Source of the DNA: Mesostigma viride
Taxonomy: Eukaryota; Streptophyta; Mesostigmatophyceae; Mesostigmatales; Mesostigmataceae
Length of the DNA: 64,000 nucleotides
Direction of reading: 5' to 3'
Assembly: GCA_009746045.1 (NCBI GenBank)
Contig: RPFO01000027.1
Coordinates: forward strand, 1,934,202 to 1,998,201
Shown: positions 1 through 64,000 of the stretch, piece after piece
Numbering within the stretch: position 1 is the first letter of the stretch
How the letters are laid out: every line of letters begins with the position of its first letter
Notes under the pieces: generated by a model
The model's database searches: none
Seen by the model: the letters and a program-made list of their open reading frames with translations, nothing else
Told to the model about the DNA's origin: nothing
Translations under genes and position numbers: made by a program

Positions 1-561
1 TCCACCGTGTTGAGCGTGGTGTTCAGCGATGTCAGCTTCTCGGCCAGCGGCCAGGTCACGTGCTCCTCCAGCACTGCGCGGATGTCATCCTTGCAGAGGG
101 AGGGAGCCGATGGAGCAGCCGGCTGTGCGAGGCTGGCGTTGATCGCTCGGCCGATGTCGCCGACGCTGCGCTGGTAGTGGCTGGTCAAGATAAACAGGCG
201 TTGGCTTGGTTCGTCAAAGGTGTAGAGCCAGGACGTGTCGCGGTAGTCGATAGCCGCCCCCCCCTTCAGGGTCACGAAGAGCTTCCGTTCCTGTACGAGG
301 AACTCGAGAACCTCGACGCATTCCTGCGGCGACAGTCTCAGACTGCCACTCGAAGAGGGAGAACATTCCGTCGCCGGGCAAGTATTGGCTCCATTTGTGG
401 CGATCGTGGCATGGTTTCTTGGGTTCAGGCGAGGCGCTTGGCGAGGGTTTGGCGGGTAAGCCTGTAGGCTGAACAATGGCGAGGGCGACAGGGTTGGGCT
501 GGGCGCTGGGAAGCTGTGCCAGCTCCTTTTCCAGCCCTCGTTTGGCTTTGGTAGTCGTCAT
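1..561 (-). pseudogene. LINE ORF1-like fragment, cut by window edge
   Basis: The minus strand opens with an ATG at 561 (Met-Thr-Thr-Thr-Lys) and reads about 75 residues. It then needs one frame change (roughly 345-400) to continue in a frame that is open to the window edge. That second frame contains LEFLVQERKLFVTL and YTFDEPSQRLFIL, which resemble the remnant at 1939-3345 (QLFIHEGRLFDAF, YTFDPHIPRL). The two therefore look like members of one family of LINE ORF1 (RNA-binding, gag-like) proteins. No endonuclease or reverse transcriptase is attached. The assignment rests on similarity within the window only. Confidence 0.45.
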
Positions 562-719
562 AGCTGGTCACGTGCGTAACTTTGGCAATACTGCGTTTCA
601 GCCGTAACCGATTATACTGGCGTGTGCGTCTGAAAAAAGCGCATCGAATGCAAATGGTCTGACCGATTTGGGGCTCAGACGCAAAAGATCTGAGCTCCGC
701 CGTCAGCCATACCGCCGTC

Positions 720-794
720 CCATGTTCCCCTCCCACTGAGGACTTATGCTCACGTGACGCAGTCACGTGTCTATTAATTAATTAATTAATTAAT
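720..794 (+). repeat. LINE-type 3' end: hairpin plus (TTAA)n tail, copy 1
   Basis: A conserved block (TGTTCCCCTCCCACTGAGGA, then CTCACGTGACGCAGTCACGTG minus its last base) ends in a (TTAA)n tail. CACGTGAC-GCA-GTCACGTG is a perfect 8-bp hairpin. The same block recurs at 1624-1690 and 3750-3822 and in reverse near 4090-4140. A fixed 3' end followed by a short tandem tail is typical of non-LTR retrotransposon ends. Confidence 0.6.
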
Positions 795-795
795 A

Positions 796-1001
796 CCCCT
801 TCTCAGGGATATGTGCTACATATACTCCCAACGCTCGAGCTAACATCACTGATGGTCCGGATTTTCCCGATTTCTGGCCTGCGCTGGTTGTCTCCTTGAT
901 ATACATACTCCCAACGGAGTTATGTTACAATTCAATTCAATTCAATTCAATTCAATTCAATTCAATTCAATTCAATTCAATTCAATTCAATTCAATTCAA
1001 T
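796..1001 (+). repeat. LINE 3' end with (TTCAA)n tail
   Basis: The block 'CTTCTCAGGGATATGTGCTA ... CTCCCAACGGAGTTATGTTA' is followed by about 14 units of TTCAA (929-1001). It matches the 3' ends of LINE-A (16820-16859) and LINE-B (44680-44738), which carry (TTTAA)n tails instead. The block is interrupted by the short insertion at 833-904. Confidence 0.7.
833..904 (+). mobile_element. Micro-retroinsertion, copy 1 (longest, 72 bp)
   Basis: A 72-bp insertion ends in GCGCTGGTTGTCTCCTTGAT. It sits inside the LINE 3' end and is flanked by the direct repeat ATACTCCCAAC (822-832 and 905-915). The uninterrupted target is seen at 44683-44705. This is the longest of four copies in the window (others at 4418-4479, 19766-19800, 22980-23014). 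They share the 3' part and differ in where the 5' end stops, as expected of a retrotransposed sequence. Confidence 0.75.
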
Positions 1002-1012
1002 AGCCCTGCCGG

Positions 1013-1190
1013 AGAAGGGGCATATGGCTTTTAATACACTCTTGGCTACTTCCTGCATTAATTAATTAATTAATTAATTAAGGAACATAACTCCGTTGGG
1101 AGTAAATGTATAGCACATATCCCAGAGAAGGGGCGTATGTATGGCTTACATTCTAAGCTACTAGTACTTCCTGCAAGGGTGGGAATGTAA
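1013..1190 (-). repeat. LINE 3'-end fragments, reverse orientation
   Basis: Read on the minus strand this repeats the block seen at 796-928 (GGGATATGTGCTA, TCCCAACGGAGTTATGTTCC) followed by a (TTAA)n tail at 1058-1080, and continues into a second partial copy. Orientation is opposite to the neighbouring copy at 796-1001, so at least two independent insertions are nested here. Confidence 0.55.
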
Positions 1191-1379
1191 ACGATACTTG
1201 CTCGAGGTGCACCAGCCAGGGCACCTGCACCACCATGATCTATCAAGCTATACCCAGCTCAGAAGGGGGAGCCTGTCATGGGGAGGGAAGATCAACATGG
1301 CTATACAAAAGTGCTAAGGCATGGCTTCTCAGCAGAGAGTGGCTCTCTTCGTCAGTAGTCACAGCATAACTAAATGATA

Positions 1380-1824
1380 AAGCTAGGCATCATCTGGTGT
1401 ACTAGACGTGACGGGCTCACACCCGGGCAGCCTCCTGGTTTGTCTGTAATATGGAGGCAGATGATGCGCAAGGATAGATGGCAAGTAGTGATGAAGGAGA
1501 CCACCCCCAAGCCTGTGGGGGCTCCGCGTGTGACCAAGTATGGCATTCATAGCGATTCGGGCCGTGGTGCCCACACCCCTGTACGTACTAGGACCTAGAT
1601 AGCTTACACCATCCATTCCATCCCATGTTCCCCTCCCGGCCCACTGAGGACTTAAATGCTCACGTGACGCAGTCACGTGTCTATTAATTAATTAATTAAT
1701 TAATTAATTAACTAATTAATTAATTAATTAATTAATTAATTAATTAATTAATTAATTAATTAATTAATTAATTAATTAATTAATTAATTAATTAATTAGT
1801 TAATTAATTAATTAATTAATTAAT
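1380..1824 (+). repeat. LINE 3'-UTR segment plus 140-bp (TTAA)n tail
   Basis: 1380-1610 is homologous to the reverse strand of 4300-4560 (shared stretch around TATGGAGGCAGATGATGCGC and CAAGCCTGTGGGGGCTCC). It is followed by the CACGTGAC hairpin block (1655-1675) and a (TTAA)n array from 1683 to 1824. No gene is supported; short open frames here are translations of the repeat. Confidence 0.55.
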
Positions 1825-1938
1825 CTGCATGGTGTGCATGGCGCGTCATGGGCACACATGTGCATGACTAATTAATGTTCATAAATCAGCTTGTTAGTGC
1901 CTGTAGTAGGCGGGCATGTATACAAGGCCACTGTCTAA

Positions 1939-3345
1939 CTATTCTACACTACTGCTGCTGTATTCCCCTAAGCTGGGGCGTCTGGAGTCGCTGGGGCTGC
2001 GGTGGTCGAGGGGGTCGCGTGCCAGGGCTTGTGCCGAACCGACGTAGATGGCCGCGCCCCCTTCCAGTACACCGGCTGGCCCGCCTTGGTCTGCCGGAGC
2101 TGGAGGTAGGTCGGCCATAGCTCCCGTCGCCGTTGTTGCTGCGCCGCCGGGGTCAAGTCGTCGTCCACGGTGAAGGGAGTGTTCTCGAGCCGCTTGCGGC
2201 GTCTGAGAAACGAAATCTTGTTCGCTGGGCTTAAAGATGAGAAGAAGCGGGGGCGCCCCTGCCTTACCGCGCGCGCGGGGAAGGCAGCTCTCAAACACAC
2301 GTGCAAGCTTCTCGGAATTCTCACCTTCCTCCATGTCGAAGTTCTTGAGTACATATGGTGTTAAGGCTGCGCTTGGCGAGCTCGGCCTCCTCGCGGAGGT
2401 CGAGCTTCTGCTGCTGGAGCTGCACATGCTGCGACGGCGGACTGTGGTGGAGGTCCTGTATTGTCCGCCCAGGTCTGGCCGGGTGGGAGGAGCATATATC
2501 GCCAGCCGCCGCCAGCGAGGGCTGGCTTGGCGGCAATGTCCTTCACCGCCTGGGCGGCGAGGCCTGCGGTGTTTCGGCAGGACCTCGATGGCGATGGCAT
2601 TGTCCTTTTGAGGCGCTGGTCGATGTCGCGGAGCTGGGCGGTGATGGCGGCGGAGGAGGGGGTGGTGGCGGTGGAGGAGGCGAGGAGGGTGGAGGTGGCG
2701 ATGGAGATGGTGGAGATCGAGGAGGGGGAGCTCGGCAGTCAGCGTGCCGCCCATGGCCGCCACATCTGCAGCGATGGGGGCCACGTGCTGCTCGAGGGCC
2801 TCCTTAAGGAGTGAGCGGATGGAGGATTCGGTTAAGGTGGTGGTGAGGGGCTTGGGGGGCCAAAGCTTCTCGAGGGAGCGTCCAAGGAGGGAAAAGAGGG
2901 CGTATTGCTGGAGGTGGGGGAGTCTGGGGATATGGGGGTCGAAAGTGTATAGGTGCGCCTCTGGAAAGCATCGAACAGGCGACCCTCATGGATGAAGAGC
3001 TGCTTGCACAGTTCAAGAAGCGAGGCGTGCGATCCAAATTAAAACACGCAGGCCAGGATGTGATCTTCGTTGAGCAGTTGTCAAAAAAGCCAGGCTGGCT
3101 GGCATCAAAGTCGTACTCCTCCCAAGTCGGCTCGGCAGGGCGACTGCGTTTGGGTTCAGGCGACGCTGCGGGCGAGCTAGGTACATAAGCCCGGGGGGCT
3201 GGGCGATCACTAGGGCTTGGCTAGTGGCGCGCCGCTGCCTTCTGGGCCGGCGGGCCGAAGCTGCAGCCGGAGCTGCAGACGTGTTTTCAGGGCCTAGTAG
3301 CGCAGCCGCCAGGCTGCGTTGCGCGGAGGAGCGTTTGCTCGCCAT
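1939..3345 (-). pseudogene. Degenerate LINE ORF1 (RRM-like ORF1 protein)
   Basis: On the minus strand, frames broken by indels together read an ORF1-like protein. Segments include LFIHEGRLFDAFQRRTYTFD (near 2990-2930), EEGENSEKLARVFESC (near 2330-2285), and FTVDDDLTPAAQQQRRREL then AGQPVYWKGAR (2180-2045). The last pair is the signature 'acidic-LTP...RR..L' plus 'YWKGARL' seen at the C-terminal RNA-binding end of LINE ORF1 proteins; the intact ORF1 at 4868-6052 has FSIDEDYTPAQLKARS in the same position. At least two frameshifts are needed and no ORF2 follows. I infer a dead copy of a LINE family different from LINE-A. Confidence 0.6.
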
Positions 3346-3744
3346 ATATTGCGTAATAGCTTCGGAAAATTATATCAGCGTGTGCGTCTTAGAAAGATGA
3401 AGCGATTGTGATATCCACGGCAGAATTTGGTGCCCAAAGTTACGTGAAAGTTATGAGCTCCGCCGTCAGCCATGGCTACCTCGTGACTCTGCCTCCATTC
3501 CTGCATGCGAGGCCATACCCTGATACAAAGACTCTAAAGACCTATGTGTGGATCGAAAAACCCTACGTTCAGGACCTGTCGGAGCACCGATCCGGGTAAC
3601 CGTGCCATCCAGCCGTGTGGCCAGCGTGTCCGTGAGCTAGCGTCCATGCCTTAATTGGCGCCATAGGTGAGCACCGTGAGGACCAGGACCTTGAAGAGCA
3701 CTTGCTTAATGGCGGTGCTCGCCAGGTCCTTCGAGTGCCATTCC

Positions 3745-3822
3745 ACCCCATGTTCCCCTCCCACTGAGGACTTATGCTCACGTGACGCATGCAGTCACGT
3801 GTCTATTAATTAATTAATTAAT
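3745..3822 (+). repeat. LINE 3' end: hairpin plus (TTAA)n tail, copy 3
   Basis: This is the same hairpin block as at 720-794 and 1624-1690. The hairpin loop GCA here reads GCATGCA, a 4-bp TGCA insertion at 3790-3793 relative to the other two copies. Confidence 0.6.
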
Positions 3823-4079
3823 CAAAGCTGTCTCAGTCCCTCCATGCAGGTCTTCCTACAGATAGCCACGCGGCTCCCGCAGTCTTCATGTCTTTCCTCT
3901 CAGACAACTATCCTAGTCCTTCCCCGACTAAATTGGATCGCCATGCTTCCAGGAATAGTTGTCTCACTAAATACAAAAATAATCAATTAATTACATCGGT
4001 TTGATTAGCAATAAGTGTTCTCTTGAGCACTAATAGTTTACACGCAACTGCGTCACATTTCATTTATTACATTAATGAA

Positions 4080-4600
4080 TCAATTAATTAGTTAACTGCG
4101 TCGCACGTGAGCATAAGCTAGTCCTCAGGGAAATGAATATGGGGTGAGGTGGATTAAATTAAATTAAATTAAATTGTAACATAACTCCGTTGGAAGTACT
4201 ATGTGGCACATATCCCTGAGAAGGGGCATATGGCTTTTAATACATTCTTGGCTATTTCCTGCAAGGGTAGGATGGTGGATGGGAGTAGCTATATCTAGTT
4301 CCTAGTTACAGGGTTGCGGGCACCACGGCCCAAATCGCTATGCATGCCAAACTTGGTCACATGTGGAGGCCCCACCGACTGGGGGGTGATGTTCTTCATT
4401 AATGTCTGCCACCTATCAAGGAGACAACCAGCGCAGGCCAGAAATCGGGAGAATCCGGACCATGGTAGCTCGAGCCTAGACCTATCTTTACGCGTCATCT
4501 GCCTCCATGTGACAGACAAACCAGGGGTTCCCGGGGCGTGAGCCCGCCCCATCGAGGGTAGCACATGTCCATGCCGAGCCTGAATCGATGCCATGTCGTT
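4080..4600 (-). repeat. LINE 3' UTR and tail, reverse orientation
   Basis: On the minus strand this runs from 3'-UTR sequence shared with 1380-1610, through the CTCAGGGATATGTGCCACAT block, to a (TTTAA)n tail at 4153-4174. A second hairpin end lies at 4090-4140. The 62-bp micro-insertion at 4418-4479 interrupts it. It lies upstream of, and opposite to, the ORF1 at 4868. Confidence 0.6.
4418..4479 (-). mobile_element. Micro-retroinsertion, copy 2 (62 bp)
   Basis: Relative to the homologous sequence at 1440-1500, this LINE 3' UTR carries a 62-bp insertion flanked by ACCTATC (4411-4417 and 4480-4486). Read on the minus strand the insert ends in CTGCGCTGGTTGTCTCCTT, the same 3' end as the copy at 833-904, and is 5'-truncated relative to it by only a few bases. 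Confidence 0.75.
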
Positions 4601-4867
4601 TACGGTGTGCCGAGCTATGGCTGCCGAGAATGCTCATAACTTTTGACTCCGGGCATGAAATTTGGTCGGGTAAATTCCAACAGACTCGCTTTTTGATGAC
4701 GAACACGCTGATCTAATTTTTGGCCGCCATCGCCCAGGATTTCGCAAGTTATCGCCAGCGGCCTGCCCAGCAGATATCGCTATTTTTCTGCACGTTATGG
4801 CGGCACCACGCCCGTGAGCCGTGTACCTGCGCCCCCTGCCATCGTCTAGGAGTGATTAAACGTAGAT

Positions 4868-6052
4868 ATGGAGGCCCCCGCATCGCCTTCAGCTTCTGTC
4901 GCCGAGTCTACTGATGCCCAGCTTGCTGCAAACAAAATCGCCAACGACAGCCATGTCGCCGCCGAGAACGCCGCTCAAAAGCGGCCCAAGACTTCGGAAG
5001 CAACTCCGATAGATACTGAAACCTCCTTGCCGGAAGCCATCCCCTCAGCATTCTACATTCCCGAACAGCGTTTGAGCCTGGCCAACCTCGCTACCCTTCT
5101 CGCCTACAACGACGCCGCCGTATTCAACGTGCTGAAGCTCCGCAGCGACCACGAAGCCCCGATTCGCCACCCTTACACAGGCATGATATTGGAAGCTTTT
5201 TCGGATGAGTGGCGTGATTGGGAGGCGGACCAGCGCCAGCTTGCCTGTCTTATTTCGTGCTGCCCTACGCTTGTCGAGCTGCCGGCGACAGCCATCGCCG
5301 GGACAGCCCCCGCGCCCGATATTACCGGGCAACTGCAGGACCTCGCACAGTCTTTTACGACCGTGCAGGGCGAAATCAAGGTCCTGACGGAGGCGTCTGC
5401 AGCTGCAACAGCACAATTGCTGGAGCTGAAGAAAGCCCTGGCAGCCCCCGCCAAAACAACCACGTTTGCCGACGTTACCGGCAAGCAGCTGACCACCATT
5501 GTTCAACAGGCGGCCAAGTCTGCCGCTACCGCTGCGGTCACCCAGAATGCAATGCAGCAACGCCAACGCAATATGGTAATCAAGAAATTCCAGAAAGGCG
5601 AGGCCCAGGAGACAGCCCACTCACTTACCGAGGCGCTGCGAGGCCCGGCGTTTCTGGGGAAGCTGCAGCTCCAGAACCGTGTTAGCATTGAACGAGCCAT
5701 TCGGCTGCCCGGCCCACTGGGCCTGGTCGTCGTCACCATGGCCTCCATGCATGACAAACGCCTCGTGCTGGGAGCACGTCGTCTCCTCCAGCCTAACGAC
5801 TTCAGCATCGACGAGGACTACACGCCGGCCCAACTGAAGGCGAGGAGCGCGGTGTGGGACAGCCCTGCAGTCCTGGAGGCTCGGAAGCACCAGGCACCGG
5901 GTAAGCGCGTTAAGATGCGTCTGCTTCCGGATGGCTGCTTTGCCGCATTCTTTGATGGAAAGCAGATTAAAGGTGTTCAGATTAACACCCCCGGAGCGGA
6001 GTCTCGTCAGGTGTCTAGCCAGAAGGGTGCTGCCTCTGTTGGTAGACAGTAG
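4868..6052 (+). CDS. LINE-A ORF1 protein (gag-like RNA-binding protein)
   Basis: An intact 394-aa frame from ATG 4868. Residues 1-60 are Ala/Ser/Glu-rich and look disordered. A helical segment with heptad-like spacing (about 155-240, rich in Ala, Gln, Leu, Glu) could be a coiled coil. The C-terminal part (about 235-365) has RNMVIKKFQKGEAQE, a basic IERAIRLPGP stretch and FSIDEDYTPAQLKARS, like other LINE ORF1 C-terminal domains. Such proteins trimerise and bind element RNA as chaperones. ORF2 of the same element lies at 13365-16737, displaced by the DNA transposon at 6193-13331. The roughly 140-bp linker (6053-6192) matches 41101-41245 upstream of ORF2 in LINE-B, which ties ORF1 to that family. 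Family assignment is by motif and context. Confidence 0.7.
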   Translation: MEAPASPSASVAESTDAQLAANKIANDSHVAAENAAQKRPKTSEATPIDTETSLPEAIPSAFYIPEQRLSLANLATLLAYNDAAVFNVLKLRSDHEAPIRHPYTGMILEAFSDEWRDWEADQRQLACLISCCPTLVELPATAIAGTAPAPDITGQLQDLAQSFTTVQGEIKVLTEASAAATAQLLELKKALAAPAKTTTFADVTGKQLTTIVQQAAKSAATAAVTQNAMQQRQRNMVIKKFQKGEAQETAHSLTEALRGPAFLGKLQLQNRVSIERAIRLPGPLGLVVVTMASMHDKRLVLGARRLLQPNDFSIDEDYTPAQLKARSAVWDSPAVLEARKHQAPGKRVKMRLLPDGCFAAFFDGKQIKGVQINTPGAESRQVSSQKGAASVGRQ

Positions 6053-6192
6053 GTAGACAACCTTCCTCGTCGGCTCGCGGCTAACAGGCTTCGGGGACAG
6101 CCTCTAAACAGTCCCGTTCCACCCCCATGCATCGACCTAACAGTCGACTGAGACACATGGTGGTGCCGGTATCTCGGGCTAGAACGACAGCT

Positions 6193-6224
6193 CCCTAAGC
6201 TCGTCTGGATTTGTACTAGAACAC
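6193..6224 (+). repeat. Left terminal inverted repeat of the DNA transposon
   Basis: 32 bp, a perfect reverse complement of 13300-13331. Similarity fades just inside (GCAATTTG against the right-end sequence TACTACAAATTG). Confidence 0.85.
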
Positions 6225-6312
6225 GCAATTTGTAGTTCATTTTGAAAAGTTGTATTTTATTGAATTTAAAGTTTCCACTTAAGTCTCTGAGGAAGGGGAA
6301 GTTCATAGGACC

Positions 6313-6507
6313 CGTGACACCGTGACATCGTGACACCGTGACACCGTGACACCTCAAAATGCATATAAACACACATCTTTGCAGGTATGCAGTGATTATT
6401 AATGGGGATGATGTATTCAATGGGTCATTGCAAGTTTTACCTATGCTTCTGACACCGTGACACCGTGACACCGTGACACCGTGACACCGTGACACCGTGA
6501 CACCGCA
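6313..6507 (-). repeat. Left subterminal CGGTGTCAC arrays
   Basis: Two clusters of the 9-mer GTGACACCG (6313-6352 and 6450-6507), the reverse complement of the arrays near the right end. Inverted subterminal clusters of short repeats are typical transposase-binding regions in CACTA-type elements. Confidence 0.65.
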
Positions 6508-6786
6508 AATACCACGTATACACCTTCATAATAATCCTAGTAGAGACATTCATTTCTCCATACATCTCGGTCATCTCACCATATATCGTCTCATGTTGAT
6601 GTATTCTTGTTGTGCGTGTAGGTACCTTGCCGGGTCATGACAAGTTCAGCCATTCCTCGTTTATGCGGTCCAACGTCGCTTCAATAGGGCATGTGATTAA
6701 TATCTGGTAACAACTTATATATGTTGGCACGCCATGCGTCCAGGAATAGCTGTCTCACTTAATATGCATGCAAGCAACCATCAAAA

Positions 6787-7191
6787 TCACTTTGTCATGA
6801 AATCACTTGCCGGGATTTCAGTTTCTCCCTGGCCGGCCTGAAAAAGCTGGTTCTTTATAAACTCTTTCCGATCCGCAGGCTTCTTAGACCACATGTCGGT
6901 CCTCATCGTCCTGAGCTCCTCGAAATGCACGCTTCTCAAACAATGGCGGCCACAACCACAGTCCCAGTCCCTGCAAAGTGCCGCAGCCAAGGACGAATCC
7001 TGGGTGCATTTCGCCAACACGGCGGCTGCAGATAACCGGACCCCGCGCCTCGCCATCATATTGAACACGACGACGCCCAGGAGTAATAGCAAGAAGAACA
7101 TTCCCAAAACCTGCCAACCCAGCGCCCCCGCACTGGGCTCCATGAAAACGCCGGGTCTCGCCATGGCTATGTCAACTGGGCAATGTTGCAA
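6787..7191 (-). CDS. Hypothetical protein, one membrane segment and Cys-rich module
   Basis: A 134-aa frame on the minus strand inside the DNA transposon. Residues about 27-46 (LGWQVLGMFFLLLLLGVVVF) form one strongly hydrophobic helix. After it comes a Cys/His cluster, CRDWDCGCGRHC, followed by a basic helical stretch (RTDMWSKKPADRKEFIKNQL). The second part resembles in outline small Cys-plus-helix modules seen at the start of some transposon-encoded proteins, but I cannot name a family. It could also be the first exon of a longer gene. The stop (6787-6789) is real in this frame. Confidence 0.35.
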   Translation of the reverse strand: MQHCPVDIAMARPGVFMEPSAGALGWQVLGMFFLLLLLGVVVFNMMARRGVRLSAAAVLAKCTQDSSLAAALCRDWDCGCGRHCLRSVHFEELRTMRTDMWSKKPADRKEFIKNQLFQAGQGETEIPASDFMTK

Positions 7192-7407
7192 ACATCATTT
7201 GTCCCCCCCCCTCCCCATCTATTTCTACGTTGGCAGATGGCAAACGTAGATCCCCACGCCATGTGTGGGGGGGAATAAAACATGGCAGACCGGGATGTCA
7301 CGCCAGCCCGGTCTGCCCGAGTTGTTTAGCCCATGTTACCTCATTTGGCAGCGATCACCATCGCTGCCGCTCTCGTGAATTCGGGGTGAAAGCGCACGGT
7401 GTCACGG

Positions 7408-7692
7408 TGTCTCAACATGTTTGTAGTTGGTTTGTAGTTGGTGTCTCGGTGTCTCAGAAACTCGTGGTCCGCATTGAGTGGGTGTCACGGTGTCACGACA
7501 TCTGATTGGCCCGGTTCAGATTCGTTTTTTTTTTAATTTTTTTTTAATTCGTTTTTTTTTTTTTTTAATTTGGGGCGAATCTGAACCGGGCCAATCAGAT
7601 GTCGTGACACCGTGACACCCACTCAATGCGGACCACGAGTTTCTGAGACACCGAGACACCAACTACAAACCAACTACAAACATGTTGAGACA
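7408..7692. repeat. Perfect 117-bp inverted repeat (fold-back) with T-rich loop
   Basis: Arm 7408-7524 is an apparently perfect reverse complement of 7576-7692; the 51-bp spacer is almost all T and A. The arms begin TGTCTCAACATGTTTG and contain two GGTGTCACG-type 9-mers. It looks like a fold-back element or a MITE related to the host transposon's subterminal repeats. Confidence 0.85.
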
Positions 7693-8178
7693 TGGGTGTC
7701 ACAACCGATGTCACAAGGTGTGCAGCAGGTATTTCCTTTCAATCCCCGAGGAAATTATCAACCATTCATCGGCCATTCTGGTCAGGATAGCTAAGAATGG
7801 CTAGCGAATAAAAAGGCAGTATCGAGGCTGGAAATTTTAGTGTATGCTCCTAGGGTCATATATTACTTGCCGTTATTTTTTTTCGCCACAAATTCTGCGG
7901 AGTCCTTCCATTTTGGCGTCATTCACAGGTGGGTGCCTGTTTTGTCGCCGATTTTCTCTCGACCCCACCTACCTGCAGCAAAAAATTTTCCCGATGAAAG
8001 TCGCCCTAACATCTGGTTTTTGACACTAACCGACGCAGTTTTTAGTTTTTAAGGCCTTGACCGAAGCACTTTTTTCATTACCGGCTCAGTTTGCTTTAAC
8101 CGAGCTGGCGCGATTTTTAATCCAATTTCTAGGCTGGGCCAGGCGTCGCAGACCCGTAATCCGTTTTTAAGTGCTTTT

Positions 8179-8502
8179 GTGCCCGATATCGTGTCTTTTG
8201 CAGGCGTTCTTGGCATCAAAGACGCCGTGGCGTCAGGGGCTAAAACGGACCTCCGCACGTTCGTTAACTGCGGCGAGCATGTCAATGCCGCCAGCAATTT
8301 TTGCTGCCGCGTCTGTGAAACGATTGCGATGCAAGACCGTTGTCGACGTGACGGAGTGGTATGTGCACATTCAGGTGCGAATTTCTTCGCTGTTGAAACC
8401 CCGGCCGGTAGCAGACAAGTATTTCACCGTATCCCCTTTCCCCGAGTCTCTCTTTTCCGTCATGTTTTCATCTTACGGAAAGCGCGTATAAAGCATCAGT
8501 GA
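8179..8502 (+). CDS. Hypothetical Cys-rich 107-aa frame
   Basis: An open frame inside the DNA transposon with a possible cysteine cluster (NCGEHV... FCCRVC... DRCRRDGVVC). Base composition over 8160-8420 is less biased than the flanking A/T-rich and satellite DNA, which is why it is listed. No family is recognised. It might be an exon of the transposon's gene or chance. Confidence 0.2.
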   Translation: MPDIVSFAGVLGIKDAVASGAKTDLRTFVNCGEHVNAASNFCCRVCETIAMQDRCRRDGVVCAHSGANFFAVETPAGSRQVFHRIPFPRVSLFRHVFILRKARIKHQ

Positions 8503-8650
8503 GCGACAGTATGATGGCGAGCCGTTTGCTCGCATCAGGGCTGTGCGGCTTATTCTAGAGAGAAGCGACATCAAGCAGATTTTGCAGCCGGATGTGAGGG
8601 AGGGGCCCTGCTGGGGTGGGAATAAACTGCTGTGAGTGACCGATCCACTC

Positions 8651-9648
8651 CCTTCCTCCCTCCCTCCCTCCCTCCCTCCCTCCCTCCCTCCCTCCCTCCC
8701 TCCCTCCCTCCCTCCCTCCCTCCCTCCCTCCCTCCCTCCCTCCCTCCCTCCCTCCCTCCCTCCCTCCTCCTCCCTCCCTCCCTCCCTCCCTCCCTCCCTC
8801 CCTCCCTCCCTCCCTCCCTCCCTCCCTCCCTCCCTCCCTCCTCCCCCTCCCTCCCTCCCTCCCTCCCTCCCTCCCTCCCTCCCTCCTCTCCCTCCCTCCC
8901 TCCCTCCCTCCCCCTCCCTCCCTCCCTCCTCCCTCCCTCCCCCCTCCCTCCCTCCCTCCCTCCCTCCCTCCCTCCCTCCCTCCCTCCCTCCCTCCCTCCC
9001 TCCCTCCCTCCCTCCCTCCCTCCCTCCTCCCTCCCTCCCTCCCTCCCTCCCTCCCTCCCTCCCTCCCTCCCTCCCTCCCTCCCTCCCTCCCTCCCTCCCT
9101 CCCTCCCTCCCTCCCTCCCTCCCTCCCTCCCTTCCTCCCTCGTGAACTCACTCGTGGACTCACTCACTCGTGGACTCACTCCCTCACCCACCCACCCACC
9201 CACCCACCCACCCACCCACCCACCCACCCACCCACCCACCCACCCACCCACCCACCCACCCACCACCCACCCACCCACCCACCACCCACCCACCCACCCC
9301 CACCCACCCACCCACCCACCCACCACCCACCCAACCACCCACCCACCCACCCACCCACCCACCCACCCACCCACCCACCCACCCACCCACCCACCCACCC
9401 TCCCTCCCACCCACCCACCCACCCACCCACCCACCCACCCACCCACCCACCCACCCACCCACCCACCCACCCACCCACCCACCCACCCACCCACCCACCC
9501 ACCCACCCACCCACCCACCCACCCACCCACCCACCCACCCACCCACCCACCCACCCACCCACCCACCCACCCACCCACCCACCCACCCACCCACCCACCC
9601 ACCCACCCACCCACCCACCACCCACCCACCCACCCACCCACCCACTCA

Positions 9649-9692
<44 letters not shown>

Positions 9693-9793
9693 CTCACGCA
9701 CGCACGCACTCACTCACTCACTCACTCACTCACTCACTCACTCACTCACTCACTCACTCACTCACTCACTCACTCACTCACTCACTCACTCAC
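8651..9793 (+). repeat. 1.15-kb tetranucleotide satellite, TCCC then ACCC then ACGC/ACTC
   Basis: (TCCC)n runs from 8651 to 9140, then a short junction, (ACCC)n at 9185-9644, (ACGC)n at 9646-9692 and (ACTC)n to 9793. Occasional 3-bp units break the register. The six very long open frames that cross it on both strands are satellite translations, not genes. Confidence 0.95.
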
Positions 9794-10435
9794 TTAGTAA
9801 CTTGCACATGCACCACATGCGCAAGGAGGACACCAAGAGCTTCACCAACCACCGTCGAAAGCTTGGCTGTGATGCCAAGGGCAAGGGTGTGGGGGTGTCC
9901 ATGTTGACACAGTGCATGAAGGCTGACAAGGTCAGGCAGAGATTGTGCAGGGAGGTGCCACTACCTCCTAGCTAGCGATACCGAGATGAGGGCGCGCAAA
10001 CGCATCAGCGCCATGCCGCGTGTTGAGTAATTTGCAACTACATTACTTGGCATGCTGTGGGTGCACGTGTAAAATGACCTTTCTAGCCATGCATGCGACA
10101 GCTGCCAATATTATGTTCAGCAAGCTCCTCCCTATAATAGAAATTGCGTGAGCATCCACATGGCCACATGTGCATATTGTCAGCTGTGTCTATATCAATG
10201 AACTTTTATGTATGTCTCCTGGACGGGTTGTCTTACATCACTCGTGAATGGTTTCCATGTTTTAGTGAGTCATCTTATTTGAGTTGACCAGATTGTCTCC
10301 TTGATATTCCACACTGGCAGTTTCGCATCCATGGGTAAGAATTTGTAATGGAAACTGGCAGGTATGGCATTGATAGCTCTACCAAATAGAACATGATCGG
10401 CCTGAATTTTTGTGGAATGTCTAAAATCATGATGG

Positions 10436-10910
10436 CTAAGATGCATGCAAGTTTCCAGCCTCAACAGAGCACATCTTGTACGGAAACTGCACTGAAATGT
10501 GATGAAAAATACGAAAAACGTGCATTTTTGGTAACATTTGTGAGCAAACTGACATCAAATACCCTCTGATGGTTCTGAATTTTTGTGGAATGTCTAAAAT
10601 AATGATGGCAAAGATGCATGCAAGTTTCCAGCCTGAACTGAGCACATCTTGTATGGAAACTGCCATGGAATGTGATGAAAAATACGAAAAACGTGCATTT
10701 TTGGTAACATTTGTGAGCAAACTGACATCAAATACCCTATGATGGACCTGAATTTTTGTGGGATGTCTAGAATAATGATGTTTAAGATGCCTACAAGTTT
10801 CCAGCCTCAACCGAGCACAGCTTGTATGGAAACTGCAATGAAATGTGATGAAAAATACAAAAAACGCACATTTTTGCTAGCATTTGGTGGCATTTTGTTA
10901 CCAAATGCGG
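10436..10910 (+). repeat. Three tandem copies of a ~168-bp unit
   Basis: Units start near 10438, 10611 and 10786, with shared text such as AAGATGCATGCAAGTTTCCA and TGAAAAATACGAAAAACG. They lie inside the DNA transposon. No coding sense is apparent. Confidence 0.8.
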
Positions 10911-11142
10911 TTGGATGACCATCAGATCTTGTGTACAGTCATTAGTCATGAGTATCAACTTACTTGCAAACAGCCAGGTCAAGAACTCTTTATTTGCATA
11001 TTAGAATGTATTTGTTTATATTAAAATCTGGAAAACTGCTAAAAATAGAAATGCCAAAAATAGGTCAGCTGAGGTCCGGTAAGTCCGGAAAGTTGCAATC
11101 CTTCTACTGGTGTCCTGAACATGCTACCTACCAAGATCTAGC

Positions 11143-11760
11143 ATGTTTCGACAATATTTGCATCGTACAGGAGTTATAAGGCTGTTTTTTGGCACTTTCA
11201 GACCGTTGTGTGCGGAGCATGACGATGGAACGGGCGTAGCACGGCCAACGGGGGAGGAGACTGAGAGCGCAGTTGATGCGGGGACACCCGTAGGTGATGA
11301 AGGGCGGGGGAATAAGAAATCGCACGTGTACGTCAAGGTTAAGGCCCTGACCGAGAGGGTCAATGCTTTGGAGAACCAACGAAGAATGCCATCCACCCCA
11401 GCAAGTGCTGCACCCAGCTCCAGCACTGGCGTTGGCACGGAGCTTCGCCGGCCCGCTGCGCCTGCCGCGTTGGGGCAACGCGAAAGCTTCAGCGCGGCCC
11501 ATGGCCAAGTGACAGGACTGCAACCAGCACACCGTCAACAAGAGCCACGCGCGCGCGCAGTCGCAATGGATGGGCCGAGGCAGCTGGATCGGGAGGGGGA
11601 ACCGTACGGCGAGCACGGTGTGTACGCGCCGTACGACCAAGGAATGCATGCCCAGCCTACTGCCGCTGGCAGGCAAGCGGCCAATGCTTATGTATACCAT
11701 GCCGGCATGTACGATCCACAGCCTGGCGAAGGGTCGGCAGCTGATACACATCAGCCTTGA
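11143..11760 (+). CDS. Hypothetical 205-aa protein within the DNA transposon
   Basis: An open frame from ATG 11143 to TGA 11758-11760. A short putative coiled coil (VKVKALTERVNALENQR, about residues 66-82) is followed by a low-complexity Ala/Pro/Gln-rich tail containing several Tyr-Gly and Pro-Tyr pairs (EPYGEHGVYAPYDQG). GC content rises sharply compared with flanking DNA, which suggests past coding constraint. It may be an exon of the transposon's accessory or transposase gene. No catalytic motif is visible and no family is recognised. Confidence 0.35.
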   Translation: MFRQYLHRTGVIRLFFGTFRPLCAEHDDGTGVARPTGEETESAVDAGTPVGDEGRGNKKSHVYVKVKALTERVNALENQRRMPSTPASAAPSSSTGVGTELRRPAAPAALGQRESFSAAHGQVTGLQPAHRQQEPRARAVAMDGPRQLDREGEPYGEHGVYAPYDQGMHAQPTAAGRQAANAYVYHAGMYDPQPGEGSAADTHQP

Positions 11761-12469
11761 GGTCGCGGCACATTGCAACAAACCACCTACGTTGAGAACC
11801 CTGAGCCCGTGCAGCATTACAATGACGGCACTTACCGTTATGCCGCAGCCCCCCCTCTAAGGAGATCTCCAAGGAAGACAAAGCCGAGGCCCCAAATCCC
11901 CAAGGCCGCCGGGGAGCAAGACTGGCAACATGGTGATGAGTGATGAGGGAGGAGGTTATGCAGCCAGGGATTCTCATTTCATGGGTCATAGTCATTTTGA
12001 TGAGCAAGGGACGTGGGCCTACAACGCCCACGTCCGGCCGGCCCCACAACCAGGCACATGCCCAGGCTCCACCGCGGAAAAGGCCACCCTACTCGCAAGA
12101 TGTAGACGAGTCGGGGCAACACGATTATTATGGTTCATATTAGATTGGGCATGTATGGTTTTGATACGGCATTTGCTTGGCACCAGATTCTGCATTAAAG
12201 AAAGCTGTATGCAAATCATTGTCAGGTAAGTTTAAGCTAATTTATACATTATTTTATCTTGCATTTGATATTAAAGAGGCAGAGAGACACAGTTGGCAGA
12301 TGCAAGTTTGCTAGGCCATGTAATAGGGATTATTGGTCATCCATCATATTCATAAATTTTCTTTTATTTATACATGGTTGCATAATACATTAATGTTGCG
12401 TTAATACTTTGTGGCACTAAACAACAAAATCATGAAATGCTAGTGCTATCGTGTCATATTGTCACTATC

Positions 12470-13216
12470 ATGCTGTCACGGTGTCACAATGTCACGATGT
12501 CACGGTGTCACAATGTCACCTCATGTTAATCAGTGCTTCTGGGCAATGTAATATCATTGTTGCAACCCCATGGGCGCCACATTACCTTGTGACACCATAC
12601 AAAATCGTAAAATACTAGCGTTATGGTGCCATCGTGTCACGGTGTCACGGTGTCACGGTGTCACGGTGTCACGGTGTCACGGTGTCACGGTGTCACGGTG
12701 TCACGGTGTCACAATGTCACCTCATGTTAATCAGTGCTTCTGGGCAATGTAATATCATTGTTGCAACCCCATGGGCGCCACATTACCTTGTGACACCATA
12801 CAAAATCGTAAAATACTAGCGTTATGGTGCCATCGTGTCACGGTGTACATTCACGGTGTCACGGTGTCACGGTGTCACGGTGTCACGGTGTCACGGTGTC
12901 ACAATGTCACCTCATGTTAATCAGTGCTTCTGGGCAATGTAATATCATTGTTGCAACCCCATGGGCGCCACATTACCTTGTGACACCATACAAAATCGTA
13001 AAATACTAGCGTTATGGTGCCATCGTGTCACGGTGTCACGGTGTCACGGTGTCACAATGTCACCTCATGTTAATCAGTGCTTCTGGGCAATGTAATATCA
13101 TTGTTGCAACCCCATGGGCGCCACATTACCTTGTGACACCATACAAAATCGTAAAATACTAGCGTTATGGTGTCACGGTGTCACGGTGTCACGGTGTCAC
13201 GGTGTCACGGTGTCAC
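12470..13216 (+). repeat. Right subterminal arrays: four ~190-bp units with CGGTGTCAC runs
   Basis: Each unit holds a conserved ~125-bp block (CACCTCATGTTAATCAGTGC ... AAAATACTAGCGTTATGG) followed by a variable run of CGGTGTCAC 9-mers. It is the mirror image in orientation of the left subterminal clusters at 6313-6507. Confidence 0.8.
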
Positions 13217-13299
13217 AACATGTTGGGACAATAACCTACATGCTTTGGACTTACGAGAGGCCCTAAATAACAAAGTTTGAAAAATCTCAATTTGTAGTA

Positions 13300-13331
13300 G
13301 TGTTCTAGTACAAATCCAGACGAGCTTAGGG
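13300..13331 (-). repeat. Right terminal inverted repeat of the DNA transposon
   Basis: Reverse complement of 6193-6224, 32 of 32 bases by eye; followed by the GCT target duplication. Confidence 0.85.
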
Positions 13332-13364
13332 GCTCTCAGCAGCAAGATTAGCAACACCCAACGC

Positions 13365-15044
13365 ATGCTAGATTTCCTACGCCTCTGCGTTGCGCAAGCA
13401 TCCCCGAATACCCAGAGCAGGCGGCAGGCTCGCATCCTACGCTTGCAGGACAAAATAAATGCGATGAAAAGCACTATTTCTACCGCTTCCCTTCCCCCCT
13501 CCGTTTCACCCCCACCTCCACCCCCCGCCGCATCCACCCCCATCACCCATCGTCGTCCTCCCCTGGTGGGCCAGCAGGCATCCTTGGCCCTTGCCACTTT
13601 TAACACCCGCACATTGCTAGATGACGACCATAGCTGCCGGGTAGAGGAGCTAGTCGCATTCTGCATTGAGCATCGTGTGTCTATATTAGGCGTCCAGGAA
13701 CACCGCCGCACGGTGCCACTTGGCATGGTGAGCACTGATCGCTTGGCGGGTGGCTGGCGGTTTTTCTTCGCTGGCAGCGGTACGTCTGGCCAAGGTGGTG
13801 TTGGTCTTTTGTGTTCGCCGCTGGCAGTTGCTAGCCTCAGCACGCTTAAGTTTCTAACGCCACGCCTTATGGTAGCACACTTCACCTCCGTCGAGGGGCG
13901 GTCTAAACACCACCTCACGGTGGGGGTGGGCTACGCACCCCATAGTGGTCTACCTGCGTTGGAACGCCAGAAGTTCTTCGAGGACTTGCATAGCCTTGAG
14001 GGGGCCACCCCGGCCCGCCACTTTTTGGTTATGCTGCTAGACGCCAATGCCACGCTCCCCGTGGGTACTGCTGGCAGTCGCTTTGCGCCTGCTGACACTG
14101 CTGCTAATGACAACACTCCCCTGTTTTCTGCCTTTTTGCGGGATAGCGGGATGGTTGCTGTCAACTGCCACTTCCAACGTCCCTCCCAGGACTTGGTCAC
14201 TTTTCGTGGCCCTAACGGCCGTCAGGCCTGTCTGGACTACGTGGTGGTACGGCAGCCCAGGTGTACCTCGGTTCTGGACACCCGAGTGTTTGACACGCCC
14301 ACGGTGTGCTCTGACCACCGGTTGGTGCGCGCGACCCTTCGGCTCCGGTTCCACGTCCCCGCGCGCCGCGCCCCAGTGGTCCGCCCTGACTGGTCTGCTC
14401 TACGTCCGGTCAAGGGAGATCCTGAGGACTGGACGGACGCCGAGCACGAGCGGAACTGGTGCCGACGGAAGTACCTGTCGGCACTGGACGCCCGGGCGGA
14501 CGTCGACGAGCTGGACAAGGGTGCCCCCAACGCAGCCATTTTTGCGGGCTTTGCGGCCCGTGCCCCGTTGCTGGCGGCCCGGCACCTGCCGGTCATGCCC
14601 CGCCGCCGCCCCGGCCCGCTCTACCGCCAGGACCCCAAGGTCTTGGCCGCCCGGCACCGCCTCAAGCGTAACCGGGACCCGCTGCAGAAACCATTGCTCA
14701 AGGCCGCCCTTCTGGAGGCCTACGAGCATGCTCAGGACGCGGAGGCGGCCCAGTGCATCGCGGATGCCAAGGCCTGCCAGGCTCGCAACCAGGGCAAGGA
14801 CATGTGGTACCACCTCGACCGGCTCGGCGGCCGGCGGCAGCGCACCCCGGTGGAGCACACGGGGGACGGCACGGCGCCGGTAAGCCTTGACCGCTGGTTG
14901 GCCCACAATGTTTCCTTGACCGGTGGGGCTCGCGCCCCCCCCCGCCGCTTCACCCCGAGACGGCCGCCCGCCTCGGGGTCGCCGGACCCCCGCCGCCGCC
15001 AGCGCCCCCCTCCTCGGCCGCGGACTACCAAGTCCCCGCCTTGA
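13365..15044 (+). CDS. LINE-A ORF2, endonuclease part
   Basis: A 559-aa frame. Residues about 75-320 form an exonuclease-endonuclease-phosphatase (APE-type) domain: LALATFNTRTL near the start, ILGVQEHRR (catalytic Glu), a Gly-rich GQGGVGLLCS strand, VMLLDANAT, and the terminal SDHRLVRA (catalytic Asp-His). It nicks target DNA for target-primed reverse transcription. Downstream residues (Arg/Ala-rich, about 330-500) are a linker. The frame leaves the correct register near a C9 tract (14935-14943). The sense frame continues as ...CLATNDVVHPFTLEELDG (about 15054-15107) and then shifts once more by a 1-nt loss near 15141 before the reverse transcriptase. LINE-B shows the same first offset. Confidence 0.85.
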   Translation: MLDFLRLCVAQASPNTQSRRQARILRLQDKINAMKSTISTASLPPSVSPPPPPPAASTPITHRRPPLVGQQASLALATFNTRTLLDDDHSCRVEELVAFCIEHRVSILGVQEHRRTVPLGMVSTDRLAGGWRFFFAGSGTSGQGGVGLLCSPLAVASLSTLKFLTPRLMVAHFTSVEGRSKHHLTVGVGYAPHSGLPALERQKFFEDLHSLEGATPARHFLVMLLDANATLPVGTAGSRFAPADTAANDNTPLFSAFLRDSGMVAVNCHFQRPSQDLVTFRGPNGRQACLDYVVVRQPRCTSVLDTRVFDTPTVCSDHRLVRATLRLRFHVPARRAPVVRPDWSALRPVKGDPEDWTDAEHERNWCRRKYLSALDARADVDELDKGAPNAAIFAGFAARAPLLAARHLPVMPRRRPGPLYRQDPKVLAARHRLKRNRDPLQKPLLKAALLEAYEHAQDAEAAQCIADAKACQARNQGKDMWYHLDRLGGRRQRTPVEHTGDGTAPVSLDRWLAHNVSLTGGARAPPRRFTPRRPPASGSPDPRRRQRPPPRPRTTKSPP

Positions 15045-15141
15045 AGGAGGGCTGCCTTGCCACCAACGACGTCGTCCACCCCTTCACTTTGGAGGAATTG
15101 GACGGCGCCCTTGCTCGCCTGCGGTACGATGCGGCGGTCGG

Positions 15142-16737
15142 GCCGACCACCTTTCTGCTGAGCTGCTGAAGACCCCTGATCTGGCGGTTAGGGATCTTCT
15201 GCTGGCGTTCTGCAACCGTGTCCTGCTCTCTGACGAGCCTCCGCCTGCTGAGTGGCAGACGGCCATCCGCGTCATGCTGTACAAGAAGGGCTCTGCTGCT
15301 GACCCCGGTAACTACCGGGGTGTCTGCCTCCAGAGCGCCGCGCTGAAGGTCTTCATGCGCATGATGCTGCACAGGCTCCGCGCCGCGCTGGACCCACACC
15401 TGGGTGAGTCTCAGATGGGTTTCCGTAGTGGTCGTAACACTGTCATGGCTGTGTTTGTCGCGCGCCGGTTGATGGAGGAGGTGCGTCGCCTTCCCCCTGA
15501 CAGTTTGCCGCTGGTCCTCATTTTTGTTGACTATATCAAGGCCTTTGACACGGTCCTCTGGGAGGCTCTTTGGGCCATCCTAGCTCTGGACCGCGTGCCA
15601 CCAGCGTTTATTGCTGCCATTCGCCGACTGTATGAGGGCTCACAGGCAGTAGTGCGGACTGCGGAAGGCACCACCCCACCATTCCCCCTTCACCACGGGG
15701 TGTGGCAAGGTTGTGCCCTGTCTCCATACCTGTTCATTATTGTCGTGGACCACGTCATGCGCCAGGCACGTGCGCGCTTTACTGCTCTTAAGGGGTTCGA
15801 GCCAGGCTTGGACATCCTTAACGAGCGTGGGCACGGCGGGGTTAGCACGGGTTACCGCCTGGCTGACCTGATTTACGCGGACGACACCACCCTCATCGCG
15901 CGCCCCGAGCACATTCAGACCTGGCTGGACTGTCTGGGCCTGGAGGCGAGGGCGGTGGGGTTGGAGATTAGTGTCAAAACTGAGGCGATGGTGATTGGGG
16001 CCTCCAGTCGCCCACCGCTGCCGCGCCTGCTAGACGGGACGGAGGTCCCACTCCGCGACCGCTTCAAGCTGTTGGGGAGTTGGCTTCCGGACACTGCCGA
16101 CGATGTGGACACCCGCATCGGCCTTTCCTGGGCCAAGCTCCGTTCGCTCAACACCTACTGGCGCTCCAAGGGCCTGGACGAGCACCGCAAGCGCATGCTC
16201 TTCAAGGTCCTCGTCCTCACGGTGCTCACGTATGGCGCCGAGGCATGGACACTCACGGCAACACTGGCAGCCAAGCTAGACGGCACGGTAACCCGGATGC
16301 TCCGACAGGTCCTGAATGTCGGGTTTTCTCAGCGTAGGTCCTTAGAGTCTTTGTATCACGGTATGCCGCGTATTTCGGACGAGATTAGACAGCGTAGGAT
16401 AGCATTTGTAGGACATCTTGCTCGCACCAGCCAGGTCGACACCGCCCTTGGTCTGGCCGGTCCCCAGCGGCTCGGCCAACCGGGGCGGCACATTTTGACC
16501 TGGCCTGGCCCCAAGAACATTCCTAAAAAGGTAGGGAAACATGCCATGACCTATACCCAGATGTTGCTGGACGACCTAGTGGTCCCAGCCCAGTTTGAGT
16601 ACCGCATCCACTCTCTCTCCCGTCTTTGGACTGCCATGCAGGACAAGGAGCGGTGGAAGAAGATTGTCAAGGCACACACGCCCGACCCTGTGGGCAAGCC
16701 ACCTCCCCCCAAGCGGAGGAGGCGTTTTGATGAGTAG
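15142..16737 (+). CDS. LINE-A ORF2, reverse transcriptase part
   Basis: Sense sequence begins ADHLSAELLK at 15142 and runs to the stop at 16737. Reverse transcriptase blocks in order: NYRGVCLQSAALKVF, SQMGFRSGRNTVMAVF, FVDYIKAFDTV (catalytic Asp), HGVWQGCALSPYLFII, YADDTTL (catalytic Asp pair, about 15873), and KLLGSWLPD. The C-terminal LTYGAEAW and RRIAFVGHLAR motifs are typical of RTE/CR1-like non-LTR retrotransposons. There is no RNase H. The open frame extends upstream to 14923 but that portion is out of register. Loss of one nucleotide near 15141 (LINE-B has GGTGCC, LINE-A GGGCC) separates it from the endonuclease frame, so this copy is probably inactive. Confidence 0.9.
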   Translation, partial: ADHLSAELLKTPDLAVRDLLLAFCNRVLLSDEPPPAEWQTAIRVMLYKKGSAADPGNYRGVCLQSAALKVFMRMMLHRLRAALDPHLGESQMGFRSGRNTVMAVFVARRLMEEVRRLPPDSLPLVLIFVDYIKAFDTVLWEALWAILALDRVPPAFIAAIRRLYEGSQAVVRTAEGTTPPFPLHHGVWQGCALSPYLFIIVVDHVMRQARARFTALKGFEPGLDILNERGHGGVSTGYRLADLIYADDTTLIARPEHIQTWLDCLGLEARAVGLEISVKTEAMVIGASSRPPLPRLLDGTEVPLRDRFKLLGSWLPDTADDVDTRIGLSWAKLRSLNTYWRSKGLDEHRKRMLFKVLVLTVLTYGAEAWTLTATLAAKLDGTVTRMLRQVLNVGFSQRRSLESLYHGMPRISDEIRQRRIAFVGHLARTSQVDTALGLAGPQRLGQPGRHILTWPGPKNIPKKVGKHAMTYTQMLLDDLVVPAQFEYRIHSLSRLWTAMQDKERWKKIVKAHTPDPVGKPPPPKRRRRFDE

Positions 16738-16859
16738 TGTAGTTAGGCTTTTCTAGATAGAGTTAGGATAGTTCGATCACGCGGCTTCCTCCACCCCATC
16801 CATCATGAAATATGTGCTACATGACCTCCCCACGGAGGCATGTTATAATTTAATTTAAT

Positions 16860-17250
16860 GCCGAGCCTATCACGAAAAGTCCACGGCCGCCGCGCGTCGC
16901 CTGGGGCATGCCCTTGCAATGTAATACTGTATTTCCCTTCTGACACATCTCGGGTATGAGCTATACTCCTTGTGAGGACAAAAGCGCCTGCGCACCTCTC
17001 TACAAAGCCGCTAAGTTTCCATTCGATGGAAACAGAGAGGTGCGCCTGAGGACATGAATGGAGGACCTCTCAGCCATCGCCATCTATGTTCTGTCATCAC
17101 GGCGCCCACAAGCCGCCTCATCACTAGCCAGGATCAGCATGCTGTGACAATCCAATCAGCATGGTAGTAAGGCCGTCTTTAGCCAAGCAACGGGCCACAA
17201 TAATATGCTTTCCCCACGCTGACCAAAGCGGTTCATTATGGACAATGCCT
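16860..17250. other. Interval between LINE-A and MCM10 stop
   Basis: No gene seen. It should contain the MCM10 3' UTR (minus strand), but no clear TGTAA polyadenylation signal was found on that strand. Confidence 0.4.
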
Positions 17251-17394
17251 TCAAGGAGAACAGGAATCCTCGTACGGAGCTCGTATGACGCGAGCTGCCC
17301 CATCCACACTTCGCAGCGTGAAGGCGTGCTCCTCGCCCCTTGGCTTGAACCCCTCCCGGGATGGAAGGTTGTCGCTTGGGGCTGCCTTGGGCCC
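17251..17394 (-). CDS. MCM10: MCM10 exon 14 (terminal)
   Basis: The acceptor CTGCAG at 17400-17395 opens on GPKAAPSDNL and the exon ends at TGA 17253-17251. GPK and PRGEEHAF align with the C-terminal end of animal MCM10 proteins. It joins the preceding exon in phase 0. Confidence 0.85.
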   Translation of the reverse strand, partial: GPKAAPSDNLPSREGFKPRGEEHAFTLRSVDGAARVIRAPYEDSCSP

Positions 17395-20300
17395 CTGCAG
17401 ATCCATGTGCCAGGAGGGCACAGTTAACCAGCGTGACAGCATGCGAAGCAGAAGTCAGCGATCCCGAGGTAAACCAGTTCGTAGGCGGCAGCAAATAGTG
17501 AACTAAATGCTGCCGAATGGTACACGAAGAAACGCGCCTAACCACTGCATGCCATTGTCAAGGTCATGTTAACCCAGGTTCATTCATCGCATGCCTGTTC
17601 TTTCAAGGTCCGTATCATATCTCATAATCACAGTGCTGGGAGATGACCCTATAGCGGCTTGCCATGGACATTGATGCCATGAACTACATTCACAAGGCAG
17701 GCCTCTGCTAATGATCTACAGTGCACCCATGTAGTTATGCTATGGTTCACTCGCACTGGACATGCCTGTCATGCAGCTGCTGACAAGGCAGGCCTCAGCG
17801 TACTTACTTTTCTGTATTCATTCCACCATGCAGTGGTGCACTCTCAGTGAACAGGAGGCTTTTTTTTTTCTTACCCGCGATATAGTAACGTTATTGGCTA
17901 GGCATGATTGGGCGTGCGTACACTCGCTAGTCCAGTTGTTCTTATTTCTGCGCTGCGTTCCGATGCCGGCCTATTACCTGTAGTTCATAATATCTACCTG
18001 TAGCAGTCACGAGTCTATTAATAAATAAATAAATTACCTGTAGCTTATCATATCTAAACGCATACTAGTGTACTGTAGCATGATAAGAAACTGTAGCTTA
18101 TCATATCTAAACGCATACTAGTGTACTGTAGCATGATAAGAAACTTCGAACTTACAGTGAACATGGATGCGCGGTCAAAGTCGTTCCCACCGCACCGCCC
18201 GCACGCCTTGCGCGGGTAATGCGCGTCGAGTGTAGTAACTTTCCGCTTGCAGCCGCGACAGTCAAACCAACGTTTGACCGCTTCCTTCACCGCCTTGACC
18301 ACGTGGTGGGACGCGACGCACTGGAAGGGCTTGCGCTCCGTGGTCACGTTGCACTGCAGCGGCAGGAGACGCCAAAGTTACGCCATGTACAAACAAAAGG
18401 TCAACATACGTACTGAAATTTATGGTACAATGCTGTGCAAAGAGCTGGCACTGCGACCACAAGCACGTGCGTGCAACCAAGAAGACCGACCACACGACCA
18501 GAACACACATCGTATAAGAACACACATCGTATAAGAACACACATCGTACCAGAGCACATTGTACCAGAGCACATTGTACCAGAGCACATCGTATTAGAAC
18601 ACATCACACCAAAGTCTACGTTCTGGTATGACGTTATTAATGAATGAATCAAAGTACTTGCGCTCCATCACAAAGTCACGCGGCGGCCGCAACACGACGT
18701 GCCAAAGAAAAGTTGCAGTACCACAGAAACGTCGCAGAGCGTGGGATGCCCCACCAGATCCACCACCGTGCCGTGCGCTAGTACCCAAGAGAAGAGCATG
18801 GGAAGGATACACCACGGTGCGAGTACAACCAAAGGCCCTGCGTTCGAATCCCAGTAGCATACCAAACTCAACCGCACTCTCCGTGGTCACCTGGCAGTAG
18901 ACCTGGCCACCCCTGCCCTTTGCCTGAGCGGGGGGGTGACACGCGAGCGCAAGCACATTGCGAGGAGCCTAGCGACGCGAGCGCGAGCACATTGGGGGGA
19001 GCCTAGCGACGCGAGCGCGAGCACATTGGGGGGAGCCTAGCGACGCGAGCGCGAGCACATTGGGGGGAGCCTAGCGACGCGAGCGCGAGCACATTGGGGG
19101 GAGCCTAGCGACGCGAGCGCGAGCACATTGGGGGGAGCCTAGCGACGCGAGCGCCAGCACATTGCGAATACCGAACAAATCCATGTGCCTGCGTGCCCGC
19201 GGCTCACACCGCGGCGAAAGACACACCGATGCAATGCAAAATGGAGATGGCGAAGCGCATGGACTGCGCAGTAGGGGGTTGGATTAGGAAAAAGTTGTAC
19301 AGACGCCGTATATAGTAACCTCACATAGTAACATCATAGAGCGACATCATAGAGCAACATCATATAGCAACATCATATAGTAACATCATAGAGCAACATC
19401 ATAGAGCAACATCATATAGTAACATCATATAGTAACATCATATAGTAACATCATATAGTAACATCATATAGTAACATCATAGAGTAACCTCATATAGTAA
19501 CCTCATAGATTAACATCGTATTGGGGGCTTCGGGGTGGGGTGGGGGTTGGGGGCTTCACATTTATATTTTTCTTATTTTTATTTGTAACACCATACAGGG
19601 AAGAGGGAATACATGACGGGCCCCCGTCGTGGTGGTGGCTTGCCCACCGTGGTGGCGTCGTCGTCGTCATGGGTGCCTTGGCATGTACCTTTCAACAGGC
19701 CATGCATGTACGTTGCAGCAGCGCCACCCGGCCTCTTAATTGCGTACGCGTGAAGCCGATATGTATCAAGGAGACAACCAGCGCAAGCCAGAAATCGGGA
19801 GAAGCCGATATGTATAGCCGTATGCCAACAGGTGTATGCAAATCGATTATATGCCATTAGTTCTTATGCCAATAGTTTAAATGCCATTAGTCACATGCAC
19901 ACATAGATATGCATGGATAGGCCAACAGAGCACGCACGTTGCAGCAGCGCCACCCAGGCACCATCATCTTGGTGATACCCTCCATCTTGGTCACCATCTC
20001 CTCCTTCTTTTCCAGCAGGTCGAACAACTGGGAGCGGCGCGCGTCCTCCACCTGTGCGTGGATGCCAGCAAAAAAGTTGATAGGGTGGCAAATGGGGCAA
20101 GGCGTGGTAGAGAGAGTTACAGCAGGGAAAACCGTGGGCGCCCCCCACCTGGGTATAGGCCAGCAACTGTGTTTTCTGACCCCTCCCAAAAAATTTCAAG
20201 CCCTAAGCCCTAAGAAGCCAACTGATGGGTGTGTCCTCAACCTGAGTGGATGGCAGCACCACGTTCAAGATAAAGATTACCTCTCTAACTCTAAGATATC

Positions 20301-23300
20301 ACATTAGATAAGTAAGGTTTAAGACTGATAGGGTAGGCATGTGAGACAGAGTCAGAGCTGGGAGCGGTGACTCCTTCGCCTGCGTGCATCTAACAGATCA
20401 TTTGATTCTTGATTCAAGTGCTTGTTTTACCTTCAATACGTCCTGCTGGACTAGTGCTGAAAGCATGCTCGCGTCCACCCATGCTCAGATGCCAGCATTA
20501 AAAGCCAGGCATCCATCGAATAAATTCATAATGACTTGTAATAGAATCAATACTGCTAGTAATACTGCTAGTAATGCTGCTAGTAATGCTGCTAGTAATA
20601 CTGCTAGTAATACTGCTAGTAATACTGCTAGTAATACTGCTAGTAATGCTGCTAGTAATACTGCTAGTAATACTGCTAGTAATGCTGCTAGTAATGCTGC
20701 TAGTAATACTGCTAGTAATACTGCTAGTAATGCTGCTAGTAATACTGCTAGTAATACTGCTAGTAATACTGCTAGTAATACTGATAGTAATGCTGCTAGT
20801 AATGCTGCTAGTAATACTGCTAGTAATACTGCTAGTAATACTGCTAGTAATGCTGCTAGTAATGCTGCTAGTAATACTGCTAGTAATGCTGCTAGTAATG
20901 CTGCTAGTAATACTGCTAGTAATGCTGCCAGTAATACTGCTAGTAATACTGCTAGTAATACTGCTAGTAATGCTGCTAGTAATACTGCTAGTAATGCTGC
21001 TAGTAATGCTGCTAGTAATACTGCTAGTAATACTGCTAGTAATGCTGCTAGTAATACTGCTAGTAATACTGCTAGTAATACTGCTAGTAGTATAATTAAT
21101 AGTAATGATAATAATAATAACAATAATAATAATAATAACAAGTGAGAGCGCAGTACCCACCCCCGCCGGCCACGGCCATCGCATCTCCGATATGGCTCGT
21201 ATCAATAGTAACAATAATTACATCTATATTATATTTATTTTATATTTATATTGAGCACATTACCCCACCTCGTCGGCCATGGCCATCAGATCCGACCCAT
21301 TCTCCCGGCTCCTCGCCAGCGCCGCCGCCGCGACGTCACCAAACGCCGCCATGAACGCCCGCTTGCTGCCGGACTGCTTGCCAACATCCGCCACCTCCTC
21401 CCGCGATGGCGGTGGCGCCGCCGGCTTCTTGCTGCCTCCACGATCCGCTCGATTGGCCCCCCCTTGACTCGCCTGCCTGCGCTCACCCCCCCCCCAACGC
21501 CTTGGGTTTGATGTGGTACGGCAGAGCCTAGCCCCCCCCCTTCTAGGCCGCCTTCCCCACGTCCAATCGGTCCATGGGTCGGCCCACTTTGGCCCGCTTG
21601 ATGAGCTGTCCCGCCTTGGCTGCTGGGTCTCGGGGAGTCGCGGTCGGCATTGCCCTCGCCTTGGGTTTGTGAGTCGCGGGCGGCATCGCGGGGGCGGGCG
21701 CTAGCTGCCAGAAATGCCTCCACCGCGCTCACAGGGCCGCCCCCCTGGCCGGCGCGGCTGCCCCCAGGGCCCCTGCGCTGGGAGCCGTCCGCCGGTTGGT
21801 GGCCGCTCGGCGCTCGCTGCGCTTGCTGGCGAACCGCTGTTAGAATGGGTGATGGAACGGGTGGGTGGGGTGGTGTGGGGGGGTGCATCTGAGGGGGTAT
21901 GTGGGGATGTTGTTGCGGGGATGTTGTGGGGATGTTGTCGTGGGGATGTTGTTGCGGGGATGTTGTGGGGATGTTGTCGTGGGGATGTTGTTGTGGGGGT
22001 GTTGTTGTGGGGGTGTTGTTGTGGGGTTGGGTGCTGTGGGGGTGGGAGTGGGGGACATCGTGTGTTGGTCGGGGTGTTTCGCTACTGGTATGTGTGCAAG
22101 ATGTCAATTTGATGTGACGGAATACCATGCTAATGAATATAATGTGCGCAAGGCTTGAGTGCGATGTGACGGAGTGCCGTGCTGAGCAAGTCCCATTTGA
22201 TGTGCTCAAGACGTGAGGCGTGTTGGGACGTGGTACCAGCGCTTATAGTCTTTGCACGAGGCATGCGTATACTTTATTTTCTAATCCTTGCATCTGCGGA
22301 GCGATGCGTCTCTAAGCAGTGGTCGACGAGGCAGGCGCCGCGCGACGTGCACCCTCGCAGGACAAACACCCGTGCTAGTCATGGGCAGGGCAAAAAATAA
22401 TCACAGCAACAATGATGATAATACATGCGTAAAGCTGAGAACAGGCGAGGACAGAGCGGCCCGTGCAAGGCAGGGCAGGCATGCTGGTCCTCGGCGCTGC
22501 AAAGGTACAATATATAATACAATATATAGCATTAAAGAGGACAGAGCGGCCCGTGCAAGGCAGGGCAGGCATGCTGGTCCTCGGCGCTGCAAAGGTACAA
22601 TATATAATACAATATATAGTATTAAAGAGGACAGAGCGGCCCATGCAGGACAGGGCAGGCATGCTGGTCCTCGGCACCTGCAGGGAAAGCCCTCGTCACG
22701 CACGTACTCTAGCGAGATAAGACAGGCCTGCCGGTCATGGGCAGCGCACACAAGCATGCGTATAAACTGATGCGAGCGCAGACGAACGTTCGGATATCGC
22801 AGAAAGTAACGCGACAGGACGCACCCCAGCAAGATAAGGCACCCCTGCTAGTCACGGGCCGGGGAAAAAATAATAACAACAATAATAGATATAGTAGTAT
22901 GCGTATATAATATAGTAGTATATAATATAGTACGCGTATATAATATAGTAGTATATAATATAGTAGTATGCGTAAACTGGCCTGCGCTGGTTGTCTCCTT
23001 GATACAGGAGTTACAGTATGCGTAAACTGAGGCTCCAGCACGCACCCTGGATGGCGGCCAGGGGCACCCTGGGGACAAAGTCGCGGCTGCGGATGGGATT
23101 CTGCTGCGGCGCGTCGAGGCCTGGAAGGGGGGGGAGGTTGAGGACAATTGGACGTGGACAAGAGCGAGGAAAAGGAGAAGGAAAGGAGGAGAAAGAGAAA
23201 AGGTAGGGTCTACTGGTCAGCGAATCGAACTGTATCGGTGCGGAGAAAAGGGCGGGGTCTGCTGTTGCGCGTGCATCCCTGGGAGGGGGGGGGCGGATGG

Positions 23301-26300
23301 GGAGGGAAAGGACAGCAGCTGGCACGAAAACAAGACGCAGACAATTAGGTCGGGGTCTGCTGGGGCGCGTTCAGCCCTGCAGTGCCCCAGTGTGCAGCAG
23401 AGAGTGAGGTGTGAGGATTCGCGTAAGAGTTGGAACTTCAGGACTTTGGCTTCTTGGCCATCTTTGGTGCACAGGGTGGCACAGTCAGGGGACCGAGACC
23501 GACATGGCAGTAGCATTAGTAGTAGGGGTGAACTTATTCCTGTCGTAGCAACTAATTAAATGAATGATGAGTGCGAACTTGTTCCTATCGTAGCAACTAA
23601 TGAAATGAAAGATGAGTGCGAACTTATTGCTATCTTAGCAACTAATTAAATGAATGATGAGTGTGTCCCATCGGCGTATGGGCAGCACAGTGGAAATGAC
23701 ACAAACGGACACAAACAAATGTCTCTATTCACTCCAGCATTCTCGTCTTAGCTCAGATCGCCAGGAATGGTGATCACTAAATGGCATCGAGCAAAGCAGT
23801 CTAGGGGCGATGAAGAAAGAAAAATAGGCCGGAGAGAGGACCAGGCGACACAGGGCAGACAGGGCATAGCACATAAAGAAAGAGACAAACATGATAAACA
23901 AGCCGCCAGTCATCGTGGGCATGCTCACCCGCCAAGCATGCGATGGATCACATGTGCCGCCTTGTTCGTACCTTTCCCAGCTTCTGCAACCTACACACTA
24001 CCTACACGCAGCAGGCTACCTAGGGCTGCTCGTGCGGTCATGCTGGGGTGCACCATGCTTTCATGGCGTGGGTGCAGCTGTGCGGTGAGAGCTGTAGGCG
24101 CAAGCAGCTGCTATGCGGTGAGAGCTGTAGGCGCAAGCTGCTGCTATACGGTGACTGGCTCAGGATCAAGGACTCAAAGAGATTGGGCCCACTTACATCC
24201 TCTCGATTGGTGTGAGCGAGGACATTGGCATTGGGCAGGGGAAACATGTTTGAAAGGTTTAAATCAGGTGTAGCTTTTAAGGATGAAAGGGTTTGAACGT
24301 GATAGGGTTTGAACATGTTAGGGTTTGCATACCTCCTTGTGCCTTGACATGAGCAATGACATGAGCCTGGGGGAGGGTAAAGAGGATTTGTGGGGTGGCA
24401 GCAGGGGCAGGAACAGCAAGAAATGGATAGCAAATGGATAGCAAATGAATGGCAAATGAATAGGAAATGAATAGCAAATGAATAGCAAATGGATAGCAAA
24501 TGAATGGCAAATGAATAGGAAGTGTAGATTAACAAAATAGCATCACCAAGAAGCATTTATGGGCGCCATCAGCAGTGCAATAGGTGTCGGAAAAAAGGAA
24601 AGAGAGGCATAAGGGAAGTGGCATGTTTAATATTAGGCATACTAGATGGCATACCCTGCGTGCTATATCCACAATTTTCTTGTCAAAACTTCGACACAAG
24701 TGTTACAACACAATTTATATGAGACAAATAGCACACCTCCATAAAGTTGCAGTACGCTTGACAGCCAGAAGTGCCACTAATGGCGAAGACAGCATCGAGT
24801 GCGATGCCCTTTCCAACATATTTTCAGCAGAAACCAACTGACAGCGAAGCGAGCGGACACCTCCCATTTCCATTGTGTTGTACTTTCATGTTGTGCACAG
24901 GACAGTGTTGATGCTACAAAATAGGGGAGGCAGGAAAAAGAGAACAAGAAAAAAAAAAGTGACAGGAAAGACAGGTGAGGGAAAAGAGCCCATGCTAGTA
25001 CGATCGAGACAAGGAGAAACTATGGCCTAAGAAGAGATAGATATGGGACGACATCGCTTTCATGACTGTCTAACAACTAATGGTAAATTCTCATGGAATT
25101 ACTAGCAACAACTAATGGATAATCCTCTTATCACCACTATCTAGCAGTCTTAAGACCCTCCCGCCCTTCCTCCCATCCTCGAAGTCGGCCACGTCAGCAC
25201 CATCGCACCCAACACGTATCGTCAACTCTTGATGGTACCCAATGATACACTGGCTGTCTTGTCCTGTTTACTCTGGAACCGATCGCTGCATGTGTCAGAA
25301 CATTATTGTACTTGCTGCATGTATCAGAACATTATTGTACTTGCTGCATGTATCAGAACATTATTGTACTTGCTGCATGTATCAGAACATTATTGTACTT
25401 GCTGCATGTATCAGAACATTATTGTACTTGCTGCATGTATCAGAACATTATTGTACTTGCTGCATGTACAAGATCGGGGGCTCCGCCCCCAAACCCCCGC
25501 TACTTGGCAGATTCTGTGCCTCAACGGCTTTTTGTGCCTCAACGGCGAGTACCAGCACAGCCGTACGCTCCCGCTCACACAGCCCGCCCACTAGCCTGTG
25601 ATTCCATGGATTACGCCACGATTCCATGCAAACTCATGGTGCCGGACGGTTTGCTGGCCTATTTTGGGAAGCCGGTGGCTGAACCGAACCGCAACTACAC
25701 CTGGTATGTCAGCACGTCAGATCCGTCCGTCAGCTTTCTCGCTTTTTGCCAGCAACCGCCAAATACCCCTTGAATCGGTCCTCTCCTCGCCGTTTTCCCT
25801 GCCAATTTCCCTCGTCCGTTCCAAACAACTAGGCCAATTTCAAGCTCAACCCGGAACGCAAGGCTTCGGCGCTTAGCTACTCGGAAAATGTGACCGTTAC
25901 AAGGAGGTTACGGACGTTTCTCCGCGCAACGCTTTTACTGATTGTCGGTTGGCACGCATTTGTTTGAGTTCCCGTCTTAGAAGAGTTTGGGTGCCGGACG
26001 TTACGTGGTGACAGGCCGCTAGAAAGCCTACGGACGCGATTCGCTGAAAGATTTTGTGGAAACAAATTTGGCGTTCGGATTTTCGCGCTACTCGGGTACG
26101 GACAACGTTTGCCGGAAGAGTTTGCGGAACAATTGGCGGACCATAATCGTAGTATAAAGGGCAATCAGAACATTATCGTACTTGCTGCATGTATCAGAAT
26201 ATTATTGTACTTGCTGCATGTATCAGAACATCATTGTACTTGCTGCATGTATCAGAACATAGACCGCCACACCACGCGCCCACCATCTTTCGAGGTCTTC

Positions 26301-29300
26301 CACATGTAAACCACACCACCCAACACATGACGACACGTCGACCAGAATCAACAAGCACCATCACCCGCTCACCATCTTTGAGGTCCGCCACATCCACACC
26401 GATAACATCCGATTTGCCTTGTCCGAAATGCTACCTGTATCAGAAGCCAGACCGCCACCACCACGCGCTCACCATCTTGAGGTCCGCCACTTCTGCGTCG
26501 TCCAACGATGACATCACCCGACGTATGCGCGCATTTGAGATCGCCTTCAGGGGATCGGGTTCCTTGGTCCTCGCATTCGGTAGCTCCGCAGTTCTAGCAC
26601 TCATACTTCTAGCATTCGGGGTCGCTGTGAGACCTGCGGCAGTGGCAGCGGCGTTGGCATTGGGGGCACTGGCATTGGCAGCCGAACTCTTCCCAGGGCC
26701 AGTAACGCCGGCCGTGGCGTTGGCCTTGGCGTTGGCATTGGCCTTGGTGGATGTATTGGCGTTGGCGTTTTCGGGTGTTGCGGCAGCGCCACGTGTCGTG
26801 GCAGCAGCAGCAGCAGCCGCTGTGGAGGCAGTGATCTTGCCGGCATTTCTTTCAATGCTGGCACCTCCCCTCGGCGCTTGCGGTGGTCCTTGCGACTTGG
26901 ACACAGGCGGCTGCGAGGGCTGCGGCTGCGGCGGTGGACGTGGGCACTGGGAAGGCATTGGGGGGGATGGTGCCGCAGGGGCCTGCCGCAAGGGCGCTCT
27001 TGGTGGGCAAGTTTGCGGTTTCGTTGATGATGGTTGCGATGGCGTTTGATGTTGCGGCAGTTTCGGTTGACTTGGCTGCGGCTGTGCTGATGATGGCCGC
27101 GATGATGATGGCTGTGACGTTTGGGGCTGAGATTTCTCGGCACTGCCACCGCGGGCGTCACTGTGACCTTTGTCCCTCTTGCCATCGATATCGCCAGCAC
27201 CTCCACCATCGCGGTCATCAGCGCCAGCATCACCGCCCTCACTACTGTACCCGTCCCTACCATCACCACCGCCAGCACTGCCATCCTTGTCGCCGTAGCC
27301 GTCCTCACCATTGTCATCGCCATACTTGTCGTCGGACCCATCCTCACTACCAGCTCCCGGGCCATCCTCACCGCCACCATCGCCGCCACCATCGCTGCCA
27401 GCACCGCCGCCATCATCGCCATCTCCCATGAAAATGTCAAGCTCATCATCGTCTGAGTCCCCACCGCCACAGTGATCATCGTCATCATCGCCGCCACCAC
27501 TGCCACCGTCATCATCACCGTTTCCCTCACCACCACCCCGGCCCACCCTATCCCTGGCACAAGCCGCCGAACCAGGGGGCGTGCCAGTTGTCGCCCCTGG
27601 GAGGGGCGCCTCAGCCCCCTGGGCAGCAGCGGTCCGCCCTTGGCCCCTGGGCAGTGGCGGACTGCTGCCAGCGATGCTGCCATCCGGAGCCCCCACCCTG
27701 GTGTCGTCTCGATCTCCACCTTGATGAGCGTCACCCGGAGCACGGACACCTGAAGCGTCACCTCCGTTGGGGCCACGGACACCGTCATTAGCGGCACGGA
27801 GAGCGCCGCCCGAGCCGCCAGCTTTCACCTTCGATGCCGCGCCGGCTGTGCGGGCACTAGCATTTGGCACCGTGGCACCACGCTGAATACCGGCACCTGC
27901 TCCCTCGTTGTCGGCTCGCTCATTCGGGGCAGGGTTACCAGTCCTTGCCGACTCCTTAGAACCGGTCGCAGGTGCGGCCGGCCCTTTTGCAACAGCGGAC
28001 AGGCCTGGTGCGAACTGTGGTCGGGACCCTGGGGCTTTCTGCTGCCCCCCAGAGTCACCCGGATGGGCTAGGCGTTTTTCCTTGCTATTCTGGCTGGCTT
28101 GCTTCGGCGCGCCAGCATAATGTTTCGAGGTGGGGGGATTGGAAGCTGAGGGGCCACCTGAGACTGGGCGATTGGCCCCCTGGTTTGAAGGGTGGGCGGC
28201 GGGGTTGGCAGCAGGGCGGGGTGGGGGTTGGGTGGAATGATCAGCAGCAGGTCGGGCTGGCGCAGATGTGGCGGGTGGCGAGACGCGGGGCAGTTTGGCG
28301 GCACTGGCAGCGGCCGCGGCCTGGTTGCGGATGCCAGTTTGGCCGTGGGTGTTTGCGTCGGCATCCTCCCGTTTGCGCTTCGCGGCTCTTGCGATTTCTG
28401 GTGGGAGGAGAGGAGGGGAAAGGGGGTGGGGTGGGGAAGGATGGTGAAAGTATGCGATAAGTAGTGAACAGTTTGTTACACTTAGTACAGACCAAGAAGA
28501 GACGGCAATTTCAAGTTACGTGCAGGAAGGAGAGGCTCGTGGTTCTCTGAACATAGTTTATTTATGATGAGATGGAAGGAGAGGCTTGATTTCGGCTTAA
28601 GGTTAGATCATACTGAAAAAGGTCTTGGACAGTTCCAAGCAAGATGCTAGCAGAAAATGCGAATGATATTTGTTTTTGAAATGGTACGATGAAGACTGAA
28701 TGTAAAACCGTGACAGGAACAAGGAATGCGCACTAGGAGTTCGCAAGGCAAACGTCGCTGTGGCATCAGTTCCACGCCTAGCTGGGTCAAGTGCTTGCGT
28801 GGGGGCTAGACCGTGTTCCTTGAAAAGTGCGACAAAGGTCCCATGAAACGCCCATGCGCCGTTTCCGAGACATCCACACCCACAGCCTGGCAGGATCTTC
28901 GTAAATAGATACAATCCTAAACAGATAGTAGTACAACCCTAAACAGATACACCCCTAAACAGATAGTAGTACATCCCTAAACAGATACAACCCTAAACAG
29001 ATACAACCCTAAACAGATACACCGCATAGATGGCATGAGACGGCACCTATCATTCACCGCCCAAACAAATGCAATAATTATAATGCTAGTCGCAAGACAC
29101 TAGCTCGGTCTTCCCAACCAAACACCCACCGCTCTCCTGCTCCCGGATAGCCTGCTCCCCGACACTCTTCAAATAGCGCGCCCCCACCGAATTAGGCCTC
29201 ATCTTGTCCGACCTGTTGGGATGCCATGGGGTGGGGTGGGGTGGGGTGGGGTGGGGTGGGTGGGGTGGGGTGGGTGGGGTGGGGTGGGGTGGGGTGGGTG

Positions 29301-32300
29301 GGGTGGGTGGGGTGGGGTGGGTGGGGTGGGGTGGGGTGGGGGGGTGGGTGGGGTGGGGTGGGGTGGGGTGGGGTGGGTGGGTGGGGTGGGGTGGGGTGGG
29401 GTGGGTGGGTGGGGTGGGGTGGTGGGGTGGGGTGGGTGGGGTGGGGTGGGTGTGGGGTGGGTGGGGTGGGGTGGGGTGGGGTGGGTGGGGTGGGTGGGGT
29501 GGGGTGGGGTGGGTGGGGTGGGGTGGGGTGGGGTGGGTGGGTGGGGTGGGGTGGGGTGGGGTGGGGTGGGGTGGGGTGGGGGGGTGGGTGGGGTGGGGTG
29601 GGTGGGGTGGGGTGGGTGGGGTGGGTGGGGTGGGGTGGGGTGGGTGGGGTGGGGGTGGGGTGGGGTGGGTGGTGGGGTGGGGTGGGGTGGGGGTGGGGGG
29701 TGGGGGTGGGGGGGTGGTGGGTGGGTGGGGGGGTGGGTGGGGTGGTGGGGTGGGGTGGGGTGGGTGGGGTGGGGTGGGGTGGGGTGGGGTGGGTGGGGTG
29801 GGGTGGGTGGGTGGGGTGGGGTGGGTGGGGTGGGTGGGGTGGGGTGGGGTGGGGTGGGGTGGGTGGGTGGGGTGGGGTGGGGTGGGTGGGTGGGGTGGGG
29901 TGGGGTGGGTGGGGTGGGGTGGGTGGGGGTGGTGGGGGTGGGGTGGGGTGGGGTGGGGTGGGGTGGGGTGGGTGGGGTGGGTGGGGTGGGGTGGGGTGGT
30001 GTGGGGTGGGGTGGGTGGGGTGGGTGGGGTGGTGGGGTGGGGTGGGTGGGGTGGGTGGGGGGGTGGGGTGGGTGGGGGTGGGGTGGGGTGGGTGGGGTGG
30101 GGTGGGGTGGGTGGGGTGGGTGGGGTGGGGTGGTGGGGGGTGGGGTGGGTGGGGTGGGGTGGGGTGGGGTGGGGTGGGGTGGGGTGGGAAGTAAAAGAAG
30201 AGGGGGTGAGGAAGCACCTTTTTAGAGAAGAAGAGGGGGTGAGGAAGCACCTTTTTAGAGCTGTCAGGATTGCGCGGGAGGGCGGGGGGGGGAGGGAAGT
30301 AAAGGGGCAGTGGAGGAAGCATCTTGTCGGAGCTGTCAGCATGGCGGGAAGCATTTGAGGAGGAAAGCTAAAGGGGAAAGGGGAAGGCATGTTGTCAGAC
30401 TTGTCGGGATGGCGGGTGGGTGGGGGGCATGGATGGAAGGGGGAGGAGAGGGGAAAGCATTATTTTGTCGCAGGTGTGGCATGTTGGTCAGGGGGGCGAT
30501 GAAGGTGTGTGTGTGTGGGGGGGGGGGGTCGAGAACTACACCATGGCATACAGCCAGACTCATACCCCACAGATGCCAGTAGTTCCGCAGCTGTTTCGGG
30601 GCCAGAAAAAAAAGACCCCTCGCACCAATCCACCCCACATTTGCTGCTCGCTCCTCGGCCACCTTTGGCTGTGACATGATAACGACCTACGGGGTATTTT
30701 GGCATAGTCTCTAGGCTAGTGGCCCCGTGCTGACCACCATTGCTGACCCCCATGCTGACCCTGCGCATGCCAGAAGTTCCTCGGCCATCAGATGATGTGA
30801 ATTAGGCTCCGCCAACCCCGCCGGCAGCCTACCCACGCCCACCATGATCCAGCCATGACATCCTTTTGTAGTTAACGCTTCTAGTTCGGAGGCCATCATT
30901 CGCCGCCTGATTCTACGGATACTTCCACCTGATTCTAACTCTGGCACCTGATACCAATTCTGCCAGCGCGGACTGTGACCTCCCCGTAGCCCATCACTAA
31001 CCCTGCGTATGCCACTAGCTCCTCGGCGGTCTTGGGCCGTGACAGCGGCTTGGCAGGCCGGGAGCCCTCGGCGTTGAAGGAGTAGACGCCCGCGGCACGA
31101 AGCGCGGACGAGGAGTTGATGGTCTGCGCGGGCCCTCGCTTGGCCCCCCGCTGGCTGCTGCCGGGCAGGGTGAATCCTGGGAGCATGGCGACAGGGTGCG
31201 AGAGGAGGGACGACCAGCGGGTCACTTTCACAATATATTAATACTATCAATATATTAATATTATTATTTATATTTACAAGCGGGTCACTTTCACAATATA
31301 TTAATATTATTATATACTAGTATTGAATATTATCCGTGTATCAGTATATTAATACTATCAATATATTTTTATTATTACTTATATTTACAAGCGGGTCACT
31401 TTCACAATGTTGCGACTGATGCCGTGACTGGTTCGATACAAGTTATGTGTAGGAAAGAACAATGCCCTATACAAGTTATGTGTAGGAAAGAACAATGCCC
31501 TATACATGTTATGTGTAGGAAAGAACAATGCCCTAGTTTGGACGCAGCAGGAGGTACCCTAGTTAGGACGCAGCAGGAGGTACCCTAGTTAAGACGCAGC
31601 AGGAGGTACCCTAGTTAGGACGCAGCAGGAGGTACCCTAGTTAAGACGCAGCAGGAGGTACCCTAGTTAGGACGCAGCAGGAGGTACCCTAGTTAGGACG
31701 CAGCAGGAGGTACCCTAGTTAGGACGCAGCAGGAGGTACCCTAATTAGGACGCAGCAGGAGGTACCCTAGTTAGGACGCAGCAGGAGGTACCCTAGTTAG
31801 GACGCAGCAGGAGGTACCCTAGTTAGGACGCAGCAGGAGGTACCATGACATAGTTCACAACGGCGATGGCAGTTGCTGCTATCATGACCTCAAAGGTAAC
31901 GTTGTTTTCTTAATCGCGATGTGGGATCGGCTTCAAGGATAGCCACTGCAGAGTGGCATGGTCACGATGTTGTAAGATCAAGAAGAAGAAACAAAAATAA
32001 CTTGGGAACTACATCGAGGTACATCGAGGTACATCGAGGAAAAGAAAAGAACATGGGGAATATACATCGAGTCACATAGAGAATAGAGAAAAGAGAAAGA
32101 GAAAAATACATCAAGGTCCATCGAGAAAAAGGAAAAATAGCACAAGCACATAGCGGGGGGGGGGGGGGGGGGGGGGGGGGGAAGAAAAGACTTTCCTTGT
32201 GGGGAACGCGGCAACATCGAGTATCACAAGAGTGTCATGTGCTTACAAGTAACGTCATTGGGAGGAGGGTTGGGGGGAAGGTACTGATAACTTTATTATA

Positions 32301-35300
32301 ATATGTTTACTATGGTTGGGGGGAAGGTACTGATATCTTTATTATCAATAGGTTTACTATGGTTGGGGGGAAGGTACTGATATCTTTATTATCAATATGT
32401 TTACTTTACAGACTTTCGGGTTGGCATATCATCGGCATATCATCGGCATATCATCGGCATGGCGATAACTAGAGAAAGGGCAACTACTTCCAGCCGTACC
32501 GGTGGCCAGGTTGCTTCCCTTGAGCGCAGACAACCCTGGAGGGATCGCATCTTGTCCATTAGTACACCAAACACAAGATTATATATATAGCAGGGTGTAG
32601 CTACTTCTACCCGTACCGGTGGCCAGGTTGCTTCCCTTGAGTTCCATCCGCTGCTTCGCCTGCAGCTGCTTGTACGCGTTGATCTGCGGAATTAAGTTTG
32701 GGACGAGACAGAGATGATAAGAAAAGGTTGGGTGTGCTCTAGACTACCGACTCGCGTCGACTCTGCGCTGCATATATGTGTTGATCTGTGAAAACAGGTT
32801 TGGGACGCAAGTAGAGTTGATAAAGGAAAGGCATGAATAGATTGAGGTCAGGTGCACTCTAGACTGACTACTCCCGCAAGTGCGCAGCTGCTTTGTCAAC
32901 ACTTACGTGTGCTACTGCCCCATCGCAGTACCAGCAGCTAGTGGACTTTTGCGTATACCCGGTGGAAAAGCAGAAGCCCCCCTTGTTGCGCTCAATACCT
33001 GCACCCGTACGCTACAACAACCACATTACTATAGTATAGCGCTTGAACAGAACTTCACACATCCCTCCCACCACGTAGTAATGGCCGCACTACGCCGTGT
33101 CCGGTTGATGATGACAGCACGTGTTAGAAAGTTGTATCATATGACCAAGTATAGTGACCACGGCTAGACCCCCTCACCACGTGGTACTGGCAGTTCTCCC
33201 CCAAGCCACGGTGGATGGCGGCAGACATTTTTAAACTGCATTGTGTACCCTAGCTGCTCTATCGAAATTAGTACCCCACCTCCTTCGAACTGGAACTGGC
33301 AGCATTCCCCTTCAGAGCGGTTCATGACGACGCTGCACGCGCACGTGGGCTACCACCGCATCATAACACCAGCAACTATTTGCGCTTACAACGTGGTACT
33401 GGCAGTACTCGCCCTCGGAGCGGTTAATGACGACGCTGCACGCGCGGCCATCTTTGGTCGTGCCGGCACAGACGGCAAAGTCGACCGAGGTGCCGATCTT
33501 GAACAGCTGATCCGCCAAGGTCACCTGGTGGGCATGACAGGATGCGGGTAGGAAGGGGGTCCACAAGAACGAGTAGGGTAAATAGCAGATGGGGCAGGAC
33601 ATATAACTGGCATACTGGCCCACCGGCGTGACTTGGTGGGCATGATAGGAGTGATGTTGTCTATGATAGGAGTAATGTTGTCTATGATAGGAGTGATGCT
33701 GTCTATGATACGAGTGATGTTGTCTATGATACGAGTGATGTTTTCTATATGATACGAGTGATGTTGTCTATGATAGGAGTGATGTTGACTATGATAGGAG
33801 TGATGTTGTCTATGATGGGAGTGATGCTGTCTATGATGGGAGTGATAGAACAGAATAGATAGGGGTAAGTAGAAGGTTGGGCAGAAGAGTATACTTGAAG
33901 AATTGGTCAGCCAGCTAACCGACGGGGCTGCCGTTATCGGGAGGAGAGAAAGGATTGGCGTAACAACGTGTACTACACTTGGACTGCCTGGCCAGCCAGC
34001 GCAAAATACAACAAGGTCTACAAACAAGACTGATAGCGCCTCTTATAGTGAAGGCGGTTGCCTTGCGAAGCGACTTTAAGTGACCGTGCGAAATGCGATC
34101 GGATTTCGTTGAAGGGTTATACAGGAGTAGCAGAAGGACAGTTGCATGCTGTGACATGCGCCGGCTGTTACTGAACGAAACAGAAACGAAACATGAGAGG
34201 CCAAGCTCCATACATGAGAAATAATGCATGAGAAGCCCCTGGGAGAAGATGAGAGCCACGGGGTCTCGAGAAGCGCCAAGACCACACAGGGGATATGTTA
34301 GGGGCTGGTCGCATAACACAGCGGAGCCTGACCCTATTTAACTCTCCCCTGACCCTAACAAAGCTTCATACCCAGCTACTAGTGATACTACACATCTGAA
34401 TATCAATCATATACTGATCATATAGCACATCATATACTGCTCAGAATTCAGATAGCAGTGTGTAACGTTGCTGCAATCAATTCGCCATTGGCCCCACATC
34501 CTGGGGCACATACTGGCCTCATGGCCACCGCCCAAGCAGGTACCTCCACAACCCCCACTCTTAGCAACCTCAGTGCCGCGAACCATCAACGCCATGGCCC
34601 CTACTTGCTAATTGCCATCCACTGCCCCAACTCTACACTTCTAGCAACCGTCCCCACATGTAGGCTCATCCCGCGCAACCCGGTGCTGCCTGCCGCCCCC
34701 ACCAGGTAGCCATGTACCAGCGCCTTCCGCAACATCACCAACAGGAACCCTCGATAAAAATGTCAACGTCTCAAATTATTGCCCTTACCTTGAGGCTCGT
34801 CCCGCGCGCGTCGGTGCTGCCCGCCGCCCCCACCAAGCCCACGACCGCGCCCACGCTCTCTTTCCAGTGCATCTCGTACGCGGCGCCGAACAGGAACAGC
34901 GAGACGCGAGCGCCCTTGAGGTCGGAGAGCGACCAGACCATGAAGCGGTTGCCAGATGCAGACTCCTTGGTGGGAGTCTTGTGTGACAGCACGCCGATCG
35001 TCGCCAGGTCGTCGACGCCGTCTTTCTGGCCGTAGAGGAGTGAGCTGTGTGTTTGTGTGTGCGTGTGTGTATGTGTGTGCGTGTGTACATGAGAAAGAGA
35101 GAGATTATGGGCCCAAAAGGATAAGTCAATGCTTGTGGTTCTCTGAACATAGTTTCTTTATAGTGAGATGGAAGGGTAGCCGCTATAGCTAGGTGCCTTC
35201 TGTATGTGCTCCACTCATTGCTTTAATAAAGAGTCTGGTTACCCTGGAGTTCCACAGTTAATAAAGACACTAGATAGCAGTGCTACTGCATAGTGGTAGT

Positions 35301-38208
35301 ACAGATTAGTACGTTATATTTGTGTTTGTGTTACGCGTGTCAAAACCTCTGTTATTGTGTTGGACATGTGCCAGCTTTCTGGCCGTAGAGGAGCCATTTT
35401 GCCAGGCACGCGCCTGCGCGCATGCTTTTAAATTTCCCCTGCGCTTGCATGCCCTTCATGATTACTCTAGCGCCTTCGAGTTTACGCGCCCCTGCACGCA
35501 TGCCCTCACAGGACACCATCAAGTTGAATGAGTGCATGCCCCAGCGTGTGAATGCCCTCGAACTGTTTCAAACGCTGAACCCTAAACCCTAAACCTTAAA
35601 CCTTAAACCCTAAACCCTAAACCCTAAACCCTCAAACTGCTTCGACGTGCGTCTCAGTGCCCTCACCAGACATCGCCCAGCTGGCAGAAGTTGGCGAGCG
35701 AAAAGCGCTCCTCCTGCACCAGGCTCGGGAGAAGGCGGTTCCTGGCCGGCACACGTCACGCAGAATAGGGCACACAGGGCACAGGGATACCAGCGAAGCC
35801 CCGATGGATGGTGGTGGAGGCGTGCAGGCATTGGGAGGTGAGGAGGTGAAGGGTAAATGAGGGATGCACGCTGCGTCCTGGCCAGCACACATCAGATAGC
35901 ACATTCCATCAAGGACAAGTGCTACCGTCTCAAACTGCCCACTACAAGTGTTTGTAAATATTCAATTGTTTATAAAGTATAGGGCCCACAGGGAGGTGTG
36001 TGAGCGCATGATGCACACGCAACGTTTCCAGAGGCAGTTCCTAAACAGCAAATGGCACAGTACAAGTGGACGCAGGCCCACGTAAACGCTATGAAGGAAT
36101 CAACCCAGCAACCAATTTTACAAATCAATCGGCTCCATGCATTTCCCAAGAAGCATCAAAACCAAATTTCTCAAGAAACACGCACCATGCAGGCTATCCG
36201 TTCCTTCTGGATTTGATATTCACCTGTTGATTGTGGCGTACACTGCGCATGCAAACTAGGCCAATGGTGCCGCAAGACAACCACTTCATCCCTGGCATCG
36301 CAAACGACCTCGCCCTTCCCCCCCCCCCCCCCCCCCGCTCTATTCCCCCACCACATTACATATTAACCCCCTCACTCCACCCCCCTACGCACTCCTTTCC
36401 ACACCCCCATTTCGCCCCTTCCCCGACACCCACTGCTCCCCCTGTTTCCCTTTCCCCCCCTTCCCCCTCTCAACCATCCCTTCTTAACCCCGCCCCTTCC
36501 CGCTTCCCCCCTCCCTCCTGCTCACCCCTACATCGCCCCTTCAAAGCGCCACCCACCCACCCACCCTTTGAGCCCTGCCTTCATCCCCCCCCTTCCCTTT
36601 TCAAGCCTCCCCCCGCCCCCTTGGCACCTACTTGACCCGCAGACCCGACCGCTTGTCCACCAGGTCCATCGCCGGCGGGCGGTGACTCGATACTGGCACA
36701 CGCGGTGGCCCCCCGCCCCCAGATGCCATGCCCCGCGCTGACTTGGCCCCAGGGACCCCGGTCGTCGCCCTGGCGTTTAGACCGCCACCGCCAGTATTAG
36801 CAGCGATTTGCCCGGAGGCACCGCTAGCACTATTACTCAACCCCCCCTTAATATTACTAGCGCTAGGTCTTGTTGAGCTTGCACCGGCATTATGAGTGCT
36901 GTCATGTCCGGTGGTGCATGGCTTGGCGGTTGGTACAGCTCTCTGGGTTGCCGCGGGGGGGACCGGTGGCCAAATGGGGCGCGACAGCTTGGCGGGGGCC
37001 GCCCCCGACGCTGCCCCCAACGCTGCCTTTGATGTGGGTGCTGACGCTGGCCCCGGCACGGATGCTGACTTGGCACGTCCCCTCTCTGCCGCCGCCAAAG
37101 GCTTGGCACTGGCCTTGTCATCTCCTGATTCTGCAACTGCCAAGGCAGGCTTGTGGCCCTTCACGGAGGGGTGCTTGGGGGCTGTTGCGGAAGGGGTTGG
37201 CCGCGTGGGTACTTCTGGTCGCTGCATCGGGCGTGATGGCTGCGAGGGTGGCAGATCCGGCTGTGCGGGTGGACCAGGGGAACCGAGTGGTGGTGATGCC
37301 GCTCTGGGTGGTGACGATGGCGGGGATGCATGGGGGGATGGTGACCGTGCCCTGGCTGTAAATAAGGTGTCATCCTCATCGGCGGCGGCTCTGGCGGGTG
37401 ACGTGTCCGCCTCAGCTGCCTCTTGGGACGCGTTGGATTTGGGGGAACAGGGGACGAATGATGGTACAGCATCTGCGAGCATGCCCATAAAAAACACCCG
37501 AATTTCGCTAAGTTTAGCAACCAATTTAATACCCAATTTAGCTCGTGCACATCAGACACCCATGTACGACATTCATCCATGGAGGCTAAACCCCCTCCAA
37601 AATTAACAAAGCATGCATGCACACCTCAAACGCCTGCACGTCAAAGCCCCTTGCACACAAAACACCCATGAGCACACCGCACCCATGCACACAATACACA
37701 GGTGCTTATTAATTGATGTACGCATATTGTCCAGCAAAATCATTATGCCAACTTGATTATACTCCACAAAAACAGGACAAGTGCCAGCTTGAAATGTTTG
37801 ATGGGGCGGTGCTTCTGTCAGCTACCCAACCCACCGATCAGGAAGAGCACGGACATGTGAGGCAGTGCTGATCGTTGTACCCTGCCTACAAAAGGCTCTG
37901 CATTGCTAAAATCAAGGTAGATGCATCGCATTCCAGTTCGGTCAGGTTCGCCCTCGCCCTGGCTTAAGGGTATCGCGGCTCAGTGGTGCGCGGGCTAGCG
38001 TAAGCGGCTCTGATGATTGACAACGATGGCTGACTACTGTAGCAACTGCAGTTCTGGTGAGCAATGGCAGAGTAAAGGGCGGTACGCGATCCTCAGAGAG
38101 CAATTGAAAAAAAATGTTACCTTCGTTCTCTTTCTCGCCGTCGCTAAATAGGGCTGGCTCGTCCGCGAGCTCTGATAGCAGGAGGTCGATGCCGTCGAAG
38201 TCGTCCAT
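17251..38208 (-). CDS. MCM10: MCM10 DNA replication initiation factor (14 exons)
   Basis: MCM10 binds DNA, the CMG helicase and polymerase alpha at origins. Exons on the minus strand, in order: 38208-38121, 37472-36632, 35741-35667, 35044-34789, 33524-33390, 32683-32617, 31176-31002, 29212-29130, 28397-26473, 21704-21561, 21472-21269, 20051-19962, 18353-18156, 17394-17251. Every junction is GT/AG and every phase closes, giving 4425 nt (1474 aa). Domains: acidic N-terminus (MDDFDGIDLLLSELADE), SGLRVKNRL entry to the OB-fold, OB-fold with TPTKESASG and VSLFLFGAAYEMHWK, zinc motif DFAVCAG...RACSVV...EYCQYH, GARYLK, C-terminal ribbon WFDCRGCKRK...KACGRCGG and the final PRGEEHAF. The protein is longer than animal MCM10 because of a 641-codon disordered exon. 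The weakest boundaries are 21704-21561 and 21472-21269. The 21-kb span is mostly satellite-rich introns. Confidence 0.88.
18156..18353 (-). CDS. MCM10: MCM10 exon 13, C-terminal zinc ribbon
   Basis: 66 codons in phase 0 at both ends, donor GTAAGT. Contains CNVTTERKPFQC, an amphipathic VVKAVKEAVKRWF segment and the two CXXC pairs DCRGC and CGRC. This is the DNA-binding C-terminal zinc motif specific to metazoan- and plant-type MCM10 and was the first firm clue to the gene's identity. Confidence 0.88.
18941..19163 (+). repeat. 34-bp minisatellite in MCM10 intron 12
   Basis: About 6.5 copies of GCGAGCGCGAGCACATTGGG plus GGGAGCCTAGCGAC. Confidence 0.9.
19318..19520 (+). repeat. 13-bp minisatellite in MCM10 intron 12
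   Basis: About 15 units of AACATCATATAGT with GAG/TAG and CCTCAT variants. Confidence 0.9.
19766..19800 (-). mobile_element. Micro-retroinsertion, copy 3 (35 bp)
   Basis: 35 bp ending (minus strand) in GCGCTGGTTGTCTCCTTGA and starting TCCCGATTTCTGG. Flanked by a perfect 14-bp direct repeat GAAGCCGATATGTA (19752-19765 and 19801-19814). It is a strongly 5'-truncated copy of the family at 833-904, in MCM10 intron 12, sense with the gene. Confidence 0.8.
19962..20051 (-). CDS. MCM10: MCM10 exon 12
   Basis: 30 codons, phase 0 at both ends: VEDARRSQLFDLLEKKEEM followed by VTKMEGITKMM. It corresponds to the Lys/Glu helix that precedes the C-terminal zinc ribbon in animal MCM10. The donor is GTGCCT (weak). 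Confidence 0.82.
20549..21090 (+). repeat. 12-bp satellite (AATACTGCTAGT)n in MCM10 intron 11
   Basis: About 45 units alternating AATACTGCTAGT and AATGCTGCTAGT. Because the unit is 12 bp with no stop in several registers, long frames are open on both strands; they are not genes. Confidence 0.95.
21269..21472 (-). CDS. MCM10: MCM10 exon 11
   Basis: 68 codons, phase 0, containing KRAFMAAFGDVAAAALARSR and SDLMAMADE. Matches in position the 'EF..LL..KSKH' helix of MCM10. The acceptor is inferred from phase (GCAGGCAG at 21480-21473) and its pyrimidine tract is poor, so the 5' boundary is uncertain. Confidence 0.7.
21561..21704 (-). CDS. MCM10: MCM10 exon 10
   Basis: 48 codons, phase 0, beginning LAPAPAM and ending AGQLIKRAKVGRPMDRLD. 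This resembles the conserved 'AKA..LIK..G.I...DPN' motif of MCM10. The acceptor TTTCTGGCAG is good; the donor GTGGGG is inferred from phase. Confidence 0.68.
21840..22060 (+). repeat. GGGGATGTTGT minisatellite
   Basis: About 15 irregular units of GGGGATGTTGT(TGC/CGT) in MCM10 intron 9. Confidence 0.8.
22447..22680 (+). repeat. 90-bp tandem repeat, ~2.6 copies
   Basis: Units start at 22447, 22537 and 22627 with GAGGACAGAGCGGCCCGTGC. The first two are nearly identical. In MCM10 intron 9. Confidence 0.9.
22980..23014 (+). mobile_element. Micro-retroinsertion, copy 4 (35 bp)
   Basis: 35 bp starting GCCTGCGCTGGTTGTCTCCT with an 11-base 3' extension (ACAGGAGTTAC). Flanked by a perfect 15-bp direct repeat AGTATGCGTAAACTG (22965-22979 and 23015-23029). 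Confidence 0.8.
25288..25466 (+). repeat. 29-bp tandem repeat, array 1
   Basis: Six to seven head-to-tail units of CATGTATCAGAACATTATTG plus TACTTGCTG in MCM10 intron 9. The same unit forms a second array at 26163-26262. Direct tandem units without spacers, so not a CRISPR array. Confidence 0.9.
26163..26262 (+). repeat. 29-bp tandem repeat, array 2
   Basis: Three to four units of the same 29-mer as at 25288-25466, about 700 bp away. Confidence 0.9.
26473..28397 (-). CDS. MCM10: MCM10 exon 9, giant disordered exon
   Basis: 1925 nt, 641 complete codons, open throughout. It begins (completing a Glu codon) IARAAKRKRED, a basic nuclear-localisation-like stretch that continues the helix ending exon 8 (EQAIREQES). 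The rest is low complexity: Ala/Pro/Gln/Asn-rich, then an Asp/Gly-rich acidic block (about 27200-27520), then Pro/Gln/Ser-rich and Ala/Asn-rich blocks. The last 25 residues (AISNARIRRVMSSLDDAEV) look folded. Donor GTGAGCG at 26472. Acceptor CCACCAG with a long pyrimidine tract. Animal MCM10 has no insertion of this size here, so this is lineage-specific expansion of a linker. Confidence 0.82.
28895..29030 (+). repeat. CCCTAAACAGATA(CA) minisatellite
   Basis: Irregular units of ACCCTAAACAGATACA and TAGTAGTAC in MCM10 intron 8. The CCCTAAA core matches the telomere-type repeat at 35578, but units are longer. Confidence 0.75.
29130..29212 (-). CDS. MCM10: MCM10 exon 8
   Basis: 83 nt reading SDKMRPNSVGARYLKSVGEQ then AIREQES. 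GARYLK aligns with the conserved GARNLK of MCM10. The acceptor CAACAG is preceded by a 960-bp (CCCCACC)n array. It joins exon 7 (GG plus G) and exon 9 (G plus AA) in phase. Confidence 0.82.
29226..30188 (+). repeat. ~960-bp (GGGGTGG)n satellite
   Basis: GGGGT and GGGT units run for almost a kilobase directly beside the MCM10 exon 8 acceptor. On the coding (minus) strand it is a pure pyrimidine-rich CCCCACC tract. Long frames over it are artefacts. Confidence 0.95.
31002..31176 (-). CDS. MCM10: MCM10 exon 7
   Basis: 175 nt encoding FTLPGSSQRGAKRGPAQTIN through VYSFNAEGSRPAK to TAEELVAYAG. It begins by completing the Gly codon left by exon 6 and ends GG, donor GTTAGT. Follows the zinc motif as in other MCM10 proteins. 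Confidence 0.82.
31425..31850 (+). repeat. 36-bp and 27-bp minisatellites in MCM10 intron 6
   Basis: Three units of TACAAGTTATGTGTAGGAAA... (31437-31535), then about 11.5 units of GGTACCCTAGTTAGGACGCA plus GCAGGAG (31533-31845). Confidence 0.9.
32270..32405 (+). repeat. ~55-bp tandem repeat, 2-3 copies
   Basis: Units of GGTTGGGGGGAAGGTACTGA followed by TATCTTTATTATCAATA, in MCM10 intron 6; a G-homopolymer lies at 32155-32180. Confidence 0.85.
32617..32683 (-). CDS. MCM10: MCM10 exon 6
   Basis: 67 nt reading INAYKQLQAKQRMELKGSNL then AT plus one base. It continues directly from ...EYCQYHV, as in animal MCM10 (zinc ligand His, then a basic helix). Both edges are repeated in the flanking introns (32487-32526 and 32737-32810). 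Confidence 0.85.
33390..33524 (-). CDS. MCM10: MCM10 exon 5, central zinc motif
   Basis: 45 codons, phase 0: VTLADQLFKIGTSVDFAVC then AGTTKDGRACSVVINRSEGE and YCQYHV. The Cys-X8-Cys-X11-Cys-X2-His pattern is the CCCH zinc motif that packs against the OB-fold in MCM10. Four decayed copies of its donor edge lie in the intron downstream. Confidence 0.9.
33650..33852 (+). repeat. 21-bp minisatellite in MCM10 intron 4
   Basis: About ten units of TCTATGATAGGAGTGATGTTG with A/C/G variants. Confidence 0.9.
34789..35044 (-). CDS. MCM10: MCM10 exon 4, OB-fold
   Basis: 256 nt reading CSLLYGQKDGVDDLATIGVL, then SHKTPTKESASGNRFMVWSL, SDLKGARVSLFLFGAAYEMH and WKESVGAVVGLVGAAGS. This is the core of the MCM10 OB-fold. 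The acceptor that keeps phase is the CACAG at 35049-35045, inside a (CA)n tract; the nearer CCAG at 35025 would give a stop. Donor GTAAGG. Confidence 0.9.
35578..35633 (+). repeat. Interstitial telomere-type repeat (CCCTAAA)n
   Basis: About eight units, mostly CCCTAAA with two CCTTAAA variants, in MCM10 intron 3. TTTAGGG is the plant and common green-algal telomere repeat. Confidence 0.85.
35667..35741 (-). CDS. MCM10: MCM10 exon 3
   Basis: 75 nt reading NRLLPSLVQEERFSLANFCQ then LGDV, following SGLRVK of exon 2. Corresponds to the segment leading into the OB-fold. Donor GTGAGG, acceptor GGCCAG. Confidence 0.85.
36632..37472 (-). CDS. MCM10: MCM10 exon 2, disordered N-terminal region
   Basis: 841 nt, 279 complete codons. 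It starts (completing an Asp codon) AVPSFVPCSPKSNASQEA and is mostly Ser/Pro/Ala-rich low complexity. It ends PPAMDLVDKRSGLRVK; 'SGLR' is the conserved entry to the MCM10 core. Donor GTAGGT. Acceptor CTCGCAG. Confidence 0.82.
38121..38208 (-). CDS. MCM10: MCM10 exon 1
   Basis: ATG at 38208; 29 codons plus one base: MDDFDGIDLLLSELADEPAL ... EKENE, donor GTAACA. The short acidic, leucine-rich start is typical of MCM10 N-termini. Phase 1 joins exon 2 to give ENED. Confidence 0.82.
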
Positions 38209-39281
38209 GATGTGAAAAGTGTGTCAAACGAAGAAGTCCATGATATCAAAAGTGCGACTGTGCCCGCTAGGAATCGCACAAGTTGCTGGTAATTCGCAAC
38301 AAATGCACCCCGGGAATGCCCATCGGTTTCTCCCTGGTTTATTCCAGATTATTATTATAGCACCTAAGCAACTCATATAATATACGCGTCTATACCGAGG
38401 ACGATATGATATAATCGTTAGCGCTCAGTCGGAGCGTGCTGCAGGCAGCAGGTATACGCATCTAGCCAAATGGGTTCGTCTAAGCATAGGGCACGAGCTC
38501 TGTCTCATTGACAAACAGTGCGTGCAAAACTTGTCGCAGGTGCGCTTTAGGCGATGGCGTAACCTCTGTTTTGCAGCGAGCAGTAGTCATGCGACCAGCC
38601 CACTTCAAACTGGGGGCCTTCCCGCCAAAAGAGGTGGCCGGGAAGGGCCGGAATTGACCCACCCGCGTACAGTCAGTAAGTTGGGTTCACGCCTTAGGAG
38701 TTGGGTTGGAGGTTTTTGAGGGGGTCAACCCAACTTAAGGCGTGAAAAATTCTACTGAATTATACTTACTTGAACTAACGATAATCAAACGTACTATTAT
38801 GAACTACTTTGAACTTGTAATTCCGAAACCCTATTCGACCCAACTCAATGCGTGAACACAACTTAAGCCAACCCAACTTAAGGCGTGAATGATTGTACTG
38901 TCACCTACTGTATGTACTGTTACCCCATTGTACCGTACACCGTATGTAGTGCACATACGCTGCCCGAATCACGATTCCGACTCCCTGGCCTGACATGATC
39001 TGGCAGATTTTCTGGGCGCGGCGCGACTCGCGTCTTGGCGTGGCGCGGCGCGACCGTTTGACAACTCGGCAGTTGCATCCCGGATGGCGTACCCGAGTTT
39101 GTGGTTACTGGTCGCCCTCCTGAGGACGACGGCGTAACCGCTGGCCTCGAAGAAGCCATCTCGTCGGCGCCATCCCGGCCCGCCTCTCCTCGCCCTTTCA
39201 GTGGATAAGCTCCCCTTGCGCTCACAAGAAAAACCACACAGCTGCGGTTGCCAGAGTGTGTAGGAGCCTACCCCGTCAACC
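38209..39281. promoter_or_regulatory. Divergent intergenic region, MCM10 and petM
   Basis: 1073 bp between the MCM10 ATG (minus) and the petM ATG (plus). It must hold both promoters and 5' UTRs. No convincing TATA box was identified. A MITE-like insertion occupies 38670-38895. Confidence 0.5.
38670..38895. mobile_element. 226-bp MITE-like element with TA target duplication
   Basis: Ends begin CAGTCAGTAAGTTGGGTTCA on the left and, inverted, CAATCATTCACGCCTTAAGT on the right, flanked by TA (38668-38669 and 38896-38897). TTCACGCCTTA and GTTGGGTT are shared inverted motifs, with further inverted copies inside. The size and TA duplication suggest a Tc1/mariner-type non-autonomous element. Confidence 0.5.
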
Positions 39282-39638
39282 ATGGCCGCCGCTCTCGCCT
39301 CCACCGTCGCGACTGTGCCCGTTTGCAATGTGTCCGGGATTGCCAAGTCCGCGACACGGGCTCGCCTGACCGCCCCCAAGGCGGCCGTGCGCTCCATTAA
39401 CCAGTTCAGCGGCCTCAAGGCCCCGGTTGCCCTGTGCCAAAAGCTTAGCATTGAGGAGCAGTTCGCGGCCGTTGCCCGCAAGCACCGTGCCCAGAATGCC
39501 CAGGGCGGTGCTCTGTGCACAAAGAACAGCATTGCCGAGGAGGTTTTCCGCGTCGTGCCGGTCATGAGCTTGCTCGTCCTCACGGGCATCGCCGTTGGCT
39601 TTGTCCTGCTCCGTGTGGAGGCCCTGACTGAGGAGTAA
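39282..39638 (+). CDS. PETM: Cytochrome b6f complex subunit VII (PetM), chloroplast precursor
   Basis: An intronless 118-aa frame. Residues 1 to about 80 are Ala/Arg/Lys/Ser-rich with few acidic residues, as in green-algal chloroplast transit peptides, with a possible thylakoid-proximal part. The mature end is a single hydrophobic helix, EVFRVVPVMSLLVLTGIAVG followed by FVLLRVEALTEE. GFVLLRVE plus a short acidic tail is the hallmark of PetM, a one-helix subunit at the rim of the cytochrome b6f dimer in thylakoid membranes. The ATG at 39282 lies in a CAACCATGGCC context. Composition is markedly more coding-like than the surroundings. A different one-helix thylakoid protein is less likely. Confidence 0.82.
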   Translation: MAAALASTVATVPVCNVSGIAKSATRARLTAPKAAVRSINQFSGLKAPVALCQKLSIEEQFAAVARKHRAQNAQGGALCTKNSIAEEVFRVVPVMSLLVLTGIAVGFVLLRVEALTEE

Positions 39639-41100
39639 AATGGCGGACCCTGGATGGTCAGATGGGGATATTAACACCCGTTTTTTTGAAAAAGGAACGG
39701 TAACAACGTCCCAAGTGGAATGGTGACGTGACGCCTTTTTTGCGGCGTTTCTTGGGCCGGCAATGGAAAATACAAACCAGTATGTCGCCAGTTCGAGCCC
39801 AGCGGGGTGTCATCCTGCCAAGAGTCATGCCTTAAATTATATGATGCGGCCTTGAGCTATTGCTTCCGGGTCATCATCTGTAAAAGCAACAAGATCAATC
39901 GCTGATTGATGAAACGGATTAAACTGGAGCGAGCGCGGGTCCACCGTAGGAAGGATGTGGAACGCATGCAGAAGCGCTCGTTACCACTTTTGATATTTAA
40001 ACATGGTTAATATACAACAGCCCTAAACCACGTCATTCTTTCTTTGGGCTGGGTCAACGGTTTTCTCTGCTGTTAGGTTGTTGACGATGTGGACATGAAG
40101 CCTCACACAAGGCGGGCAGAAATAGTTTTAAAATGCATCGAACTCGATACTGATTGTGAGGTATCCTGCTTAACTTGGCAATTACATGGGTGTTGAAAGT
40201 GAATCAAGGGTGGTTCAAGATGTTGGTCATAGTCTCTGTGTTGCGTGGGATGAATTGTCCATGAAGACCTTTCCCTGAAATATGTTGCACAGGTGTCTTG
40301 GAGGCTCTCAACCGCAACCTGTGCATTGATCACTATTCGTGCGTTACATTCTCTCAAGCAGATTCCTGGTAACCTCTTGTTATATCTCTACATGCGTGCT
40401 GCCAAGCGATGTGCCAGTCTTGCAGCATTGTCTTCTCTTTTCGAAGAGGAATATTGAGTGTGATTACTTGTGTTTCGAGGTATTCTCCCCTGGTTACTCC
40501 ACCCGTTTCCCCTTGTGTTTACACATTTTTGCCTTGTATTTGTGTTGGTTTGGGCGCGGCTTTCCATGTCATGTTGCCCCCATACTTCTTCAGGATATTC
40601 AGAACAAGCTTGGGCAGGAGGTAGCAATACCGGCGAGCTCAGATTCGTGGAATTGAGAGGGGAGGGGAACACATTAGCCATATGTGTTGCTGTAGCTGTG
40701 TCGGTCTGTTCATACAAAAATGTGGTGACAATGTCTGCCCAGTTTCTGCAGAGGTGTGGATGCCCACATGCAAGTGCCATTACCCTGTGAGGCTATCCAA
40801 ATATTGCAGGACAATCAGCCTAGCATTGCAAGCCAGTCAGATTAATTAATTAAGGGGACGGGACATGTCCGAATTTTTTTGCGCCAACAAATTCGCGCCG
40901 GAACCGAAGGTAATAAATTTCACGTGCACGGTGCGCGCACCCCTTGCGGAAGTGGCCATGGCGACTGCGTTCAGGCGAAACTACCATGTGCACTAGGGCA
41001 GGCGAAATGCAAAAATTTTACTCGAATAAAAAAAACGATGAGTTTATCATGTTAGTATGTGGCGGAAATAAGCTGGTTTACAATATCGCTGTTGTTTTTT
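39639..41100. other. petM 3' UTR and gene-free interval
   Basis: A TGTAA (39879-39883), the usual green-algal polyadenylation signal, lies about 240 bp after the petM stop. Beyond it there is no supported gene; a short (TTAA)n patch lies at 40842-40853. LINE-B begins near 41101. Confidence 0.5.
39879..39883 (+). terminator. Putative petM polyadenylation signal TGTAA
   Basis: Green algal nuclear genes use TGTAA 10-30 nt before cleavage. Position relative to petM is plausible; not verified. Confidence 0.4.
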
Positions 41101-44100
41101 TATGCCGTCGGCTCGCGGCTAACAAGGCTTCGGGGACAGCCCCTAGAAACAGTCCCCTGTTCCACTCCCATGCCTCGACCTAGCAGTCGGGTGATAGACA
41201 TGGTGGTGCCGGTATTTCGGGCTACAACTTCATCTGTCAACTGTCAGATTCGTACAACCCAACGAGTGCTAGATTACCTACGCCTCGGCGTTGTGCAATC
41301 ACCCCCGAATACCCCGAGCAAGCGGCAGGCTCGCATCCTACGCTTGCAGGACAAAATCAATGCGATGAAAAGCACTATTCCCTCCGTTCCCACCCCCTCC
41401 ATTCCACCCCCACCCCACCTCCCGCTGCATCCACCCCCATCATCCATCGCCGTTCTCCCCTGTTGGGCCAGCAGGCATCCTTGGCCCTTGCCACTTTCAA
41501 CACACGCACATTGCTAGCAGATGACGACCATAGCTACCGGGTAGAGGAGCTCGTCGCATTTTGCATTGCACATCGTGTATCTATTCTAGGCGTGCAGGAG
41601 CACCGTCGCACGGTGCCATTTGGCACGGTGAGCACTAACCGCCTTGCAGGCGGTTGGCGTTTCTACTTCGCTAGATCGATCGAAGTGGGACGCCAGGCCA
41701 AGGTGGTGTTGGTCTTTTGTGTTCGCCGCTGGCAGTTGCTAGCCTCAGCACGCGCTGAAGTTTCTAACCCCACGCCTTATGGTAGCACATTTCACCTCCG
41801 TCGAGGGGCGGTCTAAACACCACCTCACGGTGGGGGTGGGCTACGCACCCCATAGTGGTCTACCTGAGTTGGAACGCCAGAAGTTCTTCGAGGACTTGCA
41901 TAGCCTTGAGGGGGCCACCCCGGCCCGCCACTTTTTGGTTATGCTGCTCGACACCAATGCCACGCTCCTCGTGGGCACTGCTGGCAGTCGCTTTGCGCCT
42001 GCTGACACGGTTGCTAAAGACAATACTCCCCTGTTTTCTGCCTTTTTGCGGGATAGCGGGATGGCATGCTGTCAACTGCCACTTCCAACGTCCCTCACAG
42101 GACTTGGTCACTTTTCGGGGCCCTAACGGCCGTCAGGCCTGTCTGGACTACGTGGTGGTACGGCAGCCCAGACCTGTGCACTCCGGTTCTGGACACCCGA
42201 GTGTTCGACACGCCCACGGTGTCCTCTGACCACCGGCCGGTTGGTGCGCGCGACCATTCGGCTCCGGTTCCCCGTCCCCGAGCGCCGCGCTCCAGTGGTC
42301 CGCCCTGACTGGTCTGCTCTACGCCCGGTCCGGGGAGATCCTGAGGACTGGACGGACGCCGAGCACGAGCGCGCAACAGGCCGGTGCCGACGGGAGTACC
42401 TGTCGGCCCTGGACGCCCGGGCGGACGTCGACGAGCTGGACAAGGGTGCCCCCAACGCCGCCATTTTTGCGGGCTTTGCGGCCCGTGCCCCGCCGCCGCC
42501 CAGGCCCGCTCTACCGCCAGGACCCCAAGGTCTTGGCCGCCCGGCACCGCCTCAAGCGTAACCGGGACCCACTGCAGAAACCGGTGCTCAAGGCCGCCCT
42601 CGTGGAGGCCTACGAGCACGCTCAGGACGCGGAGGCGGCCCAGTGGATCGCAGATGCCAAGGCCTGCCAAGCTCGCAACCAGGGCAAGGACATGTGGTAC
42701 CACCTCGACCGGCTCGGCGGCCGGCGGCAGCGCACCCCAGTGGAGCACACGGGGGACGGCACGGCGCCGGTCAGCCTTGACCGCTGGTTGGCCCACAATG
42801 TTTCCTTGACCGGTGGGGCTCGGGCCCCCCCCCCCGCCGCTTCACCGGCCCCGAGACGGCCGCCCCCCTCGGGGTTGCCGGACCCCCGCCGCCGCCAGCG
42901 CCCCCCTCCTCGGCCGCAGACTACCAAGTCCCCGCCTTGCAGGAGGGCTGCCTTGCCACCAACCGGACGTCGTCCACCCCTTCACTTTGAAGGAATTGGA
43001 CGGCCGCGCCCTTGCTCGCCTGCGGTACCATGCGGCGGTCGGTGCCGACCACCTTTCTGCTGAGCTGCCGTGAAGACCCCTGATCCGGCGGTTAGGGATC
43101 TTCTGCTGGCGTTCTGCAACCGTGTCCTGCTTTCTGACGAGCCTCCGCCTGCTGAGTGGCAGACGGCTATCCGCGTCATGCTGTACAAGAAGGGCTCTGC
43201 TGCTGACCCCGGTAACTACCGGGGTGTCTGCCTCCAGAGCGCCGCGCTGAAGGTCTTCATGCGCATGATGCTGCACAGGCTCCGCGCCGCGCTGGACCCA
43301 CACCTGGGCCGGTGAGTCTCAGATGGGTTTCCGTCGTGGTCGTAACACTGTCATGGCTGTGTTTGTCGCGCGCCGGTTGATGGAGGAGGTGCGTCGCCTT
43401 TGCCCTGATGGTTTGCCGCTGGTCTTCATTTTTGTCGACTATATCATGCAAGGCCTTTGACACGGTCCTCTGGGAGGCTCTTTGGGCCATCCTAGCTCTG
43501 GATCGCGGGGTACCACCTGCGTTTATTGCTGCCATTCGTCGACTGTATGAGGGCTCACAGGCAGTAGTGCGGACTGCGGAAGGCACCACCCCACCATTCC
43601 CCCTTCACCACGGGGTGTGGCAAGGTTGTGTCCTGTCCCCATACCTGTTCATTATTGTCGTGGATCACGTCATGCGCCGAGCACGTGCGCGCTTTACTGC
43701 TCTTAAGCTAGGGGTTCGAGCCAGGCTTGGACATCCTTAACGAGCTCGAGCACGGCGGGGTTAAACCAGGCTACCGCCTGGCCGACCTGATTTATGCGGA
43801 TGACACCACCCTCATCGCGCGCCCCGTGCACATTCAGACCTGGCTGGACTGTCTGGGCCTGGAGGCGAGGGCGGTGGGGTTGGAGATTAGTGTCGAAACT
43901 GAGGCGATGGTGATTGGGGCCTCCAGTACACCGCTGCTGCCGCGCCTGCTCGACGGGACGGAGGTCCCGTTCCGCGATCGCTTCAAACTGTTGGGGAGTT
44001 GGCTCCCTGACACCGCAGACGATGTGGGGCATCCGCATCGGCCTGGCCAGGGCCAGGCTCCGTTCGCTCAACACCTACTGGCGCTCGAAGGGCCTGGGCG

Positions 44101-44740
44101 AGCACCGCAAGCGCATGCTCTTCAAGGTCCTCGTCCTCACGGTGCTCACGTATGGCGCCGAGGCGTGGACAGTCACACCCACACTGGCAGCTAAGCTCGA
44201 CGGCACGGTTTACAGGATGCTCCGACAGGTCCTGAACGTAGGGTTTTCCAAGCGCCCGTCATTAGAGTCTTTGTATCAGGGTACTGTGCCTCGTATTTCG
44301 GACGAGATTAGGCAGCGTAGGATAGAATTTGTAGGACACCTTGCTCGCACCAGCCAGGTCGACACCGCCCTTGGTCTGGCAGGCCCCCAGCGGCTTGGGG
44401 TCAGTGGGCCCAGCTCCAGAAATCACACCCTTTCACTCAAATCGTAGAGCCGCCCAGCCATTACCGGTTGAAACCATTACCGTGGCCTGTATTGGTTGGT
44501 GGCGAACATAAAGAATTTTATTCTAGGCGCCTCCACTCTCCACGCCCGGAGAGCCGGATAGCATCGTCTTACACAGCGCATCCGCCGTAGCGTAGTTAGG
44601 TACGTTTTATAGATTAGCTTAGAGTTCGCTTAGTTGAGTTCCGCGGCTTCGTCCACCTCCATCCATCCAGCAAGGGAATGTGTGCTACATGATCTCCCAA
44701 CGGAGTCATGTTATATTTTAATTTAATTTAATTTAATAGC
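41101..44740 (+). pseudogene. LINE-B: second LINE copy, ORF2 broken by many indels
   Basis: Near-full-length homologue of LINE-A from the ORF1-ORF2 linker (41101 onward, matching 6066-6190) to the 3' end CTACATGATCTCCCAACGGA ... plus (TTTAA)n tail at 44711-44740. Endonuclease pieces lie at 41463-41816 and 41779-42126, the linker at 42241-43063, and reverse transcriptase pieces at 43070-43315, 43408-43740, 43727-44194 and 43914-44447. The frame changes at each junction through small insertions, several of them exactly 4 bp. The catalytic block is cut at FVDYI by a TGCA insertion. It cannot encode ORF2. Sequence 44400-44650 diverges from LINE-A after TSQVDTALGLAGPQRLG. Confidence 0.85.
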
Positions 44741-45417
44741 GGCCCGAGCCGACTTTGCCAGCAAATGCTGGGATCAAGTTGCGCGGCTAAAAAGTGGCCT
44801 CCCTACGTCCCCTACTACTACACCACTCTAAGTACTGACTGCCCATCACAGTTGCGCCACTCCTGACGGCTGCCGGCATGGCGCAGGTACAAGGTCTAGT
44901 GACGTACGTTTGAAGCTTCCTAGGCCTGCACTTCGGGACCACACTGAGCGTTGGCACAATAAGGCCGGCCGGTCCAGGGACCCTCGTGACAAGCGCTAGT
45001 ATTATGCTACCTACCGCAGGTCGGTCCCCTTTGAGCCCGTCCACGCGTCATATGTAAAATGAGCGAAGCTCAACAATTAGCGGAGAGTGGTGCCAGTAAT
45101 TAATTCGGAAATTGTGCTAGATGTACTACGTGAGCTCCGGCCTGGTGCGTAGGAGTCCTACACACTTGTCCACTTGCACATCTTACATATAAAGCATAGA
45201 GCAACAAGCGCTTGACTTAATAAAACTATTTTGTTTACAATGTAGCCTTTATTTTAGATAATTCAATAATAAAATGGCCTACCAGGTCAAAGACCCTGCC
45301 TCTACCGTGTTGTCTCTAGTGTAGACCGTGTTGTCTCTAACAGAAATTTGTGGCTTCCTAACATGACCGAGGGTATAGTTAACCAACTAATTGATAATCA
45401 GAACTCCACGCAATGAG
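44741..45417. other. Gene-free interval
   Basis: No gene, repeat array or RNA gene recognised between the LINE-B tail and the LTR retrotransposon. Confidence 0.5.
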
Positions 45418-45422
45418 CCTAG

Positions 45423-46007
45423 TGTTACGTCCCAGCCCTTTTGGTCGGACGTAACAATGGAATAAATTACTAAGGCTGTTTGGTCTATTGTATTTGGGTT
45501 TTATGGACCTTGGCCATTGTGTGAATTGGACTAGTTCTTTTGGTCCTAGGTTGTCCTTTTAGGGGCCGGTGCAGTGGCGCCGCGCCAGTTCTGGGACCGT
45601 CCGTAGTTCTAGGCGTGGATCCTATAGTTGAGGGTCGATGTCGGCCCGGATCCTACGTGGAATGAGTGACTTGGATTGTTCTAGGGAAATTGGCGTGTAT
45701 CTGCGCCGCAATCAACCTAGGTTAAATTGGTCCGAGGACGAGAGTCTCGTCCTCTTGGTTTAATGAATGATAAGTGCGAATACGCCTACACATTGAGCCC
45801 GGGGCAATTATCCATTTGTAATTGGTATTGCTAGCCAATATAAGTGTGTACTAATTAGCTTGGCATTAAGCCGTGATGCCAGATATCTCACGACTCACGT
45901 CGTGAAGCGCAACCTACTTTAGGCTATCTTGAATTATTCCTAATTCCGGCAAGGAGGGTCTTTCGCTACGTAGCTCAGGCTAGGTGTGTCTGGGCAGGGA
46001 CGTAACA
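45423..46007 (+). repeat. 5' LTR
   Basis: 585 bp, TG...CA ends within an 8-bp inverted repeat TGTTACGT/ACGTAACA. It matches 53649-54233. An internal 10-bp hairpin GAGGACGAGA/TCTCGTCCTC lies near 45731-45752. Confidence 0.92.
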
Positions 46008-46762
46008 CTGGTTATCGGAGGAAATGTGCTGGAAAGGTTAGCTAACTCTCGCGGAGAGGGTTAGTGAGCCAATTAGGATACCAAGACGAAGCTTGGCGTA
46101 GGTAGAGGTTCCGGAATTCAACGATTGCTGTCAGGCCGGCGGCCAGCCCGTAAAGGGATTCAACGACGACCTAGGCAGTAAGCGGCCAGTCTGGGATACT
46201 CGGCGGGGCTAGCAATAGTCCTGTGGTGAGGTGCTGCCAACGATAGCGTTCAGCTCTCCTGTTTTCAACGACACCTAGTGGCGGCCAGGGCTTGCCTTCA
46301 ACGACACCGGGTGGCGGCCAGCTCAGGAGGGATTAACGTCATCGAAGATGGTACGTCCCCTAGTTAGAATTCTTTCTTTACAAGCTATGCCTGCTGAAGG
46401 CTAGCTGGCGAGCTCGCTTTCTCTCCGGGACCGCACGCGTAGGGGGTTTATGTTATATGTTGTACCCTCTATAGGTTGTAAATGTCGTTGGTGCCCATGG
46501 ACGTCGCGGAGACGGCCATTCGTTGTTTGACCTGCAAGGGGTCGTGGGGGTGGATACCGTCTGGCTGTTGCCGACTGTGTTGACGGTGTTCACCTCCGTG
46601 TGTGCGTATAGCCCGTTCCGCGGAAAGCTCGGGCGTGTGCTGTGTTAGACTCTGTGTTTCTCCCTCTTTTGTGTCAACTGGTAAAGGTCACTGCACCTAG
46701 AGGTAGCCTGGGATCCCCTCTTTCTCTCCTGCTTGCAAGCCTCTGCCAGCCCATGATGTAAC
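46008..46762 (+). other. Leader with putative primer-binding site and repeated motif
   Basis: TGGTTATCGGAGG just after the LTR (46009) partly resembles the initiator-Met tRNA primer site TGGTATCAGAG, a tentative match. TTCAACGA ... GCGGCCAG occurs four times (46117, 46158, 46264, 46297), the last two nearly identical. This may be a structured packaging or dimerisation region. Confidence 0.45.
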
Positions 46763-47104
46763 ATGCCCAGACGCAACAGAATAAATAAGGGTGGTCAATC
46801 TGGATTTCCTTACTATGCCGTGGCCCATGATGGGGGCGAGGGTAGACCAGCCATATTTTACAGTTGGAAGGCATGTGAAGAACACATCAAGGACAAGATA
46901 GTGTCTAAAGACTCTAGTGCCAAGTGGAAGGGATTTGATAACCTCATGGACGCAGATAGGTTTGTTAGGGAACATATGCCATTGCCTGAGGGGATGCACA
47001 CCACACGTGAATGCTCTAAACCACCCACGCTCAGCAGTCAGGGGGAGGGGACAGCAGGTACAGTGACCTTCTCTCAGTTGACAATTGGCCCCAGCAAACA
47101 GTAG
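46763..47104 (+). CDS. Small RNase H1-type hybrid-binding-domain protein (Cauli_VI fold)
   Basis: A 113-aa frame from ATG 46763, between the 5' LTR and gag. Residues about 16-70 read YYAVAHDGGEGRPAIFYSW, then a KACEEHIKDKI helix, KWKGFDNLMDADRFV. The order 'YYAV..G..PGIF.SW..C...I......KWK.F....A..FV' is the RNase H1 N-terminal hybrid-binding domain (also called the Cauli_VI or viroplasmin domain), which binds RNA:DNA hybrids. The basic N-terminus (MPRRNRINKGG) fits nucleic acid binding. There is no RNase H catalytic domain after it. The tail (about 80-113) is Ser/Thr/Gly-rich. I infer a role with reverse-transcription intermediates; the family call is confident, the role is not. Confidence 0.8.
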   Translation: MPRRNRINKGGQSGFPYYAVAHDGGEGRPAIFYSWKACEEHIKDKIVSKDSSAKWKGFDNLMDADRFVREHMPLPEGMHTTRECSKPPTLSSQGEGTAGTVTFSQLTIGPSKQ

Positions 47105-47238
47105 AGGAGACCATTACTAGGGAGTAGTATTAGGTTCTATAGTTATAGCTCTATAGCACGTGGTTGCTCTCTCTAGCTTTCTCTCTCTTCCTTCCTGGGG
47201 AGGTGTTGCCTGCAGTGTAAGGTACCGGTACGAGCACC

Positions 47239-48774
47239 ATGCCAACACGGTCCCAAACAAGGAACGCCAGAGATACAGAGGAAGAGACTAGAGAACGAGA
47301 TCTTGAGAATACAGAAGTAGAACCGGTAGACAACCACGAGCACGGTACAGAGAGGATAGAGGTACCACTGCACGTCCAAGCAGGGACAGATACAGGTGAG
47401 GTCATGGAGAGACCTGCGGAAGGCTTCCCACGATCCAGAGATCAGAACCCTAGGTTCCCAGCGGATGGGGACAATCTAGACGCCTTAACAAGGCAGGGAG
47501 ATGACAGGAATGACCGAGAGAGGCTCCAGGAGCAACAGCAGCAGCAGCAACAGCAGCAACAGCAGCAGCAGCAGCAACCGCAGCAGCAGCAACAGCAGCA
47601 GCAGCAGCAGCAGCAACGGTCACCACAGCAGCAATGGCAACAGCAGCAACCCCGGATGCAGCAGCAACAACCCCAGACGAGACCACAATGGCTACCACCT
47701 GATCCAGAGCAGCAGAGAGACGAGTATGAAGATACCCTGCACTACCGCCATCAGCAGCCAGTCACCGGGCGGCCAACGCATCCTTGGGCAGGTCGGGGGC
47801 GGCCCCAGGGACCTCCACCGGGCCCCCCACACCGGGGCAGACGCAGAGTGTCCTTCGGCAGCACGTCCCTGTTACCCACGGCGCTATGGTATTCGGACGA
47901 GGAAGGGGAGGTCCCAGGGGCAGATGGCGAGTTCGATGACCTGGAAGGGACTTACGAGGCGGACGAGGGAACTGTCACGCAGGGCCCGCCCGTTGGTACT
48001 CATAGACCACGGACCAGCCCAGGGGAGACCAGGAGCAGTGTCACCACCAGAGACGAGGAGACTCACACGCCAGTCCAGCGCCCGGCACCTCAACCGCAGC
48101 GCCCACGGGTGCTTGACCAAAGCGCGGTCCCCTCGCCTGCGCCTGCTGGCAACCTCAGCTTCAGCAGGGTGGCCTTGGATGACCCGGGGTATGAACACCC
48201 CTCATCCGTCCAGGTGCGGCGGACTCATGGTACGCCGTCCAGATCCAGCTCTCTCCCCCGGTCGCAGCCCCCCGACTTCGGCGATATCCCCCACGTAGAC
48301 GTCGGTGGGCCCGTCACCGCCGCGGTAAAGGCCCCACCGATGCCCAATTTCAAGAATGTACCCAAGCTGCACGCGGACATGAAACCGCGCGAGGTAGAGG
48401 AATGGGGACGCATGTGGCGACGGCAGTATACCATCTGGCGCAATCATCACAACTGGCAGCTGGCCACCAGCGATCTGATTGGGCTAGTGATTAACTCCTG
48501 TATGGACCCCTCGGTGATAAGCATCTTGAACTGTGAGAGCATCGCGTCCCAGTCATACCCGCAAACCTTGGCGGAACTGATGGACCGAGTGCGTCGCAAG
48601 CTGGTGCCCCCAGATGCTACACTCCACGAGCGGATGGCCTTCAGCAAGCTGCGCCAGGGGACCACCCCATATCGCGAGTTTCTGTCTAAGTTCGAGTCCA
48701 GCGCCGCCTACCTGGCTGACATGATCGACCTGGTACGAGTACAAGAGCAGGTTCATCGAGGCACTCTGCCCTGA
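47239..48774 (+). CDS. Gag, first reading frame
   Basis: 511 aa. Residues about 1-95 are charged. About 96-160 is a polyglutamine-rich tract (CAG/CAA repeats, 47527-47680). About 160-370 is Pro/Gly/Arg-rich and disordered. About 370-500 is a retrotransposon capsid-like domain: PPMPNFKNVPKLHADMKPRE, EEWGRMWRRQYTIWRNHH, DPSVISILNC, LMDRVRRKLVPPDATL and AFSKLRQGTTPYREFLSKFE. The frame stops at 48774, but the capsid fold clearly continues in the +1 frame from 48740 (YKSRFIEALCPELQDEVF). Either a frameshift mutation or a programmed shift in 48731-48745 separates them. Confidence 0.82.
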   Translation: MPTRSQTRNARDTEEETRERDLENTEVEPVDNHEHGTERIEVPLHVQAGTDTGEVMERPAEGFPRSRDQNPRFPADGDNLDALTRQGDDRNDRERLQEQQQQQQQQQQQQQQQPQQQQQQQQQQQQRSPQQQWQQQQPRMQQQQPQTRPQWLPPDPEQQRDEYEDTLHYRHQQPVTGRPTHPWAGRGRPQGPPPGPPHRGRRRVSFGSTSLLPTALWYSDEEGEVPGADGEFDDLEGTYEADEGTVTQGPPVGTHRPRTSPGETRSSVTTRDEETHTPVQRPAPQPQRPRVLDQSAVPSPAPAGNLSFSRVALDDPGYEHPSSVQVRRTHGTPSRSSSLPRSQPPDFGDIPHVDVGGPVTAAVKAPPMPNFKNVPKLHADMKPREVEEWGRMWRRQYTIWRNHHNWQLATSDLIGLVINSCMDPSVISILNCESIASQSYPQTLAELMDRVRRKLVPPDATLHERMAFSKLRQGTTPYREFLSKFESSAAYLADMIDLVRVQEQVHRGTLP

Positions 48775-49282
48775 GCTGCAGGACGAGGTATTCAAGCACT
48801 ATGCTGATGTCCCTTGGGAAGAGTGGGACATCTTGAATATCCAGAGGTATCTTCTGCAGGTGGCCGACGTAGTGGCTCGCGGGCGCGCACCATTGGTGCG
48901 TCGTTTCTTCCGATCAGGTCCCCCGCACGACGGCGAGGGAAACGAGGACTCCCCCGATGACCTGGAGGACGGGAACGCTGACCATGGCCTCAACGCCATC
49001 GACGCGAGTAAAGCCCGTTGCTTCATGTGCTTTGAGGTGGGTCACCTCAGGCGCGACTGCCCCAAACTCCGTAGCAGGCATGCTGGACGTGGCACGGGGG
49101 AGACCGAGCCCAGGTTTTCAGGCCCGGCGTTCGGCAGTCGCCCGGACTCCTCCGGCCCAAGGGACAAGCCCCGCAACGCGGACGAGCGGGCGCCAGCAGG
49201 CCCGGCAGTTCACGACTCAGCACCAGCAGCCGCGGCCGCCAGCGATGAGTTCTACCAAGGGCGTGCTGCGCGCGGTCAATGA
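48740..49282 (+). CDS. Gag, second reading frame with zinc knuckle
   Basis: Continues the capsid domain (FIEALCPELQDEVFKHYADV, then WDILNIQRYLLQVADVVARG). It carries a CCHC zinc knuckle CFMCFEVGHLRRDC (Cys-X2-Cys-X4-His-X4-Cys) near 49019-49062, the nucleocapsid signature. The tail is Gly/Arg/Pro/Ala-rich. Expression must come from a frameshift near 48740 or this copy is gag-deficient. Confidence 0.8.
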   Translation, partial: YKSRFIEALCPELQDEVFKHYADVPWEEWDILNIQRYLLQVADVVARGRAPLVRRFFRSGPPHDGEGNEDSPDDLEDGNADHGLNAIDASKARCFMCFEVGHLRRDCPKLRSRHAGRGTGETEPRFSGPAFGSRPDSSGPRDKPRNADERAPAGPAVHDSAPAAAAASDEFYQGRAARGQ

Positions 49283-49497
49283 GATCGAGGCTCATCGACT
49301 AGCCTCCGGACAGCGTGCGACCTTTGAGTCACCAGCAGTGGCCGGTTACGAGTTTGCCGCTGCGAAGTATACTATAATATATATTATATAAGTATATTTA
49401 AGTAATAATTATATTTTTATAATATGTTCACTCCGGTGCGCTTTTCCAGTCCTAGTGGCTGGCCACCTTAGCCATTCTGAGAATGCCCACCTGTGTA

Positions 49498-49670
49498 GGG
49501 CAAGGGGGGGGTGTCTGTTTTGCCCCACATCTGTACCAAATACCAAGGGTGCATTGGTCCTGCACAGTAGCAGGTCACCCTGTTATCATGATGTCAGTAG
49601 TACGAAGGGTGCATTGGTCCTGCCCAGTAGCAGGTCACCCTGTTATCATGCTATCAGCAGTAAGGGGGGT
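49498..49670 (+). repeat. ~61-bp tandem duplication within the LTR element
   Basis: AAGGGTGCATTGGTCCTGC, then CAGTAGCAGGTCACCCTGTT, occurs at 49547 and 49608 with a few differences. Confidence 0.8.
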
Positions 49671-49836
49671 GTTTGGAATCATACACTGACCCCATGCATA
49701 GACGCCGTTGGCGGTAATGGGAAATTACTATTAGGCGTCTAGCACTAGTGGTTTTATATAGGGTACCGTTGGCGGTAATGGGATATTTTATATATGAGAT
49801 TGTAATAATATATTCAGACACGGCCAACCAACCGTC

Positions 49837-50215
49837 ATGGATGTCAAGTTTTTGGTCGTCACAGGCGCTTCCACGTCCTTCATCAACGCGGCACTGGTGC
49901 GCCGGCTGGGCCTGACGCCCAGCCCCCACACCGGACGGCCGTGCATCTGACCCACTCGGATGGTCGCCAACACCAATCGCCGGTCTGGCAGATATCAAGG
50001 TGTGCTGCAAGGCACCCCGTTCGACCTGGCTGCGACCATCGCACCGCTGGGCGCAGCGGACATCATCATTGGGCTCGACTTTGGACGCGCTGGATGTGGA
50101 CATTCGCGTGCGCCGGCGAGTAGTTTGGTTTCCCGATGGTTCCTTTTGGTGCCCTGACGGCGAGTATAGGGCATATCGCATTACACACGAGCGCCCGGCG
50201 GTCCAGCATCCTTGA
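49837..50215 (+). pseudogene. Retropepsin-like protease remnant
   Basis: MDVKFLVVTGASTSFINAAL then VRRLGLTPSPH matches the start of an aspartic protease, but the catalytic Asp of D-T-G-A-S is Val here. After an in-frame TGA (49948-49950) the same frame resumes with GVLQGTPFDLAATIAPLGAA then DIIIGLDF, the conserved second half (IIIG.D). Two lesions make this copy inactive. Confidence 0.65.
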
Positions 50216-53200
50216 CTCCTTGGCAGTAATTGGACGATCGCGTGGACGCGTCGTCCCCGGGGGAAGGGGAGGGGTCGCAGAGCGTATGAAACCAGATGGC
50301 TACTAATAATACCATATACTTCTTTACTATACCTACCTTTTATATACTAAGTACTTGTACTGGTCCACTACACTTCTTATGATACCATACTCTTCTTAAC
50401 TATATCTAGCTCCTGTATGATCGGCACGGTTCGGCGTTGGATCGAGCCGGCCATCTATGTAGGAATCCACCGCGCAGCCGCGCGTGGATCCGACGACCCT
50501 TCTACTGCCATGCCAGGGATCGATGCGCAGCCGCGCGTGGATCCGACGACCCTTCTACTGCCATGCCAGGGATCGATGCGCCAGCGTGCGGATATTATAT
50601 ATTTTCGATATTCTCTATTTTCTATATAATATATTTTCTCCATGATATATTCTCTATGGGATAATCTGCAGTTGGCGGTGGGCTTGAACGGGTCGTCCCG
50701 AAGAGGACCACGTCAGGCACTCAGCACCGCATGTGCACATGGTCCTGGCCTTTTTGGACATGGGCTCACCGGATGCTTGATGATTCTACTACTAAGGCGT
50801 CCGTACCGAGGCATCTCCGCGTGGGATGCCGGATTCGGCAGCGAGTGCCAGTGACCCCAGACTACGGCCTGACTGCACGTCGCGTCCCGCGTGACCAACG
50901 GACGCGGAGTCCCATGGCACGCGGCCAAGTATTATTATAGGGAGTCTTCCGGCTGGCGGCTATGAGTCACGGCTCCCTGACTTCCTGGCGCATGAGGGAC
51001 GCGCCTCGCTTCTCGTGCACCCGTACGTGATTAATTTCACCATTGCGACACGGTGCATGGAGACGGCACGGTGCGTGGAGGCTGTTGCAACCCCGATGCG
51101 ACTGGGCGATCAGGCAGGGCGGAGCCTGTACTGAATCGTGGTCGGCCGGCAAACAGATGTACAGCACCTTGTTGAATTGTCGGTAGCCAACCAATTGGCT
51201 ACCCCGGCATTGAGTCGACGCCTAGCTGGGTCAGGGCACTCCTGGGCTCGAGTAACCGTGCATGCGGGGCGCGCCCGCGTCCGCCGCGACCGTCGGGAGT
51301 AAGGGCCCCCGGGGCTGCAAGCATATGCGGGCACGGTGCAGTTGCATGGCGACAGCACGTACTGCCGGCAGTAGTGGTGGATGACCCAGCCGGTCGTGGT
51401 TGCACTGGTTGCGCTGGTGCCGGTCGTGGTTGCATCAGAAGCAGGTGGCGGTGTCCGGTCATTGTCTCACCGCCTCAACAGTGCGCGTGCATGGTGCCGA
51501 TGCCACATGATGTGGCGCTGTCGCCCCGCAGACTGCCGGTGTCCGAGTAACACCCGGTATCACTGCATAGGGCCGGTACATCCGCTCTGAGCGGACCCGG
51601 CGCTGACGCGCGCTGAGCCATGGCAGAGCACTGAGGTACATGGGACGTGCGGGATCTGGCCGTCGAGGGCGAGTCACGGGGACTGTAGTAACGGCGACCC
51701 GAGACTGAGAGGCAGGCAGGATCGAGCTGCTGGAGTCTGAGCACCTAGTCACTGCCCGCGACCCTGTGCATGGCTACCATCGCGCAGTGTTCGCGTCCCT
51801 CCTGTGGGCTGAGCCCGGTAGGGAGTTGTTCCTTGCACCACTGGTGGAGGCCGATCGAGCGTGATTTGCAAGTGGCTCGTGTCCGCGCGCCTACGAGGTT
51901 GCATGGATGAGGGACTCAGAGCAGGGCGTTCCATGTGCATGGCGGGCGGGCTGTGTGGGCTTCAAAACGTACTCTACCCCATGGCCATGCACTGGTACAG
52001 GGGTGGTGAGAGGCCTTCAAGCTTCGAGTGGGGGATGTGGCGATGCGCGGTGGGGACTGCATACATAGGGGCGTGTTTCTGTTGCGGGAATGGGGATCCT
52101 GGGCAAGACAGTCAAGCGGGGTGGACAGGCGGTGATCGGTCGTGCGCGGCATTGACCCCGGTCCACGATCGCTGTATGTGCTTGAGCACCTGGGGCTGGG
52201 CGCGATCGAGCCCGAGGAGCTCTTGTTTGGGACTGCGGGGTTGCTTCGGCCCTACTCATGAGCAGCACGGTGTCTCGCAGGGGCAACGTTACTGATACGG
52301 CAGTTCCTGCAAGGCGTGTCACTCCCCGACCTGCCCATTGCATTATATAAGTGCGGGCATTGCGGGCGCTATGCAGTCCACGTCGGCGGCCTCGAGCATC
52401 ACATGCTTATGGGCCTACGCAAACATCAACCGTGCTCTTGCTGTGCAAGTGTCACGGAGGGTGTGACTGCGAGCTGAGGAGTTTTCCCCCGCTTGCGGTG
52501 GAGTTCAGGCACATTGGCAGTAAGGAATGCGGGGACCGGCGACTGCTCCGGTCTATGCACGTCGGCCGGAGTGGTGTTGTGCCTAAACTACTGCAGCTTC
52601 GTGGAGGAGTTGGCAGGGCGCACTCCAGTGGACACGCTGGGGCCCTGCTAGTTTTGGGCACTTAACGTGCCATATTATCCAAGTTTCCGGTGTTGATCGA
52701 CTTTGACTGTTTCCTGCGCTGGATAGAGACGGCGGGGCGCACTCTAGTGGACACACTAGGGCCTTGCGGGCACCTGCATGCGTTCGCAGGTGCAGGGGAG
52801 GCGCACTCTAGCGGCCACGCTAGGGCTTCCCCCTCTATACAGCCACTCCAGCGGCGGCCAGGGACGGCCACGTTGCATGGTCGGTTGGCTCACGGCGCGC
52901 CTGTATTTGAGAGGACGCGTACAACTGTCGGTAGTGAGGCGATGGATCAGATTCTTCTGGTGCACGCCCTCGCTTCTGAGCATGGGGCCTGCACTGCATG
53001 CTGTGCCTCACCGTCGTCGACGCTAGTAGTACTTAATCGTCATGTGATTACGCGCATCAGTCGCGCTGTAAGGCTGGGTTTCGGCTGGACGGGATACATG
53101 ACTGGCCACCTCGTCGGCCGGATCATCAAGTTGTATGCAGGAAAAATATTCCCTCTGCTGACAGCCCGATTGGCTATATAAAGAGTTGCCCTTGCGTGGC

Positions 53201-53632
53201 AAGTCTGGGGGGACCTGGTTTCACTGGCCCGTTGGTGCACAAGGGCTGGGACATAGTACCCCTATGGTCAACATTTCATCAAGTTTGAGGCTGCTCAGGA
53301 CCTCAGGACTGGTTGCGCGGGATTACATGGGCTGTGCATTATTATGTGGATGGGATAGGGCACGCGGTGGCGCCCCCTAAGATGGCTCCAGTGGAGCGAC
53401 GTGCCACTAGCGGCGGACGCTAGAGTGGTTAGGAAAGTTTTTTTTTTGTGACGGATAGCGGATTGATCAAGTCACCACCAGAGTCTTACTACTACGTCAG
53501 GGTTGGTCCTGTGTATCAACTTCTAGAGGAACTGGCATTACTGATCTGCGGGTGAACCGAGGTTGGGACATAGTACTCTTATAGTAGCGTTGTTTTCTCA
53601 ATCTAACTTGTACGGTAGGGACTACCGACCCC
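50216..53632 (+). other. Internal region of LTR element without recognisable domains
   Basis: About 3.4 kb where pol would be expected. I found no YXDD, RNase H or integrase zinc/catalytic motifs in any frame. It contains AT-rich islands (50290-50415, 50580-50660) and four diverged copies of a ~30-bp palindromic motif (52617, 52736, 52798, 53398). A 66-codon frame at 52262-52477 has CGHC ... CSCC pairs, listed only as a possibility. Confidence 0.6.
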
Positions 53633-53648
53633 CGTGGGGGGGGAGGAG
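53633..53648 (+). other. Polypurine tract
   Basis: TGGGGGGGGAGGAG immediately precedes the 3' LTR, the expected plus-strand primer site. Confidence 0.8.
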
Positions 53649-54233
53649 TGTTACGTCCCAGCCCTTTTGGTCGGACGTAACAATGGAATAAATTACTAAG
53701 GCTGTTTGGTCTATTGTATTTGGGTTTTATGGACCTTGGCCATTGTGTGAATTGGACTAGTTCTTTTGGTCCTAGGTTGTCCTTTTAGGGGCCGGTGCAG
53801 TGGCGCCGCGCCAGTTCTGGGACCGTCCGTAGTTCTAGGCGTGGATCCTATAGTTGAGGGTCGATGTCGGCCCGGATCCTACGTGGAATGAGTGACTTGG
53901 ATTGTTCTAGGGAAATTGGCGTGTATCTGCGCCGCAATCAACCTAGGTTAAATTGGTCCGAGGACGAGAGTCTCGTCCTCTTGGTTTAATGAATGATAAG
54001 TGCGAATACGCCTACACATTGAGCCCGGGGCAATTATCCATTTGTAATTGGTATTGCTAGCCAATATAAGTGTGTACTAATTAGCTTGGCATTAAGCCGT
54101 GATGCCAGATATCTCACGACTCACGTCGTGAAGCGCAACCTACTTTAGGCTATCTTGAATTATTCCTAATTCCGGCAAGGAGGGTCTTTCGCTACGTAGC
54201 TCAGGCTAGGTGTGTCTGGGCAGGGACGTAACA
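53649..54233 (+). repeat. 3' LTR
   Basis: 585 bp; no differences from the 5' LTR were seen on reading. It ends 38 bp before the CFAP65-like stop codon on the opposite strand and is separated from it by the 5-bp target duplication and 32 further bases. Confidence 0.92.
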
Positions 54234-54258
54234 CCTAGCGGAACTTGAGGATTCCTGG

Positions 54259-54263
54259 TTACA
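54259..54263 (-). terminator. Putative CFAP65 polyadenylation signal TGTAA
   Basis: TGTAA on the minus strand, 8-12 nt past the stop codon (54271). With cleavage normally 10-30 nt further, the site would fall at or next to the LTR insertion point (54234-54238). Confidence 0.4.
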
Positions 54264-54270
54264 TGCACCT

Positions 54271-54606
54271 TCAGCGGAAGGTAAGCTCGTTCATGTCGGC
54301 ACCAGAGTCCTGCGTCTCAATCGTGTGCCCGTCCTCCTCCTCATACTCCTCCCCCTCCCCCTCCTCTCCTTCCTCTTCCCACTCCTCTCCTTCCTCCTCC
54401 TCTTCCTCCTCATCGGACCCCCCCTCGAGCAGCGCGTCGAGGTCAAACCCCTCCGAGTGCATCTCCTTCATCAGGTTGAACAGCGTGCCCTCCAGCATAA
54501 ATTCGGCCATTTCTTCAAACTCGGCCATGCCCAGGATCTCGTCCTGGCGAGCAGCCGCCGCGTTCTTCTCCCGAAGGCTCGCGCGGCTGTCCTCGCCGTC
54601 CACCAG
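54271..54606 (-). CDS. CFAP65: CFAP65-like terminal exon, acidic tail
   Basis: 112 codons including TGA. LVDGEDSRASLREKNAAAAR, then helical EILGMAEFEEMAEFMLEGTL, then FDLDALLEGGSDEEEEEEE and a pure Glu/Gly stretch, ending ADMNELTFR. Acceptor TTTCAG. Confidence 0.8.
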   Translation of the reverse strand: MVDGEDSRASLREKNAAAARQDEILGMAEFEEMAEFMLEGTLFNLMKEMHSEGFDLDALLEGGSDEEEEEEEGEEWEEEGEEGEGEEYEEEDGHTIETQDSGADMNELTFR

Positions 54607-56904
54607 CTGAAAGCATAAAAATTCATCCAGGCAGAAAGCAATGACAGTATGAGCCAACGCGAGTAAGGTAGCCACTACACACTAGCCGCGGAGAGAGCAT
54701 GGACAGGACTGTGAGTATCGAGCGTGGATTAAGCCAGCTAGCAGAAACCAGACACCGGGTATAATAGCTGTACTTGTCGCCCGGCAGCTGCAAATAAGTC
54801 AATGGGAGAACCAACCAGAGATACAGGCAAAAAACTAATGATGGCAATAGTAGTATAAGCACACGTGGGTAAATGGTGGAGATAGCATGTGAGGAACTGT
54901 GAGTATCGAATGTGGAAATGCAACCATGGGAAGGAAGCAAGCACACCAGCTGTCCTTGCCATCCACCAGCTGCTAGCATAAACATGCAATAAAGATGAAT
55001 TATAAGGACGGTGACCTAAGGATAAATAATAAAGGACGAGCGTGGATACAACCGAGCTGGGAGACTGCGTGCACAATGGCCCGCTGGATGGCTGTCCGTG
55101 CGATCCAGCAGCAGCCAGAACCATTGCAGACGATTGCAGACATGCAGCAGCAGACACCCAGCGGTAGCCAGACATGGATACAATGGCTGTCTCCTTGACA
55201 ACAGCCGACAGCTCTCCTTGACAACAGCCGACGGCACGCGGAGACACAGAAACCGAACGGGTGCGGGAAGTGGGAACAAGCGAGGGGAGAGGGGGGAGTA
55301 CCGCGGTGGATAGGACCCTGGGAAGAGGCAGCGGGCATGTCGGCTGCCCTGGCAAGTCCAGGAACTGCCAGCTGTAAACAGGACATTCCATACTTGAGAC
55401 AGGGAGGGGGAACACTTCCCGGAACTACATGCACCAGATCGCGGTATGATTCATAAATCAAGATTTACGCACCGGATCATAGTGTAGTTAACAAAAGACC
55501 ATTTCAAGCACCAAATCGCTGTTTAGTTAAGAAATCACAATCTACACACGGGATCATAGTATAGTCAAAAAAAGAATAGTTAATACAAGACCATTAACGT
55601 ACCAGATCACTGCTCTCGCCCCCTTCCAGCATTGCCGACATTGTCGACACGCTCGAAGACCGCCGGCTTGCCAGCATCTGCGCCGCACCCCCACCGGCAC
55701 CCCCGCGTCCTGCGCTGCTGGCCTCCAGCACGGCGGTGACGGCTGCCAGTTCCTTGGCTTGCTTGTCGTCGCGGGTGGCCGACGCGCTGAGGGGGGGGGG
55801 CGGGGGTGGTTAAGTTGCATTTGGGGGCGGGGGGGAGGGGAGATTCCAAGTTGGAAAGGAAGGGGAGGGGCGGAAGGATTCCAATAATACAGGGGGGGGA
55901 AGGGAGGGGGGGGAGGCAGGGAGGGGCGAGGGGCGAGGAGCGAGGGACCAGGGGCGAGGGGCGAGGGGCGAGGGGCGAGGGGCGAGGGGCACGGGGCGAG
56001 GGGCGAGGGGCGAGGGGCGAGGGGCGAGGGGCGAGGGGCGAGGGGCGAGGGGCGAGGGGCGAGGGGCACGGGGCGAGGGATCAGGTAGGGGGTCAGAACG
56101 GAGGATCTGTGTATTGGAATATTATCACATTTCTTCAAGAAAGAGAATGGCTGGATGCACAGTAGCACGGGCATCAGGCCGTGGCAAATCCTTCAAGCAC
56201 ACAATAGACGCCGCACCAAACACTTAGGCCCATGTACCATGTGCCAGCATCGCCCATCAGGACGGAGCGAGCCATCCCACCATTGACCCTTGAATACTGG
56301 CACACACATAGTAGTACAATGGACCCAGAGCAGCACTACAGCGGCCTATAGTGACCGCCACCATCAAGAACTGTGTTGAGGCATCGCCCATGGGGACTCC
56401 GCACCACCCCGCATCACATCATCCTCCGGCATCATCATCATCATTTTGTGATTAATTACGGAAACAAGACACGTCTGGAACCACCCTGGCCCTCAAACCA
56501 GACCATGGCCGCCAAATGATACCCGCAGAGTCAGCCATATATATCCCATATGGAAGCAAACATACAGCGATGACCACGTACCGTGTGGCAGCATCGCCCA
56601 TGAGCACCGCGCGAGCCATGGTCCCCGCGGGCGGGGTCGGGTCGCGACTGACCGCCGTCGACTGGCTGCGAGAGCCGCCGCGTGAGTTGGCGCGCGAGCT
56701 GGACTTGGACGCGGAGGGCGGGCGGCTGTGGGAGAACTCCTTGTCGGTTAGCTGCTCGAAGTAGGGCACGGTCTCCTCGTCGAGCGATTGCAGCGCCAGG
56801 TGGACGAGCGGGTCGCACACGGCGTCCAGCAGCGCCTGCGCAGAAGCGGGCAGGTGTGTGTACGTATTTGTATGTGCGTGTGTTTGCGTGTGTTTGCAGG
56901 CGGG

Positions 56905-56999
<95 letters not shown>

Positions 57000-59900
57000 A
57001 GAGAGAGTGTGTGTGGGTGTGCGTGTGTGTATGCGTGTGCGTGTGCGTGTGCGTATGTGTATGCGTGTGCGTGTGCGTGTGCGTGTGCGTGTGCGTGTGC
57101 GTGTGCGTGTGCGTGTGCGTGTGCGTGTGCGTGTGCGTGTGCGTGTGCGTGTGCGTGTGCGTGTGCGTGTGCGTGTGCGTGTGCGTGTGCGTGTGCGTGT
57201 GCGTGTGCGTGTGCGTGTGTAAACGGGTGAACAGCAGGGGACGAAGGCAAACACGGTAACCTGAGAAGCATTCATACCCAAGCACGACGCGTCCAGCAGC
57301 GCATGGGGGGAAAGGGGGGGCATAAAGGGGAGTAAACAAGTGGAGGAAAGGTTTCTTAACCCTGAACCAGGACCATAAGGCTTCCAGCAGCGCCCGTCTG
57401 TGTGCGTGGCGGCAGTGCTTGGGGGCACAAGAAGGCAACAAAGGGAAGAAGGCGACAAAGAAGAATGGCTAGAAGAAGGCCAAATAAAAGAACGGCTAAG
57501 TCCTAGACCACGGCCCCTTGTCCATGGGTCATAACATGCGTTCAGCAGCGCCTGTTTGGGAGTAAGGGGGGGAGGGGATAATCGGAATCCAAAGGGCTAA
57601 ACTAGGAAATAAAGAAGAAAAAGGTTGACTAAAAGTGATCCCTCCCCTGCCCTCACCTGTGACAGAATGGCTTCAATTGTGTCATATTCGGCCTCCGACA
57701 ACTGCGTGACGCGTCGCTTGACGCCGTCCTGTTGCACGACGAGAAACGCGGTGTGTTATAGCGCGCGGGTGTTCGTTGGAGCCACACATAGCAGAGGAGC
57801 AGCACCGTCACTCGCAAGGTGAAGAGGGTCAAGCGCAAGGTGATTAGGGTCAAGCGCACGGTGATTAGGGTCAAGTGCAAGGTGATTAGGGTCAAGCGCA
57901 AGGTGATTAGGGTCAAGCGCAAGGTGATAAGGGTCAAGCGCAAGGTGATTAGGCTCAAGCGCAAGGTGGTTAGGGTCACGCGCAAGGTGATTAGGGTCAA
58001 GCGCAAGGTGATTAGGGTCACGCGCAAGGTGATTAGGCTCAAGCGCAAGGTGGTGATTAGAACAAGGGTGGGTAATGGGCAGAATCATGCCATTCTGTGG
58101 TTGGGGGCAACCCATGCGCATCATAAGAGCGTGACAAAGCGTAAACAACAGCCTAGATAACTACACCCAGTCCTGATCAAACTAACCCATGTGCTTTGGA
58201 CCTCTAAATGCTCCCTCGCCCGTACCTGCCGGTCGGACTTTGGCACGAAATTGTGGCCGAAACTGCCCACCGCCCCCGTCCCGAACCGTGCCTCGTACTG
58301 CTTCATCGAGTGCACGCGCGCCTCCACGGTGGCCACCAGGTCGTACGGCTCATCGAGCGCCCGCTGCTGGCGGGGCGGGGCGGACCATCGGTTCTCTTCG
58401 TCGGCCTCCTCGGCCTGGCGCTGCCGCCGCCGCTGCATCGTGGTGGTGGCGACTGCCAGCATAGGGAGCTGCCGCGTCGTGCTGATGGTGGTGGCCTGGC
58501 GGGGCGGGGTGGGGCGGGGGTGTTGACAGTGATTGATGTGGATGGGAGGCGATGGTGAGGCGGTTGGGGGGGAATATGGTGAGGCGGGAAAAGGGGGGAT
58601 GAGGATCAGGGGGGAGGGACGGAAAGGGGAGCAGAGGGGAAAGGGAGCAAGGGGAGTATGGAAGGGAGAAAGAGGAAAACATGGTCAAGGTACTTCAGGT
58701 TAAAAAAAAATTGCGTGGTTTATATTCGGGAGTTGACGATAGGCGTTGGGGGGGGACGGAGTGACAAGACACTTTTCAACGAGGTCCTCTTTGGAGTGCA
58801 CCGAAGATGGACATTTAAAATAGACTCGTGGGGGGGGGCTATACTAATAATAAAAGCAACAATAATGATAACAACCATTGAATGATAATGTATTGTAGGG
58901 GGGACATTGTGCCATGCGTGGTAGAGGCAAGGTCAGTCCAGCTTGGCCGCTTGGGCGAGGGAGACGGCAGTGCACCTGGTGTGCGATGGGCCATGGTGAC
59001 TGAGATAGCAAAAGCAGGCTCGCCTGTAGCACCAATATACTTTTATATGCGCCGATACCTTGAGCACATGATCACTACAGTCATGACGCTACGCAAGGCA
59101 GCCAGGCCTATGTGCACTACAGAAAAGAGCGAGGCCCCACCTGCAGCACGGAGATGCGCTGCGAGTCGGCGGCGCGCGGCGGCTTGACCGCGTACTTGCG
59201 CTTGGGCAGCGTCGTGTATGCGACGTCCTGTGCAATCACCTCCTCCTCCTCCTCGCCGGCTTTGCTGCTGCTGTTATTTTTGCGGGCGCTAGTGTCCCCA
59301 GCGACGCCCCTTGGGCTGCTGACGGTGGCCTGCGGGCTAATGATGGCGCCTAGCCCGGTGGCGCCGTGGCCGGGGGATGTTTGGGAGGGCATCTGGAAAC
59401 CCTCCGGGACCTGGTGGTGGTGGGTGCGGGGAGGAAATATTTGAAGGGGGGAAAAGAGGGAAACAGAGGGGTGGAAGGCACATGGGGACGCCACAGGAGC
59501 GGTCAGACGGGAGGGGACTGGGCGCCGTTTACTACAGATTGTGGTAGTGAAGAACTGGAAGAGTGACTGTTGAACCCATGGAATAATGAATCTCATATGG
59601 GAAAATCTCAAAGTATGTATGCTCCTGATTCAGGATACATGCATTACTCCAGCCAATACAAAGAAATATCGGAAATATGCTAACAAGGGTAGACAAGAAC
59701 TAATAAGAAAGGCCTGCAAACAAAACAAACACAGTATTGCGCACTGATTCATGTGCTAAATTTTTTCAAAACCCCTAATACATATCTTATTGCTCCCTCA
59801 CCTCGGGCTGAATGTGGCAAACCAGGTCCGTCTCGAAGAACTGCGGCTGCATGCCCGCAAACAGCGTCAACTTGCACATGATGGACTTGCCCGCCGGCAG

Positions 59901-62900
59901 CCGCCCGGAGGGGGGGTCCATCGCCAGCCGGCCATCCGCTAATGCTGCCGACGCAATGTCCAGGTCCCAGGTGAAGTGCAGCGGGACGATACCGTTGCGG
60001 TTGGACACGGCGACGAGGCGACGGGAGACGGAGAAGGCTGGCACGCTGCCAAAGGACAGCAGGTCCTGGGAGAGGGGGCGTTGAGAACGTGTGGAGAGGG
60101 CGCGTTGGGAAGGGGCGACGCGGATGGAAGGGGAGCGGGAGAGTGAGACAAGAGGAGCAAATAGACGATAATAGTAGTAATAATAATAGTGCTGCTGCTG
60201 ATGATGATGATGCAAGCATGCGGCATGTGGCCAGAAGAAGCGCAGGGTCCGGTGAATGCGATGGCGGTGGTTGTGGGTGCGAAACCAGAGGGGGCCGCGG
60301 GGGGGGGGGGGGGGGGGGGGGAGGGGGGAGGGATGAGAATGCTAACAAGGGGAGAGGTGAGAAATGCCAGCACGCAGGAAAGCGTGCCTTATGAGACGTC
60401 CAGTCGAGGAACACATGCGGAGGCAGATGCAGTATTTAAGGTTAAGACGTGTCAACCAGGGGGGGAATCCACGCATGAAGTGACCAGGACATCCTCTCGA
60501 CGTTGCCGGTTACGTGCTGGAGCCACAGAGTATACCAGACTTGGGCAACATGCACAAGCCCCAAAGCAACAAGACCCCAAGCAAGGTGCACCAGCCGTTG
60601 CCCAGCCCCACCTCACCACGCGTGCTTTGAGCAAGTGCCACTCAAGCCCTCACCCAAAAGGCAGCAGCATTTTCACACAGTGACACGGCATCCTCCTCTG
60701 TGCGCAGCAGTATAGACCAGCCCTGAAATGGCGCGGGGTCTATCATTAGCCCAGCCTCACACAACACCCACCACGCTCAGCGACGCGGCATCCCCTTCCA
60801 TGCGTAGCAACGGTGTTGGGCGGAACCCCAGCCACGACTCGGTCGTGTCCGGTTCGGCCGCCCCTCCCCCACCGTTGTCCGAGGAGCGGGGACCGGAGAA
60901 GGCCGACCCGGCGTCCGAGTGGTCCTTTGCGCTTCTGGCAAGATGCGATGGGGGGGGAATGGTACAGTAAGGGGGGGGAAGTGGCAGCATTGAGAATCTG
61001 TGGCAGTAAGTGGGAGCACGTGGGATTTATTCGGAGTAAGTGGGAGTGAAGTACGAATGAAGTGGTAGGGAACTTCGAGTGAATGGGAGCCCAGTCGGCA
61101 CCGTCAGGGCATGAAGAGTAGGAACTTGAAAAGGTGGCTGGACCCTTGGACAGTAGCTCAGGGTATGAGTGATACGGGAGCTATGGCAACAGGCATTCCT
61201 CAGCACTCCCTCTCCACAACCCCCTTCCTGCACCATTGAAAGAACCCCGGCGGACAAATCCAACCTGTGAATAGGCCTCAGATACTACTCCTGGACTAGG
61301 CGGAGGTCCACCCGCGCGGTGTGGCGTGGACGGGGGCGAATGGGGCGGACGTCACCACGCGGGCCCATGCGCAGCTGAGGATCATACCCCCCTTTGACGT
61401 TTAAGATTCCCAGGTTGAAGATCTCAAGGGGGGGGTGTACCCCACGATGAGAATACCACGTACCGGGGAACAGTAACACCAAAAGCGCGAAAAATGTAGC
61501 GCAAAAGTGGAGGGTCTGTATGTAACAGTGACATCAAAAGCTACCGAGGATCCACGCGTACCCGAAAATATAGAGGCTCCGCGCTAGTATCCGATTACAT
61601 GGAGGGGCCGATTATATCGAGAGCGTCCGCGCTAGTGTCCGATTACATAGAGGGTCCGATTATATCGAGAGCGTCCGCGCTAGTGTCCGATTACATAGAG
61701 GGGCCGATCATATAGAGAGCGTCCGCGCCTAGTGTCCGATGACATATCGGGAGCGTCCGCAAGTACCCACATGATCCGAGCCATCATGTATGGTCACGGC
61801 GCTTTTCAATTGAATAGGAGTGGTTGCCTTGCAAAGCCATGAATATGCAATTGGCACGTGCGTACCCGATGGAGCCGAATGGGTCGGCGCATGAGGACGC
61901 CTTGCTGGTGCTATACTTGTATGCCATCGGGTGGGCTATAAGTAGGCTATAAGTATATAGCTTGCCAGGCTTCACTACAAACACTTAGAGGTAGCCGCGT
62001 GCCTACCCAATGGATCCAAACGGGTCGGTGCGGGAAGACGCCTTGCTGGCGATGCGCGTGAGCTTGTGCGGGTGGAGGCCCTCCGCGTGGAACGTGAAGG
62101 CCGTTTCTGGGCCGTCGGCGACGCGGATGGGGACAGAGACGCTGACCGCCTGCGAGCAGGTTGAATAATAGGGCAATAGAATAGGGCAAAGGTGACATGA
62201 TGGTCGTACCAATAGTCATGTTAGTTCATGCAGAAGGGGGCACAGACGCTCATGACCTGTGCTCGGTGAGTAAAAAGGAAACAAAATAGGAAAAAAAAAA
62301 AGTTAACAGAAAGGTACCAGTGAGGCGATGTAGATAATAGTCTTCCAGGAAAAAACAGCTGCAGGAACAACTGTAAACAAAGACCTGAACTACCCCATCA
62401 GCCGGGCCCTTGCCTTTGCTTCCATGGACTAAGCAGGGAAAACATGGAACCATTCGAAAAGCACGTCCGGACCTACTACCCTCCCCACCGCTGCCTTCAT
62501 GGGCTAAGCTGAGAACACCAAGTGGCAACCTGCGAAGTGACAAGATCCCTCCTCCCTACCTTTGCTTCCATCGGCTGAAAGACCATGTGGAATAGCGCGG
62601 CGCGACCCGGGGCCATGGTGACGCTCGGGTTGGAGCAGCGAAGGATGGGGAACCCGTACGAAGCGGCCGCCAGCTGTTCCAACGGGGTCGTGTCCAGCTG
62701 GACGGTGACAGGTGTCGCTCCCGCGTTGCGGATCTCCACACCTTGCAGGGGGGGCTGCGCATCGCCGATGGCCACTGGGCGCAGGTGGTGGACCTGGTGG
62801 CGTGTGGGAAGGTGTGTGGGGGGGGGAGGTGTAGAAGGGAGAGGCCAGGAAAAGCTTAAGATGCAGGTGGTGGACATGTTGTGGGGGGGTTAAGGGGGAG

Positions 62901-64000
62901 GGAGAGAGGGGGATTGGAAAGGAGGGAGTGGCCAGGAACAGGCTAGGGGGGAGGGAAGAGAAGGGCAGGCCTTCCCCTTATCCACCCGTACCACAACGAA
63001 TACAGCTGTGCTATGGCTACCATCCCCGCTACCACCACCTGCGATAGTGATATAAGCTACATGCTGCCTCACCTTGCCATACGGCACATGTTTACCATTC
63101 ACTACCATTTACCATACGTCACATGTTTACCATTCGCTACCATTTACCATACACCACATGTTTACCATTCGCTACCATTTGCTACCATTTACCATACGTC
63201 ACATGTTTACCATTCCCTACCATTTAGCATACGCTACATACTGTCTCACCTTGCCGGCAAACTCCAGTGTACTTGTCGGAGGGCCATTGCTGCAGCTGCC
63301 TCTGGTTCATTATGCATAAAGAGACATTGGTGTGTACCTAGAGAGGCATTGGTTCTATTCAATATAAAGAGACATTGGTTATACCTAGAGAGACATTGGT
63401 TCTATTCAATATAAAGAGACATAAGTTATACCTAGAGAGACATTGGTTCTATTCAATATAAAGAGACATTGGTTTGTAACCAAAACGGCTGTATTAGCCG
63501 AGTAAGTATAAGTACCTTGCTGGCAAACTCGATGTACTTGTCGGACGGCCCCAGCGTGCGCCCGAGCATGTCGATGCGGAGCCTCTTCCCCTTGTCGACC
63601 TCCAGCAGGTAGGGCAGCGTGTGAACGCCGTAGTGCTCGTGCCGGTAGGTGAGTGCAATATGAACGCGCTGGCCGGGCTCCAGGCGGCCGTTCGTGGGTT
63701 GTGCCTGCGGTAAGCCAAGTATAGGCGAGGAGTGATGAAGAGTGGAAGAGAGCAGGAAACATGGATTTAATGAGAAGGGGAGGACAACGGGCCGTTCGTG
63801 GGTCGTGCCTGTGGTTATGGAGATGGGGGGGAAGATGAGGGGGGAATTGGCCACGGGGCGGATGAGAGGGTTACGAAGCAGGCAGGGGGGTTCTTATGGA
63901 TGAGGCAAGGGGATCATGGTTGCGCCGTTCGTGGGTCGCGCCTGGCATGGGGATATACAGGGGAAGAGGAAAGAGGCGAGGGGGCAAGTAGAGGAATAAA
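54271..64000 (-). CDS. CFAP65: CFAP65-like cilia and flagella protein, 3' part (11 exons in window)
   Basis: CFAP65 (FAP65/CCDC108) is a large axonemal protein built of ASH/MSP-like Ig domains. Exons on the minus strand: 63704-63516, 62793-62560, 62149-62007, 60934-60772, 60065-59802, 59410-59141, 58495-58226, 57728-57657, 56835-56582, 55786-55603, 54606-54271. All junctions are GT/AG and all phases agree, giving 792 codons plus a stop. Ig-like parts include EPGQRVHIALTYRHEHYGVH, EIRNAGATPVTVQLDTTPLE with FQPMEAK, and VPLHFTWDLDIAS with LPAGKSIMCKLTLFAGMQP. The C-terminus is Glu-rich (SDEEEEEEEGEEWEEE), as in CFAP65. The 5' end lies beyond the window. HYDIN or CFAP47 are alternatives because they share the domain type; FQPMEAK and the acidic tail favour CFAP65. 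Confidence 0.75.
55603..55786 (-). CDS. CFAP65: CFAP65-like exon, Ala/Ser-rich linker
   Basis: 184 nt: ASATRDDKQAKELAAVTAVL, Gly-rich segment, SRRSSSVSTMSAMLEGGESS. Acceptor in a C-rich tract (CCCCCCTCAG). Donor GTACGT, whose sequence recurs four more times downstream (55431-55560). Confidence 0.72.
55905..56080 (+). repeat. (GGGGCGA)n minisatellite in CFAP65 intron
   Basis: About 20 units of the 7-mer GGGGCGA with GGGGCAC variants. Confidence 0.92.
56582..56835 (-). CDS. CFAP65: CFAP65-like exon, Ser-rich
   Basis: 254 nt: ALLDAVCDPLVHLALQSLDE, ETVPYFEQLTDKEFSHSRPP, then SASKSSSRANSRGGSRSQST. Ends in phase 2 at GCCACACG, donor GTACGT. Both edges have decayed copies in the flanking introns. 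Confidence 0.78.
56908..57219 (+). repeat. (GA)n then (GTGTGC)n microsatellites
   Basis: About 50 GA units (56908-57007), then about 35 GTGTGC hexamers (57009-57219), in a CFAP65 intron; on the coding strand it is a CA-rich and then CT-rich tract near the acceptor. Long fr ames here are artefacts. Confidence 0.95.
57657..57728 (-). CDS. CFAP65: CFAP65-like exon (24 codons)
   Basis: DGVKRRVTQLSEAEYDTIEA then ILSQ, phase 0 at both ends, acceptor CAACAG, donor GTGAGG. Confidence 0.75.
57826..58055 (+). repeat. 21-bp minisatellite in CFAP65 intron
   Basis: About eleven units of GTCAAGCGCAAGGTGATTAGG. Confidence 0.92.
58226..58495 (-). CDS. CFAP65: CFAP65-like exon, charged helix
   Basis: 90 codons, phase 0: ATTISTTRQLPMLAVATTTM, the basic-acidic helix QRRRQRQAEEADEENRWSAP, LVATVEARVHSMKQYEARFG, then SFGHNFVPKSDRQ. 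Donor GTACGG. A short helical region between Ig-like parts. Confidence 0.78.
59141..59410 (-). CDS. CFAP65: CFAP65-like exon, linker
   Basis: 90 codons, phase 0: VPEGFQMPSQTSPGHGATGL ... SKAGEEEEEVIAQDVAYTTL, PKRKYAVKPPRAADSQRISV. Acceptor CCACCAG, donor GTGGGG. Confidence 0.77.
59802..60065 (-). CDS. CFAP65: CFAP65-like exon, ASH/Ig-like domain
   Basis: 88 codons, phase 0: DLLSFGSVPAFSVSRRLVAV, SNRNGIVPLHFTWDLDIASA, RLPAGKSIMCKLTLFAGMQP, QFFETDLVCHIQPE. The 'N.....P..F.W' strand followed by 'L.AG....C.L.F....P' is the ASH-type Ig domain pattern of CFAP65 and HYDIN. Donor GTGAGG. Confidence 0.82.
60772..60934 (-). CDS. CFAP65: CFAP65-like exon, Ser/Gly-rich linker
   Basis: 163 nt: SAKDHSDAGSAFSGPRSSDN, then ESWLGFRPTPLLRMEGDAAS. 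Joins 62149-62007 (GG plus A) and 60065-59802 in phase. Confidence 0.68.
61570..61755 (+). repeat. 48-bp tandem repeat, ~3.8 copies
   Basis: Units of GTCCGATTACATAGAGGG plus CCGATTATATCGAGAGCGTC in a CFAP65 intron. Confidence 0.88.
62007..62149 (-). CDS. CFAP65: CFAP65-like exon, Ig-like domain edge
   Basis: 143 nt: AVSVSVPIRVADGPETAFTF then HAEGLHPHKLTRIASKASSR, ending DPFGSI plus GG, donor GTAGGC. A decayed copy of its last ~60 bp lies at 61853-61915. Confidence 0.78.
62560..62793 (-). CDS. CFAP65: CFAP65-like exon, Ig-like domain
   Basis: 78 codons, phase 0: VHHLRPVAIGDAQPPLQGVE, IRNAGATPVTVQLDTTPLEQ, ILRCSNPSVTMAPGRAALFH, MVFQPMEAK. This 'N.G..P......PL..L....Y.FPIL.C.NP...I.P......W.F.P.EAK' pattern is the best evidence for CFAP65. 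Donor GTAGGG. Confidence 0.84.
63075..63480 (+). repeat. Two short tandem repeats in a CFAP65 intron
   Basis: ACCATACGTCACATGTTTACC-type units (63075-63235) and AGAGACATTGGTT(A/C)TA units (63318-63480). A decayed copy of the 63516 donor edge lies between them (63247-63283). Confidence 0.8.
63516..63704 (-). CDS. CFAP65: CFAP65-like exon, Ig-like domain (most 5' in window)
   Basis: 63 codons, phase 0: AQPTNGRLEPGQRVHIALTY, RHEHYGVHTLPYLLEVDKGK, RLRIDMLGRTLGPSDKYIEF, ASK. 'LEPGQRV.I.LTY.HEHYGVHTLPYLL.VDKGK' is an ASH-type domain. Further exons must lie beyond 64000. Confidence 0.82.

Follow-up and report, generated by a model that had tools for sequence, protein, structure and literature searches.

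The introns of MCM10 and of its neighbour CFAP65 contain direct copies of the adjoining exon edges. It is quite likely that small tandem duplications crossing the splice junctions have been tolerated in these genes, and that the copies have since decayed while the introns lengthened at their ends. The initial annotation of this DNA had read such copies in MCM10 as intron growth by duplication across splice junctions, and the sequence appears to support this reading with copies at 28 of 45 edges and with complete units of 129, 92 and 80 bp.

Exon-edge copies in MCM10 and CFAP65

Both genes are located on the minus strand of the window, which is the whole stretch of DNA analysed (64,000 nucleotides; contig C335, positions 1934202-1998201, within a 440-Mb assembly of 2243 contigs). 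MCM10 was identified by a Pfam zf-primase match in 33312-33767 (E 3e-12) and by an Mcm10 match in its C-terminal exon (18054-18377), which at 22 bits is under the family cut-off of 26.8. Its exons are also supported by tblastn with the MCM10 protein of the prasinophyte alga Cymbomonas tetramitiformis, the better of the two MCM10-like proteins found (47% identity over 73% of the searched part). The DNA is likely that of a green alga. CFAP65, the next gene, carries an Ig_CFAP65 match in 62500-62889 (Pfam), and its exons were traced one by one using tblastn with a 1686-residue homologue. The position of each splice edge was set manually, using reading frames together with alignments to homologues and splice signals, which gave a set of 45 edges (19 in MCM10 and 26 in CFAP65; 21 acceptors and 24 donors) from two genes of one assembly. 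Ten other open reading frames of the window were compared with Pfam, and three of them gave matches.

Other repeats and elements are present in and around the window. Two long overlapping plus-strand frames at 13281-16737 form a putative non-LTR retrotransposon (endonuclease and reverse-transcriptase motifs recognized by eye), and broken frames similar to these occur at 41743-44444. A Gag-like frame and a zinc-knuckle frame at 47221-49279 (Pfam matches under cut-offs) perhaps belong to an LTR element. MCM10 introns hold a 960-bp GGGGT-type array (29227-30188) and telomere-like AAACCCT repeats (35570-35637), strong G skew is seen over 28001-32000, and a 1.1-kb array of CTCC/CACC units occupies 8648-9794. 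A short-unit satellite of about 30 kb, with long stretches open in reading frames, lies to the right of the window, between roughly 82 and 112 kb of the window scale (L003-L006). At L021 8293-9023, a near-perfect palindrome of about 84 bp occurs three times at 326-bp steps.

For each splice edge, the adjoining 700 bp of intron were aligned with a 60-nt query comprising 40 exon and 20 intron bases, with a threshold score of at least 16. A direct copy was found at 28/45 edges, at 27 of which at least 8 exon bases were aligned. This score was reached by none of the 45 reverse-complement queries, by none of the 45 queries against the flank on the opposite side of the exon, and by none of 73 exon interiors compared with both 700-bp flanks. 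The copies therefore lie on the intron side and in the same orientation as their parents, as had been described, and their direct placement beside the parent (28/45 in the own flank vs 0/45 for the reverse complement) is what a tandem duplication would leave. The mean score was 19.3 in the own flank, compared with 10.4 for the reverse complement, 10.2 beyond the other exon side and 10.3 in mismatched or random flanks. When ranked against mismatched and random flanks, 28/45 edges have p<=0.05, where about two are expected by chance, and 22/45 have p<=0.01 (8/21 acceptors and 14/24 donors). Seventeen of the 45 edges gave no adjoining copy with the 60-nt query. With a longer query, at least one copy was detected at 29/45 edges, compared with 11/450 comparisons using mismatched flanks; a few of the 29 are repeats next to the edge that consist of intron sequence only.

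The copies reported from the MCM10 introns are real, with 11 of the 19 MCM10 edges at p<=0.05; the other eight are the exon 1 donor, both edges of exon 2, the exon 3 donor, the acceptors of exons 7 and 9, and both edges of exon 13. An earlier test on MCM10 only, using 800-bp flanks, gave mean scores of 17.9 in the own flank, 10.8 for the reverse complement and 10.0 for mismatched flanks. In this test, 46 exon interiors averaged 10.8 and only one of them reached 16; interior exon segments thus do not match the introns as often as the edges do. It is extremely improbable that the edge copies represent chance or low-complexity similarity. The exon 13 acceptor copy and copy 4 of the exon 5 donor edge score close to background, and the 11 mismatched comparisons mentioned above pass a looser threshold. 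However, the controls rule out chance for the set as a whole, and chance was rejected on the own-flank scores as against the reverse-complement, mismatched and interior controls.

The copies found in MCM10 are listed below, with the parent exon of the longest MCM10 ladder first; fractions denote identical positions.

33390..33524, minus: zinc-finger exon 5, the parent exon of the longest ladder in MCM10; zf-primase in Pfam, tblastn to Cymbomonas MCM10
33283..33342, minus: exon 5 donor-edge copy 1; offset 103; 51/60; donor GT lost (CG)
33173..33220, minus: exon 5 donor-edge copy 2; offset 212; 36/48; GT kept
33070..33121, minus: exon 5 donor-edge copy 3; offset 317; 40/51; GT kept
32912..33007, minus: exon 5 donor-edge copy 4, weak; offset 431; 63/89; near threshold
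33615..33650, minus: exon 5 acceptor-edge copy; offset 108; 27/36; p=0.006
32763..32823, minus: exon 6 acceptor-edge copy; offset 102; 47/60
32845-32876, minus: exon 6 acceptor, further block; matches 32725-32756 at offset 120, nearly in register
32484..32524, minus: exon 6 donor-edge copy; offset 117; 39/41; abrupt ends, spacer without homology
30749..30785, minus: exon 7 donor-edge copy; offset 242; 31/37
30614..30676, minus: exon 7 donor-edge copy; offset 368; 48/63
30570..30600, minus: exon 7 donor-edge copy, weak; offset 436; 22/31
26356..26394, minus: exon 9 donor-edge copy; offset 100; 35/38
26248..26303, minus: exon 9 donor-edge copy; offset 189; 48/54; intron part also matches, 32/36
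34662..34724, minus: exon 4 donor-edge copy; offset 131; 50/59
35370..35393, minus: exon 4 acceptor-edge copy (exon bases only); offset 353; 22/24; p=0.006
35861..35894, minus: exon 3 acceptor-edge copy; 26/32; p=0.017
21146..21185, minus: exon 11 donor-edge copy, edge placement uncertain; offset 107; 31/40; p=0.0025
20233..20258, minus: exon 12 acceptor-edge copy; offset 190; 23/26; p=0.022
19704..19732, minus: exon 12 donor-edge copy; offset 226; 27/29
18879..18896, minus: exon 13 acceptor-edge copy, not significant; 16/18; p=0.071

Alignment recovered the copies that had been named at exons 4, 5, 6, 7, 9 and 12. The exon 11 donor copy is significant, while the placement of its edge is uncertain; at the exon 13 acceptor the match is present without reaching significance. 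Copies at the exon 4 donor, exon 12 donor, exon 5 acceptor and exon 3 acceptor are additional to those of the initial annotation. The copies found in CFAP65 are as follows; all copies in the two lists lie inside introns of the respective gene models.

63790..63815, minus: acceptor-edge copy (exon starts 63704); offset 104; 24/26
63924..63975, minus: second copy of the acceptor of the exon starting 63704; offset 237; 39/52
63248..63285, minus: donor-edge copy; offset 266; 34/37
62863..62904, minus: acceptor-edge copy; offset 79; 36/42
62230..62290, minus: acceptor-edge copy; offset 107; 44/61
61857..61908, minus: donor-edge copy; offset 141; 43/52
57282..57317, minus: acceptor-edge copy; offset 467; 27/36
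56354..56402, minus: donor-edge copy; offset 210; 34/49
56217..56275, minus: second copy of the same donor; offset 344; 46/59
54949..54988, minus: acceptor-edge copy; offset 363; 34/40

Edge copies are also present in three more genes, which were chosen for having repeats (p 0.0025 to 0.005). These are at an acyl-carrier-protein-like acceptor, a peroxiredoxin/glutaredoxin-like donor (both putative names, read from translations) and a donor on contig C1. The phenomenon had been described as that of MCM10 alone, which does not hold given the copies in CFAP65 and in these three genes.

When only exon bases were used as query, GT was found at the expected place in 17/19 donor copies, indicating that the copies cross the junction at the DNA level; as had been proposed, they would thus create decoy splice sites. 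An origin from spliced mRNA was rejected since the copies contain intron bases and GT. Judged from the sequence, the decoy donors are not visibly purged. It is very unlikely that selection has kept the copies as functional decoys, for example as extra U1 sites which aid splicing or block early polyadenylation. Among the donor copies whose match reaches the edge, 16/18 have GT where 13.0 are expected from exon identity, and this favours such a role. However, the excess is small, AG precedes only 3/5 acceptor copies (exon-only query) where 4.1 are expected, and exon and intron parts of the copies are equally identical (0.836 vs 0.839, arrays included).

Tandem units, ladders and their probable origin

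In the freshest cases the copies form complete head-to-tail units (129, 92 and 80 bp), each composed partly of exon edge and partly of intron. The 129-bp unit belongs to a CFAP65 donor located to the right of the window (72015 on the window scale) and consists of 56 exon and 73 intron bases. Its second copy matches the first at 52/56 positions in the exon part and 70/73 in the intron part, the exon part of the third copy matches the exon at 52/56, and the fourth copy is older. The exon parts of the second and third copies are closer to each other (54/56) than either is to the exon, so the newest step may have been growth of an array inside the intron, with the crossing of the junction being older. 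The 92-bp unit, at another CFAP65 donor, includes 10 exon bases; units two to six match the first at 85, 86, 85, 84 and 77 of 92 positions and the seventh at 66/92. The 80-bp unit is present in about three copies, with about 10 exon bases, in the gene on contig C1, where a 10-kb stretch has one coding-like segment; the intron part is identical at 54/58 positions between the first two copies.

In MCM10, the exon 5 ladder proceeds in steps of 103, 109, 105 and 114, and the exon 6 acceptor has two homologous blocks which are nearly in register. At the 25 edges whose copy includes 8 or more exon bases, two arrays being disregarded, the offset of the nearest copy is 79-141 at 15 edges and 190-467 at 10, with a median of 131. 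The nearest copy is the most alike in 7/9 ladders (p=0.18), making the age gradient only a tendency. A perfect 53-bp tandem duplication at 18038-18145, whose start lies some 10 bases into the intron that follows exon 13, has the appearance of a very recent event beside a junction.

The exon 6 donor differs from these cases. Its copy is a 41-bp block with abrupt ends and an unrelated spacer. The copy itself is identical at 39/41 positions (32484-32524 vs 32601-32641), yet its surroundings are unlike those of the parent: flanks and spacer align no better than shuffles do (417 and 335 out of 500 were as good). Complete head-to-tail units are absent here, and to judge by these alignments the copy does not have the appearance of a recently formed tandem unit. 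This copy and the 17 edges without one count against the tandem-duplication account, as do the weak age gradient and the retention of AG in 3/5 acceptor copies. The copies might instead be short copied blocks, or long target duplications around inserted filler, made by staggered-break repair or by an element. A self-comparison of 264 kb, which yielded 71 local direct-repeat pairs after masking, also fits this alternative, as the homology is shorter than 0.75 of the offset in 63 pairs and nearly as long as the offset in eight; the mask, however, removed arrays of at least 2.8 copies, which biases against tandem cases. Many of the short pairs lie on splice signals, as judged by eye. Against displaced copying, the units of the best-preserved ladders are complete, intron part included, and sequence common to different introns is rare, with two cross-intron matches among 45 flanks. 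One stretch of 45 bp (91%) common to the acceptor flanks of MCM10 exons 4 and 9 is a dispersed repeat and not an edge copy. Displaced copying with filler is therefore improbable as a general account, and it was dropped as the main model because complete units were found, although it accounts better for the exon 6 donor.

Tandem duplication across the junctions, the preferred account, could proceed as follows. Small tandem duplications would recur in the introns of this genome, and where one of them spans an exon-intron border, the added exon edge and splice site would lie on the intron side. If the exon-proximal site is the one used, normal mRNA would still be produced, so the duplication would be nearly neutral and could be retained. 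The copy would then decay, and the junction or its copies would be duplicated again, in whatever order, stacking units and making the intron longer at its end. Duplications within exons would be removed by selection, and it is possibly for this reason that copies are seen on the intron side only. Old junction copies may stay recognizable because the parent exon is constrained and only one side decays, whereas duplications lying wholly in the intron would fade faster from view as both sides decay. Slippage between repeats is a source of short tandem duplications, and either slippage or break repair may be the molecular cause here. Part of one report describes short tandem duplications as arising from the repair of breaks, possibly from nearby nicks (PMC8355091).

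Splice junctions compared with intron interiors

Intron sequence as a whole is rich in local duplication. At a score of at least 18 in a one-sided search, 22/45 edges have a copy, compared with 28.9% of 402 intron 60-mers when arrays are counted. Without short-period arrays, the proportion is 7.7% of 272 intron 60-mers and 3.4% of 904 intergenic 60-mers, and the reverse-complement and mismatched controls give 0 to 2%. In a two-sided search with arrays counted, 160/402 interior intron 60-mers reach this score, against 22/45 edges. Introns thus being full of local duplications, a junction-specific mechanism is not required.

It is nevertheless conceivable, if rather doubtful, that splice junctions are true hotspots at which duplication is several times commoner, for example because the frozen edge mispairs with a fresh copy and turns into a self-renewing growth point. 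Without arrays, intronic 60-mers adjoining a junction (no exon bases) match in 10/35 cases, compared with 21/272 for interiors (Fisher p=8e-4), and the frequency by distance from the junction is 21/96 within 90 bp, 7/125 at 90-200 and 9/159 at 200-400. Beyond 400 bp, however, it climbs again to 47/324, and several of the junction-adjoining matches are intron-only arrays. With arrays counted, the corresponding frequencies are 37/121, 29/156 and 49/216, against 168/498 deeper in the intron. The regular spacing of the exon 5 ladder also favours a hotspot, while the data come from two genes only.

Simulation gave a similar picture. A threefold junction rate produced copies at 47% of edges and 23% of interiors, and a uniform rate of 0.016 at 49% and 53%, respectively. 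The masked data (edges 22/45, interiors 53/279) are nearer to the threefold rate, whereas the data with arrays counted (22/45 and 160/402) are close to the uniform one. The evidence for a junction hotspot is mixed. As intron ends do not exceed deep intron with arrays counted and a uniform rate can produce as large a share of edge copies, a hotspot is not claimed. The wider proposal, that intron ends are self-renewing growth points genome-wide, where a frozen exon edge pairs with its own copies and adds units of about 80-140 bp, is unlikely. If it were true, introns would be built outward from their splice sites and would contain series of usable decoy donor sites which the spliceosome has to pass over.

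Comparison with known systems

Intron lengthening is mostly discussed as driven by transposons. Here, short tandem duplications crossing the junctions would be responsible, and their traces can be read at over half of the junctions examined in two genes. Real and decoy splice sites occur here naturally in almost the same sequence context, so that the choice of the exon-proximal site could be tested, and the copies could allow intron growth to be dated copy by copy. Among the matches listed in a search of mostly non-subscription literature, there was no report of edge copies at this density or at most junctions of a gene. An account by Zhuo from 2007 is said to derive human introns from tandem arrays in which splice sites are duplicated; the alternative introns reportedly lie within those arrays, unlike the copies described here.

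Introners, as outlined in part of PMC9860276, are likewise repeated sequences that make or enlarge introns in many eukaryotes. However, introners share sequence among introns, whereas the ladders here are nearly all private to one junction: no family shared across introns was seen beyond the two cross-intron matches among 45 flanks, and a search of the assembly with the exon 9 ladder, in which very common words are skipped, gave one match. A mobile element common to the introns was rejected on the same counts. The duplications made by staggered-break repair resemble the present ones as a molecular source of short tandem duplications; they come from induced breaks in mouse embryonic stem cells, and the part of PMC8355091 considered here does not link them to splice sites.

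The initial annotation knew of no described process matching this signature exactly. Tandem duplication crossing an intron-exon boundary has in fact been published, judging from parts of the sources, for the RdRp gene of potato (PMC4974935) and for duplicated genes in humans, where it takes the form of internal tandem repeats at exon-intron boundaries (PMC2812944). The tandem-duplication model with duplicated splice sites has also been reviewed (PMC3443670, in part) and discussed for Drosophila (PMC2891723, in part). The copies described here are similar to intron creation by tandem duplication in that a small duplication reuses duplicated splice sites, with the unit in potato crossing the boundary. 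In those cases, as far as the excerpts of PMC3443670 and PMC4974935 go, a new intron results, whereas the copies here lie within existing introns, occur at over half of the 45 edges and are stacked into ladders. The repeats of human segmental duplications are similar in that tandem repeats across exon-intron borders multiply splice sites. However, the human cases, as given in part of PMC2812944, comprise 27 intron modifications in recent paralogues, while those described here are decayed, layered copies at 28/45 edges of two genes.
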